This document shows, piece by piece, positions 1-64,000 of a DNA stretch of 64,000 nt. The notes under the pieces were generated by a model that saw only the letters and a list, made by a program, of their open reading frames with translations, had not been told where the DNA came from and did not search any database. The translations under genes and the position numbers were made by a program. The DNA is from Jiangella sp. DSM 45060 (lineage in GTDB: Bacteria; Actinomycetota; Actinomycetes; Jiangellales; Jiangellaceae). How positions within the stretch are numbered: position 1 is the stretch's first letter; each line of letters begins with the position of its first letter. The DNA is taken from the NCBI RefSeq assembly GCF_900105175.1, contig NZ_LT629771.1, forward strand, positions 1,488,001 through 1,552,000. Direction: 5' to 3'.

Positions 1-273
1 TTTCGCCGCGAGGTCTACCGCGACGGCCGCTACGTCGCGCTGACCAGGAAGCAGTTCGCCGTGCTCGAGGTGCTCGTCGGCGCCGAGGGCGGCGTCGTCA
101 GCGCCGAGCAGTTGCTGGAGCGGGCCTGGGACGAGAACGCCGACCCGTTCACGAACGCCGTGCGCATCACGGTGTCGGCGCTGCGCAAGCGGCTCGGCGA
201 GCCCTGGCTGATCGCCACCGTGCCCGGCGTCGGCTACCGCATCGACGCCGGCGACCGCGACGGGCGTGGCTAG
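1..273 (+). CDS. vanR: VanR response regulator, C-terminal part (5' end outside window)
   Basis: DNA-binding half of an OmpR/PhoB-type response regulator; the receiver domain lies left of the window. The visible 90 residues form a winged-helix domain with the recognition-helix segment around NAVRITVSALRKRLGEP and the closing wing TVPGVGYRI. The sequence is very like Streptomyces VanR, which is phosphorylated by VanS and activates vanHAX when glycopeptide antibiotics are present. The stop codon lies at 271-273 and the downstream kinase gene starts at 266, so the two are translationally coupled. The genomic context (vanS next, vanHAX converging) strongly supports VanR over a generic PhoB relative. 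Confidence 0.93.
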   Translation, partial: FRREVYRDGRYVALTRKQFAVLEVLVGAEGGVVSAEQLLERAWDENADPFTNAVRITVSALRKRLGEPWLIATVPGVGYRIDAGDRDGRG

Positions 274-1369
274 GCCGCCCGGCCTGAGCGTGCGCGTCAG
301 GCTCACGCTCAGCTACGCCGGCTTCCTCATGATCGCCGGTGTGCTGCTGCTCGCCGCGTCGTGGGTGTACCTCATGCGCGACGCGCCCCTGCGCACCCTC
401 GTCCCCGACTTCTCCAACCTCCCGCTCGCCCTCAACCCGCGCAACCGCGGCCCGGCCGTCTTCGGCCCGGTGGCGGCCGCGATGCTGCTGTTCCTGCTGG
501 TGTTCGGGCTGGTCGGCGGCTGGATCCTGGCCGGTCGCATGCTGGCCCCGCTGACCCGCATCACCGACGCCACCCGCAAGGCGGCGACGGGGTCGCTCGC
601 GCACCGCATCGAGCTGGAGGGCCGCAACGACGAGTTCCGCGAGCTGGCCGACGCGTTCGACCGCATGCTCGAGCGGCTCGAGGCGCACGTCGCCGAGCAG
701 CAACGCTTCGCCGCCAACGCCTCGCACGAGCTGCGCACCCCGCTGGCGGTCAGTCAGATCCTGCTCGACGTCGCGCGCAGCGACCCCGACCACGACACCG
801 ACCGGCTGGTCGAGCGCCTGCACGCCGTCAACCTCCGCGCCATCGACCTCACCGAGGCGCTGATCCTGTTCAGCCGGGCCGGCCAGCGCTCCTTCGCCCG
901 CGAGCGGGTCGACCTGTCGCTGCTCGCGGAGGAGGCGGCCGAATCGCTGCTGCCGCTCGCCGAGGAGCGCGGCCGCACCATCGAGACGTCCGGCGACGTC
1001 GCGGCCGCCGTCGGCTCGCACCCGCTGCTGCTGCAGCTGACCACGAACCTCGTGCACAACGCGATCGTGCACAACCTTCCCGACGACGGCACGGTGTGGA
1101 TCACGACCGGCGCGCACGACGGCGCCGTCACGCTCACCGTCGAGAACACCGGCGCGCCGCTCTCGCCGCGGCAGGTCTCGACGCTCACCGAACCGTTCCA
1201 GCGCGGCGTCGACCGCGTCCGCGGCGACCACGAGGGCGCGGGCCTCGGCCTGGCCATCGTCACGAGCATCGCCCAGGCACACGACGGCACCCTCACCCTC
1301 ACCCCGCGCGACACCGGAGGACTGCGTGTCACGGTGCGGCTGCCCGCCGCACCGCCGGACGCCGGCTGA
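266..1369 (+). CDS. vanS: VanS sensor histidine kinase
   Basis: Membrane sensor kinase of 367 residues that would sense glycopeptides and control VanR. It has a TM helix at about residues 12-33, a short extracytoplasmic loop of roughly 35 residues, a second TM helix at about 70-92, a HAMP region with LAPLTRITDATRKAA, and a HisKA box NASHELRTPLA with the phospho-acceptor His near residue 154. An HATPase domain follows, with N box NLVHNAIVHN and G box GAGLGLAI. The GTG start overlaps the vanR stop. The very short sensor loop is typical of actinomycete VanS. The gene ends 2 bp before the end of the convergent vanX. Confidence 0.94.
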   Translation: MARPPGLSVRVRLTLSYAGFLMIAGVLLLAASWVYLMRDAPLRTLVPDFSNLPLALNPRNRGPAVFGPVAAAMLLFLLVFGLVGGWILAGRMLAPLTRITDATRKAATGSLAHRIELEGRNDEFRELADAFDRMLERLEAHVAEQQRFAANASHELRTPLAVSQILLDVARSDPDHDTDRLVERLHAVNLRAIDLTEALILFSRAGQRSFARERVDLSLLAEEAAESLLPLAEERGRTIETSGDVAAAVGSHPLLLQLTTNLVHNAIVHNLPDDGTVWITTGAHDGAVTLTVENTGAPLSPRQVSTLTEPFQRGVDRVRGDHEGAGLGLAIVTSIAQAHDGTLTLTPRDTGGLRVTVRLPAAPPDAG

Positions 1370-1371
1370 CT

Positions 1372-1980
1372 TCAGGTGATGGGGAAGTCGAAGTAGGTGT
1401 CGGGGTAGGGCTCGTCGCGCAGCGTGTAGTGCCACCACTCGACGTCGTAGCGGACGAAGCCGCTGGCCTCCATGACGGAGCAGAGGTAGCGGCGGTTCCG
1501 CGCCTCGGCCGGCGTGATGCCCGTGGCGCCGTGGTGGGAGACCGAGTCCATCAGGTCGTGGTCGCCGCCCATGGGGGCGAGCTCACCGGTGGCCAGCTGG
1601 TACAGCGTGAGGTCGACGCTGCTGCCGCGACTGTGGCCGGACCGCGCCGACACGTAGCCCTGCTCGACCATCTCGGGACGGTCGAGGTTCGGGTAGTGCC
1701 GCAGCTTCGTCCGTCCGTCCTCGGGCTGCTTCGCCCAGCGCAGGAAGCTGTCGACGGCCCGCTGTGGGCGGTAGGCGTCCCAGAGGACCAGGCCGAAGCC
1801 GAGCGCCTCGGCCCGGACCCGGGCCCGGGCCAGCGCCGCGCACAGCGCCGTCGTGCCGACGATGCGGTTGGCCAGGTAGCCGTCCACCGGTTTGCCGGTG
1901 AAGTTGTCCCAGGTGGCGTACTTGGCGTCCCAGCGGATGCCGGGCACGTGCTCGTCCACGACGACGAAGTCAGCGGGCAT
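1372..1980 (-). CDS. vanX: VanX D-Ala-D-Ala dipeptidase
   Basis: Zinc D,D-dipeptidase of 202 residues that hydrolyses D-Ala-D-Ala so that only D-Ala-D-Lac enters peptidoglycan precursors. The motif SGHSRGSSVDLTL carries two zinc ligands (His and Asp) and EWWHYTL carries the catalytic Glu and third ligand His; the upstream DAYRP motif is also conserved. There is no signal peptide, as expected for a cytoplasmic enzyme. The ATG overlaps the 3' end of vanA by 11 bp, so the three genes form one coupled transcription unit vanH-vanA-vanX. Confidence 0.95.
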   Translation of the reverse strand: MPADFVVVDEHVPGIRWDAKYATWDNFTGKPVDGYLANRIVGTTALCAALARARVRAEALGFGLVLWDAYRPQRAVDSFLRWAKQPEDGRTKLRHYPNLDRPEMVEQGYVSARSGHSRGSSVDLTLYQLATGELAPMGGDHDLMDSVSHHGATGITPAEARNRRYLCSVMEASGFVRYDVEWWHYTLRDEPYPDTYFDFPIT

Positions 1981-3013
1981 CGGCGTGGTCCTCCAGCGCC
2001 AGCGACACGACGCGGTCGAGCACGTCGGCGAGCGGCCGTCCAGCGGCCGCCATCATCCGCGGGTAGCGGCTGTACGACGTCATGCCGGGGAACGTGTTGA
2101 CCTCGTTGAGGACCACCGTCCCGTCGTCGCGGAGGAACAGGTCCACCCGCGCGAGCCCGCGGCAGCCGAGGGCGCGGTAGATGGCCTTGGCGGTCTCCTG
2201 GACGAGCGTGCGCGACGCCGCCGGGATGTCGGCGGGCACGATCGGGGTCGAGTTGTCGGACCCGGACTCGGGCGTGCTCTCCTGGTGGATCCGGAAGAAG
2301 CCGTGGGACAGCGCGATGTGGTCGACCTCGCCCACCGTGAGGTCGGCCCCGTTCCCGAGGACGGCGCAGCCGATCTCGCTGCCGGCGACGGCCTCCTCGA
2401 TCACCACCTTCGAGTCGTACCGCCGCGCCGCCTCCACCGCGCCGGCCAGGTCCGCCTCGCTCGTCACCTTGCTGACCCCGAACGACGACCCGGACCGGGC
2501 CGGCTTCACGAAGACGGGGTAGCCGAACTCGCCGCCGTCGGGCTTCTCGTCCGCCAGGACGGTCCAGAACCTGGGCGTCGCGATGCCCGCGCTCGCGGCG
2601 ACGACGTAGGCGAGGGACTTGTCCATGCAGACGGCGGAGCTCTGGACGTCGCAGCCGGCGTAGGGGAGGCCGGCGAGCTCCAGCAGGCCCTGCATCGCGC
2701 CGTCCTCGCCGAGCTTGCCGTGCAGCACCGGCAGCACGACGTCCAGGCGGATGGTCTCGTAGCGTCCCTCGTCCAGGACGAGCAGCCCGTGGACGCCGCG
2801 GTCCGGCGACAGCACCGCCGGGCGCGCCCCGTCCTCCCAGCCTTCGGCGGGCCCGTCGCAGAGCGTCCAGGCGCCGGTCGTCGTGATGCCGATCCAATAC
2901 GTTTCGTACCGGCGCGGATCGAGATTCGCCGCAACTTCCCGGGCGGACTTGACAGAGATCGGGTGCTCCTCGGACACGCCACCGAACACGACGCCGACCT
3001 TCAACCTATTCAT
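1970..3013 (-). CDS. vanA: VanA-type D-Ala:D-Lac ligase
   Basis: ATP-grasp ligase of 347 residues joining D-Ala to D-lactate for vancomycin-resistant cell-wall precursors. The N-terminus has GGVSEEHPISVKSA, and the C-terminal half has FRIHQE, whose His marks D-Lac ligases of the VanA group, followed by GCRGLARVD and NEVNTFPGMTSYSRYP. The ATG at 3013 is chosen because it overlaps the vanH stop (ATGAATAG) and follows GTGGGG; a GTG four codons upstream (3025) is possible. By family resemblance it is a lactate ligase, not a housekeeping Ddl. Confidence 0.95.
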   Translation of the reverse strand: MNRLKVGVVFGGVSEEHPISVKSAREVAANLDPRRYETYWIGITTTGAWTLCDGPAEGWEDGARPAVLSPDRGVHGLLVLDEGRYETIRLDVVLPVLHGKLGEDGAMQGLLELAGLPYAGCDVQSSAVCMDKSLAYVVAASAGIATPRFWTVLADEKPDGGEFGYPVFVKPARSGSSFGVSKVTSEADLAGAVEAARRYDSKVVIEEAVAGSEIGCAVLGNGADLTVGEVDHIALSHGFFRIHQESTPESGSDNSTPIVPADIPAASRTLVQETAKAIYRALGCRGLARVDLFLRDDGTVVLNEVNTFPGMTSYSRYPRMMAAAGRPLADVLDRVVSLALEDHADAR

Positions 3014-3977
3014 GCCGTTCCCCACTCTCGAAGTTCACGCAGTTGCTGAGACTGTTCTCGACCGTGTCGCTCAGGGCGCGGTCGGTGTAGTAGGCGGTGT
3101 GCGGGCTGATCAGCACGTTCGGCAGCTCCTGCAGCCGCTGCCAGGTCTTGCTCTCGATCGGGCGGTGCCGGCGGTCGGCGTAGAAGATGCCTTCCTCGCC
3201 CTCGAGGACGTCCAGCGCCGCGCCGCCCAGCCGGCCGCTCTCCAGCGCTCGCAGCAGCGCCTCGGTGTCGACCAGCGGGCCGCGTCCGGTGTTGACGACG
3301 ATCGCGCCGTCCTTCAGCAGCTCGATCCGCCGCTCGTCCAGCAGGTGATGGGTGTCCGCGGTGAGCGGGGTGTGCAGCGTGACGACGTCGCTGTGCCGCA
3401 GCAACCGGTCGAGCGGGACGTCGGCGGGCCCGCGGTCGCGGGCCAGCACCCGGCAGCCGAAGCCCCGCAGCCGGTCGACGACCGCGGCGCCGATGCGTCC
3501 CGTCCCGACCACCCCGACGGTGAGGTCGCGCAGCTCCCGCCCGCGCACGTCGTTGAGCCGGTAGTCGTGGGCGTCGGCGCGGCGCAGGACCGACTTGGCG
3601 CCGCGCACCGCCATCAGCATGAGCATCAGCGTGTAGTCGGCGACGCTGTCGGGGGAGTAGGCGACGTTGCCGACGGCGATGCCCACGCTCCGCGCGTAGC
3701 CGACGTCGATGTGGTCGTAGCCGATGCTCCGGGTGGAGACGTACCGCACGCCGGCCCGGCCGAGCGCGCGCAGCGTGGCGTTGGTGACGCGGTGCTGGTG
3801 GCCGACGCTGACGCAGCGGTTGCCGCGGGCCAGGCCGGCGGTGGCCTCGGCGGGCGGTTCCGCCGTGATCGTCGGCACGACGCCGAAGCCCGGCGCCAGC
3901 CGCCGGAACAGCGCGGCCTCGTCCGGGCCGCAGCCGTAGACCGTGATGCCCGTCCGGGCCGGTTCGCGCTGGCTCAC
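3006..3977 (-). CDS. vanH: VanH D-lactate dehydrogenase
   Basis: D-isomer-specific 2-hydroxyacid dehydrogenase of 323 residues reducing pyruvate to D-lactate, the substrate of VanA. It shows the opening strand ITVYGCGPDE, an NAD-binding VGVVGTGRIG motif near the centre, catalytic Arg in NTGRGPLVDTEAL, the Glu region, and catalytic His in LISPHTAYYTD. The GTG start has no strong ribosome-binding site. It is the first gene of the vanHAX unit; the 74-bp upstream gap holds a candidate VanR site. Confidence 0.95.
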   Translation of the reverse strand: MSQREPARTGITVYGCGPDEAALFRRLAPGFGVVPTITAEPPAEATAGLARGNRCVSVGHQHRVTNATLRALGRAGVRYVSTRSIGYDHIDVGYARSVGIAVGNVAYSPDSVADYTLMLMLMAVRGAKSVLRRADAHDYRLNDVRGRELRDLTVGVVGTGRIGAAVVDRLRGFGCRVLARDRGPADVPLDRLLRHSDVVTLHTPLTADTHHLLDERRIELLKDGAIVVNTGRGPLVDTEALLRALESGRLGGAALDVLEGEEGIFYADRRHRPIESKTWQRLQELPNVLISPHTAYYTDRALSDTVENSLSNCVNFESGERHE

Positions 3978-4024
3978 GCCGTCAAGTCAAGGCGGAGCCG
4001 TGTTGCCGTCGCGTATGGGGAATT

Positions 4025-4046
4025 CGATACGTCCGCGATATGTGCC
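4025..4046. promoter_or_regulatory. Candidate VanR direct-repeat site upstream of vanH
   Basis: In the 74-bp gap before vanH two CGATA-type half-sites (CGATACGTCCG and CGATATGTGCC) lie 11 bp apart in the same orientation, the spacing expected for an OmpR-family regulator dimer. It is the only repeat of this kind in the gap. Assignment to VanR is inferred from position only. Confidence 0.35.
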
Positions 4047-4051
4047 GAGGC

Positions 4052-4336
4052 TCAGGACAGCGGTGCGCCGGCGGTGGCGTCGTAGCGCTTGATGTCGACG
4101 CGGGTGGGCCTCGCGGACTTCGGGCCCCTGGCCCGCCGGCGCCAGGCGTTCAGCGCGTCGGCGTCGCGCCACACCTCGACCACGTTCACCCGCTCGGGGT
4201 CGACGGAGTCGGCCGTGATGGCGACGTGGAGGCAGCCGTCGGTGGCGCGGGCGCGCGCGACGAGGCCGCGGAACGCCGCGACGAAGGCGTCGCGCTCGTC
4301 GGCGTCGACCAGTTCGTGTCCGGCGATGATGATCAT
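4052..4336 (-). CDS. Antibiotic-biosynthesis-monooxygenase (ABM) domain protein
   Basis: Small protein of 94 residues with the ABM/dimeric ferredoxin-like fold pattern: strand MIIIAGHELV, helix with DAFVAAFRGLVARAR, strand CLHVAITAD, and VNVVEVWRDADALNAWRR. Such proteins act as small monooxygenases, haem-degrading enzymes or stress proteins, so the substrate is unknown. ATG 4336 is preferred because GGAGGA lies 6 bp upstream; GTG 4342 is an alternative. It follows the SnoaL gene by 19 bp and probably shares its TetR-controlled promoter. Confidence 0.75.
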   Translation of the reverse strand: MIIIAGHELVDADERDAFVAAFRGLVARARATDGCLHVAITADSVDPERVNVVEVWRDADALNAWRRRARGPKSARPTRVDIKRYDATAGAPLS

Positions 4337-4355
4337 GTCCACTCCTCCGGGGTCG

Positions 4356-5108
4356 TCACGCCTTGACGTAGCCGCGTGCTTCGGCGATGCGGCCGGCGCG
4401 GATACGCAGCAGGTTCACGCCGCGGACGCGGTCCTGCTCGCCGTCGCCCCACTGCAGCAGCCACGGCTGGACGGCGAGGTCGCCGTGGATCTCGGCCGGT
4501 TCCGGTGTGAACCGCAGCGCAGGGTTCGACGCCAGCTCGGACCACCGCGCGAGGCACGCCGCGCCGCCCTCGCGCCGCACGCCGTCGGGTGCGGGGCCGG
4601 AGTCCTCGATGACGCAGTCGTCGGCGATCAGGCCGGTGAGGAGTGCGGGGTCGTGTGCGCGGAAGGCCTCGTTGTACCGGTCGAGGACCTGGCGGGTGGT
4701 GCGTTCGGCGCTCGTTCCCGGGGCCTCGGGGGCCAGCGGGACCCCGCCGGTCTTGCTGTAGGCGAGCGCCTCGACGATCAGGCCGTCGCGCACCCGCAGC
4801 AGCGTGACGCCGCGGACCGATTCGGCCGGGCCGGCGCCGAAGCGGTAGCGCCAGCGGATGGTCGCCCGCTCGCCGGCGACGGCGACGTCCTCGGGCTCGA
4901 ATCGGGTGGTGCGGTCGGAGGCGAGCTCGCGCCAGAACGCCAGGCAGGCCTCGCGTCCCACGTAGCGGGCGCCGTCGGGAGCCGGCTGGATGGCGTCCAT
5001 CACGCAGTCGTCGCCGACCAGCTCGGTGAGCGCCTCGGCGTCGTGGTCCAGGAAGGCCTTGGTGAAGCGGTCGACGGCGTCGGCCGTCGTGCGCGTCGTG
5101 GTCGGCAT
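4356..5108 (-). CDS. Tandem SnoaL-like (NTF2-fold) protein
   Basis: Protein of 250 residues made of two homologous SnoaL/NTF2-like units, roughly residues 5-120 and 128-248. Each has the series helix-[FY]-HD-LT-L---DDCV, PAPDG-R, ACLA-W-ELAS, a strand with R, VRGV-LLR and I-EA--Y. SnoaL-like proteins bind or transform small hydrophobic ligands; the substrate here is unknown. ATG 5108 is taken as the start, since the extra upstream 15 codons would run into the operator region. It is divergent from a TetR gene and followed by an ABM gene. Confidence 0.75.
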   Translation of the reverse strand: MPTTTRTTADAVDRFTKAFLDHDAEALTELVGDDCVMDAIQPAPDGARYVGREACLAFWRELASDRTTRFEPEDVAVAGERATIRWRYRFGAGPAESVRGVTLLRVRDGLIVEALAYSKTGGVPLAPEAPGTSAERTTRQVLDRYNEAFRAHDPALLTGLIADDCVIEDSGPAPDGVRREGGAACLARWSELASNPALRFTPEPAEIHGDLAVQPWLLQWGDGEQDRVRGVNLLRIRAGRIAEARGYVKA

Positions 5109-5129
5109 GGTGGGCTCCCAGTCGGTAGA

Positions 5130-5170
5130 TAGACCATTCGGTCTACGAACCATATAGACCGGTCGATCTA
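5130..5170. promoter_or_regulatory. Two TetR-type operators between the SnoaL gene and tetR
   Basis: TAGACCATTCGGTCTA (5130-5145) is a perfect 6-4-6 palindrome. TAGACCGGTCGATCTA (5155-5170) is an imperfect second copy with the same half-sites. The two centres are 25 bp apart and lie between the divergent starts, so the adjacent TetR protein probably controls both directions. Confidence 0.75.
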
Positions 5171-5192
5171 CTCGTCAAGTAGAGTGGGCTCC

Positions 5193-5753
5193 GTGACCAC
5201 ACGCACGATGCCGGGACCGCGTGAGCGCCTGCTGGCCGCGGCCAAGGAGCTGACCTACGAGCAGGGCGTCTCCGTGGGCGTCGACGCCCTGCTCAAACGG
5301 GCGAACGTGGCCCGGCGTTCGCTCTACGAGCACTTCGGCGGCAAGGACGGGCTGATCACCGAGGTGCTGCGAGTGAGCGCCGACGAGGACGAGGCCGCGT
5401 ACCGGCAGGCCATGCTGGCCGCGGGCGACGACCCGCGCGGCCGCCTGCTGGCGATCTTCGACTGGCTCGACGGCGTCATCGCCGGCCCCGACTTCCGCGG
5501 TTGCCGGTACCTCGCGGCCGAACTCGCCCTGGCTCCGGACCACCCGGCGCACGCGGTGACGCTGCGGTACCGCGAGCGGGTGCACGACCTCCTGGCGACC
5601 GAGCTGCGCGCCCTCGGCCACCCGCGGCCGGACCCGGCGGCCGCCCAGCTGCTCCTCCTCATCGACGGCGCCCTCGCCGTCGGCGCCACCCGGTCGAGTA
5701 CCCACCCGGCCGCCGCCGCCCGCCAACTCGCCGAGCACGTCATCGGCGGCTGA
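5193..5753 (+). CDS. TetR/AcrR family repressor
   Basis: Repressor of 186 residues. The HTH lies at about residues 12-55 (RERLLAAAKELTYEQG, then VDALLKRANVARRSLYEHFGGKDGL), followed by a helical ligand domain containing GCRYLAAELAL, which resembles the TetR_C subfamily with a conserved Cys in the core. GTG 5193 is chosen; GTG 5184 and ATG 5208 are alternatives. Two palindromes immediately upstream suggest autoregulation and control of the divergent SnoaL/ABM operon, whose product may handle the inducer. Confidence 0.85.
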   Translation: MTTRTMPGPRERLLAAAKELTYEQGVSVGVDALLKRANVARRSLYEHFGGKDGLITEVLRVSADEDEAAYRQAMLAAGDDPRGRLLAIFDWLDGVIAGPDFRGCRYLAAELALAPDHPAHAVTLRYRERVHDLLATELRALGHPRPDPAAAQLLLLIDGALAVGATRSSTHPAAAARQLAEHVIGG

Positions 5754-5908
5754 CGCCCGGTCAGCGTCGGCGCCTCGTGCGGGCCGCCTACGCCTGCGCG
5801 GATGCCGCCGGCCGCCGTCTCGTCCGCCGTGTAGCCGGGGTCTTGACGGGGCGGGAAGACATGCGCGAATCTGAGCGACATCTCTCCTATTCGGTCAGGA
5901 GTATGCAG

Positions 5909-8707
5909 ATGCGCTCTCGCCTTCTCGCTCTGTCGGGTACGGCCGCTCTGATCGCCGCGTTGCTGGCGGCCGCGCCGGCCAGCAGCCAGGAACCGGCCGG
6001 CGCGGACGCCGACGCCGGCGCCGTCGTCTGGCTGCCGACCGGCTCGTTCGCCAGCTCCTCGCTCGTCCGGGTCGGCCGCGACGCGGCGCCGGGGACCGCC
6101 CTCGACGGCGACCGGGTGCTGCGGCTCGAGACCCCGGCCGGCGGACGCGGGTCGGCGCAGCTCGCGGTGCACGCACCGGCCGGGCTGGACGACCTGACGG
6201 TGTCGGTGGGCGCGCCACGGTCCCGGCACGGCGGCACGCTGCCGGCCGGCGCCGTCCAGGTGCGCTACCCGGAGTTCATCCCGTTCGACTCCGGCGGCGT
6301 CATCGCCGACCCGCTGCGCGAGGTCCCCGCCGTCGACGTCGACAGCGGCACGAACCAGCCGGTGTGGTTCAGCGTCGACGTCCCGGCCGACGCGGCGCCC
6401 GGCGTCTACACCGCGGCGGTGGAGATCGGCGCGGCCACGGGCGGCATCGGCACGTGGACGCTGCAGGTCGTCGTCGCCGACGTCGCCCTCGACGCGATGG
6501 CGGACCGGCCGTTCATCCTGGACCTCTGGGCGCATCCCGACGCGGTCGCCGACCAGACCGGCACCGAGCTGTGGAGCGAGGAGCACTGGGCGGCCATGCG
6601 GCCGTACCTGAGCGACCTCGCCGAGCACGGGCAGCGCGTCGTCAACGTCGCCGTCACCGAGGACCCCTGGATGGTGACCCACGACGGCGAGTGGCGGCCG
6701 CAGACGTGGAGCCGCTTCGCGTCGACGGTCGAGTGGCGGTGGGACGGCGAGCGCTTCGACTTCGACTTCGCCGTCTTCGACCGCTACGTCGAGGAGTCGC
6801 GGGCGGCCGGCATCGGCGAGCGGATCCACGCCTTCGCGATGCTCCAGTTCGACCACCGCGAGCGGTTCGTCTACACCGACACCCGCACCGGCGAGCGGGT
6901 GGTCGAGGAGGTCGACCTCGGCGACCCGCGCTACCGCGAGGGCTGGGGCCAGTTCCTCGGCGCGTTCTCCGAGCACCTGACCGAGAAGGGCTGGTTCGAC
7001 GACGCCTCGCTCGGCTTCGACGAGCGGCCGGCCAACGAGATGGCGATGGTCTTCGACGTGCTCGAGGACGAGGCGCCGCAGTGGCTGGGCAAGATCGCCG
7101 TGGCCGCGAACAGCCTCGACGTGCAGGACTACGCCGACTACGTCAGCTACAACTACTCGTTCCTCGACAGCGTGCCCGACGAGGACATCGCCCGGCGCAA
7201 GGCCGAGGGCAAGCCGACGCTGTTCTACACCTACATGAACCCGCTGCGGCCCAACACCGTCACCGCGTCGCCGCCGGTCTCGGCCCGCGTGCTCGGCTGG
7301 GTGGTCGCGCAGCGCGACCTCGACGGCTTCCTGCGGTGGACGTACAACTCGTGGCCGCAGGACGTGTACGACGACCCCAGCTTCCGGTACGGCCAGGGCG
7401 ACGAGTACATCGTCTACCCCGGCGCCGACGGGCCGGTGTCGTCGATCCGCTGGGAGGCGTTCGCCGACGGCCTCGACGACGCCGAGCTGCTGCGGCTCTA
7501 CGCCGAGAAGCACGGCCGCGACGACGCCGTCTTCACCGAGGTCCTCGACGCGATCGACCCGCGGGCCGAGAGCACGCCGGCGGCGTGGTCGGCCATGCTG
7601 CTGGGCCGGCGCGCCGTGCTGGACGGGCTGCGGCCGGACGGCGGGCTCGAGGTCACCGTGTCGAGGACAGACGCCGAGGTGACGCCCGGCGACGTCGTCG
7701 ACGTGACCGTGACCGCCGTGGCCACCGGCGACCGGCCGGTGCCGGCGCCGCGGCTGGACCTGCCCGCTCAGCCGGGGTGGTCCGCGCGCGTGGTGTCCGG
7801 GCCGCGGCCGGGTGCGCTGCTGCCGGGCGAGCAGGCGACGTGGGAGCTCGAGGTGAGCGTGCACGACGACGCCGGCGCCTACCTCTACCTCGGCGGCGCG
7901 GTGACGGACCCGGCCGGCCGGTTCCTGGCCGGGTTCGCGACCGACGTCACCGTCCGGCCGCCGGTCGAGCTGACCGCGCCGCCGGCCGCCGCGCCGGCCA
8001 GCTCGCCCGACGCGACCAGCCCGGTGACCATCGCGGTGCCCGTCGCCAACGCGTCGAGCCGCGAGCAGACGGTCGAGCTGGCGGTCGCCGGCCTGGGCTT
8101 CTGGCAGGTCGTCACGGCGCCGGCGCCGGTGACGCTGCCGCCCGGCGGCACGGCCGACCTCTCGGTGCAGCTCAGTCCGGGCGGCCGGGCGGGCTGGACC
8201 ACCGTCGACGTCGAGGTGCGCCACGGCGGCGCCGCGGTCGGCGGCGGGCGGGTCGACATCGTCTCAGGTGGCCGGCACGTGTCCGATTGGGACTGGGTGT
8301 CCGAGGCCAACGGCTGGGGCCCGGCCGAACGCGACGCCAGCAACGGCGAGGACCAGCCCGGCGACGGCGCCCGGATGACGATCGGCGGCCGCCAGTACGG
8401 CAAGGGCATCGGCGCCCACGCGGCCTCCCGGATCGTCCTCGACCTCGCCGGGCGGTGCAGCCGGTTCCAGACCGACATCGGCGTCGACGACGAGGTCGCC
8501 GGCGGCAGCGTCCGGTTCCGGGTGGATGGCGACGGCCGCGAGCTCTACGCCTCCCCGGTCATGACCGGCTCGGCCGCCGCCCGCTGGGTCGACGTCGACG
8601 TGACCGGCGTGCGGACGCTGGCGCTCGTCGTCGACGACGCGGGCAACGGCAACGGGCAGGACCACGCCGACTGGGCCGGCGCCTGGCTGCGCTGCGCACC
8701 GGACTGA
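5909..8707 (+). CDS. Secreted DUF4091 / GH123-like glycoside hydrolase with NPCBM domain
   Basis: Exported multidomain protein of about 932 residues. A Sec signal peptide (MRSRLLALSG to the ASSQ region) is followed by an N-terminal beta domain, then a TIM-barrel DUF4091 region at about residues 200-560 resembling GH123, with an adjacent Asp-Glu pair at about 371-372 (FDERP) matching the substrate-assisted catalytic pair of that family. NEW3-like beta domains come next, and a C-terminal NPCBM-type module (VSDWDWVSEANGWGP onward, GIGAHA) for carbohydrate binding. ATG 5909 has AGGAG 8 bp upstream. Probable role: extracellular glycan or N-acetyl-sugar processing; substrate not determinable. Confidence 0.8.
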   Translation: MRSRLLALSGTAALIAALLAAAPASSQEPAGADADAGAVVWLPTGSFASSSLVRVGRDAAPGTALDGDRVLRLETPAGGRGSAQLAVHAPAGLDDLTVSVGAPRSRHGGTLPAGAVQVRYPEFIPFDSGGVIADPLREVPAVDVDSGTNQPVWFSVDVPADAAPGVYTAAVEIGAATGGIGTWTLQVVVADVALDAMADRPFILDLWAHPDAVADQTGTELWSEEHWAAMRPYLSDLAEHGQRVVNVAVTEDPWMVTHDGEWRPQTWSRFASTVEWRWDGERFDFDFAVFDRYVEESRAAGIGERIHAFAMLQFDHRERFVYTDTRTGERVVEEVDLGDPRYREGWGQFLGAFSEHLTEKGWFDDASLGFDERPANEMAMVFDVLEDEAPQWLGKIAVAANSLDVQDYADYVSYNYSFLDSVPDEDIARRKAEGKPTLFYTYMNPLRPNTVTASPPVSARVLGWVVAQRDLDGFLRWTYNSWPQDVYDDPSFRYGQGDEYIVYPGADGPVSSIRWEAFADGLDDAELLRLYAEKHGRDDAVFTEVLDAIDPRAESTPAAWSAMLLGRRAVLDGLRPDGGLEVTVSRTDAEVTPGDVVDVTVTAVATGDRPVPAPRLDLPAQPGWSARVVSGPRPGALLPGEQATWELEVSVHDDAGAYLYLGGAVTDPAGRFLAGFATDVTVRPPVELTAPPAAAPASSPDATSPVTIAVPVANASSREQTVELAVAGLGFWQVVTAPAPVTLPPGGTADLSVQLSPGGRAGWTTVDVEVRHGGAAVGGGRVDIVSGGRHVSDWDWVSEANGWGPAERDASNGEDQPGDGARMTIGGRQYGKGIGAHAASRIVLDLAGRCSRFQTDIGVDDEVAGGSVRFRVDGDGRELYASPVMTGSAAARWVDVDVTGVRTLALVVDDAGNGNGQDHADWAGAWLRCAPD

Positions 8708-8716
8708 GGGGTGCGG

Positions 8717-9601
8717 TCAGGCCGGCGCGGGCGTGATGGTGGCGGCCGCGCCGGCCAGCGCCGCCAGTAGGGCCGCGGTGGCGGGCGGGTCGGGCGGCTC
8801 GCCGTAGGTGGCGGCGTAGATGTGCTGACGCGAGCCGGGCAGCTCGCTGGCCTCGATGCCGTCGGCGCGGTGGGCGCGCAGGGCCAGCCCGGGGCTGGTC
8901 GTGACGCCCAGGCCGGCGACGACGAGGGCCTGCATGACGACCATGTCGTCGGAGGTGTAGCCGATGCGCGGCTCGAATCCCTCGTCGGCGCAGATGGACA
9001 GCAGGTGGATGCGGCAGCGGTCGCAGCCGGCGATCCAGGTGGCGTCGCGCAGCGACGAGAGCGTCTGCCCGGGCTTGGTCGACAGCAGGTACAGCGGGTC
9101 GTCGAGCAGGTGGTGCAGGCGGACGTTCGGCGGCTCGGGCTCGGTGTCGTCGTAGCGGAAGATGATCGCGACGTCGATGGCGCCGGTGCGCAGCAGCTCC
9201 AGCGCCTCCGGCGGCTGGGTGTCGGTGAGGCCGATGCGCAGGCCGGGATGCTGGTCGGCCAGCGCCGCCACGGCCCGCGGGATGAGTGAGCCGATGACGG
9301 ACGAGAAGCTGGCCAGGCGCACCCGCCCGGCGCTCAGCCCGACGTGCGCGGACAGCTCGGCGTCGGCGGCGTCGATGCGCCCGAGGATCTCCGCGGCCCG
9401 CGACGCCAGCAACCGGCCGGCCGGTGTGAGCCGGACCCCGCGGCCGGCGCGTTGCAGCAGCTGCGCGCCGGTCTCGGCCTCCAGCCGGGCGAGGTGGTGG
9501 CTGACCGTCGGCTGCGTGTAGTGCAGTTCCTTCGCCACGGCCGTGACCGAGCCGAGCCGTGCCAGCGCGTCGATGACCCGCAGCCGGGTGACGTCGAGCA
9601 T
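8717..9601 (-). CDS. LysR family transcriptional regulator
   Basis: Regulator of 294 residues with a canonical LysR HTH at the N-terminus (LRVIDALARLGSVTAVAKELHYTQPTVSHHLARLEAE) and a LysR substrate domain containing VRLASFSSVIGSLIP and the effector-cleft region MVVMQALVVAGLGV. ATG 9601 is selected because GAAGGGA lies just upstream; longer in-frame starts would lack a ribosome site. It is divergent from the RibD/DHFR-like gene, and a T-N11-A palindrome lies beside its start. Confidence 0.9.
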   Translation of the reverse strand: MLDVTRLRVIDALARLGSVTAVAKELHYTQPTVSHHLARLEAETGAQLLQRAGRGVRLTPAGRLLASRAAEILGRIDAADAELSAHVGLSAGRVRLASFSSVIGSLIPRAVAALADQHPGLRIGLTDTQPPEALELLRTGAIDVAIIFRYDDTEPEPPNVRLHHLLDDPLYLLSTKPGQTLSSLRDATWIAGCDRCRIHLLSICADEGFEPRIGYTSDDMVVMQALVVAGLGVTTSPGLALRAHRADGIEASELPGSRQHIYAATYGEPPDPPATAALLAALAGAAATITPAPA

Positions 9602-9602
9602 G

Positions 9603-9619
9603 CATCGATCCCTTCGATG
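9603..9619. promoter_or_regulatory. LysR-type T-N11-A box
   Basis: CATCGA-TCCCT-TCGATG is a perfect 6-5-6 inverted repeat containing T-N11-A (9605-9617), directly upstream of the lysR start. The position fits autoregulation by LysR and control of the divergent reductase-like gene. Confidence 0.55.
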
Positions 9620-9675
9620 AGAGAGCGAGACCATTGACATTAGACGGATGAGTCGAGTCGGCGCACCCTCGGTCC

Positions 9676-10185
9676 ATGGCACTCACTCGCGTTCACAACT
9701 TCGCCATCTCCCTCGACGGCTACGGCACCGGTGAGGGGCAGAGCGCCGACGCGCACTTCGGCCACGCCGGCGACCGGCTGCACCAGTGGATGTTCGCCAC
9801 CCGCTGGTGGGACCCGGCCGGCAGCGGCGGCGTCGACGACGCGTTCGTCCAGCGGCACGACCCCGGCATCGGCGCCGAGATCATCGAGATGGAGGGCGGC
9901 ACCACCTTCCACTTCCTCGACGCGACACCGGACGAGGCGCTGGCGGCGGCCCGCGAGGCCGCAGACGGCAAGGACGTGCGCATCGGCGGCGGCCCGACGG
10001 TGGTCAACGAGTTCCTCGCCGCCGGGCTGATCGACCACCTGCACGTGGTGGTCGTCCCGATCCTGCTCGGTCGCGGTGTGCGTCTCTGGGACGGGTTGGA
10101 GGGCCTGGAGAAGGACTACCGGGTCGAGGCCACCTCGTCATCGAGCAACGTCACGCACGTGACGTTCACCCGCGCCGCCTCCTGA
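9676..10185 (+). CDS. RibD C-terminal/dihydrofolate-reductase-like protein, apparently internally deleted
   Basis: Predicted reductase-fold protein of 169 residues. It opens with HNFAISLDGYGTGEGQ and closes with VRIGGGPTVVNEFLAAGLIDHLHV and PILLGRGVRLWDGLE, which are diagnostic of the RibD_C/DHFR-like family and bind NADPH. From memory, relatives of this subgroup are about 40 residues longer and carry a Gly/Trp-rich segment between GIGAEI and IEMEGGTTFHF; here these two stretches are fused directly. The reading frame stays open, so a shortened protein would be made, but activity is doubtful. It is divergent from lysR. Confidence 0.75.
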   Translation: MALTRVHNFAISLDGYGTGEGQSADAHFGHAGDRLHQWMFATRWWDPAGSGGVDDAFVQRHDPGIGAEIIEMEGGTTFHFLDATPDEALAAAREAADGKDVRIGGGPTVVNEFLAAGLIDHLHVVVVPILLGRGVRLWDGLEGLEKDYRVEATSSSSNVTHVTFTRAAS

Positions 10186-10198
10186 GCGGGCGGCTCAG
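10182..10198. terminator. Small bidirectional stem-loop between convergent genes
   Basis: CTGAGC-GGGCG-GCTCAG forms a 6-bp stem spanning both stop codons of the convergent reductase-like and lacI genes. It is short and lacks a T-run, so terminator function is tentative. Confidence 0.3.
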
Positions 10199-11196
10199 CC
10201 GGCGGTGGACTGCCGCACGACGAGCTCGGGCTGGAAGACGATCTGCTGGTGTTCGTGGTCGGGGCGGCCCGACGAGTGGTCGAGCAGCAGCCGGGCGGCC
10301 TCGTAGCCCAGGCGCCGGGTCGGCTGCCGGACCGAGCTCAGCGGCACGATCCAGTCGGCGGCGAAGTCGACGTCGTCGTAGCCGATGAGGGCGAGGTCGT
10401 CGGGCACCCGCACGCCGTGCCGGGCCAGCGCGCGGTAGGCGCCGAAGGCGAGCACGTCGTTGGCGCAGAAGACGGCGGTGGGCCGGCGCCGTCGCTGCAG
10501 CAGCCGGTCGATCGCGGCCGAGCCGGACCGGATGTCCATGCCCTCGTTGTGGCTGACGACGATCGCTTCGGCCGGGTCGAGCCCGAACCGGGTGACGGCC
10601 TGGCGGGCGCCGTCGAGACGGTCGGAGTGCTGCCGGACCGACGTCGGCCCGGCGACGTAGGCGACGTGGCGGTGGCCGAGCTCGAGCAGGTGCGTCATCG
10701 CCATGTCGCCGCCCTGGACGTCGTCGACGGCGACGGAGCACTCGCGGCTCGACCCCTGCCGGTCCAGGTAGACGAACGGGATGTCGTGCTCGGCGAGGAT
10801 GCGGTGCGCCGAGCGGGTGCCGCGCGACGGCGTGATGAGCACGCCGCGGACCCGCTCGGACGCGAGCGTGCGCAGGTGCCGCTCCTCGCGGTCGACGGAG
10901 TCGTCGGAGTTACACAGGATGACGGCGTGATCGGCCTCGGTGGCGGCGTCCTCGACGCCGCGGGAGGCCTCGGTGAAGAACGGGTTGGAGACGTCGATGA
11001 CGACCAGCCCGATGACGCGGCTCATCGCGCCGCCGAGCTGCCGGGCGTGCTGGTTGGCGACGTAGCCGAGCGCGGCGATGGCGGCGAGCACGCGTTCGCG
11101 GGTCTTGTGCGACACGATCTCGGGACGGTTCAGCGTGTTCGACACCGTGCCCTGGGACACGCCGGCGCGCGCCGCGACGTCGGCGATGCTCACCAT
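10195..11196 (-). CDS. LacI family regulator of the rhamnose regulon
   Basis: LacI/GalR repressor of 333 residues. The HTH is VSIADVAARAGVSQGTVSNTLNRPEIVSHKTRERV with the hinge helix ending LGYVANQHARQL, followed by a periplasmic-binding-fold effector domain (VIGLVVIDVSNPFFTEAS to GYDDVDFA and SVRQPTRRLG). ATG 11196 overlaps the stop of the upstream hydrolase gene (ATGGTGA), so it is the last gene of the rhaB-hydrolase-lacI unit. The palindrome TTGAAGCGCTTCAA at 16730 is the likely operator for this protein. Confidence 0.92.
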   Translation of the reverse strand: MVSIADVAARAGVSQGTVSNTLNRPEIVSHKTRERVLAAIAALGYVANQHARQLGGAMSRVIGLVVIDVSNPFFTEASRGVEDAATEADHAVILCNSDDSVDREERHLRTLASERVRGVLITPSRGTRSAHRILAEHDIPFVYLDRQGSSRECSVAVDDVQGGDMAMTHLLELGHRHVAYVAGPTSVRQHSDRLDGARQAVTRFGLDPAEAIVVSHNEGMDIRSGSAAIDRLLQRRRRPTAVFCANDVLAFGAYRALARHGVRVPDDLALIGYDDVDFAADWIVPLSSVRQPTRRLGYEAARLLLDHSSGRPDHEHQQIVFQPELVVRQSTAG

Positions 11197-12365
11197 GTTC
11201 GGTTCCCTGCCACGCTGCACAGCGGCTCGCCCTTCGTTCCGCGGCCCGTCCCGGCGTCACACCCGGTGAGCAGGCCGGTGGTACTCGTTCCGGCCGGGCC
11301 CTGTACGGCGAGGAACGCCGCGGAGAAGCCGCCGGCCGGGACGTCCGCTCTCACAGTAGTGCCGTCGATCATCGCGGCGGAGCGTTGCCACCGACGCGAC
11401 GTCCACGCGCCGGTGTCGCCGGTGTGGTGCAGCTCGGCGCCGAGGACGGGCGCCGCCGCGCCGAGCTCGGCCCGCACCCCTCCGGCGGTGACGGAAGTGG
11501 CGCCGACGGCGGGCAGCGCGGGCCCGCGGCCGAGGACCGACGCGGCGAACGCGAACGGCTCGGTGAGCCGCCGGGCCGGCTCGTGGCCGTGCTCGAGCCC
11601 GGGCACGATCCGCCGGGTGACCGGGCCCGCGGGCAGCGCGGAGGTGGCGTCGAACGCTTCGAGGGGGAAGCACGGGTCGGCGGTCCCGGTCAGCCAGAGC
11701 GATGGCGCCGCGATGCGCGGCGCGTGACGGGCGAGGTCGAACGCGTCGGTCCAGTGCTGCGACGCCGCCGCCGGCAGGTCGCGCAGCAGCGCGCTCCACG
11801 CGCTGTCGCGGGCGAGGTGGCCCGCGGCGTACACGCCGGCCGCGTAGCGCAGCCGCGGATCCGCCGCGGCCAGCAGGAACGCCAGGTAGCCGCCCCAGGA
11901 GACGCCGCACACGCCGACGGCGCGCGGGTCCACCCCGGGCAGCGCGCGCAGCAGGCTCACCGCGTCGGCGGCCGCCTCGGCGGCCTGGGCGAGCCAGGTG
12001 TGCCCGGCGCCGTCGGCGACCGCGGCGAAGATGTCGTCGTGGTCGAGCCGGGCCGGGCGCCGGCCACCGTCGGCGGCGCGGGGCGCGCCGAGGTCGAGCG
12101 CGAGCGCGACGTGTCCGCGTGCGGCCCAGTCGAGCGCCCACCGCGGTTCGGCCCGGCCGCCGCCACCGTGCAGCAGCACGACGGCGGGAGCGGCGGGCCC
12201 GTCCGGCCGCGCCAGCACGCCGGCCACGTCGCGCTCCGGGCCGAGGCCGTCCGGGCAGCGGAGCACGACCCGCGTCATATCGCCGGGGAAGCCGGGGGAG
12301 CCGGCGGCGACGGCCGGCGGCCGGTCCCGCCCGGCCCGGGCGCGCACGTCGTCGATCCAGCGCAC
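11190..12365 (-). CDS. Alpha/beta hydrolase (dienelactone hydrolase / acetyl-esterase type)
   Basis: Cytoplasmic hydrolase of 391 residues without a signal peptide. The core shows VVLLHGGGGR (oxyanion region), nucleophile elbow GVSWGGY, Asp in LTGTADPCFPLEAF and His in PGLEHGHEP, in the correct order for a Ser-Asp-His triad. A C-terminal beta-rich extension of about 100 residues follows, reminiscent of PhoPQ-type or cephalosporin/xylan-acetyl-esterase relatives. GTG 12365 lies 2 bp after rhaB coding ends and the stop overlaps lacI. A likely role is removing ester groups from imported rhamnosides; this is inference from context. Confidence 0.75.
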   Translation of the reverse strand: MRWIDDVRARAGRDRPPAVAAGSPGFPGDMTRVVLRCPDGLGPERDVAGVLARPDGPAAPAVVLLHGGGGRAEPRWALDWAARGHVALALDLGAPRAADGGRRPARLDHDDIFAAVADGAGHTWLAQAAEAAADAVSLLRALPGVDPRAVGVCGVSWGGYLAFLLAAADPRLRYAAGVYAAGHLARDSAWSALLRDLPAAASQHWTDAFDLARHAPRIAAPSLWLTGTADPCFPLEAFDATSALPAGPVTRRIVPGLEHGHEPARRLTEPFAFAASVLGRGPALPAVGATSVTAGGVRAELGAAAPVLGAELHHTGDTGAWTSRRWQRSAAMIDGTTVRADVPAGGFSAAFLAVQGPAGTSTTGLLTGCDAGTGRGTKGEPLCSVAGNRTW

Positions 12366-12367
12366 GG

Positions 12368-13831
12368 TCAGGCCGCCGCGCCGAGCAGGGCCGCGAACCG
12401 CTCCCGCGCCGCCGCGACGGCGGGGTCGGCGCGCGGCTCGTACCGCACGGTCGGCGACGACGCGGCGCTCAGGGCGCGCACGGCCGCCAGCTCGCCGGCG
12501 GTGCGCCCGCCGCGCGCCTGGACCAGCAGGTTGCCCAGCGCGGTCGCCTCGGCCGGGCCCGCGACGACGGGCCGGCCGGCGGCGTCGGCGGTGAGCCGGC
12601 ACAGCAGCGTGTTGTTCGCGCCCCCGCCGACGAGGTGGACCACGTCGGCGGGCGAGCCGGACAGCCGGCCGGCCTGGTCGGCGTAGTGGGCGAAGGCCAG
12701 CGCGAGGCTGTCGACGACGCAGCGCACGATCTGTGCCCGGGTGACGGGGACCGGCTGGCCGGTGCGCCGGCAGAACCGCGCGACCTTCGCGGGCATGTCG
12801 CCCGGCCGGGTCAGCTCGGGCGCGTCCGGATCGACGAGGCTGACGTATCCCGGCTGTTCGGCCGCCGCGGCCAGCAGTTCGGTGAGGTCGGGCCGCTCGC
12901 CACCGTGCGACCAGGCGCGCAGGCACTCGGACAGGATCCACAGCGCGGTGACGTTCTTCTGGTAGCGCACGGCGCCGCCGGCGCCCAGCTCGTTGGTGAA
13001 CCCCGCGACGCGGCTGGCCTCGGTCCGGATCGGCCGGTCCACCTCGACGCCGACCAGCGCCCAGGTGCCGCACGAGACGTACGCGAAACCGGGGCCGGCC
13101 GCCGGGATCGCGGCGACGGCGGAGGCGGTGTCGTGGGCGGCGACCGCCGTCACCGGCACGGGGGCGTCGAGGCCGAGCTCGTCGACGACGCCGGCCCGCA
13201 GCTCGCCGACGACGTCGCCCGGGCCGAGCGGGTCGGGGAACAGCGCCCGCGGCAGGCCGTGCGCGGCGATGGCCTCGTCCGACCAGTGCCCGGCCGGGTC
13301 GAACAGCTGCGACGTGCTGGCCAGCGTCCGCTCGGCGGCGAGCCGCCCGGTCAGCAGGTGGGCCAGCAGGTCGGCGACGAAGCCGAGCCGGGCGGACGGG
13401 TCCAGCGTGCCGGCACGCTGCTCGGCGACCAGCTGCGTGAGCGTGTTGATCTCCTGGTTCGGGACCCCGGTGCGGCGGTACAGGGCGGCCTCGTCGAGCT
13501 CGGCGGCGAGGCCGCGGGTGCGGGCGTCGCGGTAGTGGTAGGGCAGCCCGAGCAGCCGCCCGCCGGGGCCGACCAGCCCGTAGTCGACGCCCCACGAGTC
13601 GACGCCGATGCCGCGCACCTCGCCGGCGTCGGCCACCGCCTGCCGGATGCCGTCGAGGACGCCGCGGTAGATCGCCGGGAGGTTCCAGTGCAGGCCGTCG
13701 GGCCAGGCCAGCGGCTCGTTCGCGAACCGGGCGACCGTGGCCGTGCGCACCGACCGCTCGCCGACGCGGCCCAGGATGACGCGCCCGCTGGTGGCGCCGA
13801 GGTCGATCGCCAGGTACGTGTCCGTGCTCAA
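12368..13831 (-). CDS. rhaB: Rhamnulokinase (FGGY family)
   Basis: Sugar kinase of 487 residues phosphorylating L-rhamnulose to L-rhamnulose 1-phosphate. It has the N-terminal phosphate-binding loop AIDLGATSGRVILGR, the RhaB segment GIGVDSWGVDYGL, PNQEINTLTQL (sugar contacts), TAVAAHDTASAV, SCGTWALVGVE and the C-terminal ATP motif LVGGGANNTLLCRLTAD. The start is TTG at 13831 with GAGG five bases upstream; no ATG/GTG fits better. It heads the rhaB-hydrolase-lacI unit and is divergent from the GH78 gene. Confidence 0.92.
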   Translation of the reverse strand: MSTDTYLAIDLGATSGRVILGRVGERSVRTATVARFANEPLAWPDGLHWNLPAIYRGVLDGIRQAVADAGEVRGIGVDSWGVDYGLVGPGGRLLGLPYHYRDARTRGLAAELDEAALYRRTGVPNQEINTLTQLVAEQRAGTLDPSARLGFVADLLAHLLTGRLAAERTLASTSQLFDPAGHWSDEAIAAHGLPRALFPDPLGPGDVVGELRAGVVDELGLDAPVPVTAVAAHDTASAVAAIPAAGPGFAYVSCGTWALVGVEVDRPIRTEASRVAGFTNELGAGGAVRYQKNVTALWILSECLRAWSHGGERPDLTELLAAAAEQPGYVSLVDPDAPELTRPGDMPAKVARFCRRTGQPVPVTRAQIVRCVVDSLALAFAHYADQAGRLSGSPADVVHLVGGGANNTLLCRLTADAAGRPVVAGPAEATALGNLLVQARGGRTAGELAAVRALSAASSPTVRYEPRADPAVAAARERFAALLGAAA

Positions 13832-14012
13832 GAGTCCTCACCCATCGGGAATCCGGTGCCGTGAGTCTTCGGCAGCCGCCGTCCGGCGGGCAAGGAGCTG
13901 GCCGAACCTGGACACCGGACCGGCGCGGCGAGTCCGACACCGGTCACAACGGTGGACCCACGGCGCCGCAGCGATCAGGCTCGGACGCACGTCCACCTGT
14001 GAGGAGAGCAAC
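13832..14012. promoter_or_regulatory. Divergent promoter region rhaB / GH78
   Basis: This 181-bp gap must hold both start regions. The octamer GACACCGG occurs twice (13911 and 13936, 25 bp apart). I find no copy of the LacI-type palindrome seen at 16730, so if lacI controls these genes the site is degenerate. Confidence 0.3.
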
Positions 14013-16634
14013 GTGACCGTCGTGAACCGTCTCCGCGTCGAGTACCGCGACGCGCCGCCGGCCGTCGAGACCGAACGGCCGCGGCTGAGCTGGCAGCTGA
14101 GCAGCACCGGCCGCGGGGTGCGCCAGGCCGCCTACCGCGTCACCGTGTCGTCCGGGCCGGGGACCGACGGTGCGCCGCTCTGGGACTCGGGCCTGGTGGC
14201 CTCGGCCGAGACGGTCGGCATCGAGTACGCGGGCCCCGCGCTGGAGCCGCTGAGCAGCTACACGTGGAGCGTCGTCGTGACACTGGACAGCGGCGAGGAG
14301 GTGCGCTCGGACCCGGCGACGTTCGACACCGCCCCGGACGCCGGCGCCTGGGACGCCGCCCAGTGGATCACGCTGCCGCGGACGAAGTACTACCACGACG
14401 ACCACCGCCCGGCGCCGTACCTGCGGCGCACGCTCGACGTCGACCGGCCGGTGCGCCGCGCCCGCGTCTACGCGACCGCCGGCGGCGTGTTCCGGCTGTG
14501 GCTCAACGGGTCACCGGTCGGCGCCGCCACGCTGGCGCCGGGCTGGACCGACTACCGCTTCCGGGTGCCGTACCACGTGTACGACGTCACCGACGCGCTC
14601 GGCGAGACGAACGTGCTGGGCGCCGTGCTGTCCGACGGCTGGTACAGCGGCAACGTCGGGCCGTTCCACAAGCGCGAGTTCTGGGGCGAGGTGCCGGTGT
14701 TCCGCGCGCTGGTCGTGCTCGACCACGCCGACGGCTCCCGCACGGTCACCGGCACCGACGGGAGCTGGGAGGGCTCGTTCGGGCCGATCCAGGCGTCGGA
14801 CCTGCTGCAGGGCGAGTACTACGACGCGCGCCTCGACCTGGGCGACTGGTGCGGCCCGGCGGGGACGGCCGGCGACTGGCGGCCGGCAGCCGTCGAGAAG
14901 GGCCCGGCGGGCCGGCTGGTCGCGGCGTTGATCGACCCGGCCGGGCCGTACACCGAGCTCGCGCCGGTCGCCGTCACCGAGCCCGTGCCGGGGTCGTACG
15001 TCGTCGACCTGGGCCAGAATCTGGCCGGCTGGATCAGGCTGCGCGCCGGCGGGCCGGCCGGCACCATCGTCCGCGTCCGGCACGCCGAGGTGCTCAACCC
15101 CGACGGCACCCTCTACACCGACAACCTGCGTGGCGCCCGGGCGACGGACACCTACGTGCTGTCCGGCGGCGATGACGTGCTCGAGCCGTCCTTCACCTTC
15201 CACGGCTTCCGCTACGCGGAGGTCACCGGCCTCCCCGGCCCGCTCGTCGCCGACGCCGTCACGGGCGTCGCGCTGTCGTCGCTGACGGGGTTCACCGGCG
15301 GCATCGAGACCGGGAACGCACTGGTCGACCAGCTGCAGCACAACATCCAGTGGGGCATGCTGAGCAACTTCATCGAGGTGCCCACCGACTGCCCGCAGCG
15401 CGACGAGCGCCTGGGCTGGACCGGCGACGCGCAGATCTTCACCCCGACGGCGCTGTTCAACGCCGACCTCGCCGGCTTCATGACCAAGTGGATGGACGAC
15501 ATCGACGACACCCGCATGGAGAACGGCGCGCTGCCCGACATCGCGCCGTGCGTGGTGCTGGAGTGGGCCCGCGAGGGCTCGCCCGGCTACGCCGACGCCG
15601 GTGTCGTCGTGCCGTGGGCGACGTACCACGAGTACGCCGACCGCCGCCTCGTCGAACGGCACCTCGACGCCGGGCTGGCCTGGCTGGAGTACATCCGCTC
15701 GCGCAACCCGGGCCTGGTCTGGCGCGAGGGCCGCAACAACGACTACGGCGACTGGCTGGCCCCGGTCGAGACGCCCAAGGACCTCGTGGCGACGGCGTAC
15801 TTCGCCCGGTCCGCGGCGCTGGTCGCCGAGCAGGCGGAGGTGGCCGGACGCGCCGACGACGCCGTGGCGGCGCGGTCGCTGGCCGACGCGGTGGCAGCCG
15901 CCTTCCGCGAGGCGTTCGTCCAGCCCGACGGCACGATCCCGGCCGGCACCCAGACCGCGTACGTCCTGGCGCTGGCGTTCGGCCTGCTGCTGCCGGAGCA
16001 GCGGGACACCGCGGCGAAGGCGCTGGCCGAGGACGTGGAGCAGCGCGGCCACGTGACCACCGGCTTCCTCGCCGTCAGCCACCTGCTGCCCACTCTGACC
16101 GCCATCGGGCGCACCGACCTCGCCTACCGGCTGCTGCTCAACGAGGACTACCCGTCGTGGGGCCACCACATCAAGCACGGCGCCACGACGATCTGGGAGC
16201 GCTGGGACGGCTGGCGGCCGGAGACCGGCTTCCAGGACCCGTGGATGAACTCGTTCAACCACTTCGCGCTGGGCTCGGTCGGGGAGTGGGTCTACCGGCA
16301 CGTCGGCGGCATCGCGCCGGCCGCGCCCGGGTACGCCCGCGTGCGCGTCGCGCCGCTGCCGGGCGCCGGCATCGACCACGCCCACACCTGGCACGACACC
16401 GTGCACGGCCGGGTCGACGTGCGGTGGTCGGTGACGGGCCGCGAGGTCACGCTCGACGTCGAGGTGCCCGCGAACGTGACCGCCGAGGTCGTCGTCCCGG
16501 GCCTGGCGGTGACGGAGGGCGGCGTGCCCGTCGCGGACGCACCGGGCGTCACGTCCGTGGTCGAGGACGGCGCGAGCACCCGGCTCGTGACCGGTTCCGG
16601 CCGCTACGAGTTCCGCGCGGCGACGCCGCACTGA
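14013..16634 (+). CDS. Alpha-L-rhamnosidase (GH78)
   Basis: Enzyme of 873 residues without a signal peptide, so it probably acts on imported rhamnosides. The Fn3-like N-terminal domain starts VNRLRVEYRDAPPAVETERPRLSW, followed by the GH78 N-terminal beta domains and an (alpha/alpha)6 barrel. The motif PTDCPQRDERLGWTGDAQ carries the general-acid Glu (about residue 465), and TTIWERWDGW carries the second catalytic Glu (about 729); NSFNHFALGSVGEW is also typical. GTG 14013 has GAGGAGA upstream. It is divergent from rhaB and precedes the large rhamnose operon, separated by a strong stem-loop. Confidence 0.93.
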   Translation: MTVVNRLRVEYRDAPPAVETERPRLSWQLSSTGRGVRQAAYRVTVSSGPGTDGAPLWDSGLVASAETVGIEYAGPALEPLSSYTWSVVVTLDSGEEVRSDPATFDTAPDAGAWDAAQWITLPRTKYYHDDHRPAPYLRRTLDVDRPVRRARVYATAGGVFRLWLNGSPVGAATLAPGWTDYRFRVPYHVYDVTDALGETNVLGAVLSDGWYSGNVGPFHKREFWGEVPVFRALVVLDHADGSRTVTGTDGSWEGSFGPIQASDLLQGEYYDARLDLGDWCGPAGTAGDWRPAAVEKGPAGRLVAALIDPAGPYTELAPVAVTEPVPGSYVVDLGQNLAGWIRLRAGGPAGTIVRVRHAEVLNPDGTLYTDNLRGARATDTYVLSGGDDVLEPSFTFHGFRYAEVTGLPGPLVADAVTGVALSSLTGFTGGIETGNALVDQLQHNIQWGMLSNFIEVPTDCPQRDERLGWTGDAQIFTPTALFNADLAGFMTKWMDDIDDTRMENGALPDIAPCVVLEWAREGSPGYADAGVVVPWATYHEYADRRLVERHLDAGLAWLEYIRSRNPGLVWREGRNNDYGDWLAPVETPKDLVATAYFARSAALVAEQAEVAGRADDAVAARSLADAVAAAFREAFVQPDGTIPAGTQTAYVLALAFGLLLPEQRDTAAKALAEDVEQRGHVTTGFLAVSHLLPTLTAIGRTDLAYRLLLNEDYPSWGHHIKHGATTIWERWDGWRPETGFQDPWMNSFNHFALGSVGEWVYRHVGGIAPAAPGYARVRVAPLPGAGIDHAHTWHDTVHGRVDVRWSVTGREVTLDVEVPANVTAEVVVPGLAVTEGGVPVADAPGVTSVVEDGASTRLVTGSGRYEFRAATPH

Positions 16635-16642
16635 CCACGCGT

Positions 16643-16676
16643 CCGGGGTCCTGACCGGGTTCGGACAGGACCCCGG
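16643..16676 (+). terminator. Stem-loop terminator after GH78
   Basis: CCGGGGTCCTG and CAGGACCCCGG form a perfect 11-bp GC-rich stem around a 12-nt loop, 8 bp after the rhamnosidase stop. There is no T-run, as is common in actinomycetes. It separates GH78 from the following operon. Confidence 0.7.
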
Positions 16677-16729
16677 CGCAGCTCTTGACCGGCCCCGAAC
16701 ACCCCCGTAACGTGCACGCAACACCGAAA

Positions 16730-16743
16730 TTGAAGCGCTTCAA
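16730..16743. promoter_or_regulatory. LacI-family operator of the rhamnose operon
   Basis: TTGAAGCGCTTCAA is a perfect 14-bp palindrome with the central CG typical of LacI/GalR operators. It sits 17 bp upstream of the first ATG of the operon and close to its ribosome-binding site (GGAGG), so binding should block transcription. Confidence 0.8.
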
Positions 16744-16759
16744 AACGGAGGTGGTTCGC

Positions 16760-17059
16760 ATGGCCGAGGTCGCCATCGCCGACCGGCGGTCGTCGTGGCC
16801 GCACCCGACCGCGTCGTCCCGGGCCGCCGCCGACCGCCGCGGCGGGATGCGGCTGGTCCGCCCGTGGCCCACGATCTCGGGCGCCGATCTGGAGCTGCTG
16901 GCGCTGCTCGCCACCGGCATGCCGGCTCCGCGAGTGGCCCGCACGCTGGCGGTCAGCGACCGCACCATCCGCCGGCGGGTCCGGTCGATCTGCGAGCTGA
17001 TCGGGGTGGACACCGCGATCGAGGCCGTGGCCTGGGCCGCCCGCCGCCAGCTCATCTGA
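16760..17059 (+). CDS. Orphan LuxR-type HTH protein, first gene of rhamnose operon
   Basis: Protein of 99 residues consisting of a charged 40-residue N-terminus and one GerE/LuxR HTH (ISGADLELLALLATGMPAPRVARTLAVSDRTIRRRVRSICELIGV, then TAIEAVAWAARRQLI). It lacks a receiver or autoinducer domain, so it probably acts as a constitutive or interaction-controlled DNA-binding protein. GGAGGTGG lies upstream of ATG 16760, and rhaI begins 30 bp after its stop. The placement suggests feed-forward control of the operon it heads, but the target is unknown. Confidence 0.75.
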   Translation: MAEVAIADRRSSWPHPTASSRAAADRRGGMRLVRPWPTISGADLELLALLATGMPAPRVARTLAVSDRTIRRRVRSICELIGVDTAIEAVAWAARRQLI

Positions 17060-17088
17060 CGCCGTCACACACGACACGAGGAGACACG

Positions 17089-18264
17089 ATGACCGACGCC
17101 GAGCACATCGTCGATCGGCTGAGCCGCCAGCACATCGAGACCCAGTCCTGGGGCTACGTGAGCACCGGGACGCGGTTCAAGGTCTATGACACGCCGGGCA
17201 CCGCGCGCGACGTGCGCGAGAAGATCGACGATGCCGCTCTCGTCCACCGTCTCACCGGCGTCGCGCCGACCGTCGCCCTGCACATCCCCTGGGACCGGGT
17301 CGACGACTACGCCGAGCTGGCCCGCTACGCCCAGGACCAGGGAGTGCGGATCGGCTCGATCAGCCCGAACCTGTTCCAGGACGACGCCTACCGGCTCGGC
17401 TCGCTGACCAACGAGGACGCGACGGTGCGCAAGCAGGCCGTCGCCCACGTCCGCGAGTGCGCCGCCATCCTCCGCGAGGTGGGCTCGGACCGGCTGTCGA
17501 TGTGGGTGGCCGACGGCACCAACTACCCGGGGCAGGGCAACTTCCGGCGGCGCCGCCGGCACCTGGAGGACGGCCTGCGCGAGGCGTACGAGGCGCTGCC
17601 CGAGCAGGCCGAGATGATCCTCGAGTACAAGTTCTTCGAGCCGGCGTTCTACCACACCGACATCGCCGACTGGGGTCAGTCGCTCACCCTGTGCGAGACC
17701 CTCGGCGAGCGCGCGCGGGTGCTGGTCGACATCGGGCACCACGCGCTGGGCGTCAACATCGAGCACATCGTGGCCACGCTGCTGGACCGCGGCCGACTCG
17801 GCGGGTTCGACCTCAACAGCAAGAAGTACGGCGACGACGACCTGTTCGTCGGCGCGATCAACCCGCAGGAGACCTTCCTCATCGCGCTGGAGCTGGTCAG
17901 CGCCGAGGACGACGCGGACGAGGCGGTCGCCGCGGGGGCCCGGTCCATCCTCTACAAGATCGACCAGTGCGCGATGATCGAGGACAAGATCCCGGCGATG
18001 ATCCGCAGCGTCACGGCCATGCAGACGGCGTTCGCGAAGGCGCTGCTGGTCGACCGCGACGAGCTGGACCGGCGCCGGGCCGAGGGCGACGTCGTCGGCG
18101 CGAACGAGGTCGTCAACGACGCCTTCGAGACCGACGTCCGGCCGCTGCTGGCGCGGGTGCGCGAGCGCCTCGGCGTGCCGGCCGACCCGCTCGGCGCCTA
18201 CCGCGCGTCCGGCGAGCAGGAGCGGCGCAACGCCGAGCGCGTCGGGACACCGGCCGGATGGTGA
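17089..18264 (+). CDS. rhaI: L-rhamnose isomerase (RhaI type)
   Basis: TIM-barrel aldose isomerase of 391 residues converting L-rhamnose to L-rhamnulose. It resembles the Pseudomonas-type RhaI rather than E. coli RhaA. Metal- and substrate-binding segments include HIPWDRVDDY, SMWVADGTNYPGQGNF, MILEYKFFEPAFYHTD, LVDIGHHALGVNIE and FDLNSKKYGDDDLF. GAGGAGA lies upstream of ATG 17089. Its stop overlaps the start of the aldolase gene (ATGGTGA). It feeds rhaB and the aldolases of the same regulon. Confidence 0.93.
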   Translation: MTDAEHIVDRLSRQHIETQSWGYVSTGTRFKVYDTPGTARDVREKIDDAALVHRLTGVAPTVALHIPWDRVDDYAELARYAQDQGVRIGSISPNLFQDDAYRLGSLTNEDATVRKQAVAHVRECAAILREVGSDRLSMWVADGTNYPGQGNFRRRRRHLEDGLREAYEALPEQAEMILEYKFFEPAFYHTDIADWGQSLTLCETLGERARVLVDIGHHALGVNIEHIVATLLDRGRLGGFDLNSKKYGDDDLFVGAINPQETFLIALELVSAEDDADEAVAAGARSILYKIDQCAMIEDKIPAMIRSVTAMQTAFAKALLVDRDELDRRRAEGDVVGANEVVNDAFETDVRPLLARVRERLGVPADPLGAYRASGEQERRNAERVGTPAGW

Positions 18265-19019
18265 GCGACGCCGATCCGGTCGCGGAGCTGGCCGGCCTCT
18301 GCCGGGCGCTGGGCGACCCCGCCGCGGGCCTCGTGGTGGCGGGCGAGGGCAACGCCTCGGGCCCCGGGCCGGACGGCACCATCCACGTCACCGCGAGCGG
18401 GAGCCGGCTGGCCGAGGCCGACGAGCGGTCGCTGGTGCGGATCCGGCCGGACGCGCTGGTCGCGGCGCTGGACCGCGACGGGAGCGACGAGGAGTGGCTG
18501 ACGGCGCTGCTGGCCAGCCGCGTCGACGACACCGCGGCGCGGCCGACGGTCGAGGCCGGGCTGCACGCCGTCGTCGCCGCCGCGATGGGGCCGGTCTACG
18601 TGGCGCACACCCATCCGGTGCACGTGCTCGCGCTGCTGTGCGGCGAGCGCGGCGCCGACCTCGCGACCCAGCGGCTGTACCCCGACCACGTCGTCATGCT
18701 CGGCGAGGCGGCGTGCTGGCTCCCGTACGTCGATCCCGGGCAGGAGCTGGCCCGGGCGGCCGGCGTGGAGCTGCATCGGTTCCGGGCGAGCACCGGTCGC
18801 TGGCCGCGGCTGCTGTTCGCCGGCCACCACGGGGTCTTCGCCTTCGGCGCCACGCCGAGGCAGGCCCTCGACACGACGATCATGACCGAGAAGATCGCGC
18901 GGATCACCATCGCGGCCGCGTCGATCGGTGGCGTCACACCGCTGGCGCCGTCCGAGGTGGAGCGGATCGGGTCTCGCGAGGACGAGGCCTACCGCCGCCG
19001 TCTGCTGAGCACGTCCTGA
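18258..19019 (+). CDS. Class II aldolase/adducin family protein
   Basis: Zinc-dependent class II aldolase-like protein of 253 residues. VVAGEGNASG is the phosphate-binding loop, VAHTHPVHVLALLC gives the HxH zinc ligands, and LLFAGHHGVFAFGATPRQALD gives the third His region. L-rhamnulose-1-phosphate or L-fuculose-1-phosphate aldolase activity is plausible. A separate RhaD/RhaE fusion in the same operon also carries an aldolase domain, so this copy may act on a different phosphoketose or be an isoenzyme. The ATG overlaps the rhaI stop. Confidence 0.8.
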   Translation: MVSDADPVAELAGLCRALGDPAAGLVVAGEGNASGPGPDGTIHVTASGSRLAEADERSLVRIRPDALVAALDRDGSDEEWLTALLASRVDDTAARPTVEAGLHAVVAAAMGPVYVAHTHPVHVLALLCGERGADLATQRLYPDHVVMLGEAACWLPYVDPGQELARAAGVELHRFRASTGRWPRLLFAGHHGVFAFGATPRQALDTTIMTEKIARITIAAASIGGVTPLAPSEVERIGSREDEAYRRRLLSTS

Positions 19020-19057
19020 CGCCGGCTCGTGCCGGCCCCGACGAAGGAGCAGCAAGC

Positions 19058-22000
19058 ATGGGCAGAGCGATGACAGCCGGCCGCGCGCTGGCGGCGGCCC
19101 TGGCCGCGGTGACGCTGGCGGTGGCCGGCGTTCCGGCGACGGCGAGCGGCGCCGCCCCGGCCGCCGCGCCGCGCGCCTGCGCGGAACCGGCCGACGGCAT
19201 CACCGAGGTGAGCGTCGGCGCCGACACCATCACCGTCACCGGGTCGGTGCCGGAACGGTGCCCGCAGTCGGTCGAGATCCACGCGGTGGCCCCGGCCGCC
19301 GACGCCACCGCCGCGGACGCGCCGGCCGCGGCCAGCGCGCTGGAGGTCGTCCGGCCGGCCCGCGACGGCAGCTTCAGCGCCACCGTCGAGCGCACGGCCG
19401 GCGGCGTGGACCTGCTGTACAGCGGCTTCACCGCCGTCGGCGTCCGCGGCGACGTCCGCACCGCGCTCGGCGGCGTCCACTACGCCGACGACTGGGCCTT
19501 CGACGCGCCGAACTCCGCGCCGCGCCCGGAGCCGACCACGCAGAAGGGCGTGGCGGTGACGATGACCAGCGACGCCGAGGTGGTCGGAGCGGGGCACGCG
19601 GCCGTCACCGTCGGCGTCAACTACCTGATGAAGGCCGGGCCGGGCGCGCCGGGCGAGACCGTCGAGTTCGAGTACGGCGGCGAGACCTACTACTTCGACA
19701 AGTCCTACATCGACTGGCTGGACCACACCATCAAGCCGCTGTCCGACAACGAGATGCTCGTCTACCTCGTGCTGGTGCTGGTCTACGACCAGGAGCCGAA
19801 CTCGTCGTTCCCGATCCTGGTGCACCCGGACGCGCCCACCGGCGCGCCCGCCGCGTTCATGACGTACGCGTTCAACACCGTCACGCCGGAGGGGATCGCG
19901 CACTACACCGCGGCGATGGAGTTCCTGGCCGCCCGGTACACCCGCGACGATGAGGCCTACGGCCGGGCGATGGACTACATCGTCGGCAACGAGATCGACT
20001 CCGCCGGCATCTGGCAGCAGATGGGCGAGAAGACGCTGCCGGAGTTCCTGGAGCACTACGAGCCGGCGCTGCGGATCGGGTACAACGCGGCCCGCAAGTA
20101 CCACGCCGACGCGCGCGTCTACACCTCGCTGGACCACTTCTGGACGACCAACGCGAACCCGTCCGACCCGCTGCGGTTCTACGACGGGCGCGACGTGCTC
20201 GACGGCCTGGCGGCGCTGACGAAGGACCGCGGCGACTTCCCGTGGGACCTCGCCTACCACCCCTACCCGGCGAACATGCTGGACCCGCGGGTCTGGGACG
20301 ACCCCGTCACCGACGACGCGGACACGCCGAAGATCACCTTCAAGAACATCGCCACGCTGCCCGCGTACCTCGACCGCCCGGAGCTGCACTACGACGGCGA
20401 GCCGCGGCGGGTCATCCTGTCCGAGCAGGGCTGCCAGAGCCCGACCAACGGCGCCGCCGACCAGGAGCTGCAGGCGGCCTGCTTCGCCTACGCGTACTAC
20501 AAGATCCTCGCCGCCGACGGCATCGACGCGTTCATCTGGGACCCGCAGGTGGACAACCGGCAGGCCGGCGGCCTGCGGATCGGCCTCTGGACGTGGGACG
20601 AGAACCGCACTGACTTCCCGGCGTCGCCCGGTGAGAAGAAGCAGATCTACGACGTCTTCGCGCACATCGACACGCCGGAGTCGCTGCAGCGGACCGAGTT
20701 CGCCAAGGACGTCATCGGCATCGACGACTGGACCGACGTCATCCCGGGCTTCGACCCGTCGATGATCGACCAGCGCCGCACCACCCAGCAGGTCGGTGCG
20801 AGCGGCCACGCCGGCCTCTCCGGTGCCGTCGCGGTGTCCGGCTTCGAGGACGGCGCCGGCGGCTGGCAGGCGTCGGACCACGTCGGCCGGGTCGAGGCGG
20901 TCGCCGACGACGCCGCGGCCGAGGGCGGTCACGTGCTGCGCGCCTTCTTCGACGACCCCGACGTCGTCCAGTCCAACGGGACGAACTCCAAGACCTGGCG
21001 CGGGGTCGACGTCCCGCTCGCCGCGCCGCTGGACGCGTCCGCGACGCCGCACCTGGCCCTGCAGGTCCGCATCCCGGAGCCGGAGCCGGGCGCGTTCTCG
21101 CCGGTCAACCGGTTCTCGGTACAGGTCCGCGCGTACGGCGCCGACGGCACGGTGGCGTCCGGCGTCGTCGCGGCCGAGGCGGACGGGACGTGGCAGCGGG
21201 TCCAGCTGGATCTGTCGTCGTGGCCCGGCCGCGACGAGATCACCCGGATCAAGGTCTGGGCCAAGGGCAGCAGCGGTGACGACTGGGCCGGCACGTTCGA
21301 CGTCGACGACGTCGTGCTCGCGGCCGACGCCGATGACGCCGGCGTGCGGCCCAACCTGGACCTGCGGGCCCGCGCCGCCGACCGCGGCGGTCCCGGCTCG
21401 GAGGTCACCGTCGACGTCGTCAACAACGGCACGGCGGCGCTGGCCGGCGACCTCGTCGTCGGCAGCTGCGACGGCATCACGACGGCCGAGCCGAGCCTGC
21501 CGGTCGACGGGCTGGCCGCTGCCGGCGGCGCGACGACCGTCACCGCCACGCTGGAGACGATCGCGCCGGCCGACCCGGACCATCCGCTGTTGTGCCTCAC
21601 GCTCGGCGAGCACCGCTACGCCGTGACGATCGAGGTGCCGCCCCCGCCGCCGACGCTGCTCTACGACTTCGAGGACGGCACCCAGGGGTGGACCGCCGGC
21701 CAGAACATCGTGTCCGTGGCGACGGCGTCGTCGTTCCCGAACGGCCCGCAGCGCCCGCACGGCGGCACGTACGCCCTCGACGCGGTCATGGCCGACGGCG
21801 ACGTCTCGCAGCCCAAGACGCTGTCCGTGCGGCCGGAGACGCCGCTCGACCTCGGCGCGGCCGACGAGGTCTACGCGTGGGTCGACGCCTACGGCGGCGT
21901 GCCCGGCGCGACCGGCTACGAGGCGACGCTGACGCTGCACAGCGGCGACGAGTCGATCTCGCAGGCGCTGCCCACGTTCGTGCCGGACTCCTGGAACCGC

Positions 22001-23299
22001 ATCGCCGTCGACGTGTCCGCCTGGCCGTACCGCGACGCCGTCACCGGCATCGACGTCTCGTACCGGGTGCTGGGCACCGACTTCGACTGGGTCGGCGGCC
22101 CGCGCCTGCAGGTGGACGACGTCGGGATCACCGAGAACGCGGCCTCGCGGCCGGCCTGGCGGGCCGCCTGGGGCGCGTCGATCGGCGGCCACTTCGGCGG
22201 CGACAGCCGCCCGGACGCCACGTACCGGCAGACGATGGAGCTGTCCACCGGTGGCAACGCCGTGCGGGTCCGCTTCGTCAACCCGTTCTCCGACCAGGAC
22301 CTCGTGTTCGACGCCGCCACGGTGGGCGTGCGCTCCGGCACCGGCGCGGACGTCGCCGGCGCGCCGCGGCCGCTGAGCGTCCTCGGGTCGAGCGAGATCC
22401 GGGTGCGGCCGGGCGAGACGGTCTACACCGACCCCGTGGCGCTACCGGTCGCCGCCGGCGACGACCTCGTCGTCAGCACCCACGCCACTCAGTCGCTGCC
22501 GCTGCTGTCGCACGACTGGGCGCTGAAGACCCAGTACGCGACGGCGGAGGGGGCCGGCGACCACACCGGCGACGCCGGCGGCGCGGCCTTCGCGCCGGTG
22601 AGCACCAGCACCTACTGGCTGGACGCGGTCGACGTGCTGGGCACGCAGGCGCGGGGAACGGTCGTGGCGCTCGGCGACTCCATCACCGACGGCGCCGGCG
22701 CCGACCTCGACGCGGACAACCGCTGGCCGGACGTGCTGGCCGACCGGCTGAACGCGCTGGCGCCGGACGACCCCCGGCGGCGCACGGTGGTCAACGCGGG
22801 GATCGGCGGCAACACGCTGAACTCCGTCGAGAACCCCCAGGTCGGCGTCAACGGCCTGGCCCGGCTGGACCGCGACGTGCTCACCCAGACCGGCGTGACC
22901 GACGTCGTGGTGTTCCATGGCACCAACGACATCTACGTCGGCGAGTCCGCGGCGGACGTCATCGCGTCGCTGCAGACCGCGGCCCAGCGCATCCACGACG
23001 CGGGCGCGCGGGCCGTCGTCGCCACGCTCATCCCGCGCGGCAACGGCGTGGGCTGGACCCCCGACCGGGAGGAGCGACGGCTCGCCGTGAACGAGTGGAT
23101 CCGTTCGAACACCGTGTTCGACGCGGTGATCGACTTCGACGTCGTCGTCGACGACCCCGCCGCCCCCGGCCACATCCGGGCGGACTACGACGCCGACGGC
23201 ACCCATCCCAACGCGGCCGGGTACGCGGCGATGGCCGCGGCCATCGACCTCGACCTCTTCGCCGCGCCGAGCGCGCAGCAGACAGGAGCCCTTCGATGA
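19058..23299 (+). CDS. Large secreted DUF5722 glycoside-hydrolase-like protein with C-terminal SGNH esterase
   Basis: Exported protein of 1413 residues. A signal peptide (residues 1-33) leads into an N-terminal domain and a DUF5722 TIM-barrel at about 150-560. There IVGNEIDS (Glu about 312) and ILSEQGCQS (Glu about 456) look like the acid/base and nucleophile of clan GH-A. Two CBM-like beta-sandwich units follow (FEDGAGGWQ near 590; FEDGTQGWTA near 870). A C-terminal SGNH hydrolase has nucleophile Ser in ALGDSITDG (about 1208), FHGTNDIYVG and catalytic DGTHPNAAGY (His about 1383). It probably trims and de-esterifies a rhamnose-rich polysaccharide outside the cell. The stop overlaps the binding-protein start. 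Confidence 0.8.
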   Translation: MGRAMTAGRALAAALAAVTLAVAGVPATASGAAPAAAPRACAEPADGITEVSVGADTITVTGSVPERCPQSVEIHAVAPAADATAADAPAAASALEVVRPARDGSFSATVERTAGGVDLLYSGFTAVGVRGDVRTALGGVHYADDWAFDAPNSAPRPEPTTQKGVAVTMTSDAEVVGAGHAAVTVGVNYLMKAGPGAPGETVEFEYGGETYYFDKSYIDWLDHTIKPLSDNEMLVYLVLVLVYDQEPNSSFPILVHPDAPTGAPAAFMTYAFNTVTPEGIAHYTAAMEFLAARYTRDDEAYGRAMDYIVGNEIDSAGIWQQMGEKTLPEFLEHYEPALRIGYNAARKYHADARVYTSLDHFWTTNANPSDPLRFYDGRDVLDGLAALTKDRGDFPWDLAYHPYPANMLDPRVWDDPVTDDADTPKITFKNIATLPAYLDRPELHYDGEPRRVILSEQGCQSPTNGAADQELQAACFAYAYYKILAADGIDAFIWDPQVDNRQAGGLRIGLWTWDENRTDFPASPGEKKQIYDVFAHIDTPESLQRTEFAKDVIGIDDWTDVIPGFDPSMIDQRRTTQQVGASGHAGLSGAVAVSGFEDGAGGWQASDHVGRVEAVADDAAAEGGHVLRAFFDDPDVVQSNGTNSKTWRGVDVPLAAPLDASATPHLALQVRIPEPEPGAFSPVNRFSVQVRAYGADGTVASGVVAAEADGTWQRVQLDLSSWPGRDEITRIKVWAKGSSGDDWAGTFDVDDVVLAADADDAGVRPNLDLRARAADRGGPGSEVTVDVVNNGTAALAGDLVVGSCDGITTAEPSLPVDGLAAAGGATTVTATLETIAPADPDHPLLCLTLGEHRYAVTIEVPPPPPTLLYDFEDGTQGWTAGQNIVSVATASSFPNGPQRPHGGTYALDAVMADGDVSQPKTLSVRPETPLDLGAADEVYAWVDAYGGVPGATGYEATLTLHSGDESISQALPTFVPDSWNRIAVDVSAWPYRDAVTGIDVSYRVLGTDFDWVGGPRLQVDDVGITENAASRPAWRAAWGASIGGHFGGDSRPDATYRQTMELSTGGNAVRVRFVNPFSDQDLVFDAATVGVRSGTGADVAGAPRPLSVLGSSEIRVRPGETVYTDPVALPVAAGDDLVVSTHATQSLPLLSHDWALKTQYATAEGAGDHTGDAGGAAFAPVSTSTYWLDAVDVLGTQARGTVVALGDSITDGAGADLDADNRWPDVLADRLNALAPDDPRRRTVVNAGIGGNTLNSVENPQVGVNGLARLDRDVLTQTGVTDVVVFHGTNDIYVGESAADVIASLQTAAQRIHDAGARAVVATLIPRGNGVGWTPDREERRLAVNEWIRSNTVFDAVIDFDVVVDDPAAPGHIRADYDADGTHPNAAGYAAMAAAIDLDLFAAPSAQQTGALR

Positions 23300-24738
23300 C
23301 ATCCCTGATGAGCGGGAGAACAGCGGTCCGAGCCGGCGTGCTCGTCGTCGCCGCGGCGCTGACGGCGAGCGCGTGCGGCGGCGACGACGGCGGCGGCGAG
23401 AGCGGCGGCCAGGTGACCATCGCGATCGCCGGGCCCAACCAGTGGACCACCGACCCGGACACCTTCGGCCCGGCCTGGGAGGACCTCGTCGCCCGGTTCG
23501 AGGAGGAGGAGCCCGGCATCAACGTCGAGACGAACGTGCTGCCGGCCGACTTCGGCGACACTCTCTCCACCCAGCTGGCCGCGGGCACGGCGCCGGAGCT
23601 GATCTTCCGCAGCGTCTCGCACACGGCCGACCAGGTCGTCGCGCTGGACGACTACCTGCAGCAGCCCAACCCGTACGTGGAGGGCAACGAGCGCTGGATC
23701 GACCTGTTCAACCAGGACTACTTCGGCCCCGACGCGGTCAGCGCGCGCAACGCGGCCGGCAACTACGAGTTCATCCCGTTCAACCTGGTGATCCTCGGGC
23801 TCTTCTACAACGCCGACGCGCTGGCCGACGCCGGGCTGGACGGTCCGCCGGAGACGTTCGGCGAGCTCATCTCCGCCTGCGGCGACCTCCGCGCCGCCGG
23901 GTACGACCCGTTCGCGATCACGTCCGGCTTCCTCAACCAGGGCTGGACCGTGCAGAACATCAGCTCGATGCTGATGGCGCACTACGCCGACGACTGGAAC
24001 AAGTACGGCCCCGACAACGAGCCCGGCACGTCGGCCACCGTCTCGATCAAGAGCATGGCCCGCGCGATCCTCACCGGCGAGCTCGACCCGACGACGATCC
24101 CGGAGGTCGGCGAGACGCTGCGGCTGACCAAGGAGTTCTACGACGAGTGCGCCACCGAGAACTGGTCCGGCATCACCACCGGCGGCGGCTTCGAGGACCT
24201 GCTGTCCGGCAAGGCCGCGATGGCGTACGCGTCGAACTTCTACGCCCCGCTGCTCGACGACGTCGACTTCGAGTGGGGCGCCATGCCGTTCCCGGACCTG
24301 ACGGAGCAGGACTCGCCGCTGAGCACCGGCGAGCCCGCGCGGCACGGCGCCAACACCGAGGGCACCAGCTACATGATCCCGTCGACCACGACCGGCGAGG
24401 AGCTGGAGGCGGCCGTCAAGTTCCTCCAGTTCATCACCAGCCCCGAGGGCGGCCAGCCGTGGCTGGACGGGTCCGGCGGCATCCCGTCGCTGGAGGGCGC
24501 CACCCCCGCTCCCGGGCTGGAGCCGCTGATGACCGGCGTCTGGGCCGAGCCGCTGCCGGTGCAGTCGCTGTCGTCGCTGGTGCCCAAGGCCAAGTTCTGG
24601 ACGCCGATCTACGACGGCTACCTGCTGGAGTCCACCTCGCTGGAGGACACCCTGGCCGGGCTGCGCGAGGACTGGATCCAGTGGGCGAACGAGCAGGTCG
24701 AGGACGGCGGCTGGACCGACGACTGGACGCAGGGCTGA
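23296..24738 (+). CDS. Sugar ABC transporter substrate-binding lipoprotein (CUT1)
   Basis: Extracellular binding protein of 480 residues. The lipobox LTASACGG places the lipidated Cys at about residue 28, followed by a Gly/Asp-rich linker and a type-1 solute-binding fold (VTIAIAGPNQWTTD, LSTQLAAGTAPELIFRS, FIPFNLVILGLFYN, FLQFITSPEGG). It overlaps the preceding gene by 4 bp and precedes two permease genes. Ligand is probably rhamnose-containing oligosaccharide, by operon context. Confidence 0.9.
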   Translation: MTSLMSGRTAVRAGVLVVAAALTASACGGDDGGGESGGQVTIAIAGPNQWTTDPDTFGPAWEDLVARFEEEEPGINVETNVLPADFGDTLSTQLAAGTAPELIFRSVSHTADQVVALDDYLQQPNPYVEGNERWIDLFNQDYFGPDAVSARNAAGNYEFIPFNLVILGLFYNADALADAGLDGPPETFGELISACGDLRAAGYDPFAITSGFLNQGWTVQNISSMLMAHYADDWNKYGPDNEPGTSATVSIKSMARAILTGELDPTTIPEVGETLRLTKEFYDECATENWSGITTGGGFEDLLSGKAAMAYASNFYAPLLDDVDFEWGAMPFPDLTEQDSPLSTGEPARHGANTEGTSYMIPSTTTGEELEAAVKFLQFITSPEGGQPWLDGSGGIPSLEGATPAPGLEPLMTGVWAEPLPVQSLSSLVPKAKFWTPIYDGYLLESTSLEDTLAGLREDWIQWANEQVEDGGWTDDWTQG

Positions 24739-24739
24739 C

Positions 24740-25663
24740 GTGAGGACCGTCCACGCGGCCCGGACGGAGCAGCGGCGCGGCGGCGTGCCCTGGTTCGCCT
24801 ACGTGGCGCTGGTGCCGCTGCTCGTCGTCCTGGCGCTGTTCCAGTACTACCCGGCGGTCAGCGGCATCGCGCGCTCGTTCTGGGACTGGAACCCCGGCCA
24901 GGTGTCGACGTTCGTGGGGCTGGACAACTACGCGACGATGCTCGGCGACGAGATCTGGTGGCGCTCGTTCCGCAACCTCGGCTACATCTTCGTGTTCGGC
25001 GTGGTGGCGTGGGTGATCCCGCTGATCGCGGCGGAACTGCTGATCACGCTGCGCGGCGAGCGGGAGCAGTTCGTGTTCCGCACGCTGCTCATCGTGCCGA
25101 TGGCGTTCCCCGGCGTGGTGACGGCCCTGGTGTGGTCGTTCATGTACCACCCGAACAACGGCGTGATCAACCGGGCGCTGACCGCGGTCGGGTTGGGCGG
25201 GTGGGCGCAGAACTGGGTGGGCGACCCGTCGTTCGCGCTGTGGTCGCTGCTGTTCGTGGGCTTCCCGTTCATCGCCGGGCTGCCGTTCCTGATCTTCTAC
25301 TCGACGCTGCGCAACGTCCCTCGCGAGATCTTCGAGGCCGCGGCGCTGGACGGGGTGGGGCGGGTCCGCCGGTTCTGGGCGGTCGACCTGCCGCTGATGG
25401 CCCGTCAGGTGCGGCTGCTGTTCTTCCTGGCGGTCATCGGGACGCTGCAGTACGGCTTCATGGCCTACATCGTCACCGCGGGCGGGCCGGACGACGCCAC
25501 GATGGTGCCGGTCCTGCGGATGATCAACGTCGCCTTCCAGGGCCAGGACTGGGGCTACGCGGCCACGCTGTCGACGACGTTGTTCCTGGTGACGCTGGTA
25601 CTGAGCGCGGTGGTCATGTTCGTGCGCCGCTCGGAGCCGTCCACGAACGTGAAGGGCCTGTGA
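24740..25663 (+). CDS. Sugar ABC transporter permease, MalF type
   Basis: Inner-membrane subunit of 307 residues with six predicted TM helices. The cytoplasmic EAA loop appears as EIFEAAALDGVGRVRRFWAVDLPLM, which contacts the ATPase. The GTG start comes one base after the binding-protein stop; its own stop overlaps the next permease (TGATG). No ATPase gene is present in the operon, so a shared MsiK-like ATPase encoded elsewhere is likely. Confidence 0.9.
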   Translation: MRTVHAARTEQRRGGVPWFAYVALVPLLVVLALFQYYPAVSGIARSFWDWNPGQVSTFVGLDNYATMLGDEIWWRSFRNLGYIFVFGVVAWVIPLIAAELLITLRGEREQFVFRTLLIVPMAFPGVVTALVWSFMYHPNNGVINRALTAVGLGGWAQNWVGDPSFALWSLLFVGFPFIAGLPFLIFYSTLRNVPREIFEAAALDGVGRVRRFWAVDLPLMARQVRLLFFLAVIGTLQYGFMAYIVTAGGPDDATMVPVLRMINVAFQGQDWGYAATLSTTLFLVTLVLSAVVMFVRRSEPSTNVKGL

Positions 25664-26544
25664 TGAGCACAGTCGTCGAGACCAGGACCGAGACCGTCAC
25701 GGCGCCGCCGGCGGGGCGGCGGCCCCGCCGGCGCGGCCGCCAGTGGGGGATCAAGACGGCGCTGAGCGTGCTGGTGGCGGTGAGCCTGTTCCCGTACCTG
25801 TTCATGCTGAGCACGTCGCTCAAGGACAACCTGCAGTTCGCCGAGAGCTACTGGGCGCCGGTGCTGCCGCTGCACTGGGAGAACTACGCCACCGCCTGGC
25901 GGCAGATCCAGCCGTACATGGTGGCGTCCATCGTGGTGGCCGCGGCGTCGATCGTCGCGATCGTGCTGCTGTCGCTGCTGGCCGGGTTCGTGCTGGCGCG
26001 GTACCGGTTCCCCGGCCGCGGCTTCTTCTTCGCCGCGATCGCGGTGCTGATGATGGTGCCGAGCATCTCCAGCCTGATCCCGCTGTTCGTGATGATGCGC
26101 GACTTCGACCTGCTCAACACCTACCCGGTGCTGATCATCCCGCACGTGGCCGGCGGGGTGGTGCTCGGGACGATCCTGATGAAGACCTTCATCGAGGGCA
26201 TTCCGCAGGAGCTGTTCGACGCCGCGCGGGTCGACGGCGCAGGTGCGCCCCGGCTGTTCCTCTCGATCGCGCTGCCGCTGTCGATGCCCGTCATCGGCAC
26301 CGTCGGGCTGATCACCATCAACGGGGTGTGGAACGACTTCTTCTGGCCGCTGCTCACCATCACCGAGAACGAGCTGCGGACGGTGTCGGTCGGGCTGATG
26401 TTCTTCCAGGGCCAGGCCGGCACCGACTACGGCCCGATGTTCGCCGGCTACCTGCTCGCCAGCCTCCCGCTGCTCCTGCTGTTCACGTTCTTGTCCAAGT
26501 ACTTCCTCGCCGGGGTCCAGGGTGGACTGCCCGGCTCGCACTGA
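25663..26544 (+). CDS. Sugar ABC transporter permease, MalG type
   Basis: Second membrane subunit, 293 residues. An N-terminal Arg-rich tail precedes six TM helices; the EAA loop is QELFDAARVDGAGAPRLFLSIALPLS, and the C-terminus KYFLAGVQGGLPGSH is typical of CUT1 MalG-like permeases. It pairs with the upstream MalF-type subunit. The rhaD/E gene follows 13 bp later. Confidence 0.9.
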   Translation: MSTVVETRTETVTAPPAGRRPRRRGRQWGIKTALSVLVAVSLFPYLFMLSTSLKDNLQFAESYWAPVLPLHWENYATAWRQIQPYMVASIVVAAASIVAIVLLSLLAGFVLARYRFPGRGFFFAAIAVLMMVPSISSLIPLFVMMRDFDLLNTYPVLIIPHVAGGVVLGTILMKTFIEGIPQELFDAARVDGAGAPRLFLSIALPLSMPVIGTVGLITINGVWNDFFWPLLTITENELRTVSVGLMFFQGQAGTDYGPMFAGYLLASLPLLLLFTFLSKYFLAGVQGGLPGSH

Positions 26545-26557
26545 CCGAGAGGCATCG

Positions 26558-28594
26558 ATGAGCAACGCTGTCGTGACGGAGTTGATCGAGCGCAGCAACC
26601 GGCTGGGTTCGGATCCGCGGAACACGAATTTTGCGGGTGGGAACACGTCGGCGAAGGGTGTCGGGGTGGATCCGGTGACCGGTGGTGCGGTGGAGTTGTT
26701 GTGGGTGAAGGGCTCCGGTGGTGATCTGGGCACGCTGACGGAGTCCGGGCTGGCCGTCCTGCGGCTGGACCGCATGCGCGCGCTCGTCGACGTCTACCCC
26801 GGGGTGGAGCGGGAGGACGAGCTGGTCGGCGCGTTCGATTTCTGCTTGCACGGCAAGGGCGGCGCGGCCCCGTCGATCGATACCGCGATGCATGGGCTGG
26901 TGGACGCGGCGCACGTGGATCATCTGCACCCCGATTCCGGGATCGCGTTGGCCACCGCGGCCGACGGGGAGGCGTTGACGAAGCAGTGTTTCGGCGATCG
27001 GGTGGTGTGGGTGCCGTGGCGGCGGCCCGGGTTCCAGCTCGGGCTGGATATCGCCGCGATCAAGGCCGCGCACCCGGACGCGGTGGGGTGTGTGCTGGGT
27101 GGGCACGGGATCACCGCGTGGGGCGCCACCAGCGAGGAGTGTGAGGCGAATTCGTTGTGGATGATCCGGACGGCGGAGTCGTTCCTGGTCGAGCGCGGCC
27201 GGGCCGACCCGTTCGGGCCGCTGGTCGACGGGTTCGCGGCGTTGCCCGAGGGTGAGCGGCGGGCCCGGGCGGCGGCGCTGGCGCCGGTGATCCGGGGGCT
27301 GGCGTCGACGGACAAGGCGCAGGTGGGGCACTTCACCGACACCGACGTGGTGCTGGACTTCCTGGCCCGGGACAAGCACCCCGCGCTGGCGGCGTTGGGC
27401 ACGTCGTGTCCGGACCATTTCCTGCGCACCAAGGTCCGCCCGCTGGTGCTCGACCTCCCGCCCACCGCACCCCTGGACGAGGTGGTGGAACGGTTGCGGG
27501 TGCTGCATGCGGCCTACCGCGACGAGTACGCCGCCTACTATCAGCGCCACGCCACCGCGGACAGTCCGGCGATGCGGGGTGCGGACCCGGCGATCGTGCT
27601 GATCCCCGGGGTGGGGATGTTCTCGTTCGGCAAGGACAAGCAGACCGCCCGGGTGGCCGGCGAGTTCTACGTCAACGCGATCAACGTGATGCGCGGCGCC
27701 GAAGCGGTCTCCACGTACCAGCCGATCGCGGAGTCGGAGAAGTTCCGGATCGAGTACTGGGCGCTGGAAGAGGCCAAACTCCAGCGCATGCCCAAGCCCA
27801 AGCCGCTGGCCACGCGGGTGGCGCTGGTCACCGGCGCGGGGTCCGGGATCGGGAAGGCCATCGCGCAGCGCCTGGCCGCCGAGGGCGCCTGCGTCGTCGT
27901 CGCCGACCTCAACGCCGACGCGGCCGCCGAGGTCGCCGCGGGGATCGGGACCAGCGACACCGCGGTGGCGGTGACGGTGGACGTCACCAGCGAGGAACAG
28001 ATCGCCGCCGCGTTCCGGCAGGCGGTGCTGGCGTTCGGCGGGGTCGACCTGGTCGTCAACAACGCCGGCCTGTCCATCTCCAAACCCCTGCTGGACACCA
28101 CCGCGGCGGAGTGGGACCTGCAGCACGACGTGATGGCCCGCGGCTCGTTCCTCGTCTCCCGCGAAGCCGCCCGCGTCATGACCGGGCAGGGCCTGGGCGG
28201 CGACATCGTCTACATCGCCAGTAAGAACGGCGTGTTCGCCGGGCCCAACAACATCGCCTACGGCGCCACCAAAGCCGACCAGGCCCACCAGGTCCGCCTG
28301 CTCGCCGCCGAACTCGGCGAGCACGGCATCCGCGTCAACGGCATCAACCCCGACGGCGTCGTCCAAGGCTCCGGCATCTTCGCCGCCGGCTGGGGCGCCC
28401 AACGCGCCGCCGTCTACGGCGTCGCCGAGGACCAACTCGGCGCCTTCTACGCCCAACGCACCCTGCTCAAGCGCGAGGTCCTCCCCGAACACGTCGCCAA
28501 CGCCGTCTACGCCCTCACCGCCGGCGACCTCTCCCACACCACCGGCCTGCACATCCCCGTCGACGCCGGCGTCGCCGCCGCCTTCCTCCGATGA
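26558..28594 (+). CDS. Bifunctional rhamnulose-1-phosphate aldolase / short-chain dehydrogenase (RhaD-RhaE)
   Basis: Fusion enzyme of 678 residues. The N-terminal class II aldolase at about 1-420 has NTNFAGGNTSAKG, DHLHPDSG (zinc) and LGGHGITAWG; the C-terminal SDR at about 425-678 has VTGAGSGIGKAIA, VNNAGLS and the YGATK catalytic pair. In the known route the aldolase cleaves rhamnulose 1-phosphate to dihydroxyacetone phosphate and lactaldehyde and the SDR oxidises lactaldehyde. The first half uses many G- or T-ending codons, whereas the last 400 bp are almost all C-ending, unlike one another. The stop overlaps the next gene by 4 bp. Confidence 0.92.
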   Translation: MSNAVVTELIERSNRLGSDPRNTNFAGGNTSAKGVGVDPVTGGAVELLWVKGSGGDLGTLTESGLAVLRLDRMRALVDVYPGVEREDELVGAFDFCLHGKGGAAPSIDTAMHGLVDAAHVDHLHPDSGIALATAADGEALTKQCFGDRVVWVPWRRPGFQLGLDIAAIKAAHPDAVGCVLGGHGITAWGATSEECEANSLWMIRTAESFLVERGRADPFGPLVDGFAALPEGERRARAAALAPVIRGLASTDKAQVGHFTDTDVVLDFLARDKHPALAALGTSCPDHFLRTKVRPLVLDLPPTAPLDEVVERLRVLHAAYRDEYAAYYQRHATADSPAMRGADPAIVLIPGVGMFSFGKDKQTARVAGEFYVNAINVMRGAEAVSTYQPIAESEKFRIEYWALEEAKLQRMPKPKPLATRVALVTGAGSGIGKAIAQRLAAEGACVVVADLNADAAAEVAAGIGTSDTAVAVTVDVTSEEQIAAAFRQAVLAFGGVDLVVNNAGLSISKPLLDTTAAEWDLQHDVMARGSFLVSREAARVMTGQGLGGDIVYIASKNGVFAGPNNIAYGATKADQAHQVRLLAAELGEHGIRVNGINPDGVVQGSGIFAAGWGAQRAAVYGVAEDQLGAFYAQRTLLKREVLPEHVANAVYALTAGDLSHTTGLHIPVDAGVAAAFLR

Positions 28595-29784
28595 GCGGCG
28601 AGCGCATCGTCGCCGTCCGGACCTACCTGGACGAGGAGCGGCCGCAGCCGCGGGAGGAGGCGTCCGGCGAGCGGCCGGTGCACTGGCTGCAGGGCAAGGT
28701 CGCCAACCCGATGACGAAGTACGCGGAGTTCCGGGACAACCGGTCGGCGGCGATCGGGCCGCTGGCGAACGAGCGAGTCCTCGTCGAGGTCGAGAGCGCC
28801 GACGGCAACGTCGGCTACGCCACGACGTCAGGCGGCCTGCCGACGGCGGCGATCGTCGAGCAGCACCTCGAGTACCTGGTGGTGGGGGAGCGGGCGTCCG
28901 CGCACAGCCGCATCTGGGACCGGATGTTCAACAGCACGCTGCTCTACGGCCGCAAGGGCCTCGTGCTGCACGCGATCTCCGCCGTGGACATCGCGATCTG
29001 GGACCTGCACGGCCGGATCACCGGGCTGCCGGTGCACGCGCTGCTCGGCGGCACGATCCGCGACGCGGTCCGCGTCTACGCGACCGGCCCGGAACCGTCC
29101 ACCGCCCGCGATCTCGGCTTCGCCGGCGCCAAGCTGCCGTTGACGTACGCGCCGTGCGAGGGCGAGGCCGGGTTCCGGGCCAACGTCGAGATCGCCGCCC
29201 GGGCACGTGCGGCGCTGCCCGACGACTTCCCGATCATGTACGACTGCTGGATGTCGCTGGACGTCGACTACGCCGTCCGGCTCGCGCACGCGGTGGCCGA
29301 GCTCGGCGTCGCGTGGATCGAGGAGCCGCTGCCGCCCGACGACTACGCCGGGCTGCGCCGCCTGCGCGACCGGATGCCGCCGTCCATGCGGCTCGCGACC
29401 GGCGAGCACGAGTACACCGCCAAGGGCTTCCGCCTACTCTGCGAGGCCGGCGTCGACGTCGTCCAGCCGGACCCGGCCTGGTGCGGCGGCCTGACCGAGC
29501 TGCTGCGGATCTCGGCGGTCGCCCAGACCTTCGGCGTCACCGTCATCCCGCACGTCGGCGGCATGCCGGCCTACCACTTCGTCGCGACCCGCCCCGACGG
29601 CGACCTCGCCGAGTTCCCGGTGCTGTCGCACGACGGCGGCACCGTCACCGGCCAGCACGCACCGCTGTTCTCCGGCGAGGTGCTGCCCGTGGACGGCTGG
29701 ATCGCGCCGAACGACGAGCCCGGGTTCGGCCTCACCCTCGACGACGCCGTGCCGCTGCGGCGAGCCCTGCCCGTACGCGGATGA
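28591..29784 (+). CDS. rhmD: L-rhamnonate dehydratase (enolase superfamily)
   Basis: Mandelate-racemase-group enzyme of 397 residues. The N-terminal lid has QGKVANPMTKYAEFRDNR, typical of rhamnonate dehydratases; metal ligands appear as MYDCWMSLD (Asp), WIEEPLPPDD (Glu) and ATGEHEYT (Glu), with catalytic His in VIPHVGGMPAYH. It converts L-rhamnonate to 2-keto-3-deoxy-L-rhamnonate in the non-phosphorylating route. It overlaps RhaD-RhaE by 4 bp and ends inside the convergent VanZ-like gene. An L-rhamnose 1-dehydrogenase for the first oxidative step is not visible in this window. Confidence 0.88.
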   Translation: MSGERIVAVRTYLDEERPQPREEASGERPVHWLQGKVANPMTKYAEFRDNRSAAIGPLANERVLVEVESADGNVGYATTSGGLPTAAIVEQHLEYLVVGERASAHSRIWDRMFNSTLLYGRKGLVLHAISAVDIAIWDLHGRITGLPVHALLGGTIRDAVRVYATGPEPSTARDLGFAGAKLPLTYAPCEGEAGFRANVEIAARARAALPDDFPIMYDCWMSLDVDYAVRLAHAVAELGVAWIEEPLPPDDYAGLRRLRDRMPPSMRLATGEHEYTAKGFRLLCEAGVDVVQPDPAWCGGLTELLRISAVAQTFGVTVIPHVGGMPAYHFVATRPDGDLAEFPVLSHDGGTVTGQHAPLFSGEVLPVDGWIAPNDEPGFGLTLDDAVPLRRALPVRG

Positions 29785-30244
29785 TCGACCACGCGAGGAG
29801 CGCACCGGCCACCGCGCCGATCGTGTTCATCTCCCAGTCGGTCGTGTCGCAGGCCCGGCCGATGGCGGGGACCAGCGCCTGAACCGTCTCGATCAGCACC
29901 GACCCGGCCGACGCCGCCGCGGCGACCAGCACCGGTCGCCGCGTCAGCAGGGTGGCGAAGTACGCGACGGGCAGCAGCAGGGCGATGTTCGCCAGCGTCT
30001 CGACGCCGCCCAGCGAGGGCCAGGCGAACTGGACGGCGCAGGTCCGCTCGGGCTGCGCACCAGCCGGCGTCAGCGTCAGCGCCAGGGCCGCGAGCACCGC
30101 GGCCGCGGCCAGCCAGCGGGTGACCTGCTCGCCGCGGTCACCGGCCCGGAGCAGAACGGTGCCCAGCAGCACGCAGCCGGCCAGCAGGAGCGCGAAGACG
30201 ATCGGCACCGCCCACGAGTGCTCCACCAGGAACGTCGAGATCAC
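29732..30244 (-). CDS. VanZ-like membrane protein
   Basis: Membrane protein of 170 residues with about four to five TM helices. The central motif ETLANIALLLPVAYFATLL and the later SVLIETVQALVPAIGRACDTTDWEMNTIGAVAGALL match the VanZ-like family (TDxxxNTxGAxxG). Function of most relatives is unknown; some affect teicoplanin susceptibility. The GTG start lacks a clear ribosome site. It overlaps the convergent rhmD by 53 bp. It is 26 kb from the van genes, so a link to them is not implied. Confidence 0.8.
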   Translation of the reverse strand: MISTFLVEHSWAVPIVFALLLAGCVLLGTVLLRAGDRGEQVTRWLAAAAVLAALALTLTPAGAQPERTCAVQFAWPSLGGVETLANIALLLPVAYFATLLTRRPVLVAAAASAGSVLIETVQALVPAIGRACDTTDWEMNTIGAVAGALLAWSIIRVRAGLAAAARRRRG

Positions 30245-30317
30245 GCTGCGGAGTATGCCCGACGCACGAGCCGATGAAGGTCACCTCGCGAGCGGCAGAC
30301 ACGTCCGTAGAGCCGGA

Positions 30318-31014
30318 TCAGGCGAGCGTCGTCCAGGGGACGCGCCGGCGCAGGTCGGTCATCAGGTCCGCGAGCGCCATCGCGCCCTCCGGCGTGAGCG
30401 GCCCCGGCAGCACCGCCATCAGCTCGGCCGGCTCGAACACGACGATCGCGGCGGCGGCGCGGGGGTCGGCGGCCAGCCAGGTGGTCAGTGGCGGGCGCAG
30501 CACGAGCCGGGCGAAAGTCGGGGGCGCTGGTGCTGACGTGGAAGACGGCGTCGAAGCGCGGGTCGCCCACCTCGACGTCGCGCCGCAGCGCCGTCGCCCA
30601 GGACAGCCGCTGCGATGCCAGGCGCAGCTCCGGGCCGGGCACCGGGCGCGGCACCAGCAGCACGGTGTACTCCGGCGTGCGCGTCGACACCTCGAACGTC
30701 TCGGCGTGCTGCCGCGGCGGCGGGCGGCGCACCTGGAACGCCTGGAACGGCACGTCGCGCAGGGTGCCGTCGAGGTGGAAGTCCACGTACACCAGCGGGT
30801 CGCCGACGATGTCGTAGATGCTCGGCGCCCGGGCCGGCAGGTTCGGCTCGGTGCGGCCGAACCGCATGCCGTTGACGGCGGCGAAGTCGGCCATGACGGT
30901 GGCCGTGGCCGCCAGCCGGCGCCGCTTCCGCCGCCGGATCGGGACCAGGACCGCCAGCGCGACCAGGAACGCGACCAGCACCAGCAGCAGCGCGACCGCC
31001 CCGCCGGTGCTCAT
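30318..31014 (-). pseudogene. Membrane-anchored hypothetical protein, broken by a one-base frameshift
   Basis: The gene begins with one TM helix (VALLLVLVAFLVALAVLVPI) and a basic RRRKRRR stop-transfer segment, followed by a soluble domain (FGRTEPNLPARAPSIYDIVGDPLVYVDF...). After APDF near 30515 the frame turns into Arg/Ala-rich nonsense, while the neighbouring frame reads on sensibly (LRPPLTTWLAADPRAAAAIVVFEPAELMAVL to a stop at 30318). Removing one base at the GAAAG run (30514-30516) restores a single 231-residue product. Either a recent mutation or an assembly error. Function unknown. Confidence 0.75.
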
Positions 31015-31016
31015 CG

Positions 31017-31050
31017 GCCCGCCGCCGGGGTCACCGCGACGGCGGCGGGC
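31017..31050 (-). terminator. Stem-loop downstream of the CDF gene
   Basis: GCCCGCCGCC and GGCGGCGGGC form a perfect 10-bp stem with a 14-nt loop, starting 24 bp after the CDF stop codon. No T-run. It separates the CDF gene from the next minus-strand gene. Confidence 0.6.
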
Positions 31051-31073
31051 TGGTGGGCGAGCACCGGGTCAGC

Positions 31074-32168
31074 CTAGGCGCCGCGCGCCTCCTGGTAGGC
31101 GCGGCGCGCCTCGGGGGAGCTGTGATGGTGGGTCAGCTCGTGCGCCTCGGGTGGGGTGACGCCGTCGTAGGCGGGGTGGATGTGCACGCTGACGTCGTTG
31201 AGGTGAGCGATGGTGTGCAGCAGCTCGTGGTGCGCCTCCTCGGCCAGCTGGTGCCCGTCGGCGACGGTGAGGGTGGCGTCGACGCCGAGGGTGACCTGGG
31301 CCTCGAGGCGGTGGCCGCTCCAGCGGGCGCGGATCGCGTCGACGTACTGGACGCCGGGCACGGCGGAGGCCACTCCGTGGATCTGGTCGACGAGGCCGGG
31401 CTCGACGCCGTCCATGAGGCGGCGGATGACCGACTTGCAGGACTCGACCAGGATCCACAGGATCGCGACCGCGATGATCAGCCCGATGATCGCGTCGGCC
31501 TGGCGGAAGCCGAGCCAGACGCCGATGACGCCGAGCACGACGGCGATGGAGGTGAAGCCGTCGGCGCGGGCGTGGTTGCCCTCGGCGATGAGGGCGGCGG
31601 AGCCGATCTTGCGGCCGATGCGGATGCGGTAGATCGCCACCAGCTCGTTGCCCAGTGCGCCGACGATGCCTGCGGCGAACACCCAGCCGAGGTTCGTCAG
31701 CTCGCGCGGGTTCACCAGCGCGTCGACGGACTCCCAGATGATCAGGGCGGCGGACAGCGCGATGACGGCGGCGATGAGCAGGCCGACCAGGTCCTCGGCG
31801 CGGCGGTAGCCGAACGGGTATTTCTTGGTGGGCGCACGCCGGCCCAGCCGGAACGCGATCACCAGCGGGATGGTCGTGACGAGGTGGCCGAGGTTGTGCA
31901 GGGTGTCGGCGAGCAGCGCGATCGACCCGCTGATGGCGACGATGACGATCTGCAGCACGGCGGTGGCGCCCATGCCGCCGAGACCGATCCAGGCGGCGCG
32001 GATGCCCTCCCTGCTGGCCTCCTCGGCGGTCTGGATGGCCTCGGTGTGGTCGTGTGCGTGCGGCTTGAACAGGTGGGTGACGCGGTCGCGCAGGCGGACC
32101 CCGTCGTGTCCGTGGCCATGCCCATGACCGTGCCCATGTCCGTGGCCGTGTCCGTGCTCGTCGTTCAT
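31074..32168 (-). CDS. Cation diffusion facilitator (CDF) metal exporter with His-Gly tail
   Basis: CDF family antiporter of 364 residues exporting a divalent metal such as zinc. Residues 5-21 are nine His alternating with Gly, a likely metal buffer, and more His occur near 35-40. Six TM helices follow, with the metal site in TM2 (LLADTLHNLGH, the HD/DxxHN type) and in TM5 (EGNHARADGFTS). The C-terminal cytoplasmic ferredoxin-like domain is His-rich at its end. ATG 32168 is the start. A two-part operator-like element lies just upstream. Confidence 0.92.
   Translation of the reverse strand: MNDEHGHGHGHGHGHGHGHGHDGVRLRDRVTHLFKPHAHDHTEAIQTAEEASREGIRAAWIGLGGMGATAVLQIVIVAISGSIALLADTLHNLGHLVTTIPLVIAFRLGRRAPTKKYPFGYRRAEDLVGLLIAAVIALSAALIIWESVDALVNPRELTNLGWVFAAGIVGALGNELVAIYRIRIGRKIGSAALIAEGNHARADGFTSIAVVLGVIGVWLGFRQADAIIGLIIAVAILWILVESCKSVIRRLMDGVEPGLVDQIHGVASAVPGVQYVDAIRARWSGHRLEAQVTLGVDATLTVADGHQLAEEAHHELLHTIAHLNDVSVHIHPAYDGVTPPEAHELTHHHSSPEARRAYQEARGA
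32106..32156 (-). repeat. Hexanucleotide-type (His-Gly)n coding repeat
   Basis: Nine His codons alternate with Gly codons over 51 bp at the start of the CDF gene. Codon choice varies (CAC/CAT, GGC/GGA/GGT), so the repeat is imperfect at DNA level and probably kept for metal binding. Confidence 0.8.
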
Positions 32169-32197
32169 CGCTTCGACGCTCCCCAGGAGTCGGCTCT

Positions 32198-32234
32198 GTG
32201 ATACATCACAGGAGACGTTACTTGAAACATCACA
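32198..32234. promoter_or_regulatory. Two-part operator-like element upstream of the CDF gene
   Basis: GTGATACATCAC (32198-32209) and TTGAAACATCAC (32222-32233) share the pattern TGAnnCATCAC, 24 bp apart, with GTTAC between them. The same arrangement occurs at 42823-42857. It lies 30 bp upstream of the CDF start codon, in promoter position. Confidence 0.6.
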
Positions 32235-32272
32235 CCGGCGGAAGGTCCTGGACGGAAGTGCCGCGGACGGAG

Positions 32273-33451
32273 TCAGGAGGAAGGAGCGAGGCGGGTGGCG
32301 AGGACGAGCGCCGCGTGCGCGCCCAGCCGCCCGGTGCCGGTCGACCAGGAGCTGCCGACGAGGTCGCGGATCTTGTCCATCCGGTAGTAGAGCGTGGTCC
32401 GGTGGATGTGCAGCGCGGCGACGGTGGCCGCGGCGTCGCCGCCGGAGTCGAGGTAGGTGAGCAGCGTGGTGGCGAGCAGCCGATGCTCCGGGCGCAGCAG
32501 CGGCGCCAGCGGCGGGTGCAGCTCGAGCGCGGTCTCGGGCGTCCACGGCAGCCCGAAGAGCAGCTGCCAGGCGCCCAGCTCGGACCAGCAGGCGAACCCG
32601 TCGAACTCGCCGACCCGCTGGGCGACGTCGGCGGCGTAGGCGGCGCGGGCGAACGACGCGGCCGGCGACTCGCCCGGCAGCTGGTCGGCGAGGCCGACGG
32701 CGAGGGCGGGCTCGGCCGCGCGGGCGGTGCTCCAGAACCGCTCGCGCCAGGCGGCCGACGGCGGGCGCGGGCCGGCCCGGCTGACCACGGCGAGGTACCC
32801 GCCGACCGGCGCGACCAGCGCCGGCCCGATCAGCTGGCGCAGCGCGACGGACCGGGTGACGGCGTGCCGGGCGGCCTCGGCGGTGTCGTCGTCGCCGTCG
32901 CGGAACCGGATGGCCGCGATGCGCAGTGACGCGCCGGCGCCGAGGCGGTCCGGCCCGGTGACGGCGGCGAGGGCGGCGTCGCGGCGGTCGCGGTCGTCGC
33001 CGAACAGGCCGGCCAGCAGCGGGGTGTCCTGCGCCTGCAGGTCGTCGAGCTCGGCGGCGTTGTGGCGCAGCAGCTCGGTGATCGCCCGGGCGCCCTTGGT
33101 GGCCATGGTCAGCTCGGACGGCGTGACCGGCGGGTCGGCGTCGATCAGCCAGAGGAAGCCGTAGAGGTCCGAGCCGTCGCGCAGCGGCACCGCGATGCGC
33201 GGCAGCGTGCGCAGCTCGGCGCTGTCGGGGATGTGGACGGGGTCGACGGCGTGGTCGATGCCGAACGTGCGCACGTGCGCGACGATCGCGGCGTCGGCCC
33301 GGCGGGCGAGGACGCTGTCGATGCGGGGCGGGTCGATGGCGCCGTAGTGGGCGCTGGCCGCCAGCAGCTGGATGGCGACGTCGTCGACCGCCACCGAGCG
33401 CTGCAGCTCGGTGGCGAGGTCGTCGACGAGCTGCTGCAGCTCATCGAGCAT
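32273..33451 (-). CDS. PucR family transcriptional regulator
   Basis: Regulator of 392 residues. An N-terminal sensory region (VAIQLLAASAHYGAID, RIAVPLRDGSDLYGFLWLID) resembles GAF-like input domains, a GGDEF-like middle region follows, and the C-terminal PucR/CdaR HTH has LLATTLLTYLDSGGDAAATVAALHIHRTTLYYRMDKI. Such regulators activate uptake and catabolic operons for purines, sugar acids or amino acids. It is divergent from the FAD oxidase/peptide-importer operon, and a 20-bp palindrome lies 13 bp from its start, making that operon its probable target. Confidence 0.88.
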   Translation of the reverse strand: MLDELQQLVDDLATELQRSVAVDDVAIQLLAASAHYGAIDPPRIDSVLARRADAAIVAHVRTFGIDHAVDPVHIPDSAELRTLPRIAVPLRDGSDLYGFLWLIDADPPVTPSELTMATKGARAITELLRHNAAELDDLQAQDTPLLAGLFGDDRDRRDAALAAVTGPDRLGAGASLRIAAIRFRDGDDDTAEAARHAVTRSVALRQLIGPALVAPVGGYLAVVSRAGPRPPSAAWRERFWSTARAAEPALAVGLADQLPGESPAASFARAAYAADVAQRVGEFDGFACWSELGAWQLLFGLPWTPETALELHPPLAPLLRPEHRLLATTLLTYLDSGGDAAATVAALHIHRTTLYYRMDKIRDLVGSSWSTGTGRLGAHAALVLATRLAPSS

Positions 33452-33463
33452 GCGTGCCTCGCG

Positions 33464-33483
33464 GACTCGACATCTGTCGAGTC
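33464..33483. promoter_or_regulatory. 20-bp palindromic operator between pucR-type gene and amine-oxidase operon
   Basis: GACTCGACA-TC-TGTCGAGTC is a perfect 9-2-9 inverted repeat in the 141-bp divergent gap. It is placed next to the pucR-type start codon, suggesting autoregulation and control of the divergent operon by the same protein. Confidence 0.65.
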
Positions 33484-33592
33484 TAAGGCCGGGAGATTGC
33501 GACGTTCGGGTGCGGACCGGACGGATTCCGGCGTCCTAGGTTGTCCGGCACGACAGTCCGGCAGCGACGCCGGCGACCGACGGGAGACGCCG

Positions 33593-34783
33593 ATGGCGGA
33601 CCGGTACCGGGTGATCGTGGTGGGATGCGGCGCGATCGGCGCCGCCACCGCCTACTGGCTGAGCCGGCGTCTCGGTGCCGAGGTCCTGGTGCTGGAGCAG
33701 TTCGACCTCGGCCACTCGCGGGGCGCGTCGGAGGACCACTCGCGGGTCATCCGGCACACGTACACCCGCACCGCCTACACGACGCTCACCCCGGCGGCGT
33801 ACCAGAGCTGGAGCATCGTCGAGCAGGCGACCGGGCTGCGGCTGGTGCAGCGGACCGGCGGGCTGATCCTGGCGTCGGAGGACGCCCCGTCGATCTCGTT
33901 CGTCGACGACACCGTCGCCGCGATGGCCGCGACGAACCTCCCGCACGAGGAGCTGGGCGCCGCCGACGTCATGCGTCGCTGGCCGCAGTGGCGGCTGGAG
34001 CCGCACCACCGCGGCGTGCTGGACCCGGAGGCGGGGGTGCTCGACATCCGCCAGGCCACCGCCGCGCACGTCGCGCTCAGCCGCGACAACGGCGTGACGA
34101 TCGTGCCGAACGCGCCGGTGACGGGCCTGACCGAGACGGCGGGCGGCGTCGAGGTCGCCATCGCCGACGGCCGCCGCTTCGCCGCCGACCGGCTGGTGCT
34201 CAGCGGCGGCGCCTGGAACCCGGAGCTGCTGGAGCTGCTGGGCACCCGGCTGCCGATCACGCTCACCGAGGAACAGGTGACGTACTTCGCGACCCCCAAG
34301 GTGCGCGAGTTCACCCCGGACCGCTTCCCGGTGTTCGGCTTCATCGACGACGACAGCCGGCTCTACTACGGGCTGCCGGTATACGGCGAGGTGGCGGTGA
34401 AGGCCGGGCTGGACGGCGTCGGGCCGGAGGTCACCAGCGAGACGCGGACGTACCGGACCGACCCGGGCCGGGTCGACGAGGTCCGCCGGTTCCTGGGCCG
34501 GCACCTGCCGGCCGCCGTCGGGCCGGAGCTGTACTCGCGGGTCTGCTGCTACGACTTCCCGCCGGACCGCGACTTCATCGCCGACTACGTCCCCGGCCAC
34601 GAGCGCGTGCTGGTCTGCGCGGGCGCCGGTCACGCGGGCAAGTTCGCCGGGCTGCTCGGCCGGGTGCTCACCGAGCTGGCGCTCGACGGCGTCAGCCGGT
34701 TCCCGGTCGAGGCCTTCCGGGCCGACCGACCGGCCCTCTACTCTTCGGCCCCAATGCAGGTCAGCCGCTCCAATTCGATGTGA
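33593..34783 (+). CDS. FAD-dependent amine oxidase (sarcosine / N-methyl amino acid oxidase type)
   Basis: DAO-superfamily flavoenzyme of 396 residues. The N-terminal dinucleotide fold is VIVVGCGAIGAATAYWLSRR, then GASEDHSRVIRH, as in monomeric sarcosine oxidase and N-methyltryptophan oxidase. The segment CCYDFPPDRDFIADYVP contains Cys at the place where these enzymes covalently bind FAD, and GAGHAGKF is the C-terminal FAD contact. It oxidises a secondary or primary amine to imine with peroxide release; substrate unknown. First gene of the operon; importer genes follow 24 bp later. Confidence 0.85.
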   Translation: MADRYRVIVVGCGAIGAATAYWLSRRLGAEVLVLEQFDLGHSRGASEDHSRVIRHTYTRTAYTTLTPAAYQSWSIVEQATGLRLVQRTGGLILASEDAPSISFVDDTVAAMAATNLPHEELGAADVMRRWPQWRLEPHHRGVLDPEAGVLDIRQATAAHVALSRDNGVTIVPNAPVTGLTETAGGVEVAIADGRRFAADRLVLSGGAWNPELLELLGTRLPITLTEEQVTYFATPKVREFTPDRFPVFGFIDDDSRLYYGLPVYGEVAVKAGLDGVGPEVTSETRTYRTDPGRVDEVRRFLGRHLPAAVGPELYSRVCCYDFPPDRDFIADYVPGHERVLVCAGAGHAGKFAGLLGRVLTELALDGVSRFPVEAFRADRPALYSSAPMQVSRSNSM

Positions 34784-34807
34784 GAGCCGGATGAAGGCGA
34801 GGGACCG

Positions 34808-35806
34808 ATGAGCGTTGTGCCAAGACGACGGCGGCGAATGGGCCGGGTGCCGCGCCGGATCCTGCACATGCTGGTGACGCTGTGGGTGGCGAGCCTGCTG
34901 GTGTGGTCGCTGCTCGCGCTGGCGCCCGGCGACCCGGCCCGGCGGGTGCTGAACGGGCGCGGCGTCGTGGACCCGACCGACGCGCAGCTCGCGGCCGAAC
35001 GGCTGGCCCTCGGCCTGGACCGGCCGGCGTGGGAGCGGTACCTGGACTGGCTCGGCGGCGCGGTGCGCGGCGACTTCGGGCAGTCCTGGCGGACCGGGCG
35101 GCCGATCAGCGACGAGCTGGCCGTCTACCTCCCCGCGACGATCAACCTCACGCTCGCGGCCCTGCTGATCGCGCTGGCGGTCGCGCTGCCGCTGGGCCTG
35201 CTCGGCGCGGCGACGGCGGGCCGCTGGCCGGACGCCGTCATCCGGGTCGTGACGCTGGTGATGGTGTCGACGCCGGCGTTCGTCATCGGCGTCGTGCTGC
35301 TCTACGTCGTGGTGCTGCGCTGGGGCGCCGGCAACGTCGTCGCGGACGGCACATGGTCGAACGCGTGGCTGCCGGCGATCACGCTGGCGGCGTGGCCCGC
35401 GGCGTCGTGGGCGCGCATCCTGCGGGCCGGCCTGCTGGAATCGATGTCGGCCACCTACCTGCACGTGTCCGAGGCGCGCGGCGCCGGGCGGCTGCGGCTG
35501 CTCGTGACGCACGCGCTGCCCAACGCGTCGGTGCCGTTCCTGGCGGTGTTCGGGGTCAGCGTCGGCTGGCTGCTGGCCGGAGCGCCGGTGGTCGAGACGG
35601 TGTTCACCTGGCCGGGCATCGGCCGCTACACCGTCGAGTCGATCATCGCCCGCGACGTGCCAGTCGTGCAGGCGTTCACGATGCTGGCCGTGCTGCTGTT
35701 CGTGCTGAGCAGCCTCGCCGTCGACCTCCTCTCGACGGCGATCGACCCGCGGCTGCGCGAACGCGGCCGGCCGGGCGGATCGATGGCGGGGGAGGCGGCG
35801 CGATGA
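34808..35806 (+). CDS. Peptide/opine ABC transporter permease, DppB type
   Basis: Membrane subunit of 332 residues with six TM helices. Typical features are LAPGDPARRVL near the N-terminus, a periplasmic loop with GDFGQSWRTG, the cytoplasmic coupling loop (YLHVSEARGAGRLRLLVTHALPNASVP) and the C-terminal ETVFTWPGIGRYTVESIIARD. It is the first transporter gene after the oxidase; its stop overlaps the next permease start (ATGA). Confidence 0.9.
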   Translation: MSVVPRRRRRMGRVPRRILHMLVTLWVASLLVWSLLALAPGDPARRVLNGRGVVDPTDAQLAAERLALGLDRPAWERYLDWLGGAVRGDFGQSWRTGRPISDELAVYLPATINLTLAALLIALAVALPLGLLGAATAGRWPDAVIRVVTLVMVSTPAFVIGVVLLYVVVLRWGAGNVVADGTWSNAWLPAITLAAWPAASWARILRAGLLESMSATYLHVSEARGAGRLRLLVTHALPNASVPFLAVFGVSVGWLLAGAPVVETVFTWPGIGRYTVESIIARDVPVVQAFTMLAVLLFVLSSLAVDLLSTAIDPRLRERGRPGGSMAGEAAR

Positions 35807-36684
35807 CCGCGGCACCCGTCCTCGTCGCCCGCTCCGCCCGGGCCGGCAGCCAGCCGGTCGGCGTCTGGGCCAGCCTGCTGCGGCACCCGTCCGGGCGGGC
35901 CGGGCTCGCCATCGCGGCGCTGCTGGCGCTGGTCGCCCTCGTCGGCCCGTGGCTCACCGCCGACCCGAACCAGACCAGCTACGACACCCAGCTCGCCCCG
36001 CCCAGCTCGGAGCACCTGCTCGGCACCGACCAGGCCGGGCGCGACCAGCTGGCCCGGGTCGTGGCCGGCGCGCAGACGACGCTCGGCGCGGCGCTCGCGG
36101 TGTTCGTGCTGGTCGGCGTGATCGGGGTGGTGGTCGGGATGGTGGCCGCGCTGGCCGGCGGCTGGGTCGACACCGTCATCTCCCGCATCGTCGACCTGCT
36201 GCTGGGCCTGCCGTCGCTGGTGCTGGCGCTGGCGATCGTCGGCACCCTCGGCCCGAGCCTGCGCAACGTCATCATCGCGCTCACCGTCAGCGGGTGGGCC
36301 TACCTGGCCCGGCTGGCCCGCAGCCACGCGCTCGGCGCGCACGACCGTCCGGACGTCGTCGCCGCGCGGATGGCCGGCGTCGGCCGGGTCCGGATCGCCG
36401 TCGGGCACGTGCTGCCGGGCGTGACCGTGCAGGTCGCGATCGCGGCGACGATGGAGCTCAGCGCGATCATCCTCGGGCTGTCGGCGCTGTCGTTCCTCGG
36501 CCTCGGGGTGCAGCCGCCGACCGCCGAATGGGGCCAGATGCTGGCCGAGAGCCGCTTCGCGCTCACCCAGATGCCGACGCTCGCGCTCGGGCCCGGCCTC
36601 GCCGTGATGCTCGCCGTCGGCGCGGCCGTGCTGATCAGCGAGGCGTTGCGCGATGTCGTCGACCCGGCTTGGAGGCGCGGATGA
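35803..36684 (+). CDS. Peptide ABC transporter permease, DppC type
   Basis: Second membrane subunit, 293 residues. It shows the DppC signature HLLGTDQAGRDQLARVVAGAQTTL, six TM helices, the coupling loop VVAARMAGVGRVRIAVGHVLPGV and the conserved ALSFLGLGVQPPTAEWGQML. It overlaps both neighbours by 4 bp and forms the channel with the DppB-type subunit. Confidence 0.9.
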   Translation: MTAAPVLVARSARAGSQPVGVWASLLRHPSGRAGLAIAALLALVALVGPWLTADPNQTSYDTQLAPPSSEHLLGTDQAGRDQLARVVAGAQTTLGAALAVFVLVGVIGVVVGMVAALAGGWVDTVISRIVDLLLGLPSLVLALAIVGTLGPSLRNVIIALTVSGWAYLARLARSHALGAHDRPDVVAARMAGVGRVRIAVGHVLPGVTVQVAIAATMELSAIILGLSALSFLGLGVQPPTAEWGQMLAESRFALTQMPTLALGPGLAVMLAVGAAVLISEALRDVVDPAWRRG

Positions 36685-37619
36685 ACGAGACCGACGGCGT
36701 CGTGACGGCGCCCGTGCTGTCCGTCGACGGCCTGGACGTCACCTACGCGAACGGCGCCCGCGCCGTCCGGGAGCTGAGCCTGGACCTCGGCGACGGCGAG
36801 TGCCTGGCGCTGGTGGGGGAGTCCGGCTGCGGCAAGACCACCGTCGCCCGGGCGCTGCTCGGCCTGCTGCCGCGGCGCACCCGGGTAGCCGGGTCGGTCC
36901 GCATCCGCGGCACCGAGGTGGTCGGCGCCTCGAGCCGGCGGCTGCGGCGGCTGCGCGGCACCGACGTCGCCTACGTCGCCCAGGACCCGTACGCCGCCTG
37001 CGACCCGCTGCGCACCGTCGCCCACCACGTCGAAGAGGGCTGGCGGGCGAAGGGGCAGCGGCCACCGGACGGGCAGGTGACGGCGCGGCTGGCCGAGCTG
37101 GGCATCGAGGACGCGCAGCACCGGGCCCGGCTGCGCCCGCACCAGTGGTCCGGCGGCATGCTGCAGCGCGCCACCATCGCCGGCGCGACGGTGCACGGCC
37201 CCGCCCTGACCGTCGCCGACGAGGCCACCAGCGCGCTCGACGCCGACCTCAGCGACGGCGTGCTGTCCGCGCTGCGGGCCGCGTCGAACGCGCTGCTGCT
37301 GGTCAGTCACGACCTCGCGCTGGTCGCCAAGCACGCCGACCGGGTCGCCGTCATGTACCACGGGCGGGTCGTCGAGACCGGCCGCACCGGCGACGTCATC
37401 GGTGCGCCGCGGCACCCGTACACGCGGGCGCTGCTGCTGGCCGCCCCGCGGCCGGGCGCCGGCCTGCCGCGCGAGCTGCCCGGCACGCCACCGTCGCTGG
37501 CCGACCGGCTGCCCGGTTGCTCGTTCGCGCCGCGCTGCGCCCACTCCGGTGACCAGTGCCGGGAGCTGCTGCCGCTGCTCACCGACGGCGTCGCCTGCCA
37601 CGCGGTGGAGCGGTCGTGA
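36681..37619 (+). CDS. Peptide ABC transporter ATP-binding protein, DppD type
   Basis: ATPase of 312 residues with Walker A GESGCGKTT, Q-loop YVAQDPYAACDPL, signature WSGGMLQR, Walker B LTVADEATSALD and H-loop VSHDL. The C-terminal oligopeptide motif (LPGCSFAPRCAHSGDQC) carries the four Cys common to DppD/OppD and may bind an iron-sulphur cluster. It overlaps both neighbours by 4 bp. Confidence 0.9.
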   Translation: MNETDGVVTAPVLSVDGLDVTYANGARAVRELSLDLGDGECLALVGESGCGKTTVARALLGLLPRRTRVAGSVRIRGTEVVGASSRRLRRLRGTDVAYVAQDPYAACDPLRTVAHHVEEGWRAKGQRPPDGQVTARLAELGIEDAQHRARLRPHQWSGGMLQRATIAGATVHGPALTVADEATSALDADLSDGVLSALRAASNALLLVSHDLALVAKHADRVAVMYHGRVVETGRTGDVIGAPRHPYTRALLLAAPRPGAGLPRELPGTPPSLADRLPGCSFAPRCAHSGDQCRELLPLLTDGVACHAVERS

Positions 37620-38353
37620 CGGCCCCGGTCGTCGAGGGCAGCGGGCTCTCGGTCACCTACGGCCAGCGCGGCCACGTCCACCACGCCGTCGTCGACCTGA
37701 CCGTGGCGGTGCGCCCGGGCGAGATCGTCGGCGTCACCGGGGCGTCGGGCTGCGGGAAGTCGACGACGCTGCGGCTGCTGGCCGGGCTCGAGCAGCCGCA
37801 CGCGGGCACCGTCCGGCTCGGCGGCGCCGACATCTGGGCCGATGGACGCGCGCCGCGGCCGCCGCGGCCCGGATACGTGATGCCGGTCTTCCAGGATCCC
37901 GTGGCGAGCCTCGACCGGCGCTGGCCGATCTGGCGCTCCGTCACCGAGCCGCTCACCGTCGGGCGGCCGCGGATGTCCAAGCAGGAACGCATGGCCGCCG
38001 CGCGGGAGCACCTCGCCCGGCTGAGTCTCGACCACCTCGACGTGCGCTGCCTGCCGACGCAGTTGTCGGGCGGGCAGTGCCAGCGGGTGGCCATCGCCCG
38101 TGCCCTCGTGGCCGGTCCGGCGCTCGTCGTCGCCGACGAGCCGACCGCCAGCCTCGACGTCACCACCGCGGCCGGCGTCACCCGGGTGCTCCGGGAGGCC
38201 GCCGACCAGGGCACGGCGCTCGTGATCGTGAGTCACGACCAGGACCGCCTGAGCGTCCTGGCCGACCGGATCCTGCGGATGAACCGCGGCCGCGTCGTCG
38301 CAGAAGAGGTGCTGCGGCCGCTCGTCCACGCGCGAAGGGGCACCGATGAGTAG
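37616..38353 (+). CDS. Peptide ABC transporter ATP-binding protein, DppF type
   Basis: Second ATPase, 245 residues, with Walker A GASGCGKST, Q-loop PVFQDPVASLD, signature LSGGQCQR, Walker B LVVADEPTASLD and H-loop VSHDQ. It is shorter than usual and lacks the C-terminal Cys-rich oligopeptide extension, so the pair is asymmetric. The GTG start overlaps the DppD stop; the end overlaps the binding-protein start by 8 bp. Confidence 0.88.
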   Translation: MTAPVVEGSGLSVTYGQRGHVHHAVVDLTVAVRPGEIVGVTGASGCGKSTTLRLLAGLEQPHAGTVRLGGADIWADGRAPRPPRPGYVMPVFQDPVASLDRRWPIWRSVTEPLTVGRPRMSKQERMAAAREHLARLSLDHLDVRCLPTQLSGGQCQRVAIARALVAGPALVVADEPTASLDVTTAAGVTRVLREAADQGTALVIVSHDQDRLSVLADRILRMNRGRVVAEEVLRPLVHARRGTDE

Positions 38354-39905
38354 ACGAGTTGGACGGCGGGCGCTGGCGGCAGTCGCGGCCCTCGCCGTGA
38401 CGGTCCTGTCCGGATGCGCCGTCGAAGGCCAGGCCACCGATCCCGCAGGCGAGACCGACCGGCCGCTGCGGATCGCCACGACCTGGGCGATCGGGTCGCT
38501 GGACCCGATCACCGAGGCGTACTGGGCGCCCGAGTTCGGCTACGGCGAGCTGCTGATGCGCCCGACCGCCGACGGCGTCGTCGAGCCGTGGCTGCTGGAG
38601 TCGGCGGAGCCGGTCACGCCCACCGAGTGGGAGCTGGTGCTGCGCGACGGCGTGACGTTCCAGAACGGCAGCCCGTGTGACGCGGACGCCGTCGCCGCCG
38701 CGATCAACCACCAACTGGCGAACAACCCGGTGCTGCCGCCGATCGTGCCCGGCGCGACGGCCGCGGCCACCGGGCCGGACACCGTCGTGCTGACCACCTC
38801 GACGCCGGTGTCGTTCCTGCCCGCGCTGCTGGCGCAGGAGGACATGTTCCCGATCTACGACGTCGCCGCGTACGAGTCGGCGGCGGGCGACCCGCAGGCG
38901 CTGGTCGGGCTGGGCATGCACACCGGCCCGTACCGGGTGACCGAACTGACGTCGTCCGGCATGGTGCTGGAGCGCTACGACGACTACTGGCAGGGCGAGC
39001 CCGCGCTGCCGGGCGTCGAGGTGTCGTTCATCTCCGACGCGCAGGCGCGGGTGCTGGCCGTGCAGTCCGGCGAGGTCGACGTCGCGCTCTACCCGCCCAC
39101 GGAGTCGGCCGGCACGCTGGAGAACTCGTCCGCCGCCCACTTCGTCACCGGCGACGGCACGCTCGGCCCGCGGCTGATCCTCAACGTGCAGCGCAGCCCG
39201 ATGGACGAGCCGGCCGTGCGGCAGGCGCTGAGCGCGGCCATCGACTACGAGACGATGGCGAACACCGTCATGAACGGCTTCCATGACGTCGCCGAGGGCA
39301 TGTACCCGATGCAGCTGCCGTACGCCGTGTCGAACCAGGCGTACGACCCGGACCGGGCCGGCCGGTTGCTGGACGAGGCCGGCTGGGTGCGCGGCGCGGA
39401 CGGCATGCGGGCCCGCGACGGCGTGCCGCTGCAGCTGACGCTCTACACCTACCGCGCCGACCCGGACCTGCCGGCGATCGCCGTCGCGCTGCGCTCGCAA
39501 CTGGAGGAGTCGGGCATCGGCATCCAGATCGAGGAGCTGGACGACATCTCCTCGATCTACGACGGCGACACCGGCTGGCACATCGCGCTGTTCCGGACCG
39601 GCTACTACGGCACCAGCGGCGCCGTCGTCGGGGTGATCCACGACTACCTCACCTCCGACGGCTCGCGGAACGCTGGCGGCATCGCCGACCCCGAGCTGGA
39701 CACGCTCGCCGACCAGCTGGCGCTGGCGTTCGAAGAGGAGGAGCAGTACGACCTGCTCCGGCAGATCCAGGACATCGTCATGGCCCGGCAGGCGTACGCG
39801 ATCGTCGTCTCGGTGAAGCGCGCGTCCGCGGTGGTCTCCGACACCTGGCGGGACTACGAGCCGTCGGCCGTCTACCTGCACCTGGACTGGAGGACGCAGC
39901 CATGA
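38346..39905 (+). CDS. Peptide-binding lipoprotein (DppA/SBP_bac_5)
   Basis: Binding protein of 519 residues. The lipobox VLSGCAV places the lipidated Cys at about residue 24. The SBP_bac_5 fold shows EPWLLESAEPVTPTEWELVLRDGVTFQNG, GPYRVTEL and AYDPDRAGRLLDEAGW. Ligand unknown; it may bring in a peptide or amino-acid conjugate handled by the oxidase, aminopeptidase and PLP enzyme of the same operon. Confidence 0.9.
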   Translation: MSRRVGRRALAAVAALAVTVLSGCAVEGQATDPAGETDRPLRIATTWAIGSLDPITEAYWAPEFGYGELLMRPTADGVVEPWLLESAEPVTPTEWELVLRDGVTFQNGSPCDADAVAAAINHQLANNPVLPPIVPGATAAATGPDTVVLTTSTPVSFLPALLAQEDMFPIYDVAAYESAAGDPQALVGLGMHTGPYRVTELTSSGMVLERYDDYWQGEPALPGVEVSFISDAQARVLAVQSGEVDVALYPPTESAGTLENSSAAHFVTGDGTLGPRLILNVQRSPMDEPAVRQALSAAIDYETMANTVMNGFHDVAEGMYPMQLPYAVSNQAYDPDRAGRLLDEAGWVRGADGMRARDGVPLQLTLYTYRADPDLPAIAVALRSQLEESGIGIQIEELDDISSIYDGDTGWHIALFRTGYYGTSGAVVGVIHDYLTSDGSRNAGGIADPELDTLADQLALAFEEEEQYDLLRQIQDIVMARQAYAIVVSVKRASAVVSDTWRDYEPSAVYLHLDWRTQP

Positions 39906-40882
39906 CCGTCACCGACGCCGGACTGGACCGCGCGATCGGCACCGTCCTGGACCACTGCTTCGCCGTCCGGCCGGGCGAGCACGTGCTGGTGGTCGGCGAC
40001 GCCGCGACCCGCGACCTCGCCGAGGCGATCTGGCAGGGCAGCCGGGCGCGCGACGCCGAGGCCGTGCTGCTGCTGATCGAGGAGCGCCTCGACGGCGAGC
40101 CGGCCCGGCCGGTCGCGGGCGCGATGGCCGCGGCGGACGTCTTCATCGTCGCGACCCGGCAGTCGCTGTCGCACATGAACGCCCGCAAGGAGGCGACGGC
40201 GCGGGGCGCGCGCGGCGCGACGCTGCCCGGCGTGACCTCGGCGATGCTGACCCGGGCGATGGCGGTGGACCTGCCGGCGCTGCGGGCCCGCGGCAGCGCC
40301 GCCGCGCGGCTGTTCACCCAGGCCGGCACGGCCCACCTGACCTGCCCGAACGGGACGGACATGTGGTTCCGGATCGGCGGGCGGGAGGGCATCGCCGACG
40401 ACGGCGACCTGACCGCGCCGCAGGCGTTCGGCAACCTGCCGTGCGGCGAGGCGGCGATCTCGCCGGAGACCGGGCACGGCCGCATCGCCGCCAGCAGCGT
40501 GACGCCGGCCGGCATCCTGCCCGAGCCGATGCTGCTCACCGTCGAGGACGGGCAGCTCACCGACGCGACCGGCCCACACGGCGGCGCGTTCCTGGAGCTG
40601 CTGCGCTCGCACGGACGGGCCGGCACCAACCTGGCCGAGCTGGGCGTCGGCACCAACGACGGCGCCGCCTTCACCGGCAACGTCCTGGAGGACGAGAAGG
40701 TGCTGGGCACCGCGCACGTGGCGTTCGGCGCGAGCGACGCGTTCGGCGGCACGGTCTACGTGCCGATCCACCGCGACGTGGTCATCGTCGACCCGACCCT
40801 GGACGTCGACGGCCACCGCGTCCTCGACGCCGGCCAGTGGCTGCTCGACACCGCCCCGACGAGCGCTGGAGGCGCCCGATGA
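39902..40882 (+). CDS. M29-like metallo-aminopeptidase
   Basis: Cytoplasmic protein of 326 residues, shorter than thermophilic aminopeptidase T (about 410). The C-terminal half carries the family's metal-binding run: GVGTNDGAAFTGNVLEDEKVLGTAHVAFG and then IHRDVVIVDPTLDVDG, giving Glu and His ligands in the expected order. Members of this fold include leucyl aminopeptidases and the NicX ring-opening dioxygenase, so peptide cleavage is likely but not certain. It overlaps the binding-protein gene and the next gene by 4 bp each. Confidence 0.75.
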   Translation: MTVTDAGLDRAIGTVLDHCFAVRPGEHVLVVGDAATRDLAEAIWQGSRARDAEAVLLLIEERLDGEPARPVAGAMAAADVFIVATRQSLSHMNARKEATARGARGATLPGVTSAMLTRAMAVDLPALRARGSAAARLFTQAGTAHLTCPNGTDMWFRIGGREGIADDGDLTAPQAFGNLPCGEAAISPETGHGRIAASSVTPAGILPEPMLLTVEDGQLTDATGPHGGAFLELLRSHGRAGTNLAELGVGTNDGAAFTGNVLEDEKVLGTAHVAFGASDAFGGTVYVPIHRDVVIVDPTLDVDGHRVLDAGQWLLDTAPTSAGGAR

Positions 40883-42111
40883 CCGACGACCTCGTCTGCC
40901 CGCGGTGCGCCGCGCCCGGCTCCGGCACCAGCGGCTGCCAGCACTGCGCCGCTGACGGCCGTCACGTGAACCTCCTCTCGCCGCTGGCCGACCTCGCCGG
41001 GCGTGACCTGCGCACGTTCCGCGGTGGGCCGTGGGGCTGGCCGGACACCCTGCCGCTGTCCGGCGTCGCCACCCCGGTCACGCTGGGGGAGGGGAACACG
41101 CCGTGCTTCCCGCTGGCCCCGTCCGGGCGGATCTGGCTGAAGAACGAGGGCGCGAACCCGACGTGGTCGCACAAGGACCGCGCCATGAGCGCCGCGACCG
41201 CCAAGGCGGCCGAGGCCGGCGCCGCCACGGTGGTGGCGCCGTCCAGCGGCAACGCCGGGCTGGCGGCCGCCGCCTACGCGGCCCGGGCCGGGCTGCGCGC
41301 CGTCGTCCCGACCTACGGGCCGCTGCCGCCGGCCTTCCAGGCGCTGCTCGAGCACTTCGGCGCCGTCCTCATCGCCGCCGACGGTTTCGAGGGGCGCTCC
41401 GCGATGACCAGGATCGGCATCGACGAGCTGGGCTGGTACCCGGTGACGTTCACCGACCCGCGGGTCGGCGGCAACCCGTACGGCAACGCCGGCTACAAGA
41501 GCCTCGCCTACGAGCTGGCCCGCGACCTCGGCGACGACCTCGCCGCCGTCGTCGTGCCGACCAGCCGCGCCGACCTCATGTCCGGCATCGCCCGCGGCTT
41601 CGAGGAGCTCGCCGCGGCCGGGCTGATCGCGCGGCGGCCGGCCATGGTCGCGGCCGAGGCGAGCACCGGCGCCGCGTTCAGCGCCGCGCTCGCTCTGGAC
41701 GACCCGGCCGAGCAGGACCTCGTCACCGTCGAGCGGCAGGAGTCCGCGGCGTTCTCGATCGGCAGCGACAGCGCGCACTGGCAGGGGCTCTGGGCGCTGC
41801 GCACCTCCGGCGGCTGGGCCGTCGCCGTCGACGAGCCCGTCTACCTGGCCGAACAGGTCCGCCTCGGCCGCGAGACCGGCCTCGCCGTCGAGGCCGCGGC
41901 CGCCGTCGCGGTCGCCGCGGCGCGCGAGGTGGCGCGGCGGGCCGACGGCGTCGTCGTCGCCGTCTCGACCTCGATCGCGGTGAAGGACCCGGCCGTCATG
42001 GCCGCCGCCCGTCCCGCGCCCGTCCGACTGCCCGCCGACGCCCGCGCGCTCGCCGCCCACGTCGAGCGTGCGCGGCCCGCCGTCACAGCCCCAGGTTCGC
42101 CGACCCGGTGA
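40879..42111 (+). CDS. Threonine-synthase-like PLP enzyme with zinc ribbon
   Basis: Fold-type II PLP protein of 410 residues. The N-terminus has a CxxC...CxxC zinc-ribbon-like segment (CPRC, CQHC). The PLP lysine is in NPTWSHKDRAMS, the substrate Ser/Asn loop is SSGNAGLAAAAY, and a Gly-rich phosphate-binding region follows. Known relatives are threonine synthase and diaminopropionate ammonia-lyase; the WSHKDR variation and catabolic context suggest a beta-elimination or deamination role. Last gene of the operon, overlapping the convergent gntR by 29 bp. Confidence 0.72.
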   Translation: MTDDLVCPRCAAPGSGTSGCQHCAADGRHVNLLSPLADLAGRDLRTFRGGPWGWPDTLPLSGVATPVTLGEGNTPCFPLAPSGRIWLKNEGANPTWSHKDRAMSAATAKAAEAGAATVVAPSSGNAGLAAAAYAARAGLRAVVPTYGPLPPAFQALLEHFGAVLIAADGFEGRSAMTRIGIDELGWYPVTFTDPRVGGNPYGNAGYKSLAYELARDLGDDLAAVVVPTSRADLMSGIARGFEELAAAGLIARRPAMVAAEASTGAAFSAALALDDPAEQDLVTVERQESAAFSIGSDSAHWQGLWALRTSGGWAVAVDEPVYLAEQVRLGRETGLAVEAAAAVAVAAAREVARRADGVVVAVSTSIAVKDPAVMAAARPAPVRLPADARALAAHVERARPAVTAPGSPTR

Positions 42112-42790
42112 CGGTGGCCGGCGAGAAGCCGGTGATCAGCGCCTCGATGACGCGGCGGCGGCTCTGCTCGATCTGCTCGGCGCTGAGCTGGCGGGCGCGC
42201 TCGGCGTCGCCGGCGACGATGGCGTCGTACAGCTCGAGGTGCTCGTGCATCTGCTCGCTGCTGGTGTCCTCCCTCGTCAGGCTGAGGAAGAACAGCCGCT
42301 GCATCTCCTCCAGCAGGGTGCGGATCGACCTGGCCAGCCGGTGGTTGCCCGCGGCCTCGGCCAGCCGGACGTGGAACTCGCGGTTGTCGACGATGAACCG
42401 CTCGTAGCTCTCCGGGTCGGTGTGGTCGTACTCGGCGTGGGCGAGGTAGTGCATGGCCGTGATGGCCTGCCGCGGCGCCCGAGTGGCGGCCAGCTCGCAG
42501 GCCGCGGGCTCGAGCAGCAGCCGCAGCTCGAACACCTCGTTGACGTCGGTGATCTTCAGGTCCGTCACCCGGTAGCCCTTGCGCGGGCGGACCTCGACGA
42601 AGCCGTCCTGCACCAGCCGGCCGAGCGCGCCGCGCACCGGCGTGCGGCCGACCCCCAGCTGCGCGGCCAGCAGCGCCTCGCGCAGTTCGCTCCCGGGAGC
42701 CAGCGCGCAGGTGAGGATCGCGCGCTTCAGACGCTCGTACGCCAGGTCTGTGGCGGTGGCTCCGGCCGCCCCCTCGGGTGTGTGTGTCAA
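42083..42790 (-). CDS. GntR family regulator (FCD/FadR subgroup)
   Basis: Regulator of 235 residues. The wHTH (DLAYERLKRAILTCALAPGSELREALLAAQLGVGRTPVRGALGRLVQDGFVEVRPRKGYRV) is followed by an all-helical FCD domain with metal-binding pattern (VFELRLLLEPAACELAA, NREFHVRLAEAAGN, EHLELYDAIVAGD). The start is TTG 42790 with GAGGAGAGG 8 bp upstream. It is divergent from the second peptide importer operon, with a two-part operator-like element in the gap. Confidence 0.9.
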   Translation of the reverse strand: MTHTPEGAAGATATDLAYERLKRAILTCALAPGSELREALLAAQLGVGRTPVRGALGRLVQDGFVEVRPRKGYRVTDLKITDVNEVFELRLLLEPAACELAATRAPRQAITAMHYLAHAEYDHTDPESYERFIVDNREFHVRLAEAAGNHRLARSIRTLLEEMQRLFFLSLTREDTSSEQMHEHLELYDAIVAGDAERARQLSAEQIEQSRRRVIEALITGFSPATVTGSANLGL

Positions 42791-42822
42791 CCGCGTTACC
42801 TCTCCTCGCGGCTCTTGCCACG

Positions 42823-42857
42823 GTGATGCATCACTCGTATGTTACCTGACACATCAC
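42823..42857. promoter_or_regulatory. Two-part operator-like element between gntR and the second importer operon
   Basis: GTGATGCATCAC (42823-42834) is a perfect 12-bp palindrome. CTGACACATCAC (42846-42857) is a related half, 23 bp away, with GTTAC between. This layout matches the element at 32198-32234. It lies 33-67 bp upstream of gntR, so GntR is the best candidate binder. Confidence 0.65.
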
Positions 42858-42946
42858 AATCGGAAGGGGCCAGAAATGCGCATCCACCCGAGGCTGACGA
42901 CCCGCGATCTTCCACCCGTTGCTGCTCTTCGGCGCAAGGCTACTTG

Positions 42947-45163
42947 ATGACCGCCTCGGCGCCCGCCGGCGCCGAGCTGCTGGCCATCCGCGATCTGCGG
43001 GTCACCTTCCGCGCGGGCCGCGCCGTGGGCCGCGACGTCCACGCCGTCCGCGGCGCCGACCTCTCCGTCGCGGAGGGTGAGACGCTCGCCGTCGTCGGTG
43101 AGTCGGGCTCGGGCAAGAGCGTCACGATGATGGCGGCGCTCGGATTGCTGCCGGAGAACGCGGAGGTGGCGGGGTCGATCCGGCTGCGCGGCCGCGAGCT
43201 GCTGGCGATGGACGAGCGCGCGCTGCGGTCCGTGCGCGGCGCCGAGATCGGGGTGATCTTTCAGGACCCGATGTCGTCGCTGAACCCCGTACACACCGTC
43301 AGCCGGCAGATCTCCGAGGCGATCCGCGCCCACGCCGACGTCTCCCGTGGCGCGGCGCACGCCCGGGCCGTCGAGCTGCTCGGCGAGGTCGGCATCCCCG
43401 ACCCCCGCACCCGCGCCGACGACTACCCGCACCAGTTCTCCGGCGGCATGCGCCAGCGGGTCATGATCGCGATGGCGCTGGCCTGCGGACCCCGGGTGCT
43501 GGTCGCCGACGAGCCCACCACCGCCCTCGACGTCACCGTCCAGGCCCAGATCGTCGACCTCGTGGACCGGATCCGCCGCGACCGCGGCATGGCCGTCATC
43601 TGGATCAGCCACGACCTCGGCGTCGTCGCCCAGCTCGCCGACCGCGTCACCGTCATGTACGCCGGCCGGGTCGTCGAGCAGGCCCCGTGCGCCGACCTCT
43701 TCACCGCCGCCGTCCACCCCTACACGGCCGGCCTGCTGCGCGCGATGCCGCGGCTGGACGCGCCGGCGGGGTCGCAGCTGGAGGTGATTCCGGGCGGCCT
43801 GCCGGACCCGGAGACCCAGCCCGAGGGCTGTGTGTTCGCCCCGCGCTGCGACCACGCCCACGACCCGTGCGCCGCCGCCCGCCCGGCCCTGCTGCCGCTC
43901 GCGGCGGGCGGCGGCCACGCTGTGTCCTGCCACCGCTCCGGCGAGCTGAGCGCTGGTGGTGGCGGACTGAGCGCTGGTGGTGGCGGACCGCGCGCCGTGG
44001 TAGCTGGACCCCTCCCGGCCCGGGTGGGGCCCACCCTACGGGCGGGCACCGACAACGTTCGCGCGCGCGACGCGTCCGCGGCCGACGCACCCGCGGCCGA
44101 CGCGCCCGCGCCCGCGGCCGCCGGACTGCCCGCCGACGCCGCGGCGCCATCGCCGGTCGTCGTCGCGCTCGAGGACCTGCGGGTGCACTACCGGGGCCGG
44201 AGCTCGTGGCGCCGCCCCGCCGCACCCGTCCGGGCCGTCGACGGGGTCTCGCTGGAGCTGGAGCGGGGCCGGACGCTCGGGCTGGTGGGTGAGAGCGGGT
44301 CGGGCAAGTCGACGCTGGCGCGGGCGCTGCTGGGGCTCGAGCAGCCCAGCGGCGGCACCGTCGCGTTCGGCGGCCGCGTGCTGGACTCGATGAGCGCCGC
44401 CGGGCTGCGCGAGCTGCGCCGCACCGCGCAGATGGTGTTCCAGGATCCCGCCGCGTCGATGAACCCGGCGCTGCGGGTCGAGGACGTCGTCGCGGAACCG
44501 CTGCGGATCAACCGCCGCGGCACCGCCGCCGAGCAGCGGGCCCGCGCCGCCGAGCTGCTGGAGGTCGTCGAGCTGCCGCGCGAGCTGGGCCGGCGCTACC
44601 CGCACCAGCTCAGCGGCGGACAGCGACAACGCGTCGCCATCGCCCGCGGCCTCGCCCTGGACCCCGAGGTGCTGGTCTGCGACGAGCCCGTCTCCGCCCT
44701 CGACGTCTCGGTGCAGGCGCAGATCATCACGCTGCTGTCGCGGCTGCAGGTCGAGCTGGGCCTGTCGCTGCTGGTGATCTCGCACGACCTGGCCGTCATC
44801 CGCACCATCGCGCACCGGGTCGCCGTCATGTACCTCGGCCAGATCGTCGAGCTGGGCGGCCGCGACGACGTCTTCGGCCGGCCGCGGCACCCGTACACGC
44901 GCGGCCTGCTCGACGCCGTCCCGGTCCCCGATCCGCACCGGCGGTCCCGGCCGGCACCCCTGGCCGGCGACCCCCCGAGCCCGGTGGCGCCCCCGCCGGG
45001 CTGCCGGTTCCACGAACGCTGCGCGTTCGCCCGGCCCGGGCTCTGCGACACGACTCCGCCACCGCTGGAGGAGCAGCGCCCCGGCCACTGGACGGCCTGC
45101 CATCTCGCCGACGAGATCGCCGCGTCGCCCGCCCCCGATCCGGCCCAGCCGGCGACGGTCTGA
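42947..45163 (+). CDS. Fused double ATPase of a peptide ABC transporter (DppD-DppF)
   Basis: One protein of 738 residues carrying both ATPases. Domain 1 (about 5-330) has Walker A GESGSGKSV, signature FSGGMRQR, Walker B VLVADEPTTALD and a Cys-rich tail (CVFAPRCDHAHDPC). Domain 2 (about 400-720) has GESGSGKST, LSGGQRQR, VLVCDEPVSALD and CRFHERCAFARPGLC. The linker of about 70 residues is Ala/Gly/Pro-rich and contains a DNA tandem repeat and a hairpin. The fusion is common in actinobacteria. Binding protein and permeases follow. Confidence 0.92.
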   Translation: MTASAPAGAELLAIRDLRVTFRAGRAVGRDVHAVRGADLSVAEGETLAVVGESGSGKSVTMMAALGLLPENAEVAGSIRLRGRELLAMDERALRSVRGAEIGVIFQDPMSSLNPVHTVSRQISEAIRAHADVSRGAAHARAVELLGEVGIPDPRTRADDYPHQFSGGMRQRVMIAMALACGPRVLVADEPTTALDVTVQAQIVDLVDRIRRDRGMAVIWISHDLGVVAQLADRVTVMYAGRVVEQAPCADLFTAAVHPYTAGLLRAMPRLDAPAGSQLEVIPGGLPDPETQPEGCVFAPRCDHAHDPCAAARPALLPLAAGGGHAVSCHRSGELSAGGGGLSAGGGGPRAVVAGPLPARVGPTLRAGTDNVRARDASAADAPAADAPAPAAAGLPADAAAPSPVVVALEDLRVHYRGRSSWRRPAAPVRAVDGVSLELERGRTLGLVGESGSGKSTLARALLGLEQPSGGTVAFGGRVLDSMSAAGLRELRRTAQMVFQDPAASMNPALRVEDVVAEPLRINRRGTAAEQRARAAELLEVVELPRELGRRYPHQLSGGQRQRVAIARGLALDPEVLVCDEPVSALDVSVQAQIITLLSRLQVELGLSLLVISHDLAVIRTIAHRVAVMYLGQIVELGGRDDVFGRPRHPYTRGLLDAVPVPDPHRRSRPAPLAGDPPSPVAPPPGCRFHERCAFARPGLCDTTPPPLEEQRPGHWTACHLADEIAASPAPDPAQPATV
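43946..43987 (+). repeat. 21-bp tandem repeat in the ATPase linker
   Basis: Two exact adjacent copies of CTGAGCGCTGGTGGTGGCGG plus A (43946-43966, 43967-43987) encode LSAGGGG twice. It keeps the reading frame and lengthens the linker. Confidence 0.9.
44000..44039. repeat. Imperfect 40-bp palindrome in the ATPase linker
   Basis: The segment begins GTAGCTGGACCCC and ends TGGGGCCCACCCTAC; the arms pair with a few mismatches around CCCGGCCCGGG. It lies inside the coding linker right after the tandem repeat and looks like intergenic-repeat DNA carried in frame. Confidence 0.6.
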
Positions 45164-45200
45164 CCGCCGCCGACGCCACCGAACGCCCCCGGAGGTCGCC

Positions 45201-46865
45201 ATGTCCCACCGTCGCATCAGCAGAGCCGCGGCACCCGCCGCCGCGCTCGCCGCCGTTCTGGCGCTCGGAGCATGCGGCTCCGACGGCGGGACCGAGGACG
45301 CCGGGCCGGCCGGCGGGGGCGGCGCCACCACCGCCGAGTCGCTGCGCATCGGGATCATGTCCGAGGAGGGCAACCTGACGCCGCACACGTACGCGACCGG
45401 CTTCCCGGGCCTGAACCTCACGATGCTCAGCTACGACTCGCTCATGCAGGTCGACGAGCTCGGCCAGCCGCAGCCGTGGCTGGCCGAGACGGTCGAGGGC
45501 TCGGCGGACGGCCTCACCTACACGGTCGGGCTGGCCGACGGCGTCAGCTGGCACGACGGCGAGCCGCTCACCGCCGAGGACGTCGCGTTCAGCGTCGGCT
45601 ACTACCAGGCCGGCCCGCCCGGGCGGTTCGCCACCGCGCTCGGCAACGTGACGCAGGCCGTCGCGCAGGACGAGTCGACCGTCGTGCTGACGCTGGCCGC
45701 GCCGGACCCGTCGTTCGAGCTGCGCACCCTCGCCGACGTGCCGATCCTGCCCGAGCACGTGTGGTCCGCGGTCGCCGATCCGGACGTCGCGCCGTTCGAC
45801 GAGTCCACGAACGTCGGCTCCGGGCCGTACCGGCTGGTGGAGTCCGAACCGGGCGTCAGCTACTCGTTCGAGGCGAACCCGGAGTACTTCCGCGGCGAGC
45901 CGAAGGTGGACGAACTGGTCGTCGTCCAGTTCGCCGACGAGGCCGGCGCCACCGCGGCGCTGCGGTCGGGTGAGATCGACACGATGATGCGGTCGATCTC
46001 GCCGGAGCAGATCGACGTGCTGCGCGGCACCGGCACCCTGGACGTCGTCGAGGCGCCGGAGTACACGACGACGCTGCTGGTGTTCAACACCGCCGTGCCG
46101 CCGTTCGACCAGGCCGAGTTCCGCCGCGCCGTCGGGCTGGCCGTCGACCGGCAGCGGCTGGTCGACGACGTGTTCCTCGGCGCCGCCGTGGTCGGCAACG
46201 CCGGCTGGGTGCACCCCGACTCGCCTTGGTACGACGACTCCGTCGAGACCGTCCACGACCCGGACGAGGCGGCCGGGCTGCTCGACGGCCTCGGGCTGAC
46301 CGACTCCGACGACGACGGCATCCGCGAGCTCGACGGCGCGCCGCTCTCGTTCGAGCTGCTGGTCGCGTCGAACAACGCGCTGCGGATGCGGCTGGCCGAG
46401 CTGATCGGCGAGCAGCTCGGCGAGGTCGGCATCGGCGTCAGCGTCAGCTCGGTCGAGATGCAGACGCTGGACGACGCGGTCTGGCCCGGCTACGACGTCG
46501 CGCAGGGCCGCAGCTACGAGCTGGCGATGTGGGGCTGGTCGTCGGCCAGCCAGGCCGACATCGGCCAGATGGCGTCGCTGGTGGCCACCGACCCGGTGCT
46601 CGGCAACCTCAACATCACCGGCTACTCCGACCCGGAGACCGACGCGCTCGCCGCCCAGCTGGACACCGAGCTGGACCCGGCCGCCCGCGAGGGGATCGCC
46701 GACCAGCTGCAGCAGCGGATCGCCGAGGAGGTCCCGTTCGTGTCGCTGCTGCACCCGAACGGCGCCTACGGCTACAACCCGTCGGTCTTCGGTGACTGGG
46801 TGCCGATCACGGGCAGCGGCCCGATGACGAAGCTGTCCTTCATCCCCGACGACGGCCAGCCCTGA
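45201..46865 (+). CDS. Peptide-binding lipoprotein (SBP_bac_5)
   Basis: Binding protein of 554 residues. The lipobox ALGACGS places the lipidated Cys at about residue 25. Typical features are GNLTPHTYATG, QPWLAETVEGSADGLTYTVGLADGVSWHDGEPLTAEDVAFS, GSGPYRLVE and FRRAVGLAVDRQRLV. GGAGG precedes ATG 45201. It serves the importer whose permeases follow at once; the ligand is unknown. Confidence 0.9.
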   Translation: MSHRRISRAAAPAAALAAVLALGACGSDGGTEDAGPAGGGGATTAESLRIGIMSEEGNLTPHTYATGFPGLNLTMLSYDSLMQVDELGQPQPWLAETVEGSADGLTYTVGLADGVSWHDGEPLTAEDVAFSVGYYQAGPPGRFATALGNVTQAVAQDESTVVLTLAAPDPSFELRTLADVPILPEHVWSAVADPDVAPFDESTNVGSGPYRLVESEPGVSYSFEANPEYFRGEPKVDELVVVQFADEAGATAALRSGEIDTMMRSISPEQIDVLRGTGTLDVVEAPEYTTTLLVFNTAVPPFDQAEFRRAVGLAVDRQRLVDDVFLGAAVVGNAGWVHPDSPWYDDSVETVHDPDEAAGLLDGLGLTDSDDDGIRELDGAPLSFELLVASNNALRMRLAELIGEQLGEVGIGVSVSSVEMQTLDDAVWPGYDVAQGRSYELAMWGWSSASQADIGQMASLVATDPVLGNLNITGYSDPETDALAAQLDTELDPAAREGIADQLQQRIAEEVPFVSLLHPNGAYGYNPSVFGDWVPITGSGPMTKLSFIPDDGQP

Positions 46866-46867
46866 CG

Positions 46868-47842
46868 ATGCGCGCCCGGCGCCTGGGCCTCGCCCGCCTC
46901 GGCCAGTACGCCGTCGTGCTGGTCGTCGCCGTCTCCCTGAACTTCGCCCTGCCGCGGCTCATGCCGGGCTCACCGCTCGCGCTGATCGCCGGCGTCGAGG
47001 TGGGGGAGATGACGGCGGAGGAGCGGGCCGCCGTGACCGCCGACGCCGGCCTGGACGAACCGCTGGCCGTCCAGTACCTCAGCTACTGGAAGAGCATCCT
47101 CACGCTGGACTTCGGCTACTCGTTCCGGCAGGGCACGCCGATCGAGGAGCTGGTGCTCGACCGGGTGCCGTGGACGCTGCTGCTGACGCTCACCGCGCTG
47201 GTGGTGTCGGCGGTCATCGGCATCGCGCTGGGGGCGTTCGCGGCCTGGCGGCGCGGCGGCAAATGGGACGTGTCGTCGCTGGCGGTGATGATCGCGCTGG
47301 AGTCGACGCCGCAGTTCTGGCTCGGCATGCTGTTCATCGCGCTGTTCTCGGTGTCGCTGGGCTGGCTGCCGTCGTTCGGCGCCACCACGGCCGGCGCCGA
47401 CCTCACCGGCTTCGCCTGGCTCGCCGACGTCGCCGAGCACGCCGTTCTGCCGGTGGTGACGCTGTCGATCCTCAGCATCCCCGCCGTCTACCTGTCGATG
47501 CGGTACTCGACGCTGTCCGTGCTCGGCGAGGACTACATCCGCACCGCGCAGGCGAAGGGGCTGCGGCCGCGCGCCGTCATGCTGCACCACGTGGTGCGCA
47601 CGGCGCTGCTGCCGGTGACGACGGTGCTGGCGCTGCGGCTGGGCTGGGCGTTCGGCGGCACCGTCGTCATCGAGACGGTCTTCTCCTATCCAGGGCTGGG
47701 ACGGCTGATGTACGACGCCGTCTCGGCCCGCGACTACCCGGTCATGCAGGCGACGTTCCTGGTGTTCACGATCGCGGTGCTGCTGGCCAACCTGCTCGCC
47801 GACTCGCTCTACCCCCGCCTCGACCCGAGGACCCGCGTATGA
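46868..47842 (+). CDS. Peptide ABC transporter permease, DppB type
   Basis: Membrane subunit of 324 residues. The N-terminal LPRLMPGSPLALI, the loop GYSFRQGTPIEELVLDRVPWTLLL, the coupling loop YIRTAQAKGLRPRAVMLHHVVRTALLPV and ETVFSYPGLGRLMYDAVSARDYPVMQ are all family marks. It begins 2 bp after the binding-protein stop and overlaps the next permease by 4 bp. Confidence 0.9.
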   Translation: MRARRLGLARLGQYAVVLVVAVSLNFALPRLMPGSPLALIAGVEVGEMTAEERAAVTADAGLDEPLAVQYLSYWKSILTLDFGYSFRQGTPIEELVLDRVPWTLLLTLTALVVSAVIGIALGAFAAWRRGGKWDVSSLAVMIALESTPQFWLGMLFIALFSVSLGWLPSFGATTAGADLTGFAWLADVAEHAVLPVVTLSILSIPAVYLSMRYSTLSVLGEDYIRTAQAKGLRPRAVMLHHVVRTALLPVTTVLALRLGWAFGGTVVIETVFSYPGLGRLMYDAVSARDYPVMQATFLVFTIAVLLANLLADSLYPRLDPRTRV

Positions 47843-48735
47843 CCACCACCGTGTCCGCCGATCCGCAGCCCGGCCCGTCCGGTCCCGCACCCGTCGTGCG
47901 GCGCGGCCGGCGGCTGCGCGACCACACGACCGCCCTCGGCGCCGTCGGCGGCGTCATCGTGCTGGCGCTGGTCACCGTCGCCGTGCTCGCGCCGGTGCTG
48001 GCGCCGTACGACCCGGCCGAACGCGCCGGGACGCCGTTCTCGCCGCCGTCGCCGGACCACCTGCTCGGCACCAACGACGTCGGGCAGGACCTGCTCAGCG
48101 AGATGATCTACGGCACCCGGGTGTCGCTCACCGTCGGCGTCGTGGCCGCCGCGGCCGCCATGCTCATCGGCACCGTCGTCGGGCTGATCGGCGGGTACTT
48201 CCCGCGGCTCGGAGCCGTCGCCATGCGCGGCGTCGACGTGGTGCTGATCCTGCCGTTCCTGCCGCTGCTCATCGTGCTGGCCGCGTACATGGGGCGCAGC
48301 ATCGTCAACACCGTCATCATCATCGCGATCCTCATCTGGGCGCCCACCGCCCGGGTGATCCGCTCGCAGGTGCTGTCGCTGGCCGGCCGCGACTACATCG
48401 TCGCCGCCCGCTCGATGGGGGCCGGCCACGCCTACGTCCTCTGGCGGCACGTGCTGCCGAAGACCATGCTGCTGGCCATCGGCGAGTTCGTCGCCGCGAC
48501 CAGCGGCGCGATCCTGCTGGAGTCGTCGCTGAGCTTCCTCGGCCTCGGCGACCCGCTGCAGGAGAGCTGGGGCTCCACCCTCTACTGGGCGCAGGCGCGC
48601 GGCGCGTTCCTCACCCCGGCGTGGAAGTGGTGGGTGCTCCCGCCCGGCCTGCTGATCATGTGCTCCGCCCTCGGATTCGCCCTGCTCGGCTACGCCCTCG
48701 AGCAGCGCATCAACCCCCGCCTGCGCCGATCGTGA
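47839..48735 (+). CDS. Peptide ABC transporter permease, DppC type
   Basis: Second subunit, 298 residues, with HLLGTNDVGQDLLSEMIYGTRVSL near the N-terminus, the coupling loop YIVAARSMGAGHAYVLWRHVLPK and SSLSFLGLGDPLQESWGSTL. It overlaps the first permease by 4 bp. A PIG-L-like gene follows 31 bp later and is probably co-transcribed. Confidence 0.9.
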   Translation: MTTTVSADPQPGPSGPAPVVRRGRRLRDHTTALGAVGGVIVLALVTVAVLAPVLAPYDPAERAGTPFSPPSPDHLLGTNDVGQDLLSEMIYGTRVSLTVGVVAAAAAMLIGTVVGLIGGYFPRLGAVAMRGVDVVLILPFLPLLIVLAAYMGRSIVNTVIIIAILIWAPTARVIRSQVLSLAGRDYIVAARSMGAGHAYVLWRHVLPKTMLLAIGEFVAATSGAILLESSLSFLGLGDPLQESWGSTLYWAQARGAFLTPAWKWWVLPPGLLIMCSALGFALLGYALEQRINPRLRRS

Positions 48736-48766
48736 CGGCGCCGGCACCGACAGAAGGGACCGCTCC

Positions 48767-49510
48767 ATGACGAACGTCCTCATGCTCGCGAGCTACGGCC
48801 TGGAGATCGTCGAGTGCGGCGGCGCGATCGCCAAGGCGGTGGCCGCCGGCGAGACCGTCAACGCGGCCGTCCTCATGTGCCGTGAGGAGAGCCGGCCCCA
48901 GGTGTCGCGGGCGGCGGACATCCTCGGCGTGACCGGCGACGTCGACTTCCTCGACGTGTCCTTCGGCGAGGTGGACCTCGCGTCGTCGACCAAGGTCAAG
49001 GTGGTGGAGCTGATCCGCCGCACCAGGCCCGACGTCATCATCATGCAGGACCCGCAGCACGCCCAGCACGACCTCGACCCTGACCGCCGCGTCATCGCCC
49101 TCCTCTTCGCCGAGGCCCTCGCCGTCGCCGGCCGCGACTGGCGGGTCGAGGAGTGCGGCGGCCACGACCCCCACCCGATCCCGACCATCTACTACATGAC
49201 GCCCGAGCACCCCAACTGCGTCGTCGAGATCGGCGACGTGCTGGACAAGAAGCTCAAGGCGCTGCAGGAGCTGTCGTCACAGAACACCTTCAGCGCGCAG
49301 CACTGGCTGGAGCACACCACGCCGGAGATCCTGCGCTCGGTCATCCCCGCCTGGACCGACGCCGAACTGGAGACGCTCGGCGCGGAGGGGCAGCGGGCGT
49401 TCTTCACCGCGCTGGCGCTGACCAACGGCCTCGCCTCCCACTCCGGCGCGGTGCTCGGCGAGCCGTACCGGCGCGAGGGCACCTTCGTCATGGACCGCCT
49501 GACGCGCTGA
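48767..49510 (+). CDS. PIG-L family protein with altered metal motif
   Basis: Protein of 247 residues with the Rossmann-like PIG-L/LmbE fold. Family members are zinc deacetylases whose N-terminal motif is AHPDDE. Here the equivalent reads ASYGLEIVECGG, so the His and Asp metal ligands are replaced. The second region is QDPQHAQHDLDPDRRV, which still carries His/Asp but in a changed order. The protein may use a different metal site or have another activity. It is the last gene of the second importer operon and converges on hutF. Confidence 0.7.
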   Translation: MTNVLMLASYGLEIVECGGAIAKAVAAGETVNAAVLMCREESRPQVSRAADILGVTGDVDFLDVSFGEVDLASSTKVKVVELIRRTRPDVIIMQDPQHAQHDLDPDRRVIALLFAEALAVAGRDWRVEECGGHDPHPIPTIYYMTPEHPNCVVEIGDVLDKKLKALQELSSQNTFSAQHWLEHTTPEILRSVIPAWTDAELETLGAEGQRAFFTALALTNGLASHSGAVLGEPYRREGTFVMDRLTR

Positions 49511-49520
49511 CGGTCCGGGG

Positions 49521-50822
49521 TCAGTCCCAGAGCGGGGCGATCGCGGCCGAGAGGAGCGGGCCGACGTCGCCGAGGAGGTGGTGGCCGCCGGTGACGATGG
49601 GGCGGCCACCGGCGATGACGGTGTCGACGTCGGCGGAGGTGGCGGCGAACAGGGCCTGAGCAGGCTCGACGCCGGCGGTGCGGGGGGAGTCGAGGCGGAC
49701 GGCGACGAGGTCGGCGTGGGCGCCGGGCGCCAGCCGGCCCGCGTCCGGCCAGCCGAGGCTCGCGTGCGCCGTCGCCGCGGCGAGCAGGTCCGCGGGGGAG
49801 AAGTGGCCGCGCTCCAGCGTCCGCAGCCGCTCGTGTGTCTCCAGCGCCCGGGCCTCCTCGAACAGGTCGATGACGGCGTGCTGGTCGGTCCCGAGTGACA
49901 GCGGCGCGCCGGCGTCGAGCAGCGCGCGGGCCGGCCCGATGCCGTCGGCGAGGTCGCGCTCGGTGGTCGGGCAGAGGCACGCGGTCGTCCGCGACGCTCC
50001 GAGCAGGGCGATGTCGCCGGGCGTCAGGTGCGTCGCGTGGACGGCGGTGGTGTGCGGCCCGAGCGCGCCGTGCGCGTCCAGCAACTCCGCCGGGGTGCGG
50101 CCGTACGCCGCCAGCGCCGCCGAGTTCTCCGCCGGCTGCTCGGAGAGGTGGACGTGCAGCGGGCGGCCGGACGCCGCGGCGGCGACGGCGCCGATCGCCT
50201 CGGCGGGCACGGCCCGGACGGAGTGGACGGCGGCGCCGACGCGCGTGGTGGCGTCGTCCCGTAGCAGGGCGAACCGCTCGGCCCAGCCGTCCGCGTCGCC
50301 GTCGCCGAAGCGCAGCTGGACGCCGTCCAGCGGCCGCCCGATGCCGCCGGCCAGGTAGCAGGTGTCCAGCAACGTCAGCCGCAGGCCGGCGTCCCTCGCG
50401 GCCGCACGCAGCGCCGCGCCCATCGCGTTCGGGTCGGCGTACGGCACACCGCCGGGGCCGTGGTGCAGGTAGTGGAACTCGCCGACGGCGGTGACGCCGG
50501 TCAGCGCCATCTCGGCGTACGTCGCCCGCGCCAGCTGGTAGTACGTGTCCGGCGTGAGCCGCCCGGCCAGCGCGTACATCGCCTCGCGCCACGTCCAGAA
50601 CGAGCCGTGCCCGTCGTGCGTGCGCCCGCGCAGCGCCCGGTGGAACGCGTGCGAGTGGGCGTTCGCGAACCCGGGCAGCACGACGCCGGGCAGCCGGACG
50701 TCGTCGGCCGAGGCGGGCGACCCGGCCGCGACGGCGACGATCACCCCGGAGTCCACCGAGATCCGCACGTCGGACGCCAGCCCGCCGGGCAGCCAGGCGT
50801 GCGCGGCCCAATAGGCCGTCAC
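49521..50822 (-). CDS. hutF: Formimidoylglutamate deiminase
   Basis: Amidohydrolase-superfamily enzyme of 433 residues converting N-formimidoyl-L-glutamate to N-formyl-L-glutamate and ammonia. The zinc motif is FANAHSHAFHRALRG, then EFHYLHHG, the HVHLSEQPAEN region, HATHL and LGTDQHAVIDLFEE with the final metal Asp region. GTG 50822 overlaps the M20 hydrolase stop by 3 bp. It is the last gene of the hutH-hutU-hydrolase-hutF unit. Confidence 0.9.
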   Translation of the reverse strand: MTAYWAAHAWLPGGLASDVRISVDSGVIVAVAAGSPASADDVRLPGVVLPGFANAHSHAFHRALRGRTHDGHGSFWTWREAMYALAGRLTPDTYYQLARATYAEMALTGVTAVGEFHYLHHGPGGVPYADPNAMGAALRAAARDAGLRLTLLDTCYLAGGIGRPLDGVQLRFGDGDADGWAERFALLRDDATTRVGAAVHSVRAVPAEAIGAVAAAASGRPLHVHLSEQPAENSAALAAYGRTPAELLDAHGALGPHTTAVHATHLTPGDIALLGASRTTACLCPTTERDLADGIGPARALLDAGAPLSLGTDQHAVIDLFEEARALETHERLRTLERGHFSPADLLAAATAHASLGWPDAGRLAPGAHADLVAVRLDSPRTAGVEPAQALFAATSADVDTVIAGGRPIVTGGHHLLGDVGPLLSAAIAPLWD

Positions 50823-52057
50823 CGGGTCAGCTCCGCCAGCACGTCGGCCAGCGCCTCGACCCCGGCGTGGCAGTCGGCCCGCTCGGCGAACTCGGCCGGC
50901 GAGTGCGAGACGCCGGTCGGGTTGCGGACGAACAGCATCGCCGTGGGCACGCCGGCCGCGCTGAGGATGCCGGCGTCGTGCCCGGCGCCGGTCGGCAGCA
51001 GCGGCGCATCGCCGAGCAGCGCGCTGAGCCGGGCCGCCAGCGCGGGGTCGAACACGGTGGCGGCGGTCCACGACTCCTGCCGCGGCGCGAACCGGTCGAG
51101 GTCGGCGAGGACGGCGCTGACGGCATCGGGGTCGGCGCCGCGGCAGTCCAGCCAGGCCCGCACCTCGGACGGGATGGCGTTGACGCCGTTGGGGTCGACC
51201 TCGATCTTCCCGACGGTCGCCAGCACGCCGTGCGCCGCGGCCGCCGCCCGGGCGGACGTGACCAGGGCGGCGAGGTCGAGCATCGGGTCGCGCCGGTCGT
51301 CCAGCGGGGTGGTGCCGGCGTGGTTCGCCTCTCCGGCCAGCGTGACCCGCCAGCGTCCGTGCGGCCAGATCTCCGTGGCGACGCCGACCGGCGCGGATGC
51401 GGTGTCCGCGCCCCCTTTGCAATGAGCACCGATACGCATCGATGCGTCTGGGTGCTCATTGCAAGGGGGCCCGAGCGCGAGCGCGCGGCCCTGCTCGACG
51501 TGCAGCTCGACGAACGTGCCGACGCGGGCCAGCGCCTCGGGGTCGGCGGCCGGTTCGCGCCGGCCCTGCCGGCCCAGCGCCTGGGCGAGGCTGACGCCGT
51601 CGGCGTCGGTGAGCGCCAGCGCGCGCTCCACCGGCAGCGCGCCGGTGAGCAGCCGCGACCCCGCGCAGGCGACGCCGAAGCGGGCGCCCTCCTCGTCGCC
51701 GAAGTTGACGACGCCGATCGGCCGCGACGGGACGTGCCCGCGCGAGCGGAGCAGGTCGACGGCGGCGAACGCGGACACCACGCCGAGCGGGCCGTCGAAC
51801 GCGCCGCCGTTGGGGACGGAGTCCAGGTGCGACCCGGTGACGACGCCCTTCGCCGCGGCGGACGGCTCGCCCCACCACGCCCACTGGTTCCCGGCCCGGT
51901 CGGCGACGGCGGACAGCCCGCGGCGGGCGGCCTCGGCGGCGAACCACTCGCGCAGCGTCGCGTCGGCGTCGGTCCACGCGAACCGCCGGTAGCCGCCGCG
52001 CGGGTCGCGTCCGACCGGCTCGAGGTCGGCCCACATCGAGTCGAAGGAGGCGGTCAT
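50819..52057 (-). CDS. M20 amidohydrolase (allantoate amidohydrolase-like) of the hut operon
   Basis: Zinc peptidase-fold enzyme of 412 residues. Metal ligands lie in [32 protein letters not shown] and [29 protein letters not shown] and [10 protein letters not shown] complete the M20/AllC pattern. In this operon the likely substrate is N-formyl- or N-carbamoyl-type glutamate, the next step after HutF; that is inference. Just after [10 protein letters not shown] a stretch of about 22 residues ([20 protein letters not shown]) is encoded by a DNA palindrome and looks like an insertion. ATG 52057 overlaps the hutU stop. Confidence 0.85.
51412..51469. repeat. 58-bp palindromic element inserted in frame in the M20 hydrolase gene
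   Basis: Two 29-bp arms meet at the centre 51440/51441 (core ACGCATCGATGCGT). Outward pairing includes AATGAGCACC with GGTGCTCATT, and 26 of 29 positions pair. There are no stops in the gene's frame. It resembles a mobile palindromic repeat that has been tolerated within a protein. Confidence 0.85.
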
Positions 52058-53736
52058 CCGCCGGAGCCCTCGCGCATCGGGACGCGGACGCCGCGCTCGG
52101 CCGCCACCTCGGCGGCGCGGTCGTACCCGGCGTCGACGTGGCGGATGACGCCCATCGCGGGGTCGTTGGACAGCACCCGGGCGATCTTCTCGCCGGCCAG
52201 CGCGGTGCCGTCGGCGACGGTGACCTGCCCGGCGTGGATCGACCGGCCCATGCCGACGCCGCCGCCGTGGTGGATGGACACCCAGCTGGCCCCCGACGCG
52301 GTGTTGACCAGCGCGTTCAGCAGCGGCCAGTCGGCGATCGCGTCGGAGCCGTCGGCCATCGCCTCGGTCTCGCGGTACGGCGACGCGACGGAGCCGGCGT
52401 CGAGGTGGTCGCGGCCGATGACGACCGGCGCGGACAGCTCGCCGGATGCGACCATGTCGTTGAACCGCAGCCCGGCGCGGTCGCGCTCGCCGTAGCCGAG
52501 CCAGCAGATGCGCGCCGGCAGCCCCTGGAAGTGCACCTTCTCGCCGGCCAGCCGGATCCACCGGGCCAGCGGCTCGTTGTCGGGGAACAGCTCGAGGATC
52601 GCGCGGTCGGTGGCGGCGATGTCGGCGGGGTCGCCGGACAGCGCGGCCCACCGGAACGGGCCCCTGCCCTCGCAGAACAGCGGCCGGATGTACGCGGGGA
52701 CGAACCCGGGGAAGTCGAAGGCCCGCTCGAACCCGGCCAGCTGCGCCTCGCCGCGGATCGAGTTGCCGTAGTCGAACACCTCGGCGCCCGCGTCGAGGAA
52801 GCCGACCATCGCCTCGACGTGCCGGGCCATCGACTCGCGCGCCCGCCGCGTGAACCCGGCCGGGTCCTTGGCCCGCTCGGCCGCCCAGTCCTCGAACGCG
52901 ACGTCCACCGGCAGGTAGGCGAGCGGGTCGTGCGCCGACGTCTGGTCGGTGACGACGTCGATCTCGGCCCCGCGCGCGAGCAGGTCCGGCACGACCTCGG
53001 CGGCGTTGCCGAGCACGCCGACCGACAGCGCCCGGCGGTCGCGGCGGGCGTCGGCGGCCAGCCGCAGCGCGTCGTCCACCGACGCCGCCTGGACGTCGAG
53101 GTAGCCGTGCTCGATCCGCCGGGTGATGCGCGACGGGTCGCACTCGACGACCAGCGCGACGCCGCCGTTCATCGTCACCGCCAGCGGCTGCGCGCCGCCC
53201 ATGCCGCCCAGCCCGGCCGTCAGCGTCACCGTCCCGGCCAGCGAGCCGCCGAACCCCCGCCCCTTCCGAGCACATTGTGCCGCGACCGCCGCGAACGTCT
53301 CGTAGGTGCCCTGCAGGATGCCCTGGGTGCCGATGTAGATCCACGACCCGGCGGTCATCTGCCCGTACATCGTCAGCCCGAGCGCCTCGAGCCGGCGGAA
53401 CTCCTCCCACGTCGCCCAGTCGCCGACCAGGTTGGAGTTCGCGATCAGCACCCGCGGCGCCCACTCGTGTGTCTGCATGACGCCGACCGGGCGGCCGGAC
53501 TGCACCAGCATCGTCTCGTCGCCGCGCAGCGTGGTCAGCGTGCGCACCAGCGCGTCGAACGACGGCCAGTCGCGCGCGGCCTTGCCGGTGCCGCCGTAGA
53601 CGACCAGCTCGTCGGGGTGCTCGGCCACCTCCGGGTCGAGGTTGTTCTGCAGCATCCGCAGCGCGGCCTCCTGCGGCCAGCCCTGGGCGGTCAGCCGGGA
53701 GCCGTGCGGGGCGCGGACGGGTCGGGGTCCGGACAT
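52054..53736 (-). CDS. hutU: Urocanate hydratase
   Basis: Enzyme of 560 residues adding water to urocanate to give imidazolonepropionate. Family marks are [49 protein letters not shown] (NAD binding), [27 protein letters not shown] with the active-site Cys, and [13 protein letters not shown]. Between ETFAAVA and FGGSLAG there is an extra stretch (AQCARKG) not expected from other urocanases, coded by a DNA segment with a small palindrome. It overlaps the M20 gene by 4 bp; hutH is upstream but 10 bp away. Confidence 0.93.
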
Positions 53737-53746
53737 GGGGTCCTCC

Positions 53747-55309
53747 TTAGTGCAGCTCGCCGGCGGCCGCCTGCGCGGCGGCGACGATCCGGCCGGTCGT
53801 GACGAGGTCGTGGACGGCGGCGATCTCCGGTGCGAGGTGACGGTCCGGCCCGGGGCCGGCGACGTGGTCGCGGATGAGGTCGCGGACGGCGCCGGTGCCG
53901 GCCGCCGGGGCCAGCGGCGCCCGCAGGTCCAGTGCGCGGGCCGCCGTCAGCAGCTCCACCGCGAGCACGCGGCCGACGCCGTCGACGCAGCGGCGCAGCT
54001 TGCGGGCCGCGGCCCAGCCCATCGAGACGTGGTCCTCCTGCATGGCGCTGGACGGGATGGAGTCGACCGACGCGGGGACGGCGAGTCGCTTCAGCTCCGA
54101 CACGATGCCGGCCTGGGTGTACTGGGCGATCATGTGCCCGGAGTCGACGCCCGGGTCGTCGGCGAGGAACGGCGGCAGCCCGGCGTTGCGGGCGACGTCG
54201 AGGAAGCGGTCGGTGCGCCGCTCGCTGATGGACGCGAGGTCGGCCGCCGCGATGGCGAGGAAGTCCAGCACGTACGCGACCGGGGCGCCGTGGAAGTTGC
54301 CGTTGGACTCCACCCGCCCGTCCGGGGTCACGACGGGGTTGTCGATCGCCGCGGCCAGCTCCCGCCCGGCGACCAGCGCCGCGTGGTCCGCGGTGTCGCG
54401 GGCGGCGCCGTGCACCTGCGGCGAGCAGCGCAGCGAGTAGGCGTCCTGGACGCGGGTGCAGTCGGGCCCGCGGTGGCTGGCCACCACCTCCGACCCGGCC
54501 AGCAGCGCCCGCAGGTTCGCCGCGGACGCGCGCTGGCCCGGGTGCGGGCGCAGCGCCTGCAGGTCGTCGGCGAACACCCGGTCGGTGCCGAGCAGCGCCT
54601 CGACGCTCATCGCGGCGGCCACGTCGGCCACCTGGAGCAGGCCACGCAGGTCGTGCAGCGCCAGCACCAGCATGCCGAGCATGCCGTCGGTGCCGTTGAT
54701 CAGCGCCAGCCCTTCCTTCTCGGCCAGCACGACCGGCTCGATGCCGGCCGCCGCCAGCGCCTCGGCCGCGTCGACCGGCGCGCCGGACGCGTCGCGCACC
54801 GTCCCCTCGCCCATCAGCGCCAGCGCGCAGTGCGCCAGCGGCGCGAGGTCGCCGGAGCAGCCCAAGCTGCCGTACTCGTAGACGACCGGCGTGATGCCCG
54901 CGTCCAGCAGCCGCGCGTACGCCGCCGCCGTCGCCGGGCGGACCCCCGTGCGGCCGGTGGCCAGCGTCGACAGCCGCAGCAGCATGAGCGCGCGGACGAC
55001 CTCGCGCTCGGCCTCCGGGCCGGACCCGGCCGCGTGGCTGCGGATCAGGCCGCGCTGCAACGCGGCCCGCTTGTCCGCCGGTATGTGCTTCGTGGCCAGC
55101 GCGCCGAACCCGGTTGACACCCCGTAGTAGGGCAGGTCCGCGACCGCCAGCTGGTCGATGACCTCGCGGCTGCGCGCGACCGCCGCCTGCGCGTCGTCGC
55201 CCAGCACGACGCCCGCGCCGTCGCGGGCCACCGCCACGACGTCGTCGAAGGACACCGGGCCGGTGCCGACCACGACGGTCCGGCCGGGGGAGGAGAGCTC
55301 GATCGCCAT
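53747..55309 (-). CDS. hutH: Histidine ammonia-lyase
   Basis: Enzyme of 520 residues deaminating L-histidine to urocanate. It shows [12 protein letters not shown], the MIO-forming region [14 protein letters not shown] (Cys151-Ser152-Gly153, where many relatives have Ala-Ser-Gly), [30 protein letters not shown] and [15 protein letters not shown] 55309 is the start; no strong ribosome site is visible. First gene of the hut operon, divergent from an IclR regulator. Confidence 0.94.
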
Positions 55310-55350
55310 GAGGACATCACAGCGCCCCTTGCACCCCCTCGCAGCACCGA

Positions 55351-55379
55351 CGGAGCTATTTCCGTCTCGGATCTGAGAC
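55351..55379. promoter_or_regulatory. Palindromes in the hutH / iclR gap
   Basis: GTCTC-GGATCT-GAGAC (55364-55379) is a perfect 5-6-5 inverted repeat. CGGA-GCTATT-TCCG (55351-55364) overlaps it at one end. They sit in the 79-bp divergent gap and are the natural candidates for the IclR operator. Confidence 0.5.
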
Positions 55380-55388
55380 ACTGACCTC

Positions 55389-56177
55389 ATGCCCAACGCG
55401 CCGGCCGCCGCGCACGCGCTGGCGATCCTGACCTGCCTGGCCCGGCACGCCGAGCCGATGCCGGCGGCGGCCATCGCCCGGGAGCTGGGCCTGCCCCGCT
55501 CCAGCGTCTACCACCTGCTCGCCGTCCTGCGCGCCGACGGCTTCGTCACGCACCTCGGCGAGGAGCGGCGCTACGGCCTGGGCGTCGCGGCGTTCGAGCT
55601 GGGCTCGGCGTACGGCCGGCAGGCGCCGCTGCAGCGCATGGCGCGGACGTCGCTGGCCCGCCTCGTCGACGAGACGACGCACAACGCGCACCTCGCCGTG
55701 CTGCACGGGCGCGACGTGCTCTACGTCATCGAGGACCGCGCCGCCGGCCGACCGCCGCTGGTCACCGACGTCGGGGTCCGGCTGCCCGGCCAGCTGACGG
55801 CGAGCGGGCTGGCCATGCTCGCGGCGCTCCCCGCGTCGCAGGTGCGGGCGCTGTTCCCGTCGCGCGACGCGTTCGTGCGCCGTCACGACACCGGCATCAC
55901 GTCCGCGCGGGAGCTGCGCTCCGCCCTGGCCGAGGTCCGCCGTCGTGGCTACGCGACCGAGGAGGGCACCGTGACCCCGGGGTTCGCCTCGGTCGCCGAC
56001 GCGGTGCGCGACCACAACGGGCACCCCGTCGCCGCCGTCGCCGTCACGTTCCCGTCCGCCCGCGTCGACGAGCCCGAGCGCGAGCGGCTCGCGGCGGCCG
56101 CCGTCCGCACCGCCGCCGAGCTCTCCTCCCGGCTCGGTTTCCGCCCGGCCCAGGCCGCGCGAACCATACCCGTGTAG
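55389..56177 (+). CDS. IclR family regulator of the hut operon
   Basis: Regulator of 262 residues. The winged HTH (AHALAILTCLARHAEPMPAAAIARELGLPRSSVYHLLAVLRADGFV) is followed by an IclR effector domain (NAHLAVLHGRDVLYVIE, RLPGQLTASGLAMLAALP, VTPGFASVADAVRDHNGHPVAAVAVTFP). It is divergent from hutH and probably responds to urocanate or histidine. Its stop codon falls inside a metal-type operator for the next gene. Confidence 0.9.
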   Translation: MPNAPAAAHALAILTCLARHAEPMPAAAIARELGLPRSSVYHLLAVLRADGFVTHLGEERRYGLGVAAFELGSAYGRQAPLQRMARTSLARLVDETTHNAHLAVLHGRDVLYVIEDRAAGRPPLVTDVGVRLPGQLTASGLAMLAALPASQVRALFPSRDAFVRRHDTGITSARELRSALAEVRRRGYATEEGTVTPGFASVADAVRDHNGHPVAAVAVTFPSARVDEPERERLAAAAVRTAAELSSRLGFRPAQAARTIPV

Positions 56178-56184
56178 GGTATGG
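56164..56184. promoter_or_regulatory. CsoR-like copper operator upstream of the CopZ-like gene
   Basis: CCATACCC-GTGTA-GGGTATGG is a perfect 8-5-8 palindrome of the ATACCC...GGGTAT type bound by CsoR/RcnR repressors. It lies 35 bp upstream of the chaperone start. No csoR gene is in this window. Confidence 0.7.
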
Positions 56185-56218
56185 CGCACCGGATATCGTC
56201 CAGCGAGAGGAACGGCCC

Positions 56219-56428
56219 ATGAGCACCTCCACCTTCACCGTCGTCGGCATGACCTGCGGCTGCTGCGCCAACAAGGTGCGCGACGAGATCGTCAAGATCG
56301 ACGGTGTGGGAGCGGTGGACGTGGACGTCGAGTCCGGCGCCGTCGGCGTCACCAGCGACGCCCCGGTCGCCGCCGACCAGGTCAAGGCCGCCGTCGAGAC
56401 CGCCGGCTACCAGCTCGCCGACGCCTGA
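56219..56428 (+). CDS. CopZ-like heavy-metal chaperone
   Basis: Single HMA domain of 69 residues (STFTVVGMTCGCCANKVRDEIVKIDGVGAVDVDVESG). The metal loop is GMTCGCC: the usual CxxC with an extra Cys in the second x position. It would carry Cu(I) to a P1B ATPase or repressor. A CsoR-type palindrome is upstream. It converges on and overlaps the P-type ATPase gene by 22 bp. Confidence 0.88.
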   Translation: MSTSTFTVVGMTCGCCANKVRDEIVKIDGVGAVDVDVESGAVGVTSDAPVAADQVKAAVETAGYQLADA

Positions 56429-58380
56429 CGACGGGCGCCGCGCCACGCGGACTCCCTGAGCAGCCGCAGGCCGTTGAGGCCGACGAGCACGGTGGAGCCC
56501 TCGTGGCCGGCCACGCCGAGGGGTAGCGGCAGGTGGCCGACGAGGTCCCAGGTCACGAGGGCGGCGATGAACGTCCCCGCGATGACGAGGTTCTGGATCA
56601 CCAGCCGGCGGGCGCGGCGCGACAAGCCGACGACCGCCGGGATGGTGGACAGCTCGTCGCGGACGACCACGGCGTCGGCGGTCTCCAGGGCGAGGTCGGA
56701 ACCGGCCCGGCCCATGGCGACGCCGGCGTGCGCGGCGGCCAGCGCGGGCGCGTCGTTGACGCCGTCGCCGACGACGAGGACCCGGCGGCCGGCCCGCTCG
56801 AGCTCCCGGACCGCCCTCACCTTGTCCTGAGGTAGCAGTCCGGCGCGGACGTCGGTGATGCCGACTCGTTCCGCGAGCCGTCCCGCCGCGGCGGCGTTGT
56901 CGCCGGTGACGAGGACGGGCGCGGCGCCGGTGAGGCGGTGCAGCGCTCGCACCGCGGCGGACGCCTCGTCGCGCAGCCGGTCGGAGATGCCGAGGACGCC
57001 CGCGGGGGCGCCGTCGACCACGACGAGGACGACCGTCCTGCCCTCGGCCTCCAGCCGCGTCGCTTCCACCGCGGCGGGATGGGCCTGGCCGGTGAGGCGG
57101 CCCGGGCTGCCGACCGCGACCACGTGGCCGTCGACGCGCGCGGTGACGCCGGAGCCGGGCGTGGCGGCGAAGTCGTCGGCGTCCGGGAGGTCGAGGCCGC
57201 GTGAGCGCGCCGCCTCGACGACGGCGCGGGCGAGCGGGTGCTCGCTGGGGTGCTCGGCGGCCGCGGCCAGCCGCAGCACGTCGTCCTCGTCCAGGCCGGA
57301 ACCGCCGAGCGGCCGGACGTCGGTCACCTGCGGGCTGCCCTCGGTGAGGGTGCCGGTCTTGTCCAGCGCGACGGCATCGACCTGGCCGAGCCGCTCCATC
57401 ACCACGGCAGACTTCACCAGCACGCCGTGGCGTCCGGCGTTGGCCATGGCGGACAGCAGCGGCGGCATGGTGGCGAGCACGACGGCGCAGGGCGAGGCGA
57501 CGATCATGAAGGTCATCGCGCGCAGCAGCGCGGACTGCAGGTCGGCGCCGAACAGCAGCGGGACGGCGAAGATCAGCACCGTCGCGGCGACCATGCCGAC
57601 GGAGTAGCGCTGCTCGACCTTCTCGATGAACAACTGCGTGGGCGCCTTGGTCCGCGACGCCTCCTCGACCATGGCGACGATGCGGGCGATCACCGTCTCC
57701 GAAGGTTCGCGCTCGACCCGCACGCGCAGGGCGCCGGTGCCGTTGAGTGTGCCGGCGAACACGTCGTCGCCCGGCTGCTTGGCGACCGGCAGCGGCTCGC
57801 CGGTGATGGTGGCCTGGTCGACGTAGCCGGCGCCGTGCAGCACCCGTCCGTCGGCGCCGATCCGTTCGCCGGGGCGCACCAGGACGACGTCGCCGACCGC
57901 GAGCGCCGTGGCCGGCACCGTCTCCTCGTCGCCGCCGGGACGGAGCCGGGTCGCGGTCGCGGGGGCGAGGTCGAGCAGGCCGCGGACGGAGTCGGCGGTG
58001 CGCGCGGTGGCGACGGCCTCGAGCGCGCCGGAGGTGGCGAAGATGACGATGAGCAGGGCGCCGTCGAGCACCTGGCCGATCGCCGCCGCGCCGAGGGCGG
58101 CGACGACCATGAGCAGGTCGACGTCGAGGGTCCGGTCGCGCAGCGCTCGCAGGCCGGCCCAGCCGGGTTCCCAGCCGCCCGCCACGTACGTGAGCGCGTA
58201 CAGCGGCCCCCACGTCCAGGCGGGCGTGCCGAGCAGGTCCAGCGGCAGCGCGACGAGGAACAGCGTCAGCGCGGCGGCGGCCCAGCGCGGTTCGGGCAGC
58301 GAGAGGATCCGGGTCCGCCGTCGCGGCGCGGCGTCCCGGACGTCGCGCGCAGGCCGCGCCGGAGCGAGGGTCGTGGGCAC
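56407..58380 (-). CDS. P1B-4-type heavy-metal-transporting ATPase
   Basis: Metal pump of about 657 residues without N-terminal HMA domain. It has the actuator motif ITGEPLPV, the TM metal motif SPC in FMIVASPCAVVLA, phosphorylation site DKTGTLTEG, the HP motif SEHPLARA, hinge GDGVNDAPAL and, in the last TM pair, HEGSTVLVGLNGLRLL. SPC together with HEGST marks the P1B-4 group (CtpD/CoaT), which exports Co, Ni, Zn or Fe(II), not copper. GTG 58380 is preferred because ATG 58404/58410 lie inside the operator; leaderless initiation is possible. An ArsR gene is divergent. Confidence 0.88.
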   Translation of the reverse strand: MPTTLAPARPARDVRDAAPRRRTRILSLPEPRWAAAALTLFLVALPLDLLGTPAWTWGPLYALTYVAGGWEPGWAGLRALRDRTLDVDLLMVVAALGAAAIGQVLDGALLIVIFATSGALEAVATARTADSVRGLLDLAPATATRLRPGGDEETVPATALAVGDVVLVRPGERIGADGRVLHGAGYVDQATITGEPLPVAKQPGDDVFAGTLNGTGALRVRVEREPSETVIARIVAMVEEASRTKAPTQLFIEKVEQRYSVGMVAATVLIFAVPLLFGADLQSALLRAMTFMIVASPCAVVLATMPPLLSAMANAGRHGVLVKSAVVMERLGQVDAVALDKTGTLTEGSPQVTDVRPLGGSGLDEDDVLRLAAAAEHPSEHPLARAVVEAARSRGLDLPDADDFAATPGSGVTARVDGHVVAVGSPGRLTGQAHPAAVEATRLEAEGRTVVLVVVDGAPAGVLGISDRLRDEASAAVRALHRLTGAAPVLVTGDNAAAAGRLAERVGITDVRAGLLPQDKVRAVRELERAGRRVLVVGDGVNDAPALAAAHAGVAMGRAGSDLALETADAVVVRDELSTIPAVVGLSRRARRLVIQNLVIAGTFIAALVTWDLVGHLPLPLGVAGHEGSTVLVGLNGLRLLRESAWRGARRQASASW

Positions 58381-58392
58381 CGGCCGACCGTA

Positions 58393-58428
58393 GCATGAAC
58401 ACATGAACAATCATTCATGTGTTCATGC
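58393..58428. promoter_or_regulatory. 36-bp perfect palindrome: ArsR/SmtB operator
   Basis: GCATGAACACATGAA-CAATCA-TTCATGTGTTCATGC: two 15-bp arms pair without mismatch. The inner TGAA-N6-TTCA core is the standard SmtB/ArsR operator form. It lies between the divergent ATPase and arsR genes. Confidence 0.9.
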
Positions 58429-58445
58429 GTGGCTAGGATGAGCGC

Positions 58446-58814
58446 GTGGGCCACCGCACTCCTCCCGCCGCCTCGGGCGCGCCCCGCGCGCGCCTGGACG
58501 CCGCGGCCGCGGCCGAGGTCGCCACCACGCTGCAGGCCCTGACCACGCCGTCGCGGCTGCTCATCCTGTCGCGCTTGCGCGAGGGCCCGCTCCCGGCCAC
58601 CGAGCTGGCCGCCGAGGTCGGGCTGGAGCAGTCGGCCTGCTCCCACCAGCTGCGGCTGCTGCGCAACCTCGGCCTCGTCACCGGCACCCGCACCGGCCGC
58701 TCCATCGTCTACGCCCTCTACGACGACCACGTCGCCGAACTGCTCGACCAAGCCCTCTACCACGTCGAACACCTCAAGGCTGGTCTGGCCGACGGCGCCG
58801 CGGGCCGGTCCTGA
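58446..58814 (+). CDS. ArsR/SmtB family metal-sensing repressor
   Basis: Repressor of 122 residues. The wHTH (TTLQALTTPSRLLILSRLREGPLPATELAAEVGLEQSACSHQLRLLRNLGLV) is followed by the C-terminal alpha-5 metal site DDHVAELLDQALYHVEH, which fits DxHx10HxxH and is typical of Zn/Ni/Co sensors (SmtB, NmtR, CzrA). GTG 58446 has AGGA upstream. It should repress itself and the divergent ATPase through the 36-bp palindrome until metal binds. Confidence 0.92.
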   Translation: MGHRTPPAASGAPRARLDAAAAAEVATTLQALTTPSRLLILSRLREGPLPATELAAEVGLEQSACSHQLRLLRNLGLVTGTRTGRSIVYALYDDHVAELLDQALYHVEHLKAGLADGAAGRS

Positions 58815-60350
58815 TCAGTGCTGCCCGTCGGCGGCGAGGTCGAACGTCTTCGGGATCAGCAGGTAGGTGACGGCCGCGGCGGCGAGCATGATGATGCCGC
58901 CGACGAGGGAGGTCTGGCCGAGCGAGTCGACGAAGGCGGTGGTCGCCGCCGCGGCGAGGTCGGGGAGGCCGGTCTCACGGGCCACCTCGAGCGCGCCGAC
59001 CAGCGACTCGTCGGCCGCCGCGCCCAGGTCGGCGGGCAGGCCCGCCGCGGTGAACGCGCCGATGCCGAGGTGCTCGCGGTAGAGGGCGGCGGCGATGCTG
59101 CCGAGGACGGCGATGCCGAGCACGTTGCCGAGGTCGTACATCGCCTCCTCGATGGCGGCGGCGTTGCCCGCCTTCTCCTGCGGCGTGCTGCCCATGATGA
59201 TCGCGGACCCGACGGCGAGCGACCCGGTGCCGGCGCCGACCAGCGCCAGCGGCGCGATCAGCTCCGGGTAGCTCAGCGGGCTGCCGAGCGCGTAGAGCAG
59301 CAGCAGCCCGGCGCCCGCGGTCGCCAGGCCGGCGGCGAGCACTGTCCGGGCCCCGATGCGGAACGCGAGCGCGGGCGCGAACGGCGCGAACGCGAACGAG
59401 CCGGCCGCCATCGGCAGCAGCGCCAGCCCGGCGACCAGCGGCGAGTAGTCCGCGACGACCTGCAGCCACTGGGCGACCAGCAGCAGCATCGCGCCCATCG
59501 CGAACATCGAGGCCAGCGCCGCGATGGTGCCGGCGCGGAAGGGCCGACTGCCGAACAGGCGGACGTCCAGCAGCGGGTCGGGGCGGCCGAGGCAGCGGCG
59601 CACGAACCACGTCAGCAGTGCGGCCGCGGCGAGCACCGCCGTCCACGACGCGACGTCGCCCCAGCCCTCCTCGGCCAGCTGCTTGATCCCCCACACCAGC
59701 AGCGACATGCCGGCGATGGACAGCACCGTCGCGACGACGTCCCAGCGCGGCGGCCGCGGGTCGCGGGCCTCGGGCAGCAGCAGGGCTCCGGCGACGACGG
59801 CGACGAGCACGAACGGGACGTTGATCAGGAACGCTGAGTGCCAGCTGAACACCTCGAGCAGGGCGCCGCCGACGACCGGGCCGACGATGGCGCCGAGGCC
59901 GGAGACGATCGACCAGACGGCCAGCGCCTTCGCCCGCTCCTTCGGGTCCGGGAAGATGGTGCGGATCATCGACAGCGTCGTCGGCATGATCATCGCGCCG
60001 GCCGCGCCGAGCAGCGCCCGCAGCGCGATCACGAACGCCGGGCTCTCGGCGAACAGCACCAGCACCGACACCACGCCGAACAGCGTGAACCCGGTCAGCA
60101 GCAGCCGCTTGCGTCCCCACCGGTCGCCGAGCGCGCTCATCGGGATCAGCAGCCCGGCGAGGATCAGCGAGTAGACGTCGATGATCCACAGCTGCTCGGA
60201 CGCGCTCGGCGCCAGCTCCTCGACGAGGTCGGGCAGCGCCATGATGAGGATCGTCATGTCCATCATGACGACGAGCAGGCTGCCGGCCAGTACGGTCAGC
60301 GCCGCCCAGCGCTGCCTGGACGTCATGGCCGGCGCGGTCAGGCTCGGCAT
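58815..60350 (-). CDS. MFS drug/H+ antiporter, DHA2-like (14 TM)
   Basis: Exporter of 511 residues. It has MDMTILIMALP (DHA2 motif D), LGDRWGRKRLLLTGF (motif A), LRALLGAAGAMIMPTTLSMI and the motif C region GLGAIVGPVVGGAL. The length fits the 14-TM group. ATG 60350 overlaps the tetR stop (TGATG), so the repressor and pump form one unit. Substrate unknown; drugs or dyes are typical. Confidence 0.9.
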   Translation of the reverse strand: MPSLTAPAMTSRQRWAALTVLAGSLLVVMMDMTILIMALPDLVEELAPSASEQLWIIDVYSLILAGLLIPMSALGDRWGRKRLLLTGFTLFGVVSVLVLFAESPAFVIALRALLGAAGAMIMPTTLSMIRTIFPDPKERAKALAVWSIVSGLGAIVGPVVGGALLEVFSWHSAFLINVPFVLVAVVAGALLLPEARDPRPPRWDVVATVLSIAGMSLLVWGIKQLAEEGWGDVASWTAVLAAAALLTWFVRRCLGRPDPLLDVRLFGSRPFRAGTIAALASMFAMGAMLLLVAQWLQVVADYSPLVAGLALLPMAAGSFAFAPFAPALAFRIGARTVLAAGLATAGAGLLLLYALGSPLSYPELIAPLALVGAGTGSLAVGSAIIMGSTPQEKAGNAAAIEEAMYDLGNVLGIAVLGSIAAALYREHLGIGAFTAAGLPADLGAAADESLVGALEVARETGLPDLAAAATTAFVDSLGQTSLVGGIIMLAAAAVTYLLIPKTFDLAADGQH

Positions 60351-60910
60351 CAGGCGTCCTTCGGCCGGGTCAGGCGGGTGAGCACGTCGAGCAGCTCGCC
60401 GGCGTCGGGCGCGCCGCCGCGCAGCATGGCCTGGACGGTCGCGCCGTCGGCGTAGGCGCTGATCGCGCGGGCCGTGGCGGGGTCGGTGTAGGGCGTGAGG
60501 ATCTCCTGGAGGCCCTCGGACCAGCGGGTGGCGATGGAGTGCAGCCGCGGGCTGTCCATGCTGGCGACGTAGAACGCGGTGTCGGCGTGGACCCGCGCGG
60601 GGTCGCCCAGGTACTCGTGGAACAGGCGGGCGAGGGTGCCCACCCAGTCGCCGGACGTGGCGAGGTCGCGGGCGATCTCGGACAGCCCCTCCTCGGTCCG
60701 CCGGCCCAGCCACTCCAGTGCGGCCGCCTTGAGCTCCTCCAGTGAGGCGAAGTAGTGGGTGGTCGAGCCGAGCGGCACCGCCGCCCGCGCCGCGACCTTC
60801 CGGTGGGTGAGGTCGTTGATGCCGTTCTCGACGATCAGCGCGGCGGCGGCCTCGACGATCGCCTGCCGGCGGCCGACCGGATCGCGGGTCGCCCGTGTCG
60901 TTCCGTCCAT
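60350..60910 (-). CDS. TetR/AcrR family repressor of the MFS pump
   Basis: Regulator of 186 residues. The N-terminal HTH is RRQAIVEAAAALIVENGINDLTHRKVAARAAVPLGSTTHYFASLEELKAAAL, and a helical ligand domain follows. ATG 60910 is chosen; the start region is embedded in a near-perfect 28-bp palindrome, so autoregulation is likely and translation may be leaderless. The MFS pump overlaps its stop. Confidence 0.9.
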   Translation of the reverse strand: MDGTTRATRDPVGRRQAIVEAAAALIVENGINDLTHRKVAARAAVPLGSTTHYFASLEELKAAALEWLGRRTEEGLSEIARDLATSGDWVGTLARLFHEYLGDPARVHADTAFYVASMDSPRLHSIATRWSEGLQEILTPYTDPATARAISAYADGATVQAMLRGGAPDAGELLDVLTRLTRPKDA

Positions 60911-60912
60911 GG

Positions 60913-60940
60913 TGTACAAGTGTACATGTACATCAGTACA
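60913..60940. promoter_or_regulatory. TetR operator
   Basis: A 28-bp near-palindrome with core TGTACATGTACA (60921-60932) and outer TGTACA / AGTACA arms; only three pairs mismatch. It abuts the tetR start and overlaps the last codons of the upstream dehydrogenase. Confidence 0.8.
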
Positions 60941-61874
60941 TTTCGATCACGGCCTTGACGAAGCCGTCCGGCTTGGACCGCAGCGCCTCGAACGCCGCGT
61001 CGGCCTGGTCGAGGCGGAACCGGTGGGTGATCAGCCGGCCGGGGTCGAGCCGGCCGGCGGCGACCAGCTCCAGCGCCGCCGCCGTGCTCGCCCGCAGCAG
61101 CGCGCGGTCGCGGACGTGCGCGTTGACGACGTCCAGCGCCTTCCAGTTCCAGCCGCGCAGGTCGACCTCGCGCACGGACTGGTGGTAGCCGAGGATCGAC
61201 AGTGCGCCGTGCGGCCGGACCATCCGCCCGGCGAGGTCCAGCCCTGCCTGCGTCCCGGACGCCTCGACGACGACGTCGAAGCCGTGCCGTGCGGGCGAGT
61301 CCTCGCCGGAGAACGCGGCGGCGGGCAGTTGCGACGGGTCGTGCGCGACATCCGCCCCGTTCGCCAGCGCCGCGCGCTGGGCGTCGTCACGCGGGTCGAC
61401 GGCGACCAGCCGGGCCACGCCGGTGGTGCGCAGCAGCTGCGTCATGACCAGGCCCATGAAGCCGAGCCCGACGACGGCGACGTGCGCGCCCAGCGGGACC
61501 GGCGTGCGGCGCAGCCCTTCGGCGACGCAGCCCAGCGGCTCGGGCAGCGCGACCGCCGGGTCGACGCCGTCGGGCAGCACGACGACGTCGTCGAGGTCGG
61601 CCAGCGCGTGCTCGGCGAACGACGGCGCGATGCGGCCGCCGACCAGCGTGCCGGGCGCGATCGTCACGCCCGGGCCGGTGGCGACGACCTCGCCGGTAGG
61701 CTCGTGCCCCAGCCGGCGCGGGCCGTCCGCCGCCGCCCACGTGGGCAGGTCGCTCGCGCACACCCCGTTCGCGATGACGCGCAGTACGAGCTGGCCGGGT
61801 CCGGGCTCGGGCAGCTCGGCGGTGACGAGCTCGCCGCGGCCGGGCGCGACGAGCTGGTAGGCGCGGGTTCTCAT
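60933..61874 (-). CDS. Zinc-type alcohol/sugar dehydrogenase (MDR family)
   Basis: MDR enzyme of 313 residues. It has the catalytic-zinc region ANGVCASDLPTW and LGHEPTGEVVATGPG, the Rossmann motif VAVVGLGFMGLVMTQLL, VVVEASGTQAGLDLA and a C-terminal catalytic-domain strand. The four-Cys structural zinc lobe is absent, which explains the short length. It probably oxidises a sugar or polyol imported by the upstream transporter. ATG 61874 overlaps the permease stop by 4 bp. Confidence 0.85.
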   Translation of the reverse strand: MRTRAYQLVAPGRGELVTAELPEPGPGQLVLRVIANGVCASDLPTWAAADGPRRLGHEPTGEVVATGPGVTIAPGTLVGGRIAPSFAEHALADLDDVVVLPDGVDPAVALPEPLGCVAEGLRRTPVPLGAHVAVVGLGFMGLVMTQLLRTTGVARLVAVDPRDDAQRAALANGADVAHDPSQLPAAAFSGEDSPARHGFDVVVEASGTQAGLDLAGRMVRPHGALSILGYHQSVREVDLRGWNWKALDVVNAHVRDRALLRASTAAALELVAAGRLDPGRLITHRFRLDQADAAFEALRSKPDGFVKAVIEMY

Positions 61875-62692
61875 TTGGTCGCTCCAGCGGTGAGGCCGTT
61901 GACGAACTGGCGGTTGAACAGCAGGTAGACGATGACGACGGGCAGCGAGGCGATGGTGGTGCCCGCGGCCAGGACGGCGGTGTCGGTGGTGAACCGGCCC
62001 TGGAAGAACGTGAGCCCGATCGGCAGCGTGCGGACGTCGTCGGTCTGCAGGAAGAACAGCGGGACGACCAGCTCGTTCCACGACGTCATGAACTGGAAGA
62101 CGACGATGGCGCCGAGGGCGGGCACGGCCAGCGGCCGCACGATCGACCACATCATCCGCAGGTCGCCGGCGCCGTCGATGCGGCCGGCCTCGATCAGCTC
62201 GCGCGGCAGCGCCCGCAGGTTGGCCCGGAGCAGGAAGATCGCGAACGGCAGCCCGAGCGTCGCCTCGATGAGGATCGCCCCGGCCAGCGTGTTCACCAGC
62301 CCGAGCGAGCGCAGCTGGTAGAAGAGCGGGATCACGATCGACCAGATCGGGATCATCAGGCCGAGCAGGAACAGCAGGAACGTCGCGTCGGCCCAGCGCA
62401 GGTCCAGCAGCGCGAGCGCGTAGGCGGCCGGGAAGGCCAGCGCGACGACCAGCGCCACCGTCCCGGCCGCGACGACGGTGCTGTTGACGAGGTAGTCGGA
62501 GAACCGGCCGGCGTTCCAGGCGGTGACGTAGTTCGCGAACCGCAGCGGCCACTCCAGCCCGAACGGGTCGGCGGCGGTCGCGGTCGACGTGCGCAGCGAC
62601 TGCAGCCAGATCCACAGCAGCGGGACGACGGACACCAGGGTCATGACGACGAGCGCGGTGTGTGCGCTCATCCGTTGCAGCGTGTGGTTCAC
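61871..62692 (-). CDS. Sugar ABC transporter permease, MalG type
   Basis: Membrane subunit of 273 residues with six TM helices. The EAA loop is PRELIEAGRIDGAGDLRMMWSIVRPLAVP and the C-terminus is NRQFVNGLTAGATK. GTG 62692 overlaps the upstream permease stop. Part of the binding protein-permease-permease-dehydrogenase operon; no ATPase gene is visible before the right edge. Confidence 0.9.
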   Translation of the reverse strand: MNHTLQRMSAHTALVVMTLVSVVPLLWIWLQSLRTSTATAADPFGLEWPLRFANYVTAWNAGRFSDYLVNSTVVAAGTVALVVALAFPAAYALALLDLRWADATFLLFLLGLMIPIWSIVIPLFYQLRSLGLVNTLAGAILIEATLGLPFAIFLLRANLRALPRELIEAGRIDGAGDLRMMWSIVRPLAVPALGAIVVFQFMTSWNELVVPLFFLQTDDVRTLPIGLTFFQGRFTTDTAVLAAGTTIASLPVVIVYLLFNRQFVNGLTAGATK

Positions 62693-63636
62693 GGGCGCTC
62701 CCGCTCGCGGACGCGGAGGAAGATCACGGTGATGACCAGGATGATCACGGTGAGGACGACGGCGGCGGCCGCGGCGTAGCCGACCCGGTGGGTCACGAAC
62801 GCCAGCGCGTAGATGTAGTACGCGACCACCTCCGTCGAGTGGCCGGGGCCGCCGTTCGTCATGACGTAGACGAGGTCGAAGGTCTTGAGCGTGTTGATGA
62901 ACGACACGACGACCAGCAGCGTGATGTGGTTGCGCAGGGCCGGGACGGTGACGTGGCGGAACCGCTGCCGGGCGTTGGCGCCGTCGAGCGCGGCCGCCTC
63001 GTACAGGTGCGGGTCGATGTTCTGCAGCCCGCCGAGCAGGATCACCATCGCGAACCCGTAGTAGGTCCAGTTCGCGGTGGCGATGACGGCGCCCATCGCG
63101 GTGCCCGACTCCGACAGCCAGCCGCGGGTCAGCGACTCCAGTGCGGCGTGCTCCAGCGCGACGTTGAGCAGCCCGGACTCAGGCCGGTAGATCTGGTCCC
63201 ACGCGATGCCGACGATGACCAGCGCCATCGTCGCGGGGACGAACAGCAGCGTGCGGTACAGCGTCCGGCCGCGGATCCAACTCGCCGACAGGATGGCCGC
63301 GAGCAGCAGCCCGAGGCCCTGCGCGAGCCAGCTGCCGGCCACCCAGACCAGGTTGTTGCCGAGCGATCCGAAGAACCGCTCGTCGCCGACGAGGCGGCGG
63401 TAGTTGTCCAGGCCGGTCCACGTGGGCGACGCGGTGAGGCCGTTCCAGTCGGTCAGGCTGAGCCAGACGGTCTGCCCGATCGGCCACAGCAGGAACGCCG
63501 CGTAGAGGGCGAGCGCGGGCAGCACCAGCCAGTACCCGCGCAGCGAGCGCCCGCGGCGCCTCGGCCGGCCCTGCCGGTGCGGCGGCGCCGGCGCGCGGGT
63601 GCGCGTCCGGACGACCGCCGGGGCGGCGCTGGTCAC
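62689..63636 (-). CDS. Sugar ABC transporter permease, MalF/UgpA type
   Basis: Membrane subunit of 315 residues. An Arg/Pro-rich N-terminal tail is followed by six TM helices (YWLVLPALALYAAFLLWPIG first). The EAA loop is PHLYEAAALDGANARQRFRHVTVPAL, and FDLVYVMTNGGPGHSTEVVAYYIYA follows. GTG 63636 overlaps the binding-protein stop; its end overlaps the MalG-type gene. Confidence 0.9.
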   Translation of the reverse strand: MTSAAPAVVRTRTRAPAPPHRQGRPRRRGRSLRGYWLVLPALALYAAFLLWPIGQTVWLSLTDWNGLTASPTWTGLDNYRRLVGDERFFGSLGNNLVWVAGSWLAQGLGLLLAAILSASWIRGRTLYRTLLFVPATMALVIVGIAWDQIYRPESGLLNVALEHAALESLTRGWLSESGTAMGAVIATANWTYYGFAMVILLGGLQNIDPHLYEAAALDGANARQRFRHVTVPALRNHITLLVVVSFINTLKTFDLVYVMTNGGPGHSTEVVAYYIYALAFVTHRVGYAAAAAVVLTVIILVITVIFLRVRERERP

Positions 63637-64000
63637 GGTGTCGCGCTCCGGGCCTCGGCGAGCGCGGCGTCGAGCGAGCCGGTGAACGCGGCGACGTCGA
63701 GGTCGCCGGCGAGGAAGGACTGGCCGCCGCCGTTCCACGCGTCGGTCACCAGCGGGCTGGAGCTGAACGCCGTCCAGCGGCCGATGCCACCGCCCTCGTT
63801 CGCCGCCTGGACGACCTCGAGGTTCTGCCGCAGCAGGGCGGGGACGTCCGCGCCGGCGCCGTCGTAGCCGGTGGTCGGCAGCACGCCGGCCTCCAGCCAG
63901 AGCCGTTCGGCCTCGTCGGAGAAGTGCACGAAGTCGATCCAGTCGGCCGCGATGTCGGCGACCGGCGACGACGCCGAGATCGCCCAGGAGCCGCCGGCGC
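63633..64000 (-). CDS. Sugar ABC transporter binding protein, C-terminal part (cut by window edge)
   Basis: The last 122 residues of an extracellular solute-binding protein; the 5' part lies right of the window. GGSWAISASS, FVHFSDEAERLWLEAGVLPTT and NGGGQSFLAGDLDVAAFTGSLDAALAEA match the C-lobe of SBP_bac_1 proteins. It is followed at once by two permeases and a dehydrogenase gene. Confidence 0.82.
   Translation of the reverse strand, partial: AGGSWAISASSPVADIAADWIDFVHFSDEAERLWLEAGVLPTTGYDGAGADVPALLRQNLEVVQAANEGGGIGRWTAFSSSPLVTDAWNGGGQSFLAGDLDVAAFTGSLDAALAEARSATP

Follow-up and report, generated by a model that had tools for sequence, protein, structure and literature searches.

This locus raises the question of what a very large, probably secreted protein, part of which belongs to a domain of no assigned function, is doing among genes for rhamnose use. 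The window, that is the whole stretch of 64,000 nucleotides from Jiangella sp. DSM 45060 that was analysed, holds at 19058-23299 (+) an open reading frame of 1413 amino acids without internal stops on translation, with AAGGAG 5' of the ATG and 38 bases between it and the preceding gene. Pfam assigns residues 156-561 to DUF5722 (PF18989; E 1.9e-122) and residues 1204-1391 to Lipase_GDSL_2 (E 3.8e-26). Pfam gives DUF5722 no function, literature searches by the names DUF5722 and PF18989 returned no paper, and wider searches found nothing on the family and no activity data. The reading frame, with Glu312, Glu456 and Ser1208, is as the original prediction had described it. The barrel, two CBM-like units and SGNH hydrolase listed there also stand, but three parts had been overlooked there: a sandwich at the N-terminus, the Ig-like linker at about 770-858, and a beta domain at about 1040-1190. 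The protein can be laid out as follows:

19058..23299, + strand: DUF5722-CBM-CBM-SGNH exoprotein, 1413 residues (ORF translation, Pfam, motif positions)
19058..19147, + strand: signal-peptide-like N-terminus, residues 1-30 (by eye on the sequence)
19157..19507, + strand: N-terminal Ig-like beta-sandwich, residues 34-150 (model strands 14-103; Big_6 match)
19523..20740, + strand: DUF5722 (beta/alpha)8 barrel, residues 156-561 (Pfam, AlphaFold2 model, structure comparison)
19991..19993, + strand: Glu312, putative acid/base, end of strand 4, after Asn311 (19/19 invariant; model)
20423..20425, + strand: Glu456, putative nucleophile, strand 7 (19/19 invariant; model)
20537..20566, + strand: loop following strand 8, residues 494-503, rebuilt in the clade fused to SGNH (clade-fixed changes)
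20816..21334, + strand: CBM-like beta-sandwich 1, residues 587-759 (paralogy, model, structure comparison)
21365..21631, + strand: Ig-like linker domain, residues 770-858 (relatives' matches; model strands)
21638..22147, + strand: CBM-like beta-sandwich 2, residues 861-1030 (structure comparison with 1wky CBM59)
22175..22627, + strand: beta domain of the esterase module, residues 1040-1190 (9kr0 and 7tog alignments)
22661..23245, + strand: SGNH hydrolase, residues 1202-1396 (Pfam, 93 bits; PDB matches; motifs)
22679..22681, + strand: Ser1208, catalytic serine in GDSI (motif position)
23195..23206, + strand: Asp1380 and His1383, remainder of the catalytic triad (motif positions)

The barrel matches PF18989 with 409 bits against a gathering cut-off of 30.5, over profile positions 2-393 of 393, and its AlphaFold2 model has a pLDDT of 84.3 and a pTM of 0.88. 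In model numbering (add 33 for the protein), strand 4 spans 273-276 and is followed by N278-E279, while strand 7 spans 419-424 and contains E423; the Glu pair, which does not vary across the 19 alignment rows of DUF5722 members, thus lies in the model where strands 4 and 7 end, as had been predicted, and the placement that was to refute the original proposal did not occur. The structural ranking was taken from a second aligner, not from Foldseek, and its first match is the GH39 chain 5jvk (Z 23.8, rmsd 3.7, 310 aligned, 16% identity), closely followed by GH10 and GH1 chains (Z 22.5 and 22.4), a narrow gap for naming the closest family. The best 50 matches listed are GH39, GH10, GH1, GH5 and GH53 chains. 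Foldseek against the PDB returned GH-A families and, at rank 46, the neopullulanase chain 1j0j of GH13 type, with low TM-scores (0.41 and 0.45 for 5jvk) that count against our preferred explanation, and the top matches in a viral structure library were mostly GH5- and GH1-like proteins. The predicted fold is of clan GH-A type, and from the model we infer that DUF5722 may be a retaining glycosidase of that clan. Membership of GH39 at the sequence level was rejected: no GH39 Pfam match was listed in the 19 members up to E 5 (HMMER filters on), and the DUF5722 profile found no real match among PDB sequences, the best (E 1.1) being a short unrelated stretch at chance level. A weak GH53 match (E 0.002) occurs in one of the 19 members. 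The N-terminal sandwich region has a Big_6 match in four of the 19 (best E 0.0015).

The members fused to an SGNH module form a clade with a long stem branch, whose placement on the tree is uncertain as its long branches join those of the Lachnospiraceae rows. Six of the 15 changes fixed in this clade sit in the loop at residues 494-503, so knowledge gained from relatives may not transfer, a point against our preferred explanation; the model of this block has a pLDDT of 63, too low to read its shape. The long stem and the rebuilt loop would be compatible with the barrel having ceased to be a hydrolase in this clade and served for binding or transglycosylation, leaving the esterase to work alone; both Glu residues as well as Asn311, His401, Tyr403 and Pro404 are nevertheless retained, and we regard such a loss as highly improbable.

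The genes on both sides of the exoprotein gene are the following:

10195..11196, - strand: LacI-family regulator (neighbour-gene family search)
11190..12365, - strand: dienelactone-hydrolase/AXE1-like esterase, no signal peptide seen by eye (Pfam)
12368..13831, - strand: rhamnulokinase-like, RhaB (TIGR02627 349 bits, below the cut-off of 528; best match a rhamnulokinase)
14013..16634, + strand: GH78 alpha-L-rhamnosidase, no signal peptide seen by eye (PF17389 361 bits)
17089..18264, + strand: L-rhamnose isomerase, RhaI, the genome's second copy (TIGR02635 550 bits, above cut-off)
18258..19019, + strand: class II aldolase, named to class only (family searches)
23302..24738, + strand: sugar ABC substrate-binding protein (Pfam)
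24740..25663, + strand: ABC permease 1 (Pfam)
25660..26544, + strand: ABC permease 2 (position; relatives beside other DUF5722 genes)
26558..28594, + strand: bifunctional rhamnulose-1-phosphate aldolase/SDR, RhaD-SDR (NF006188 1361 bits, above cut-off)
28591..29784, + strand: L-rhamnonate dehydratase (NF011968 411 bits, above the cut-off of 393)

Isomerase, kinase and aldolase thus occur together, the kinase under its own cut-off, and with GH78 and the rhamnonate dehydratase they substantiate the rhamnose operon claimed earlier. Among those operon genes that were searched, GH78 is the only glycosidase to have turned up, which leaves the fate of the remaining sugars unexplained and counts against our preferred explanation; an Rfam search over 10000-31000 of the window gave nothing at gathering thresholds. 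The cluster is not the housekeeping rhamnose operon of the genus, a reading that was rejected since every one of 12 Jiangella genomes has a separate RhaI elsewhere (603-625 bits). A second above-cut-off RhaI was found only in the four fusion-bearing genomes among these 12, where it lies some 1.3 kb ahead of the match to DUF5722.

The linkage to rhamnose genes reaches beyond the Jiangella genome of the window and recurs in several genera. Neighbourhoods were counted in 20 loci (the window, L018 and L021-L038); L001-L008, L014-L017, L019 and L020 (duplicate places or genomes) and L009-L013 (fragment or weak matches) were left uncounted. A rhamnose marker lies within 10 kb of DUF5722 in 10 of the 20, or 11 when one weak match is included, and no clear marker was seen in the other 10 (L025-L027, L029-L032, L036-L038). 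The weak match is in L026, where a 6-hairpin GH barely exceeds the GH78 cut-off (27.3 and 28.5 bits versus 24.5) and was counted as no marker; a stronger GH78, read as two pieces, lies 10.6 kb from the DUF5722 gene there, just beyond the limit. Since L030 (6.8 kb), L022, L023 and L038 end at contig ends, and GH106 and RhaS were sought in selected neighbour genes only, absences weigh less than presences. L036-L038 were covered as ORF lists and by comparison with the window's genes. In a search of 14 of 15 genomes, all but that of L035, GH78 occurs within 10 kb of DUF5722 in six, or in seven if a weak match over the cut-off in G485 is counted, where 0.25 would be expected, kinship being ignored and the chance figure using GH78 counts that include sub-cut-off matches. 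Above-cut-off rhamnonate dehydratase lies near DUF5722 in 7 of the 14 against 0.03 expected, again ignoring kinship. ABC genes akin to those of the window adjoin DUF5722 in several genera. The rhamnose context requires four changes on the DUF5722 tree and is thus not constant across the family; this and the ten loci with no clear marker count against our preferred explanation.

This recurrence, and the lack of a glycosidase but GH78 among the operon genes searched, would both agree with a barrel that itself cleaves alpha-L-rhamnosidic bonds, as a rhamnanase or unusual rhamnosidase; the polymer would then be a rhamnan, with GH78 the sole further glycosidase needed. Enzymes of clan GH-A, however, are retaining, and the bonds they cleave are mainly beta-D, alpha-L-furanosidic and similar ones, so alpha-L-rhamnosidic cleavage by the barrel would be unusual; none of the familiar alpha-rhamnosidase families is known to belong to this clan. 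We consider a rhamnan-cleaving barrel unlikely, and the same chemistry leads us to favour a beta-type bond beside rhamnose.

The two CBM-like units had been rightly recognised, and are paralogous (27% identity, 171 columns, E 3e-9). Sandwich 1 compares with CBM27 and exo-agarase chains at Z about 12-13, and 11 of 16 relatives from actinobacteria have the Ig-like linker at E 1e-3. Sandwich 2 has the fold of the carbohydrate-binding domain of 1wky, classed as CBM59 (PMC8952944), with Z 19.7 and rmsd 1.7 over 141 aligned residues. The SGNH esterase is complete, as originally proposed: S1208, G1250, N1290, D1380 and H1383 are all present, and comparison with PMC9105624 assigns them to the triad and oxyanion hole. 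The module's best PDB match is 9kr0 (E 7e-44, residues 1050-1399), and it also matches 7tog (E 2.6e-42, residues 1053-1401), both alignments beginning inside the beta domain, and its solved relatives include acetyl xylan esterases. The esterase is a two-domain module of FjoAcXE type (7tog, 7toj), with a CBM-like beta domain, an SGNH domain and identical catalytic Ser-Asp-His residues. It differs in having GDSI for GNSI, in its fusion behind a GH barrel, and in Ala1213 and Leu1156 at the places of Arg193 and Arg139 in one and the same alignment, which excludes Arg25 and Asn26. Arg193 contacts methylglucuronate-xylose in the FjoAcXE type (PMC9105624).

The resemblance of sandwich 2 to a mannanase CBM59, and the fact that the characterised SGNH relatives that could be identified are acetyl xylan esterases, would suit a degrader of xylan, mannan or glucan, for which the rhamnose neighbours would say little about substrate. 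The replacement of Arg193 and of GNSI, and the repeated rhamnose linkage across genera, speak against such a hemicellulose substrate, which we hold to be quite unlikely. GH78 and rhamnose catabolism would also be consistent with a diglycosidase acting on rhamnosylated plant small molecules such as flavonoid or saponin glycosides, from which the esterase would take off acyl groups, and rutinosidases do occur in clan GH-A. Secretion and two CBM-like domains suit a polymer better, and this reading seems to us improbable.

A GH-A-like barrel with its Glu pair, CBM-like sandwiches, a complete SGNH hydrolase and a rhamnose cluster together point to a two-enzyme exoprotein, and its position inside a dedicated rhamnose-use cluster suggests that it degrades an ester-decorated, rhamnose-containing polymer. 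We consider it probable that esterase and barrel both act on a rhamnose glycan. The two CBM-like domains may grip the polymer while the SGNH module would strip O-acyl groups, probably acetyl; the barrel could then cut the exposed chain by a retaining mechanism in which Glu312 would act as acid/base and Glu456 as the nucleophile, the likeliest target being an internal beta-type bond adjacent to rhamnose. The oligosaccharides would be imported via the adjoining ABC importer, GH78 would liberate L-rhamnose, presumably in the cytosol, and RhaI, RhaB and RhaD-SDR would break it down. More tentatively, DUF5722 may be a new clan GH-A family often used for rhamnose polymers in actinobacteria; one Jiangella lineage would have rebuilt the strand-8 loop and gained a C-terminal esterase, giving a single secreted enzyme to deacylate and cleave a rhamnose polysaccharide with ester decorations by an undescribed route. 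DUF5722 now has a predicted fold and two candidate catalytic residues, together with a metabolic setting and a chemistry to be expected of it. If true, the proposal would add a hydrolase family for rhamnose-containing polymers (gums, exopolysaccharides, algal and plant glycans) and a natural esterase-hydrolase in one chain.

The description of the protein as a new dual enzyme is supported as far as a two-enzyme exoprotein goes, its action on a rhamnose-rich backbone and the removal of acetyl being proposals, and the fusion type is not unique. A GH31-like protein of the same genome (L052:7983-12191), in another gene cluster, carries the same esterase class C-terminally with 38% identity. Of 72,556 plasmid records, 70 match the 1413-residue protein, none over more than 80% of the query, and the best 20 listed match the esterase part only. 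A standalone SGNH relative in the same genome adjoins dnaK/dnaJ-like genes (by eye), which hints at no substrate. For the SGNH hydrolase 9kr0/9kqz, the closest structure to the module, a literature search found no paper. GH43 lies outside clan GH-A. Multimodular esterase-hydrolase CAZymes such as Fll1 likewise join a GH, a CBM and a 7tog-type esterase in a single chain (GH43_10, CBM91, esterase; PMC12247016), but Fll1 is directed to xylan. The CBM59 domain with which sandwich 2 shares its fold (1wky) belongs to a mannanase from Bacillus JAMB-602, and the two are 24% identical. The barrel can be compared to GH39 endoglycosidases such as GH39wh2 (5jvk) and PslG, from which it differs by the low identity to 5jvk and the missing GH39 Pfam match, and with which it shares a clan GH-A barrel and accessory sandwiches; the 5jvk enzyme is described as endo-acting and as carrying its sandwiches at the N- and C-termini (PMC6933502).

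The open reading frame at 19058-23299 (+) lies on a single 7.49 Mb contig, starts with an ATG preceded by AAGGAG, is separated by 38 bases from the preceding gene and translates into 1413 residues. Pfam places DUF5722 at residues 156-561, with 409 bits against a cut-off of 30.5, and an SGNH hydrolase at residues ~1202-1396. The residues named in the original prediction, Glu312, Glu456 and Ser1208, are at the right positions as judged from the motifs in the sequence, and the rhamnose-cluster setting it described was borne out by RhaI, RhaD-SDR, L-rhamnonate dehydratase and GH78 genes nearby.

The barrel was modelled with AlphaFold2 from 19 sequences (residues 34-573; mean pLDDT 84.3, pTM 0.88). 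Beyond model residue 120 (adding 33 gives protein numbering) it has eight strands, at 130-133, 147-153, 201-209, 273-276, 320-326, 363-368, 419-424 and 456-461, together with a beta-hairpin at 168-181. Clan GH-A enzymes carry a Glu pair at strands 4 and 7, the first Glu following an Asn. Location of the two Glu at these strands had been set in advance as a test, and the predicted barrel passed it: strand 4 is immediately followed by Asn311-Glu312 (model 278-279) and strand 7 holds Glu456 (model 423), with mean pLDDT values of 81 and 78 in the 10-residue blocks around Glu312 and Glu456, respectively. Both Glu, as well as Asn311, His401, Tyr403 and Pro404, are invariant in all 19 sequences. The top match in structure comparison was the GH39 enzyme 5jvk (Z 23.8, rmsd 3.7, 310 aligned residues, 16% identity), followed by GH10 8b73 (Z 22.5) and GH1 1vff (Z 22.4), with further GH1, GH39, GH10, GH5 and GH53 chains ranking lower among the matches listed; we take the best 50 to be GH-A members throughout. 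Foldseek TM-scores against 5jvk were low (0.41 and 0.45), and the best 50 Foldseek matches also include GH2 enzymes and one GH13-type chain. The family profile had no match among PDB sequences (best E 1.1), and the sole other glycosidase match given by Pfam over the 19 members was a weak one to GH53 in one member (E 0.002). Since the model is GH-A-like but a link in sequence is lacking, we regard DUF5722 as an unclassified family whose fold is predicted to be of the GH-A type. The 5jvk enzyme is reported to be endo-acting, with sandwiches both N- and C-terminal (PMC6933502), and by analogy an endo mode is favoured for the DUF5722 barrel.

In the model of residues 575-1040 (16 sequences; pLDDT 87.1, pTM 0.66), two CBM-like sandwiches are joined by an Ig-like linker. 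They are paralogs of each other (27% identity, E 3e-9). In structure comparison, sandwich 1 has several counterparts among CBM and agarase sandwiches (Z 12-13), and sandwich 2 superposes on a CBM in the JAMB-602 mannanase (1wky; Z 19.7, 24% identity, rmsd 1.7 across 141 residues), a module that PMC8952944 names CBM59.

Residues 1050-1402 align with two-domain SGNH enzymes, namely 9kr0 (E 7e-44), for which a literature search found no publication, and 7tog (E 2.6e-42). The 7tog group releases acetate from xylan bearing 2-O-methylglucuronate and 3-O-acetyl groups, and has a GNSI motif and a binding-site Arg193 as features (PMC9105624). The Jiangella esterase has the fold and triad in common with this group, and in the phmmer alignment, which leaves out Arg25 and Asn26, it has GDSI for GNSI, Ala1213 for Arg193 and Leu1156 for Arg139. 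The xylan specificity known for the 7tog group is thus not supported by the Jiangella sequence, and we infer that the esterase acts on an O-acyl, probably acetyl, group.

DUF5722 was found in 7 of 99 genomes sampled as relatives and in 5 of 396 sampled across the phylum (only 3 exceeding the cut-off), the own genome being counted in both. A contig scan that used the conserved patterns VILSEQGC and AC[FY]A[YL]AYY as guides, and so favours near relatives, gave 18 loci, in Jiangella, an Actinomycetes MAG, Actinopolymorpha, Kribbella, Glaciibacter, Microlunatus, Microbacterium, Pseudactinotalea and Lachnospiraceae. The closest relatives among the named loci are from Jiangella muralis (97%) and J. 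asiatica (92%). The Lachnospiraceae genes (L036-L038) by eye adjoin housekeeping genes or, in L038, genes resembling glycosyltransferases, which may mean that DUF5722 serves other roles in that group. J. rhizosphaerae carries, besides the full gene, a shortened 367-aa copy (L024:4882-5985, −) that covers profile positions 1-147 and also has a stretch resembling sandwich 2; it is either left over from a deletion or a small protein derived from the full-length one.

Among 16 actinobacterial relatives (loci L018 and L021-L035), sandwich 1 is present in all, sandwich 2 in 15 (absent from L029), the Ig-like linker in 11 at E 1e-3, and the esterase module in three, L018, L021 and L022. These three and the window form a single clade (support 100/100) on a long stem of 1.06; the tree tool warned of long branches, and the point at which the fused clade joins the others is tentative. 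In the fused rows of the window, L021 and L022, 15 positions depart from a residue invariant in 13 other actinobacterial rows, and six of them fall in the ten-residue stretch that follows strand 8 (LHRHVDHxxE to WDPQVDNxxA), in a poorly modelled loop (block pLDDT 63). Since this loop is part of the active-site face of GH-A barrels, a substrate change in the fused clade is plausible.

In the window, the exoprotein gene is preceded by RhaI and a class II aldolase and followed by the ABC importer, RhaD-SDR and L-rhamnonate dehydratase; a GH78 gene and a rhamnulokinase-like gene, the latter scoring below the curated cut-off, are upstream. The aldolase (18258-19019), of no assigned specificity, adjoins RhaI although the operon also encodes RhaD-SDR. 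A rhamnose marker was found within 10 kb of DUF5722 in 10 of 20 loci (the window, L018 and L021-L038). The cluster is entire in the window, L018 and L021 and continues as far as the contig end in L022; L023, L024, L028 and L033 have a rhamnonate dehydratase above cut-off, L033 also GH78; L034 has GH78 and RhaS (364 bits, above cut-off), and L035 has GH106 and a pair of genes resembling GH78, of which Pfam confirms one. At the other 10 loci, with GH106 and RhaS sought in some of the neighbours, no marker was seen save a weak 6-hairpin match in L026. In whole-genome searches of 14 genomes, GH78 was within 10 kb of DUF5722 in six (seven with the weak match in Kribbella soli), where a random gene would give 0.25, and a rhamnonate dehydratase above cut-off was within the same distance in seven, where 0.03 would be expected; neither expectation corrects for shared ancestry or for the presence of two DUF5722 genes in two of the genomes. 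A stronger GH78 match in Kribbella soli (G485:C3:1794707-1795709) lies 10.6 kb from DUF5722; it is split into two parts that differ in reading frame and may be a broken or mis-sequenced gene. The rhamnose context requires four changes on the tree, and in Actinopolymorpha and both Microlunatus genomes above-cut-off rhamnonate dehydratases are present, none near DUF5722.

Kin of the window's ABC genes also flank DUF5722 in Actinopolymorpha, Kribbella, Microlunatus parietis, Pseudactinotalea and Microbacterium murale. In Microlunatus parietis a sulfatase gene (L029:7997-9538) lies between importer and DUF5722, and the substrate there may be sulfated. An amidohydrolase weakly similar to L-fuconolactonase follows DUF5722 at L024:12925-13794 and L033:12615-13481, and by eye at L023:3406-4293, suggesting a putative non-phosphorylating rhamnose route at loci with both this gene and rhamnonate dehydratase.

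The main RhaI (603-625 bits) is present in all 12 same-genus genomes. A second RhaI above cut-off (549-551 bits), ~1.3 kb before the DUF5722 match in each case, is found only in the window's genome and in G004, G006 and G010, which are exactly the four fusion genomes (chance of coincidence 0.002, kinship ignored). Two Jiangella genomes without DUF5722 were inspected over ~11-12 kb past the CDF transporter: G007 has no match to the cluster, and G008 has no close relative of it, with matches at 30-35% identity to a pair of permeases and a LacI regulator. The locus therefore appears to be an accessory utilisation unit, complete in itself, and not the core rhamnose operon of the genus. The CDF-like transporter, recognised by eye (31074-32168, −), has a long N-terminal His-Gly repeat and borders the region that varies within Jiangella.

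We propose that the exoprotein would first deacylate and cut the chain outside the cell, that the oligosaccharides would then be taken up by the ABC importer and L-rhamnose freed by a presumably cytosolic GH78 (without signal peptide by eye), and that isomerase, kinase and aldolase would finally degrade it. GH-A chemistry favours a beta-type bond, and for this reason the candidate bond is a beta-type one next to rhamnose over the alpha-rhamnosidic bond itself. No second glycosidase besides GH78 was found among the operon genes searched, which argues somewhat for a rhamnose-rich oligomer as substrate, in tension with the beta-type bond.

Esterase-hydrolase fusions are already known, for instance Fll1 (PMC12247016). 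The genome itself encodes a second one, a 1402-aa protein with GH31-type, Golvesin_C-like and SGNH modules at L052:7983-12191 (−) (G000:C1 ~4848982-4853190), with GH31 and GH2 genes adjoining; its esterase is of the same class as that of the DUF5722 exoprotein, but is fused to a GH31-like module. What is new here is an uncharacterised family with a predicted GH-A fold, its linkage to rhamnose and its pairing with an esterase.
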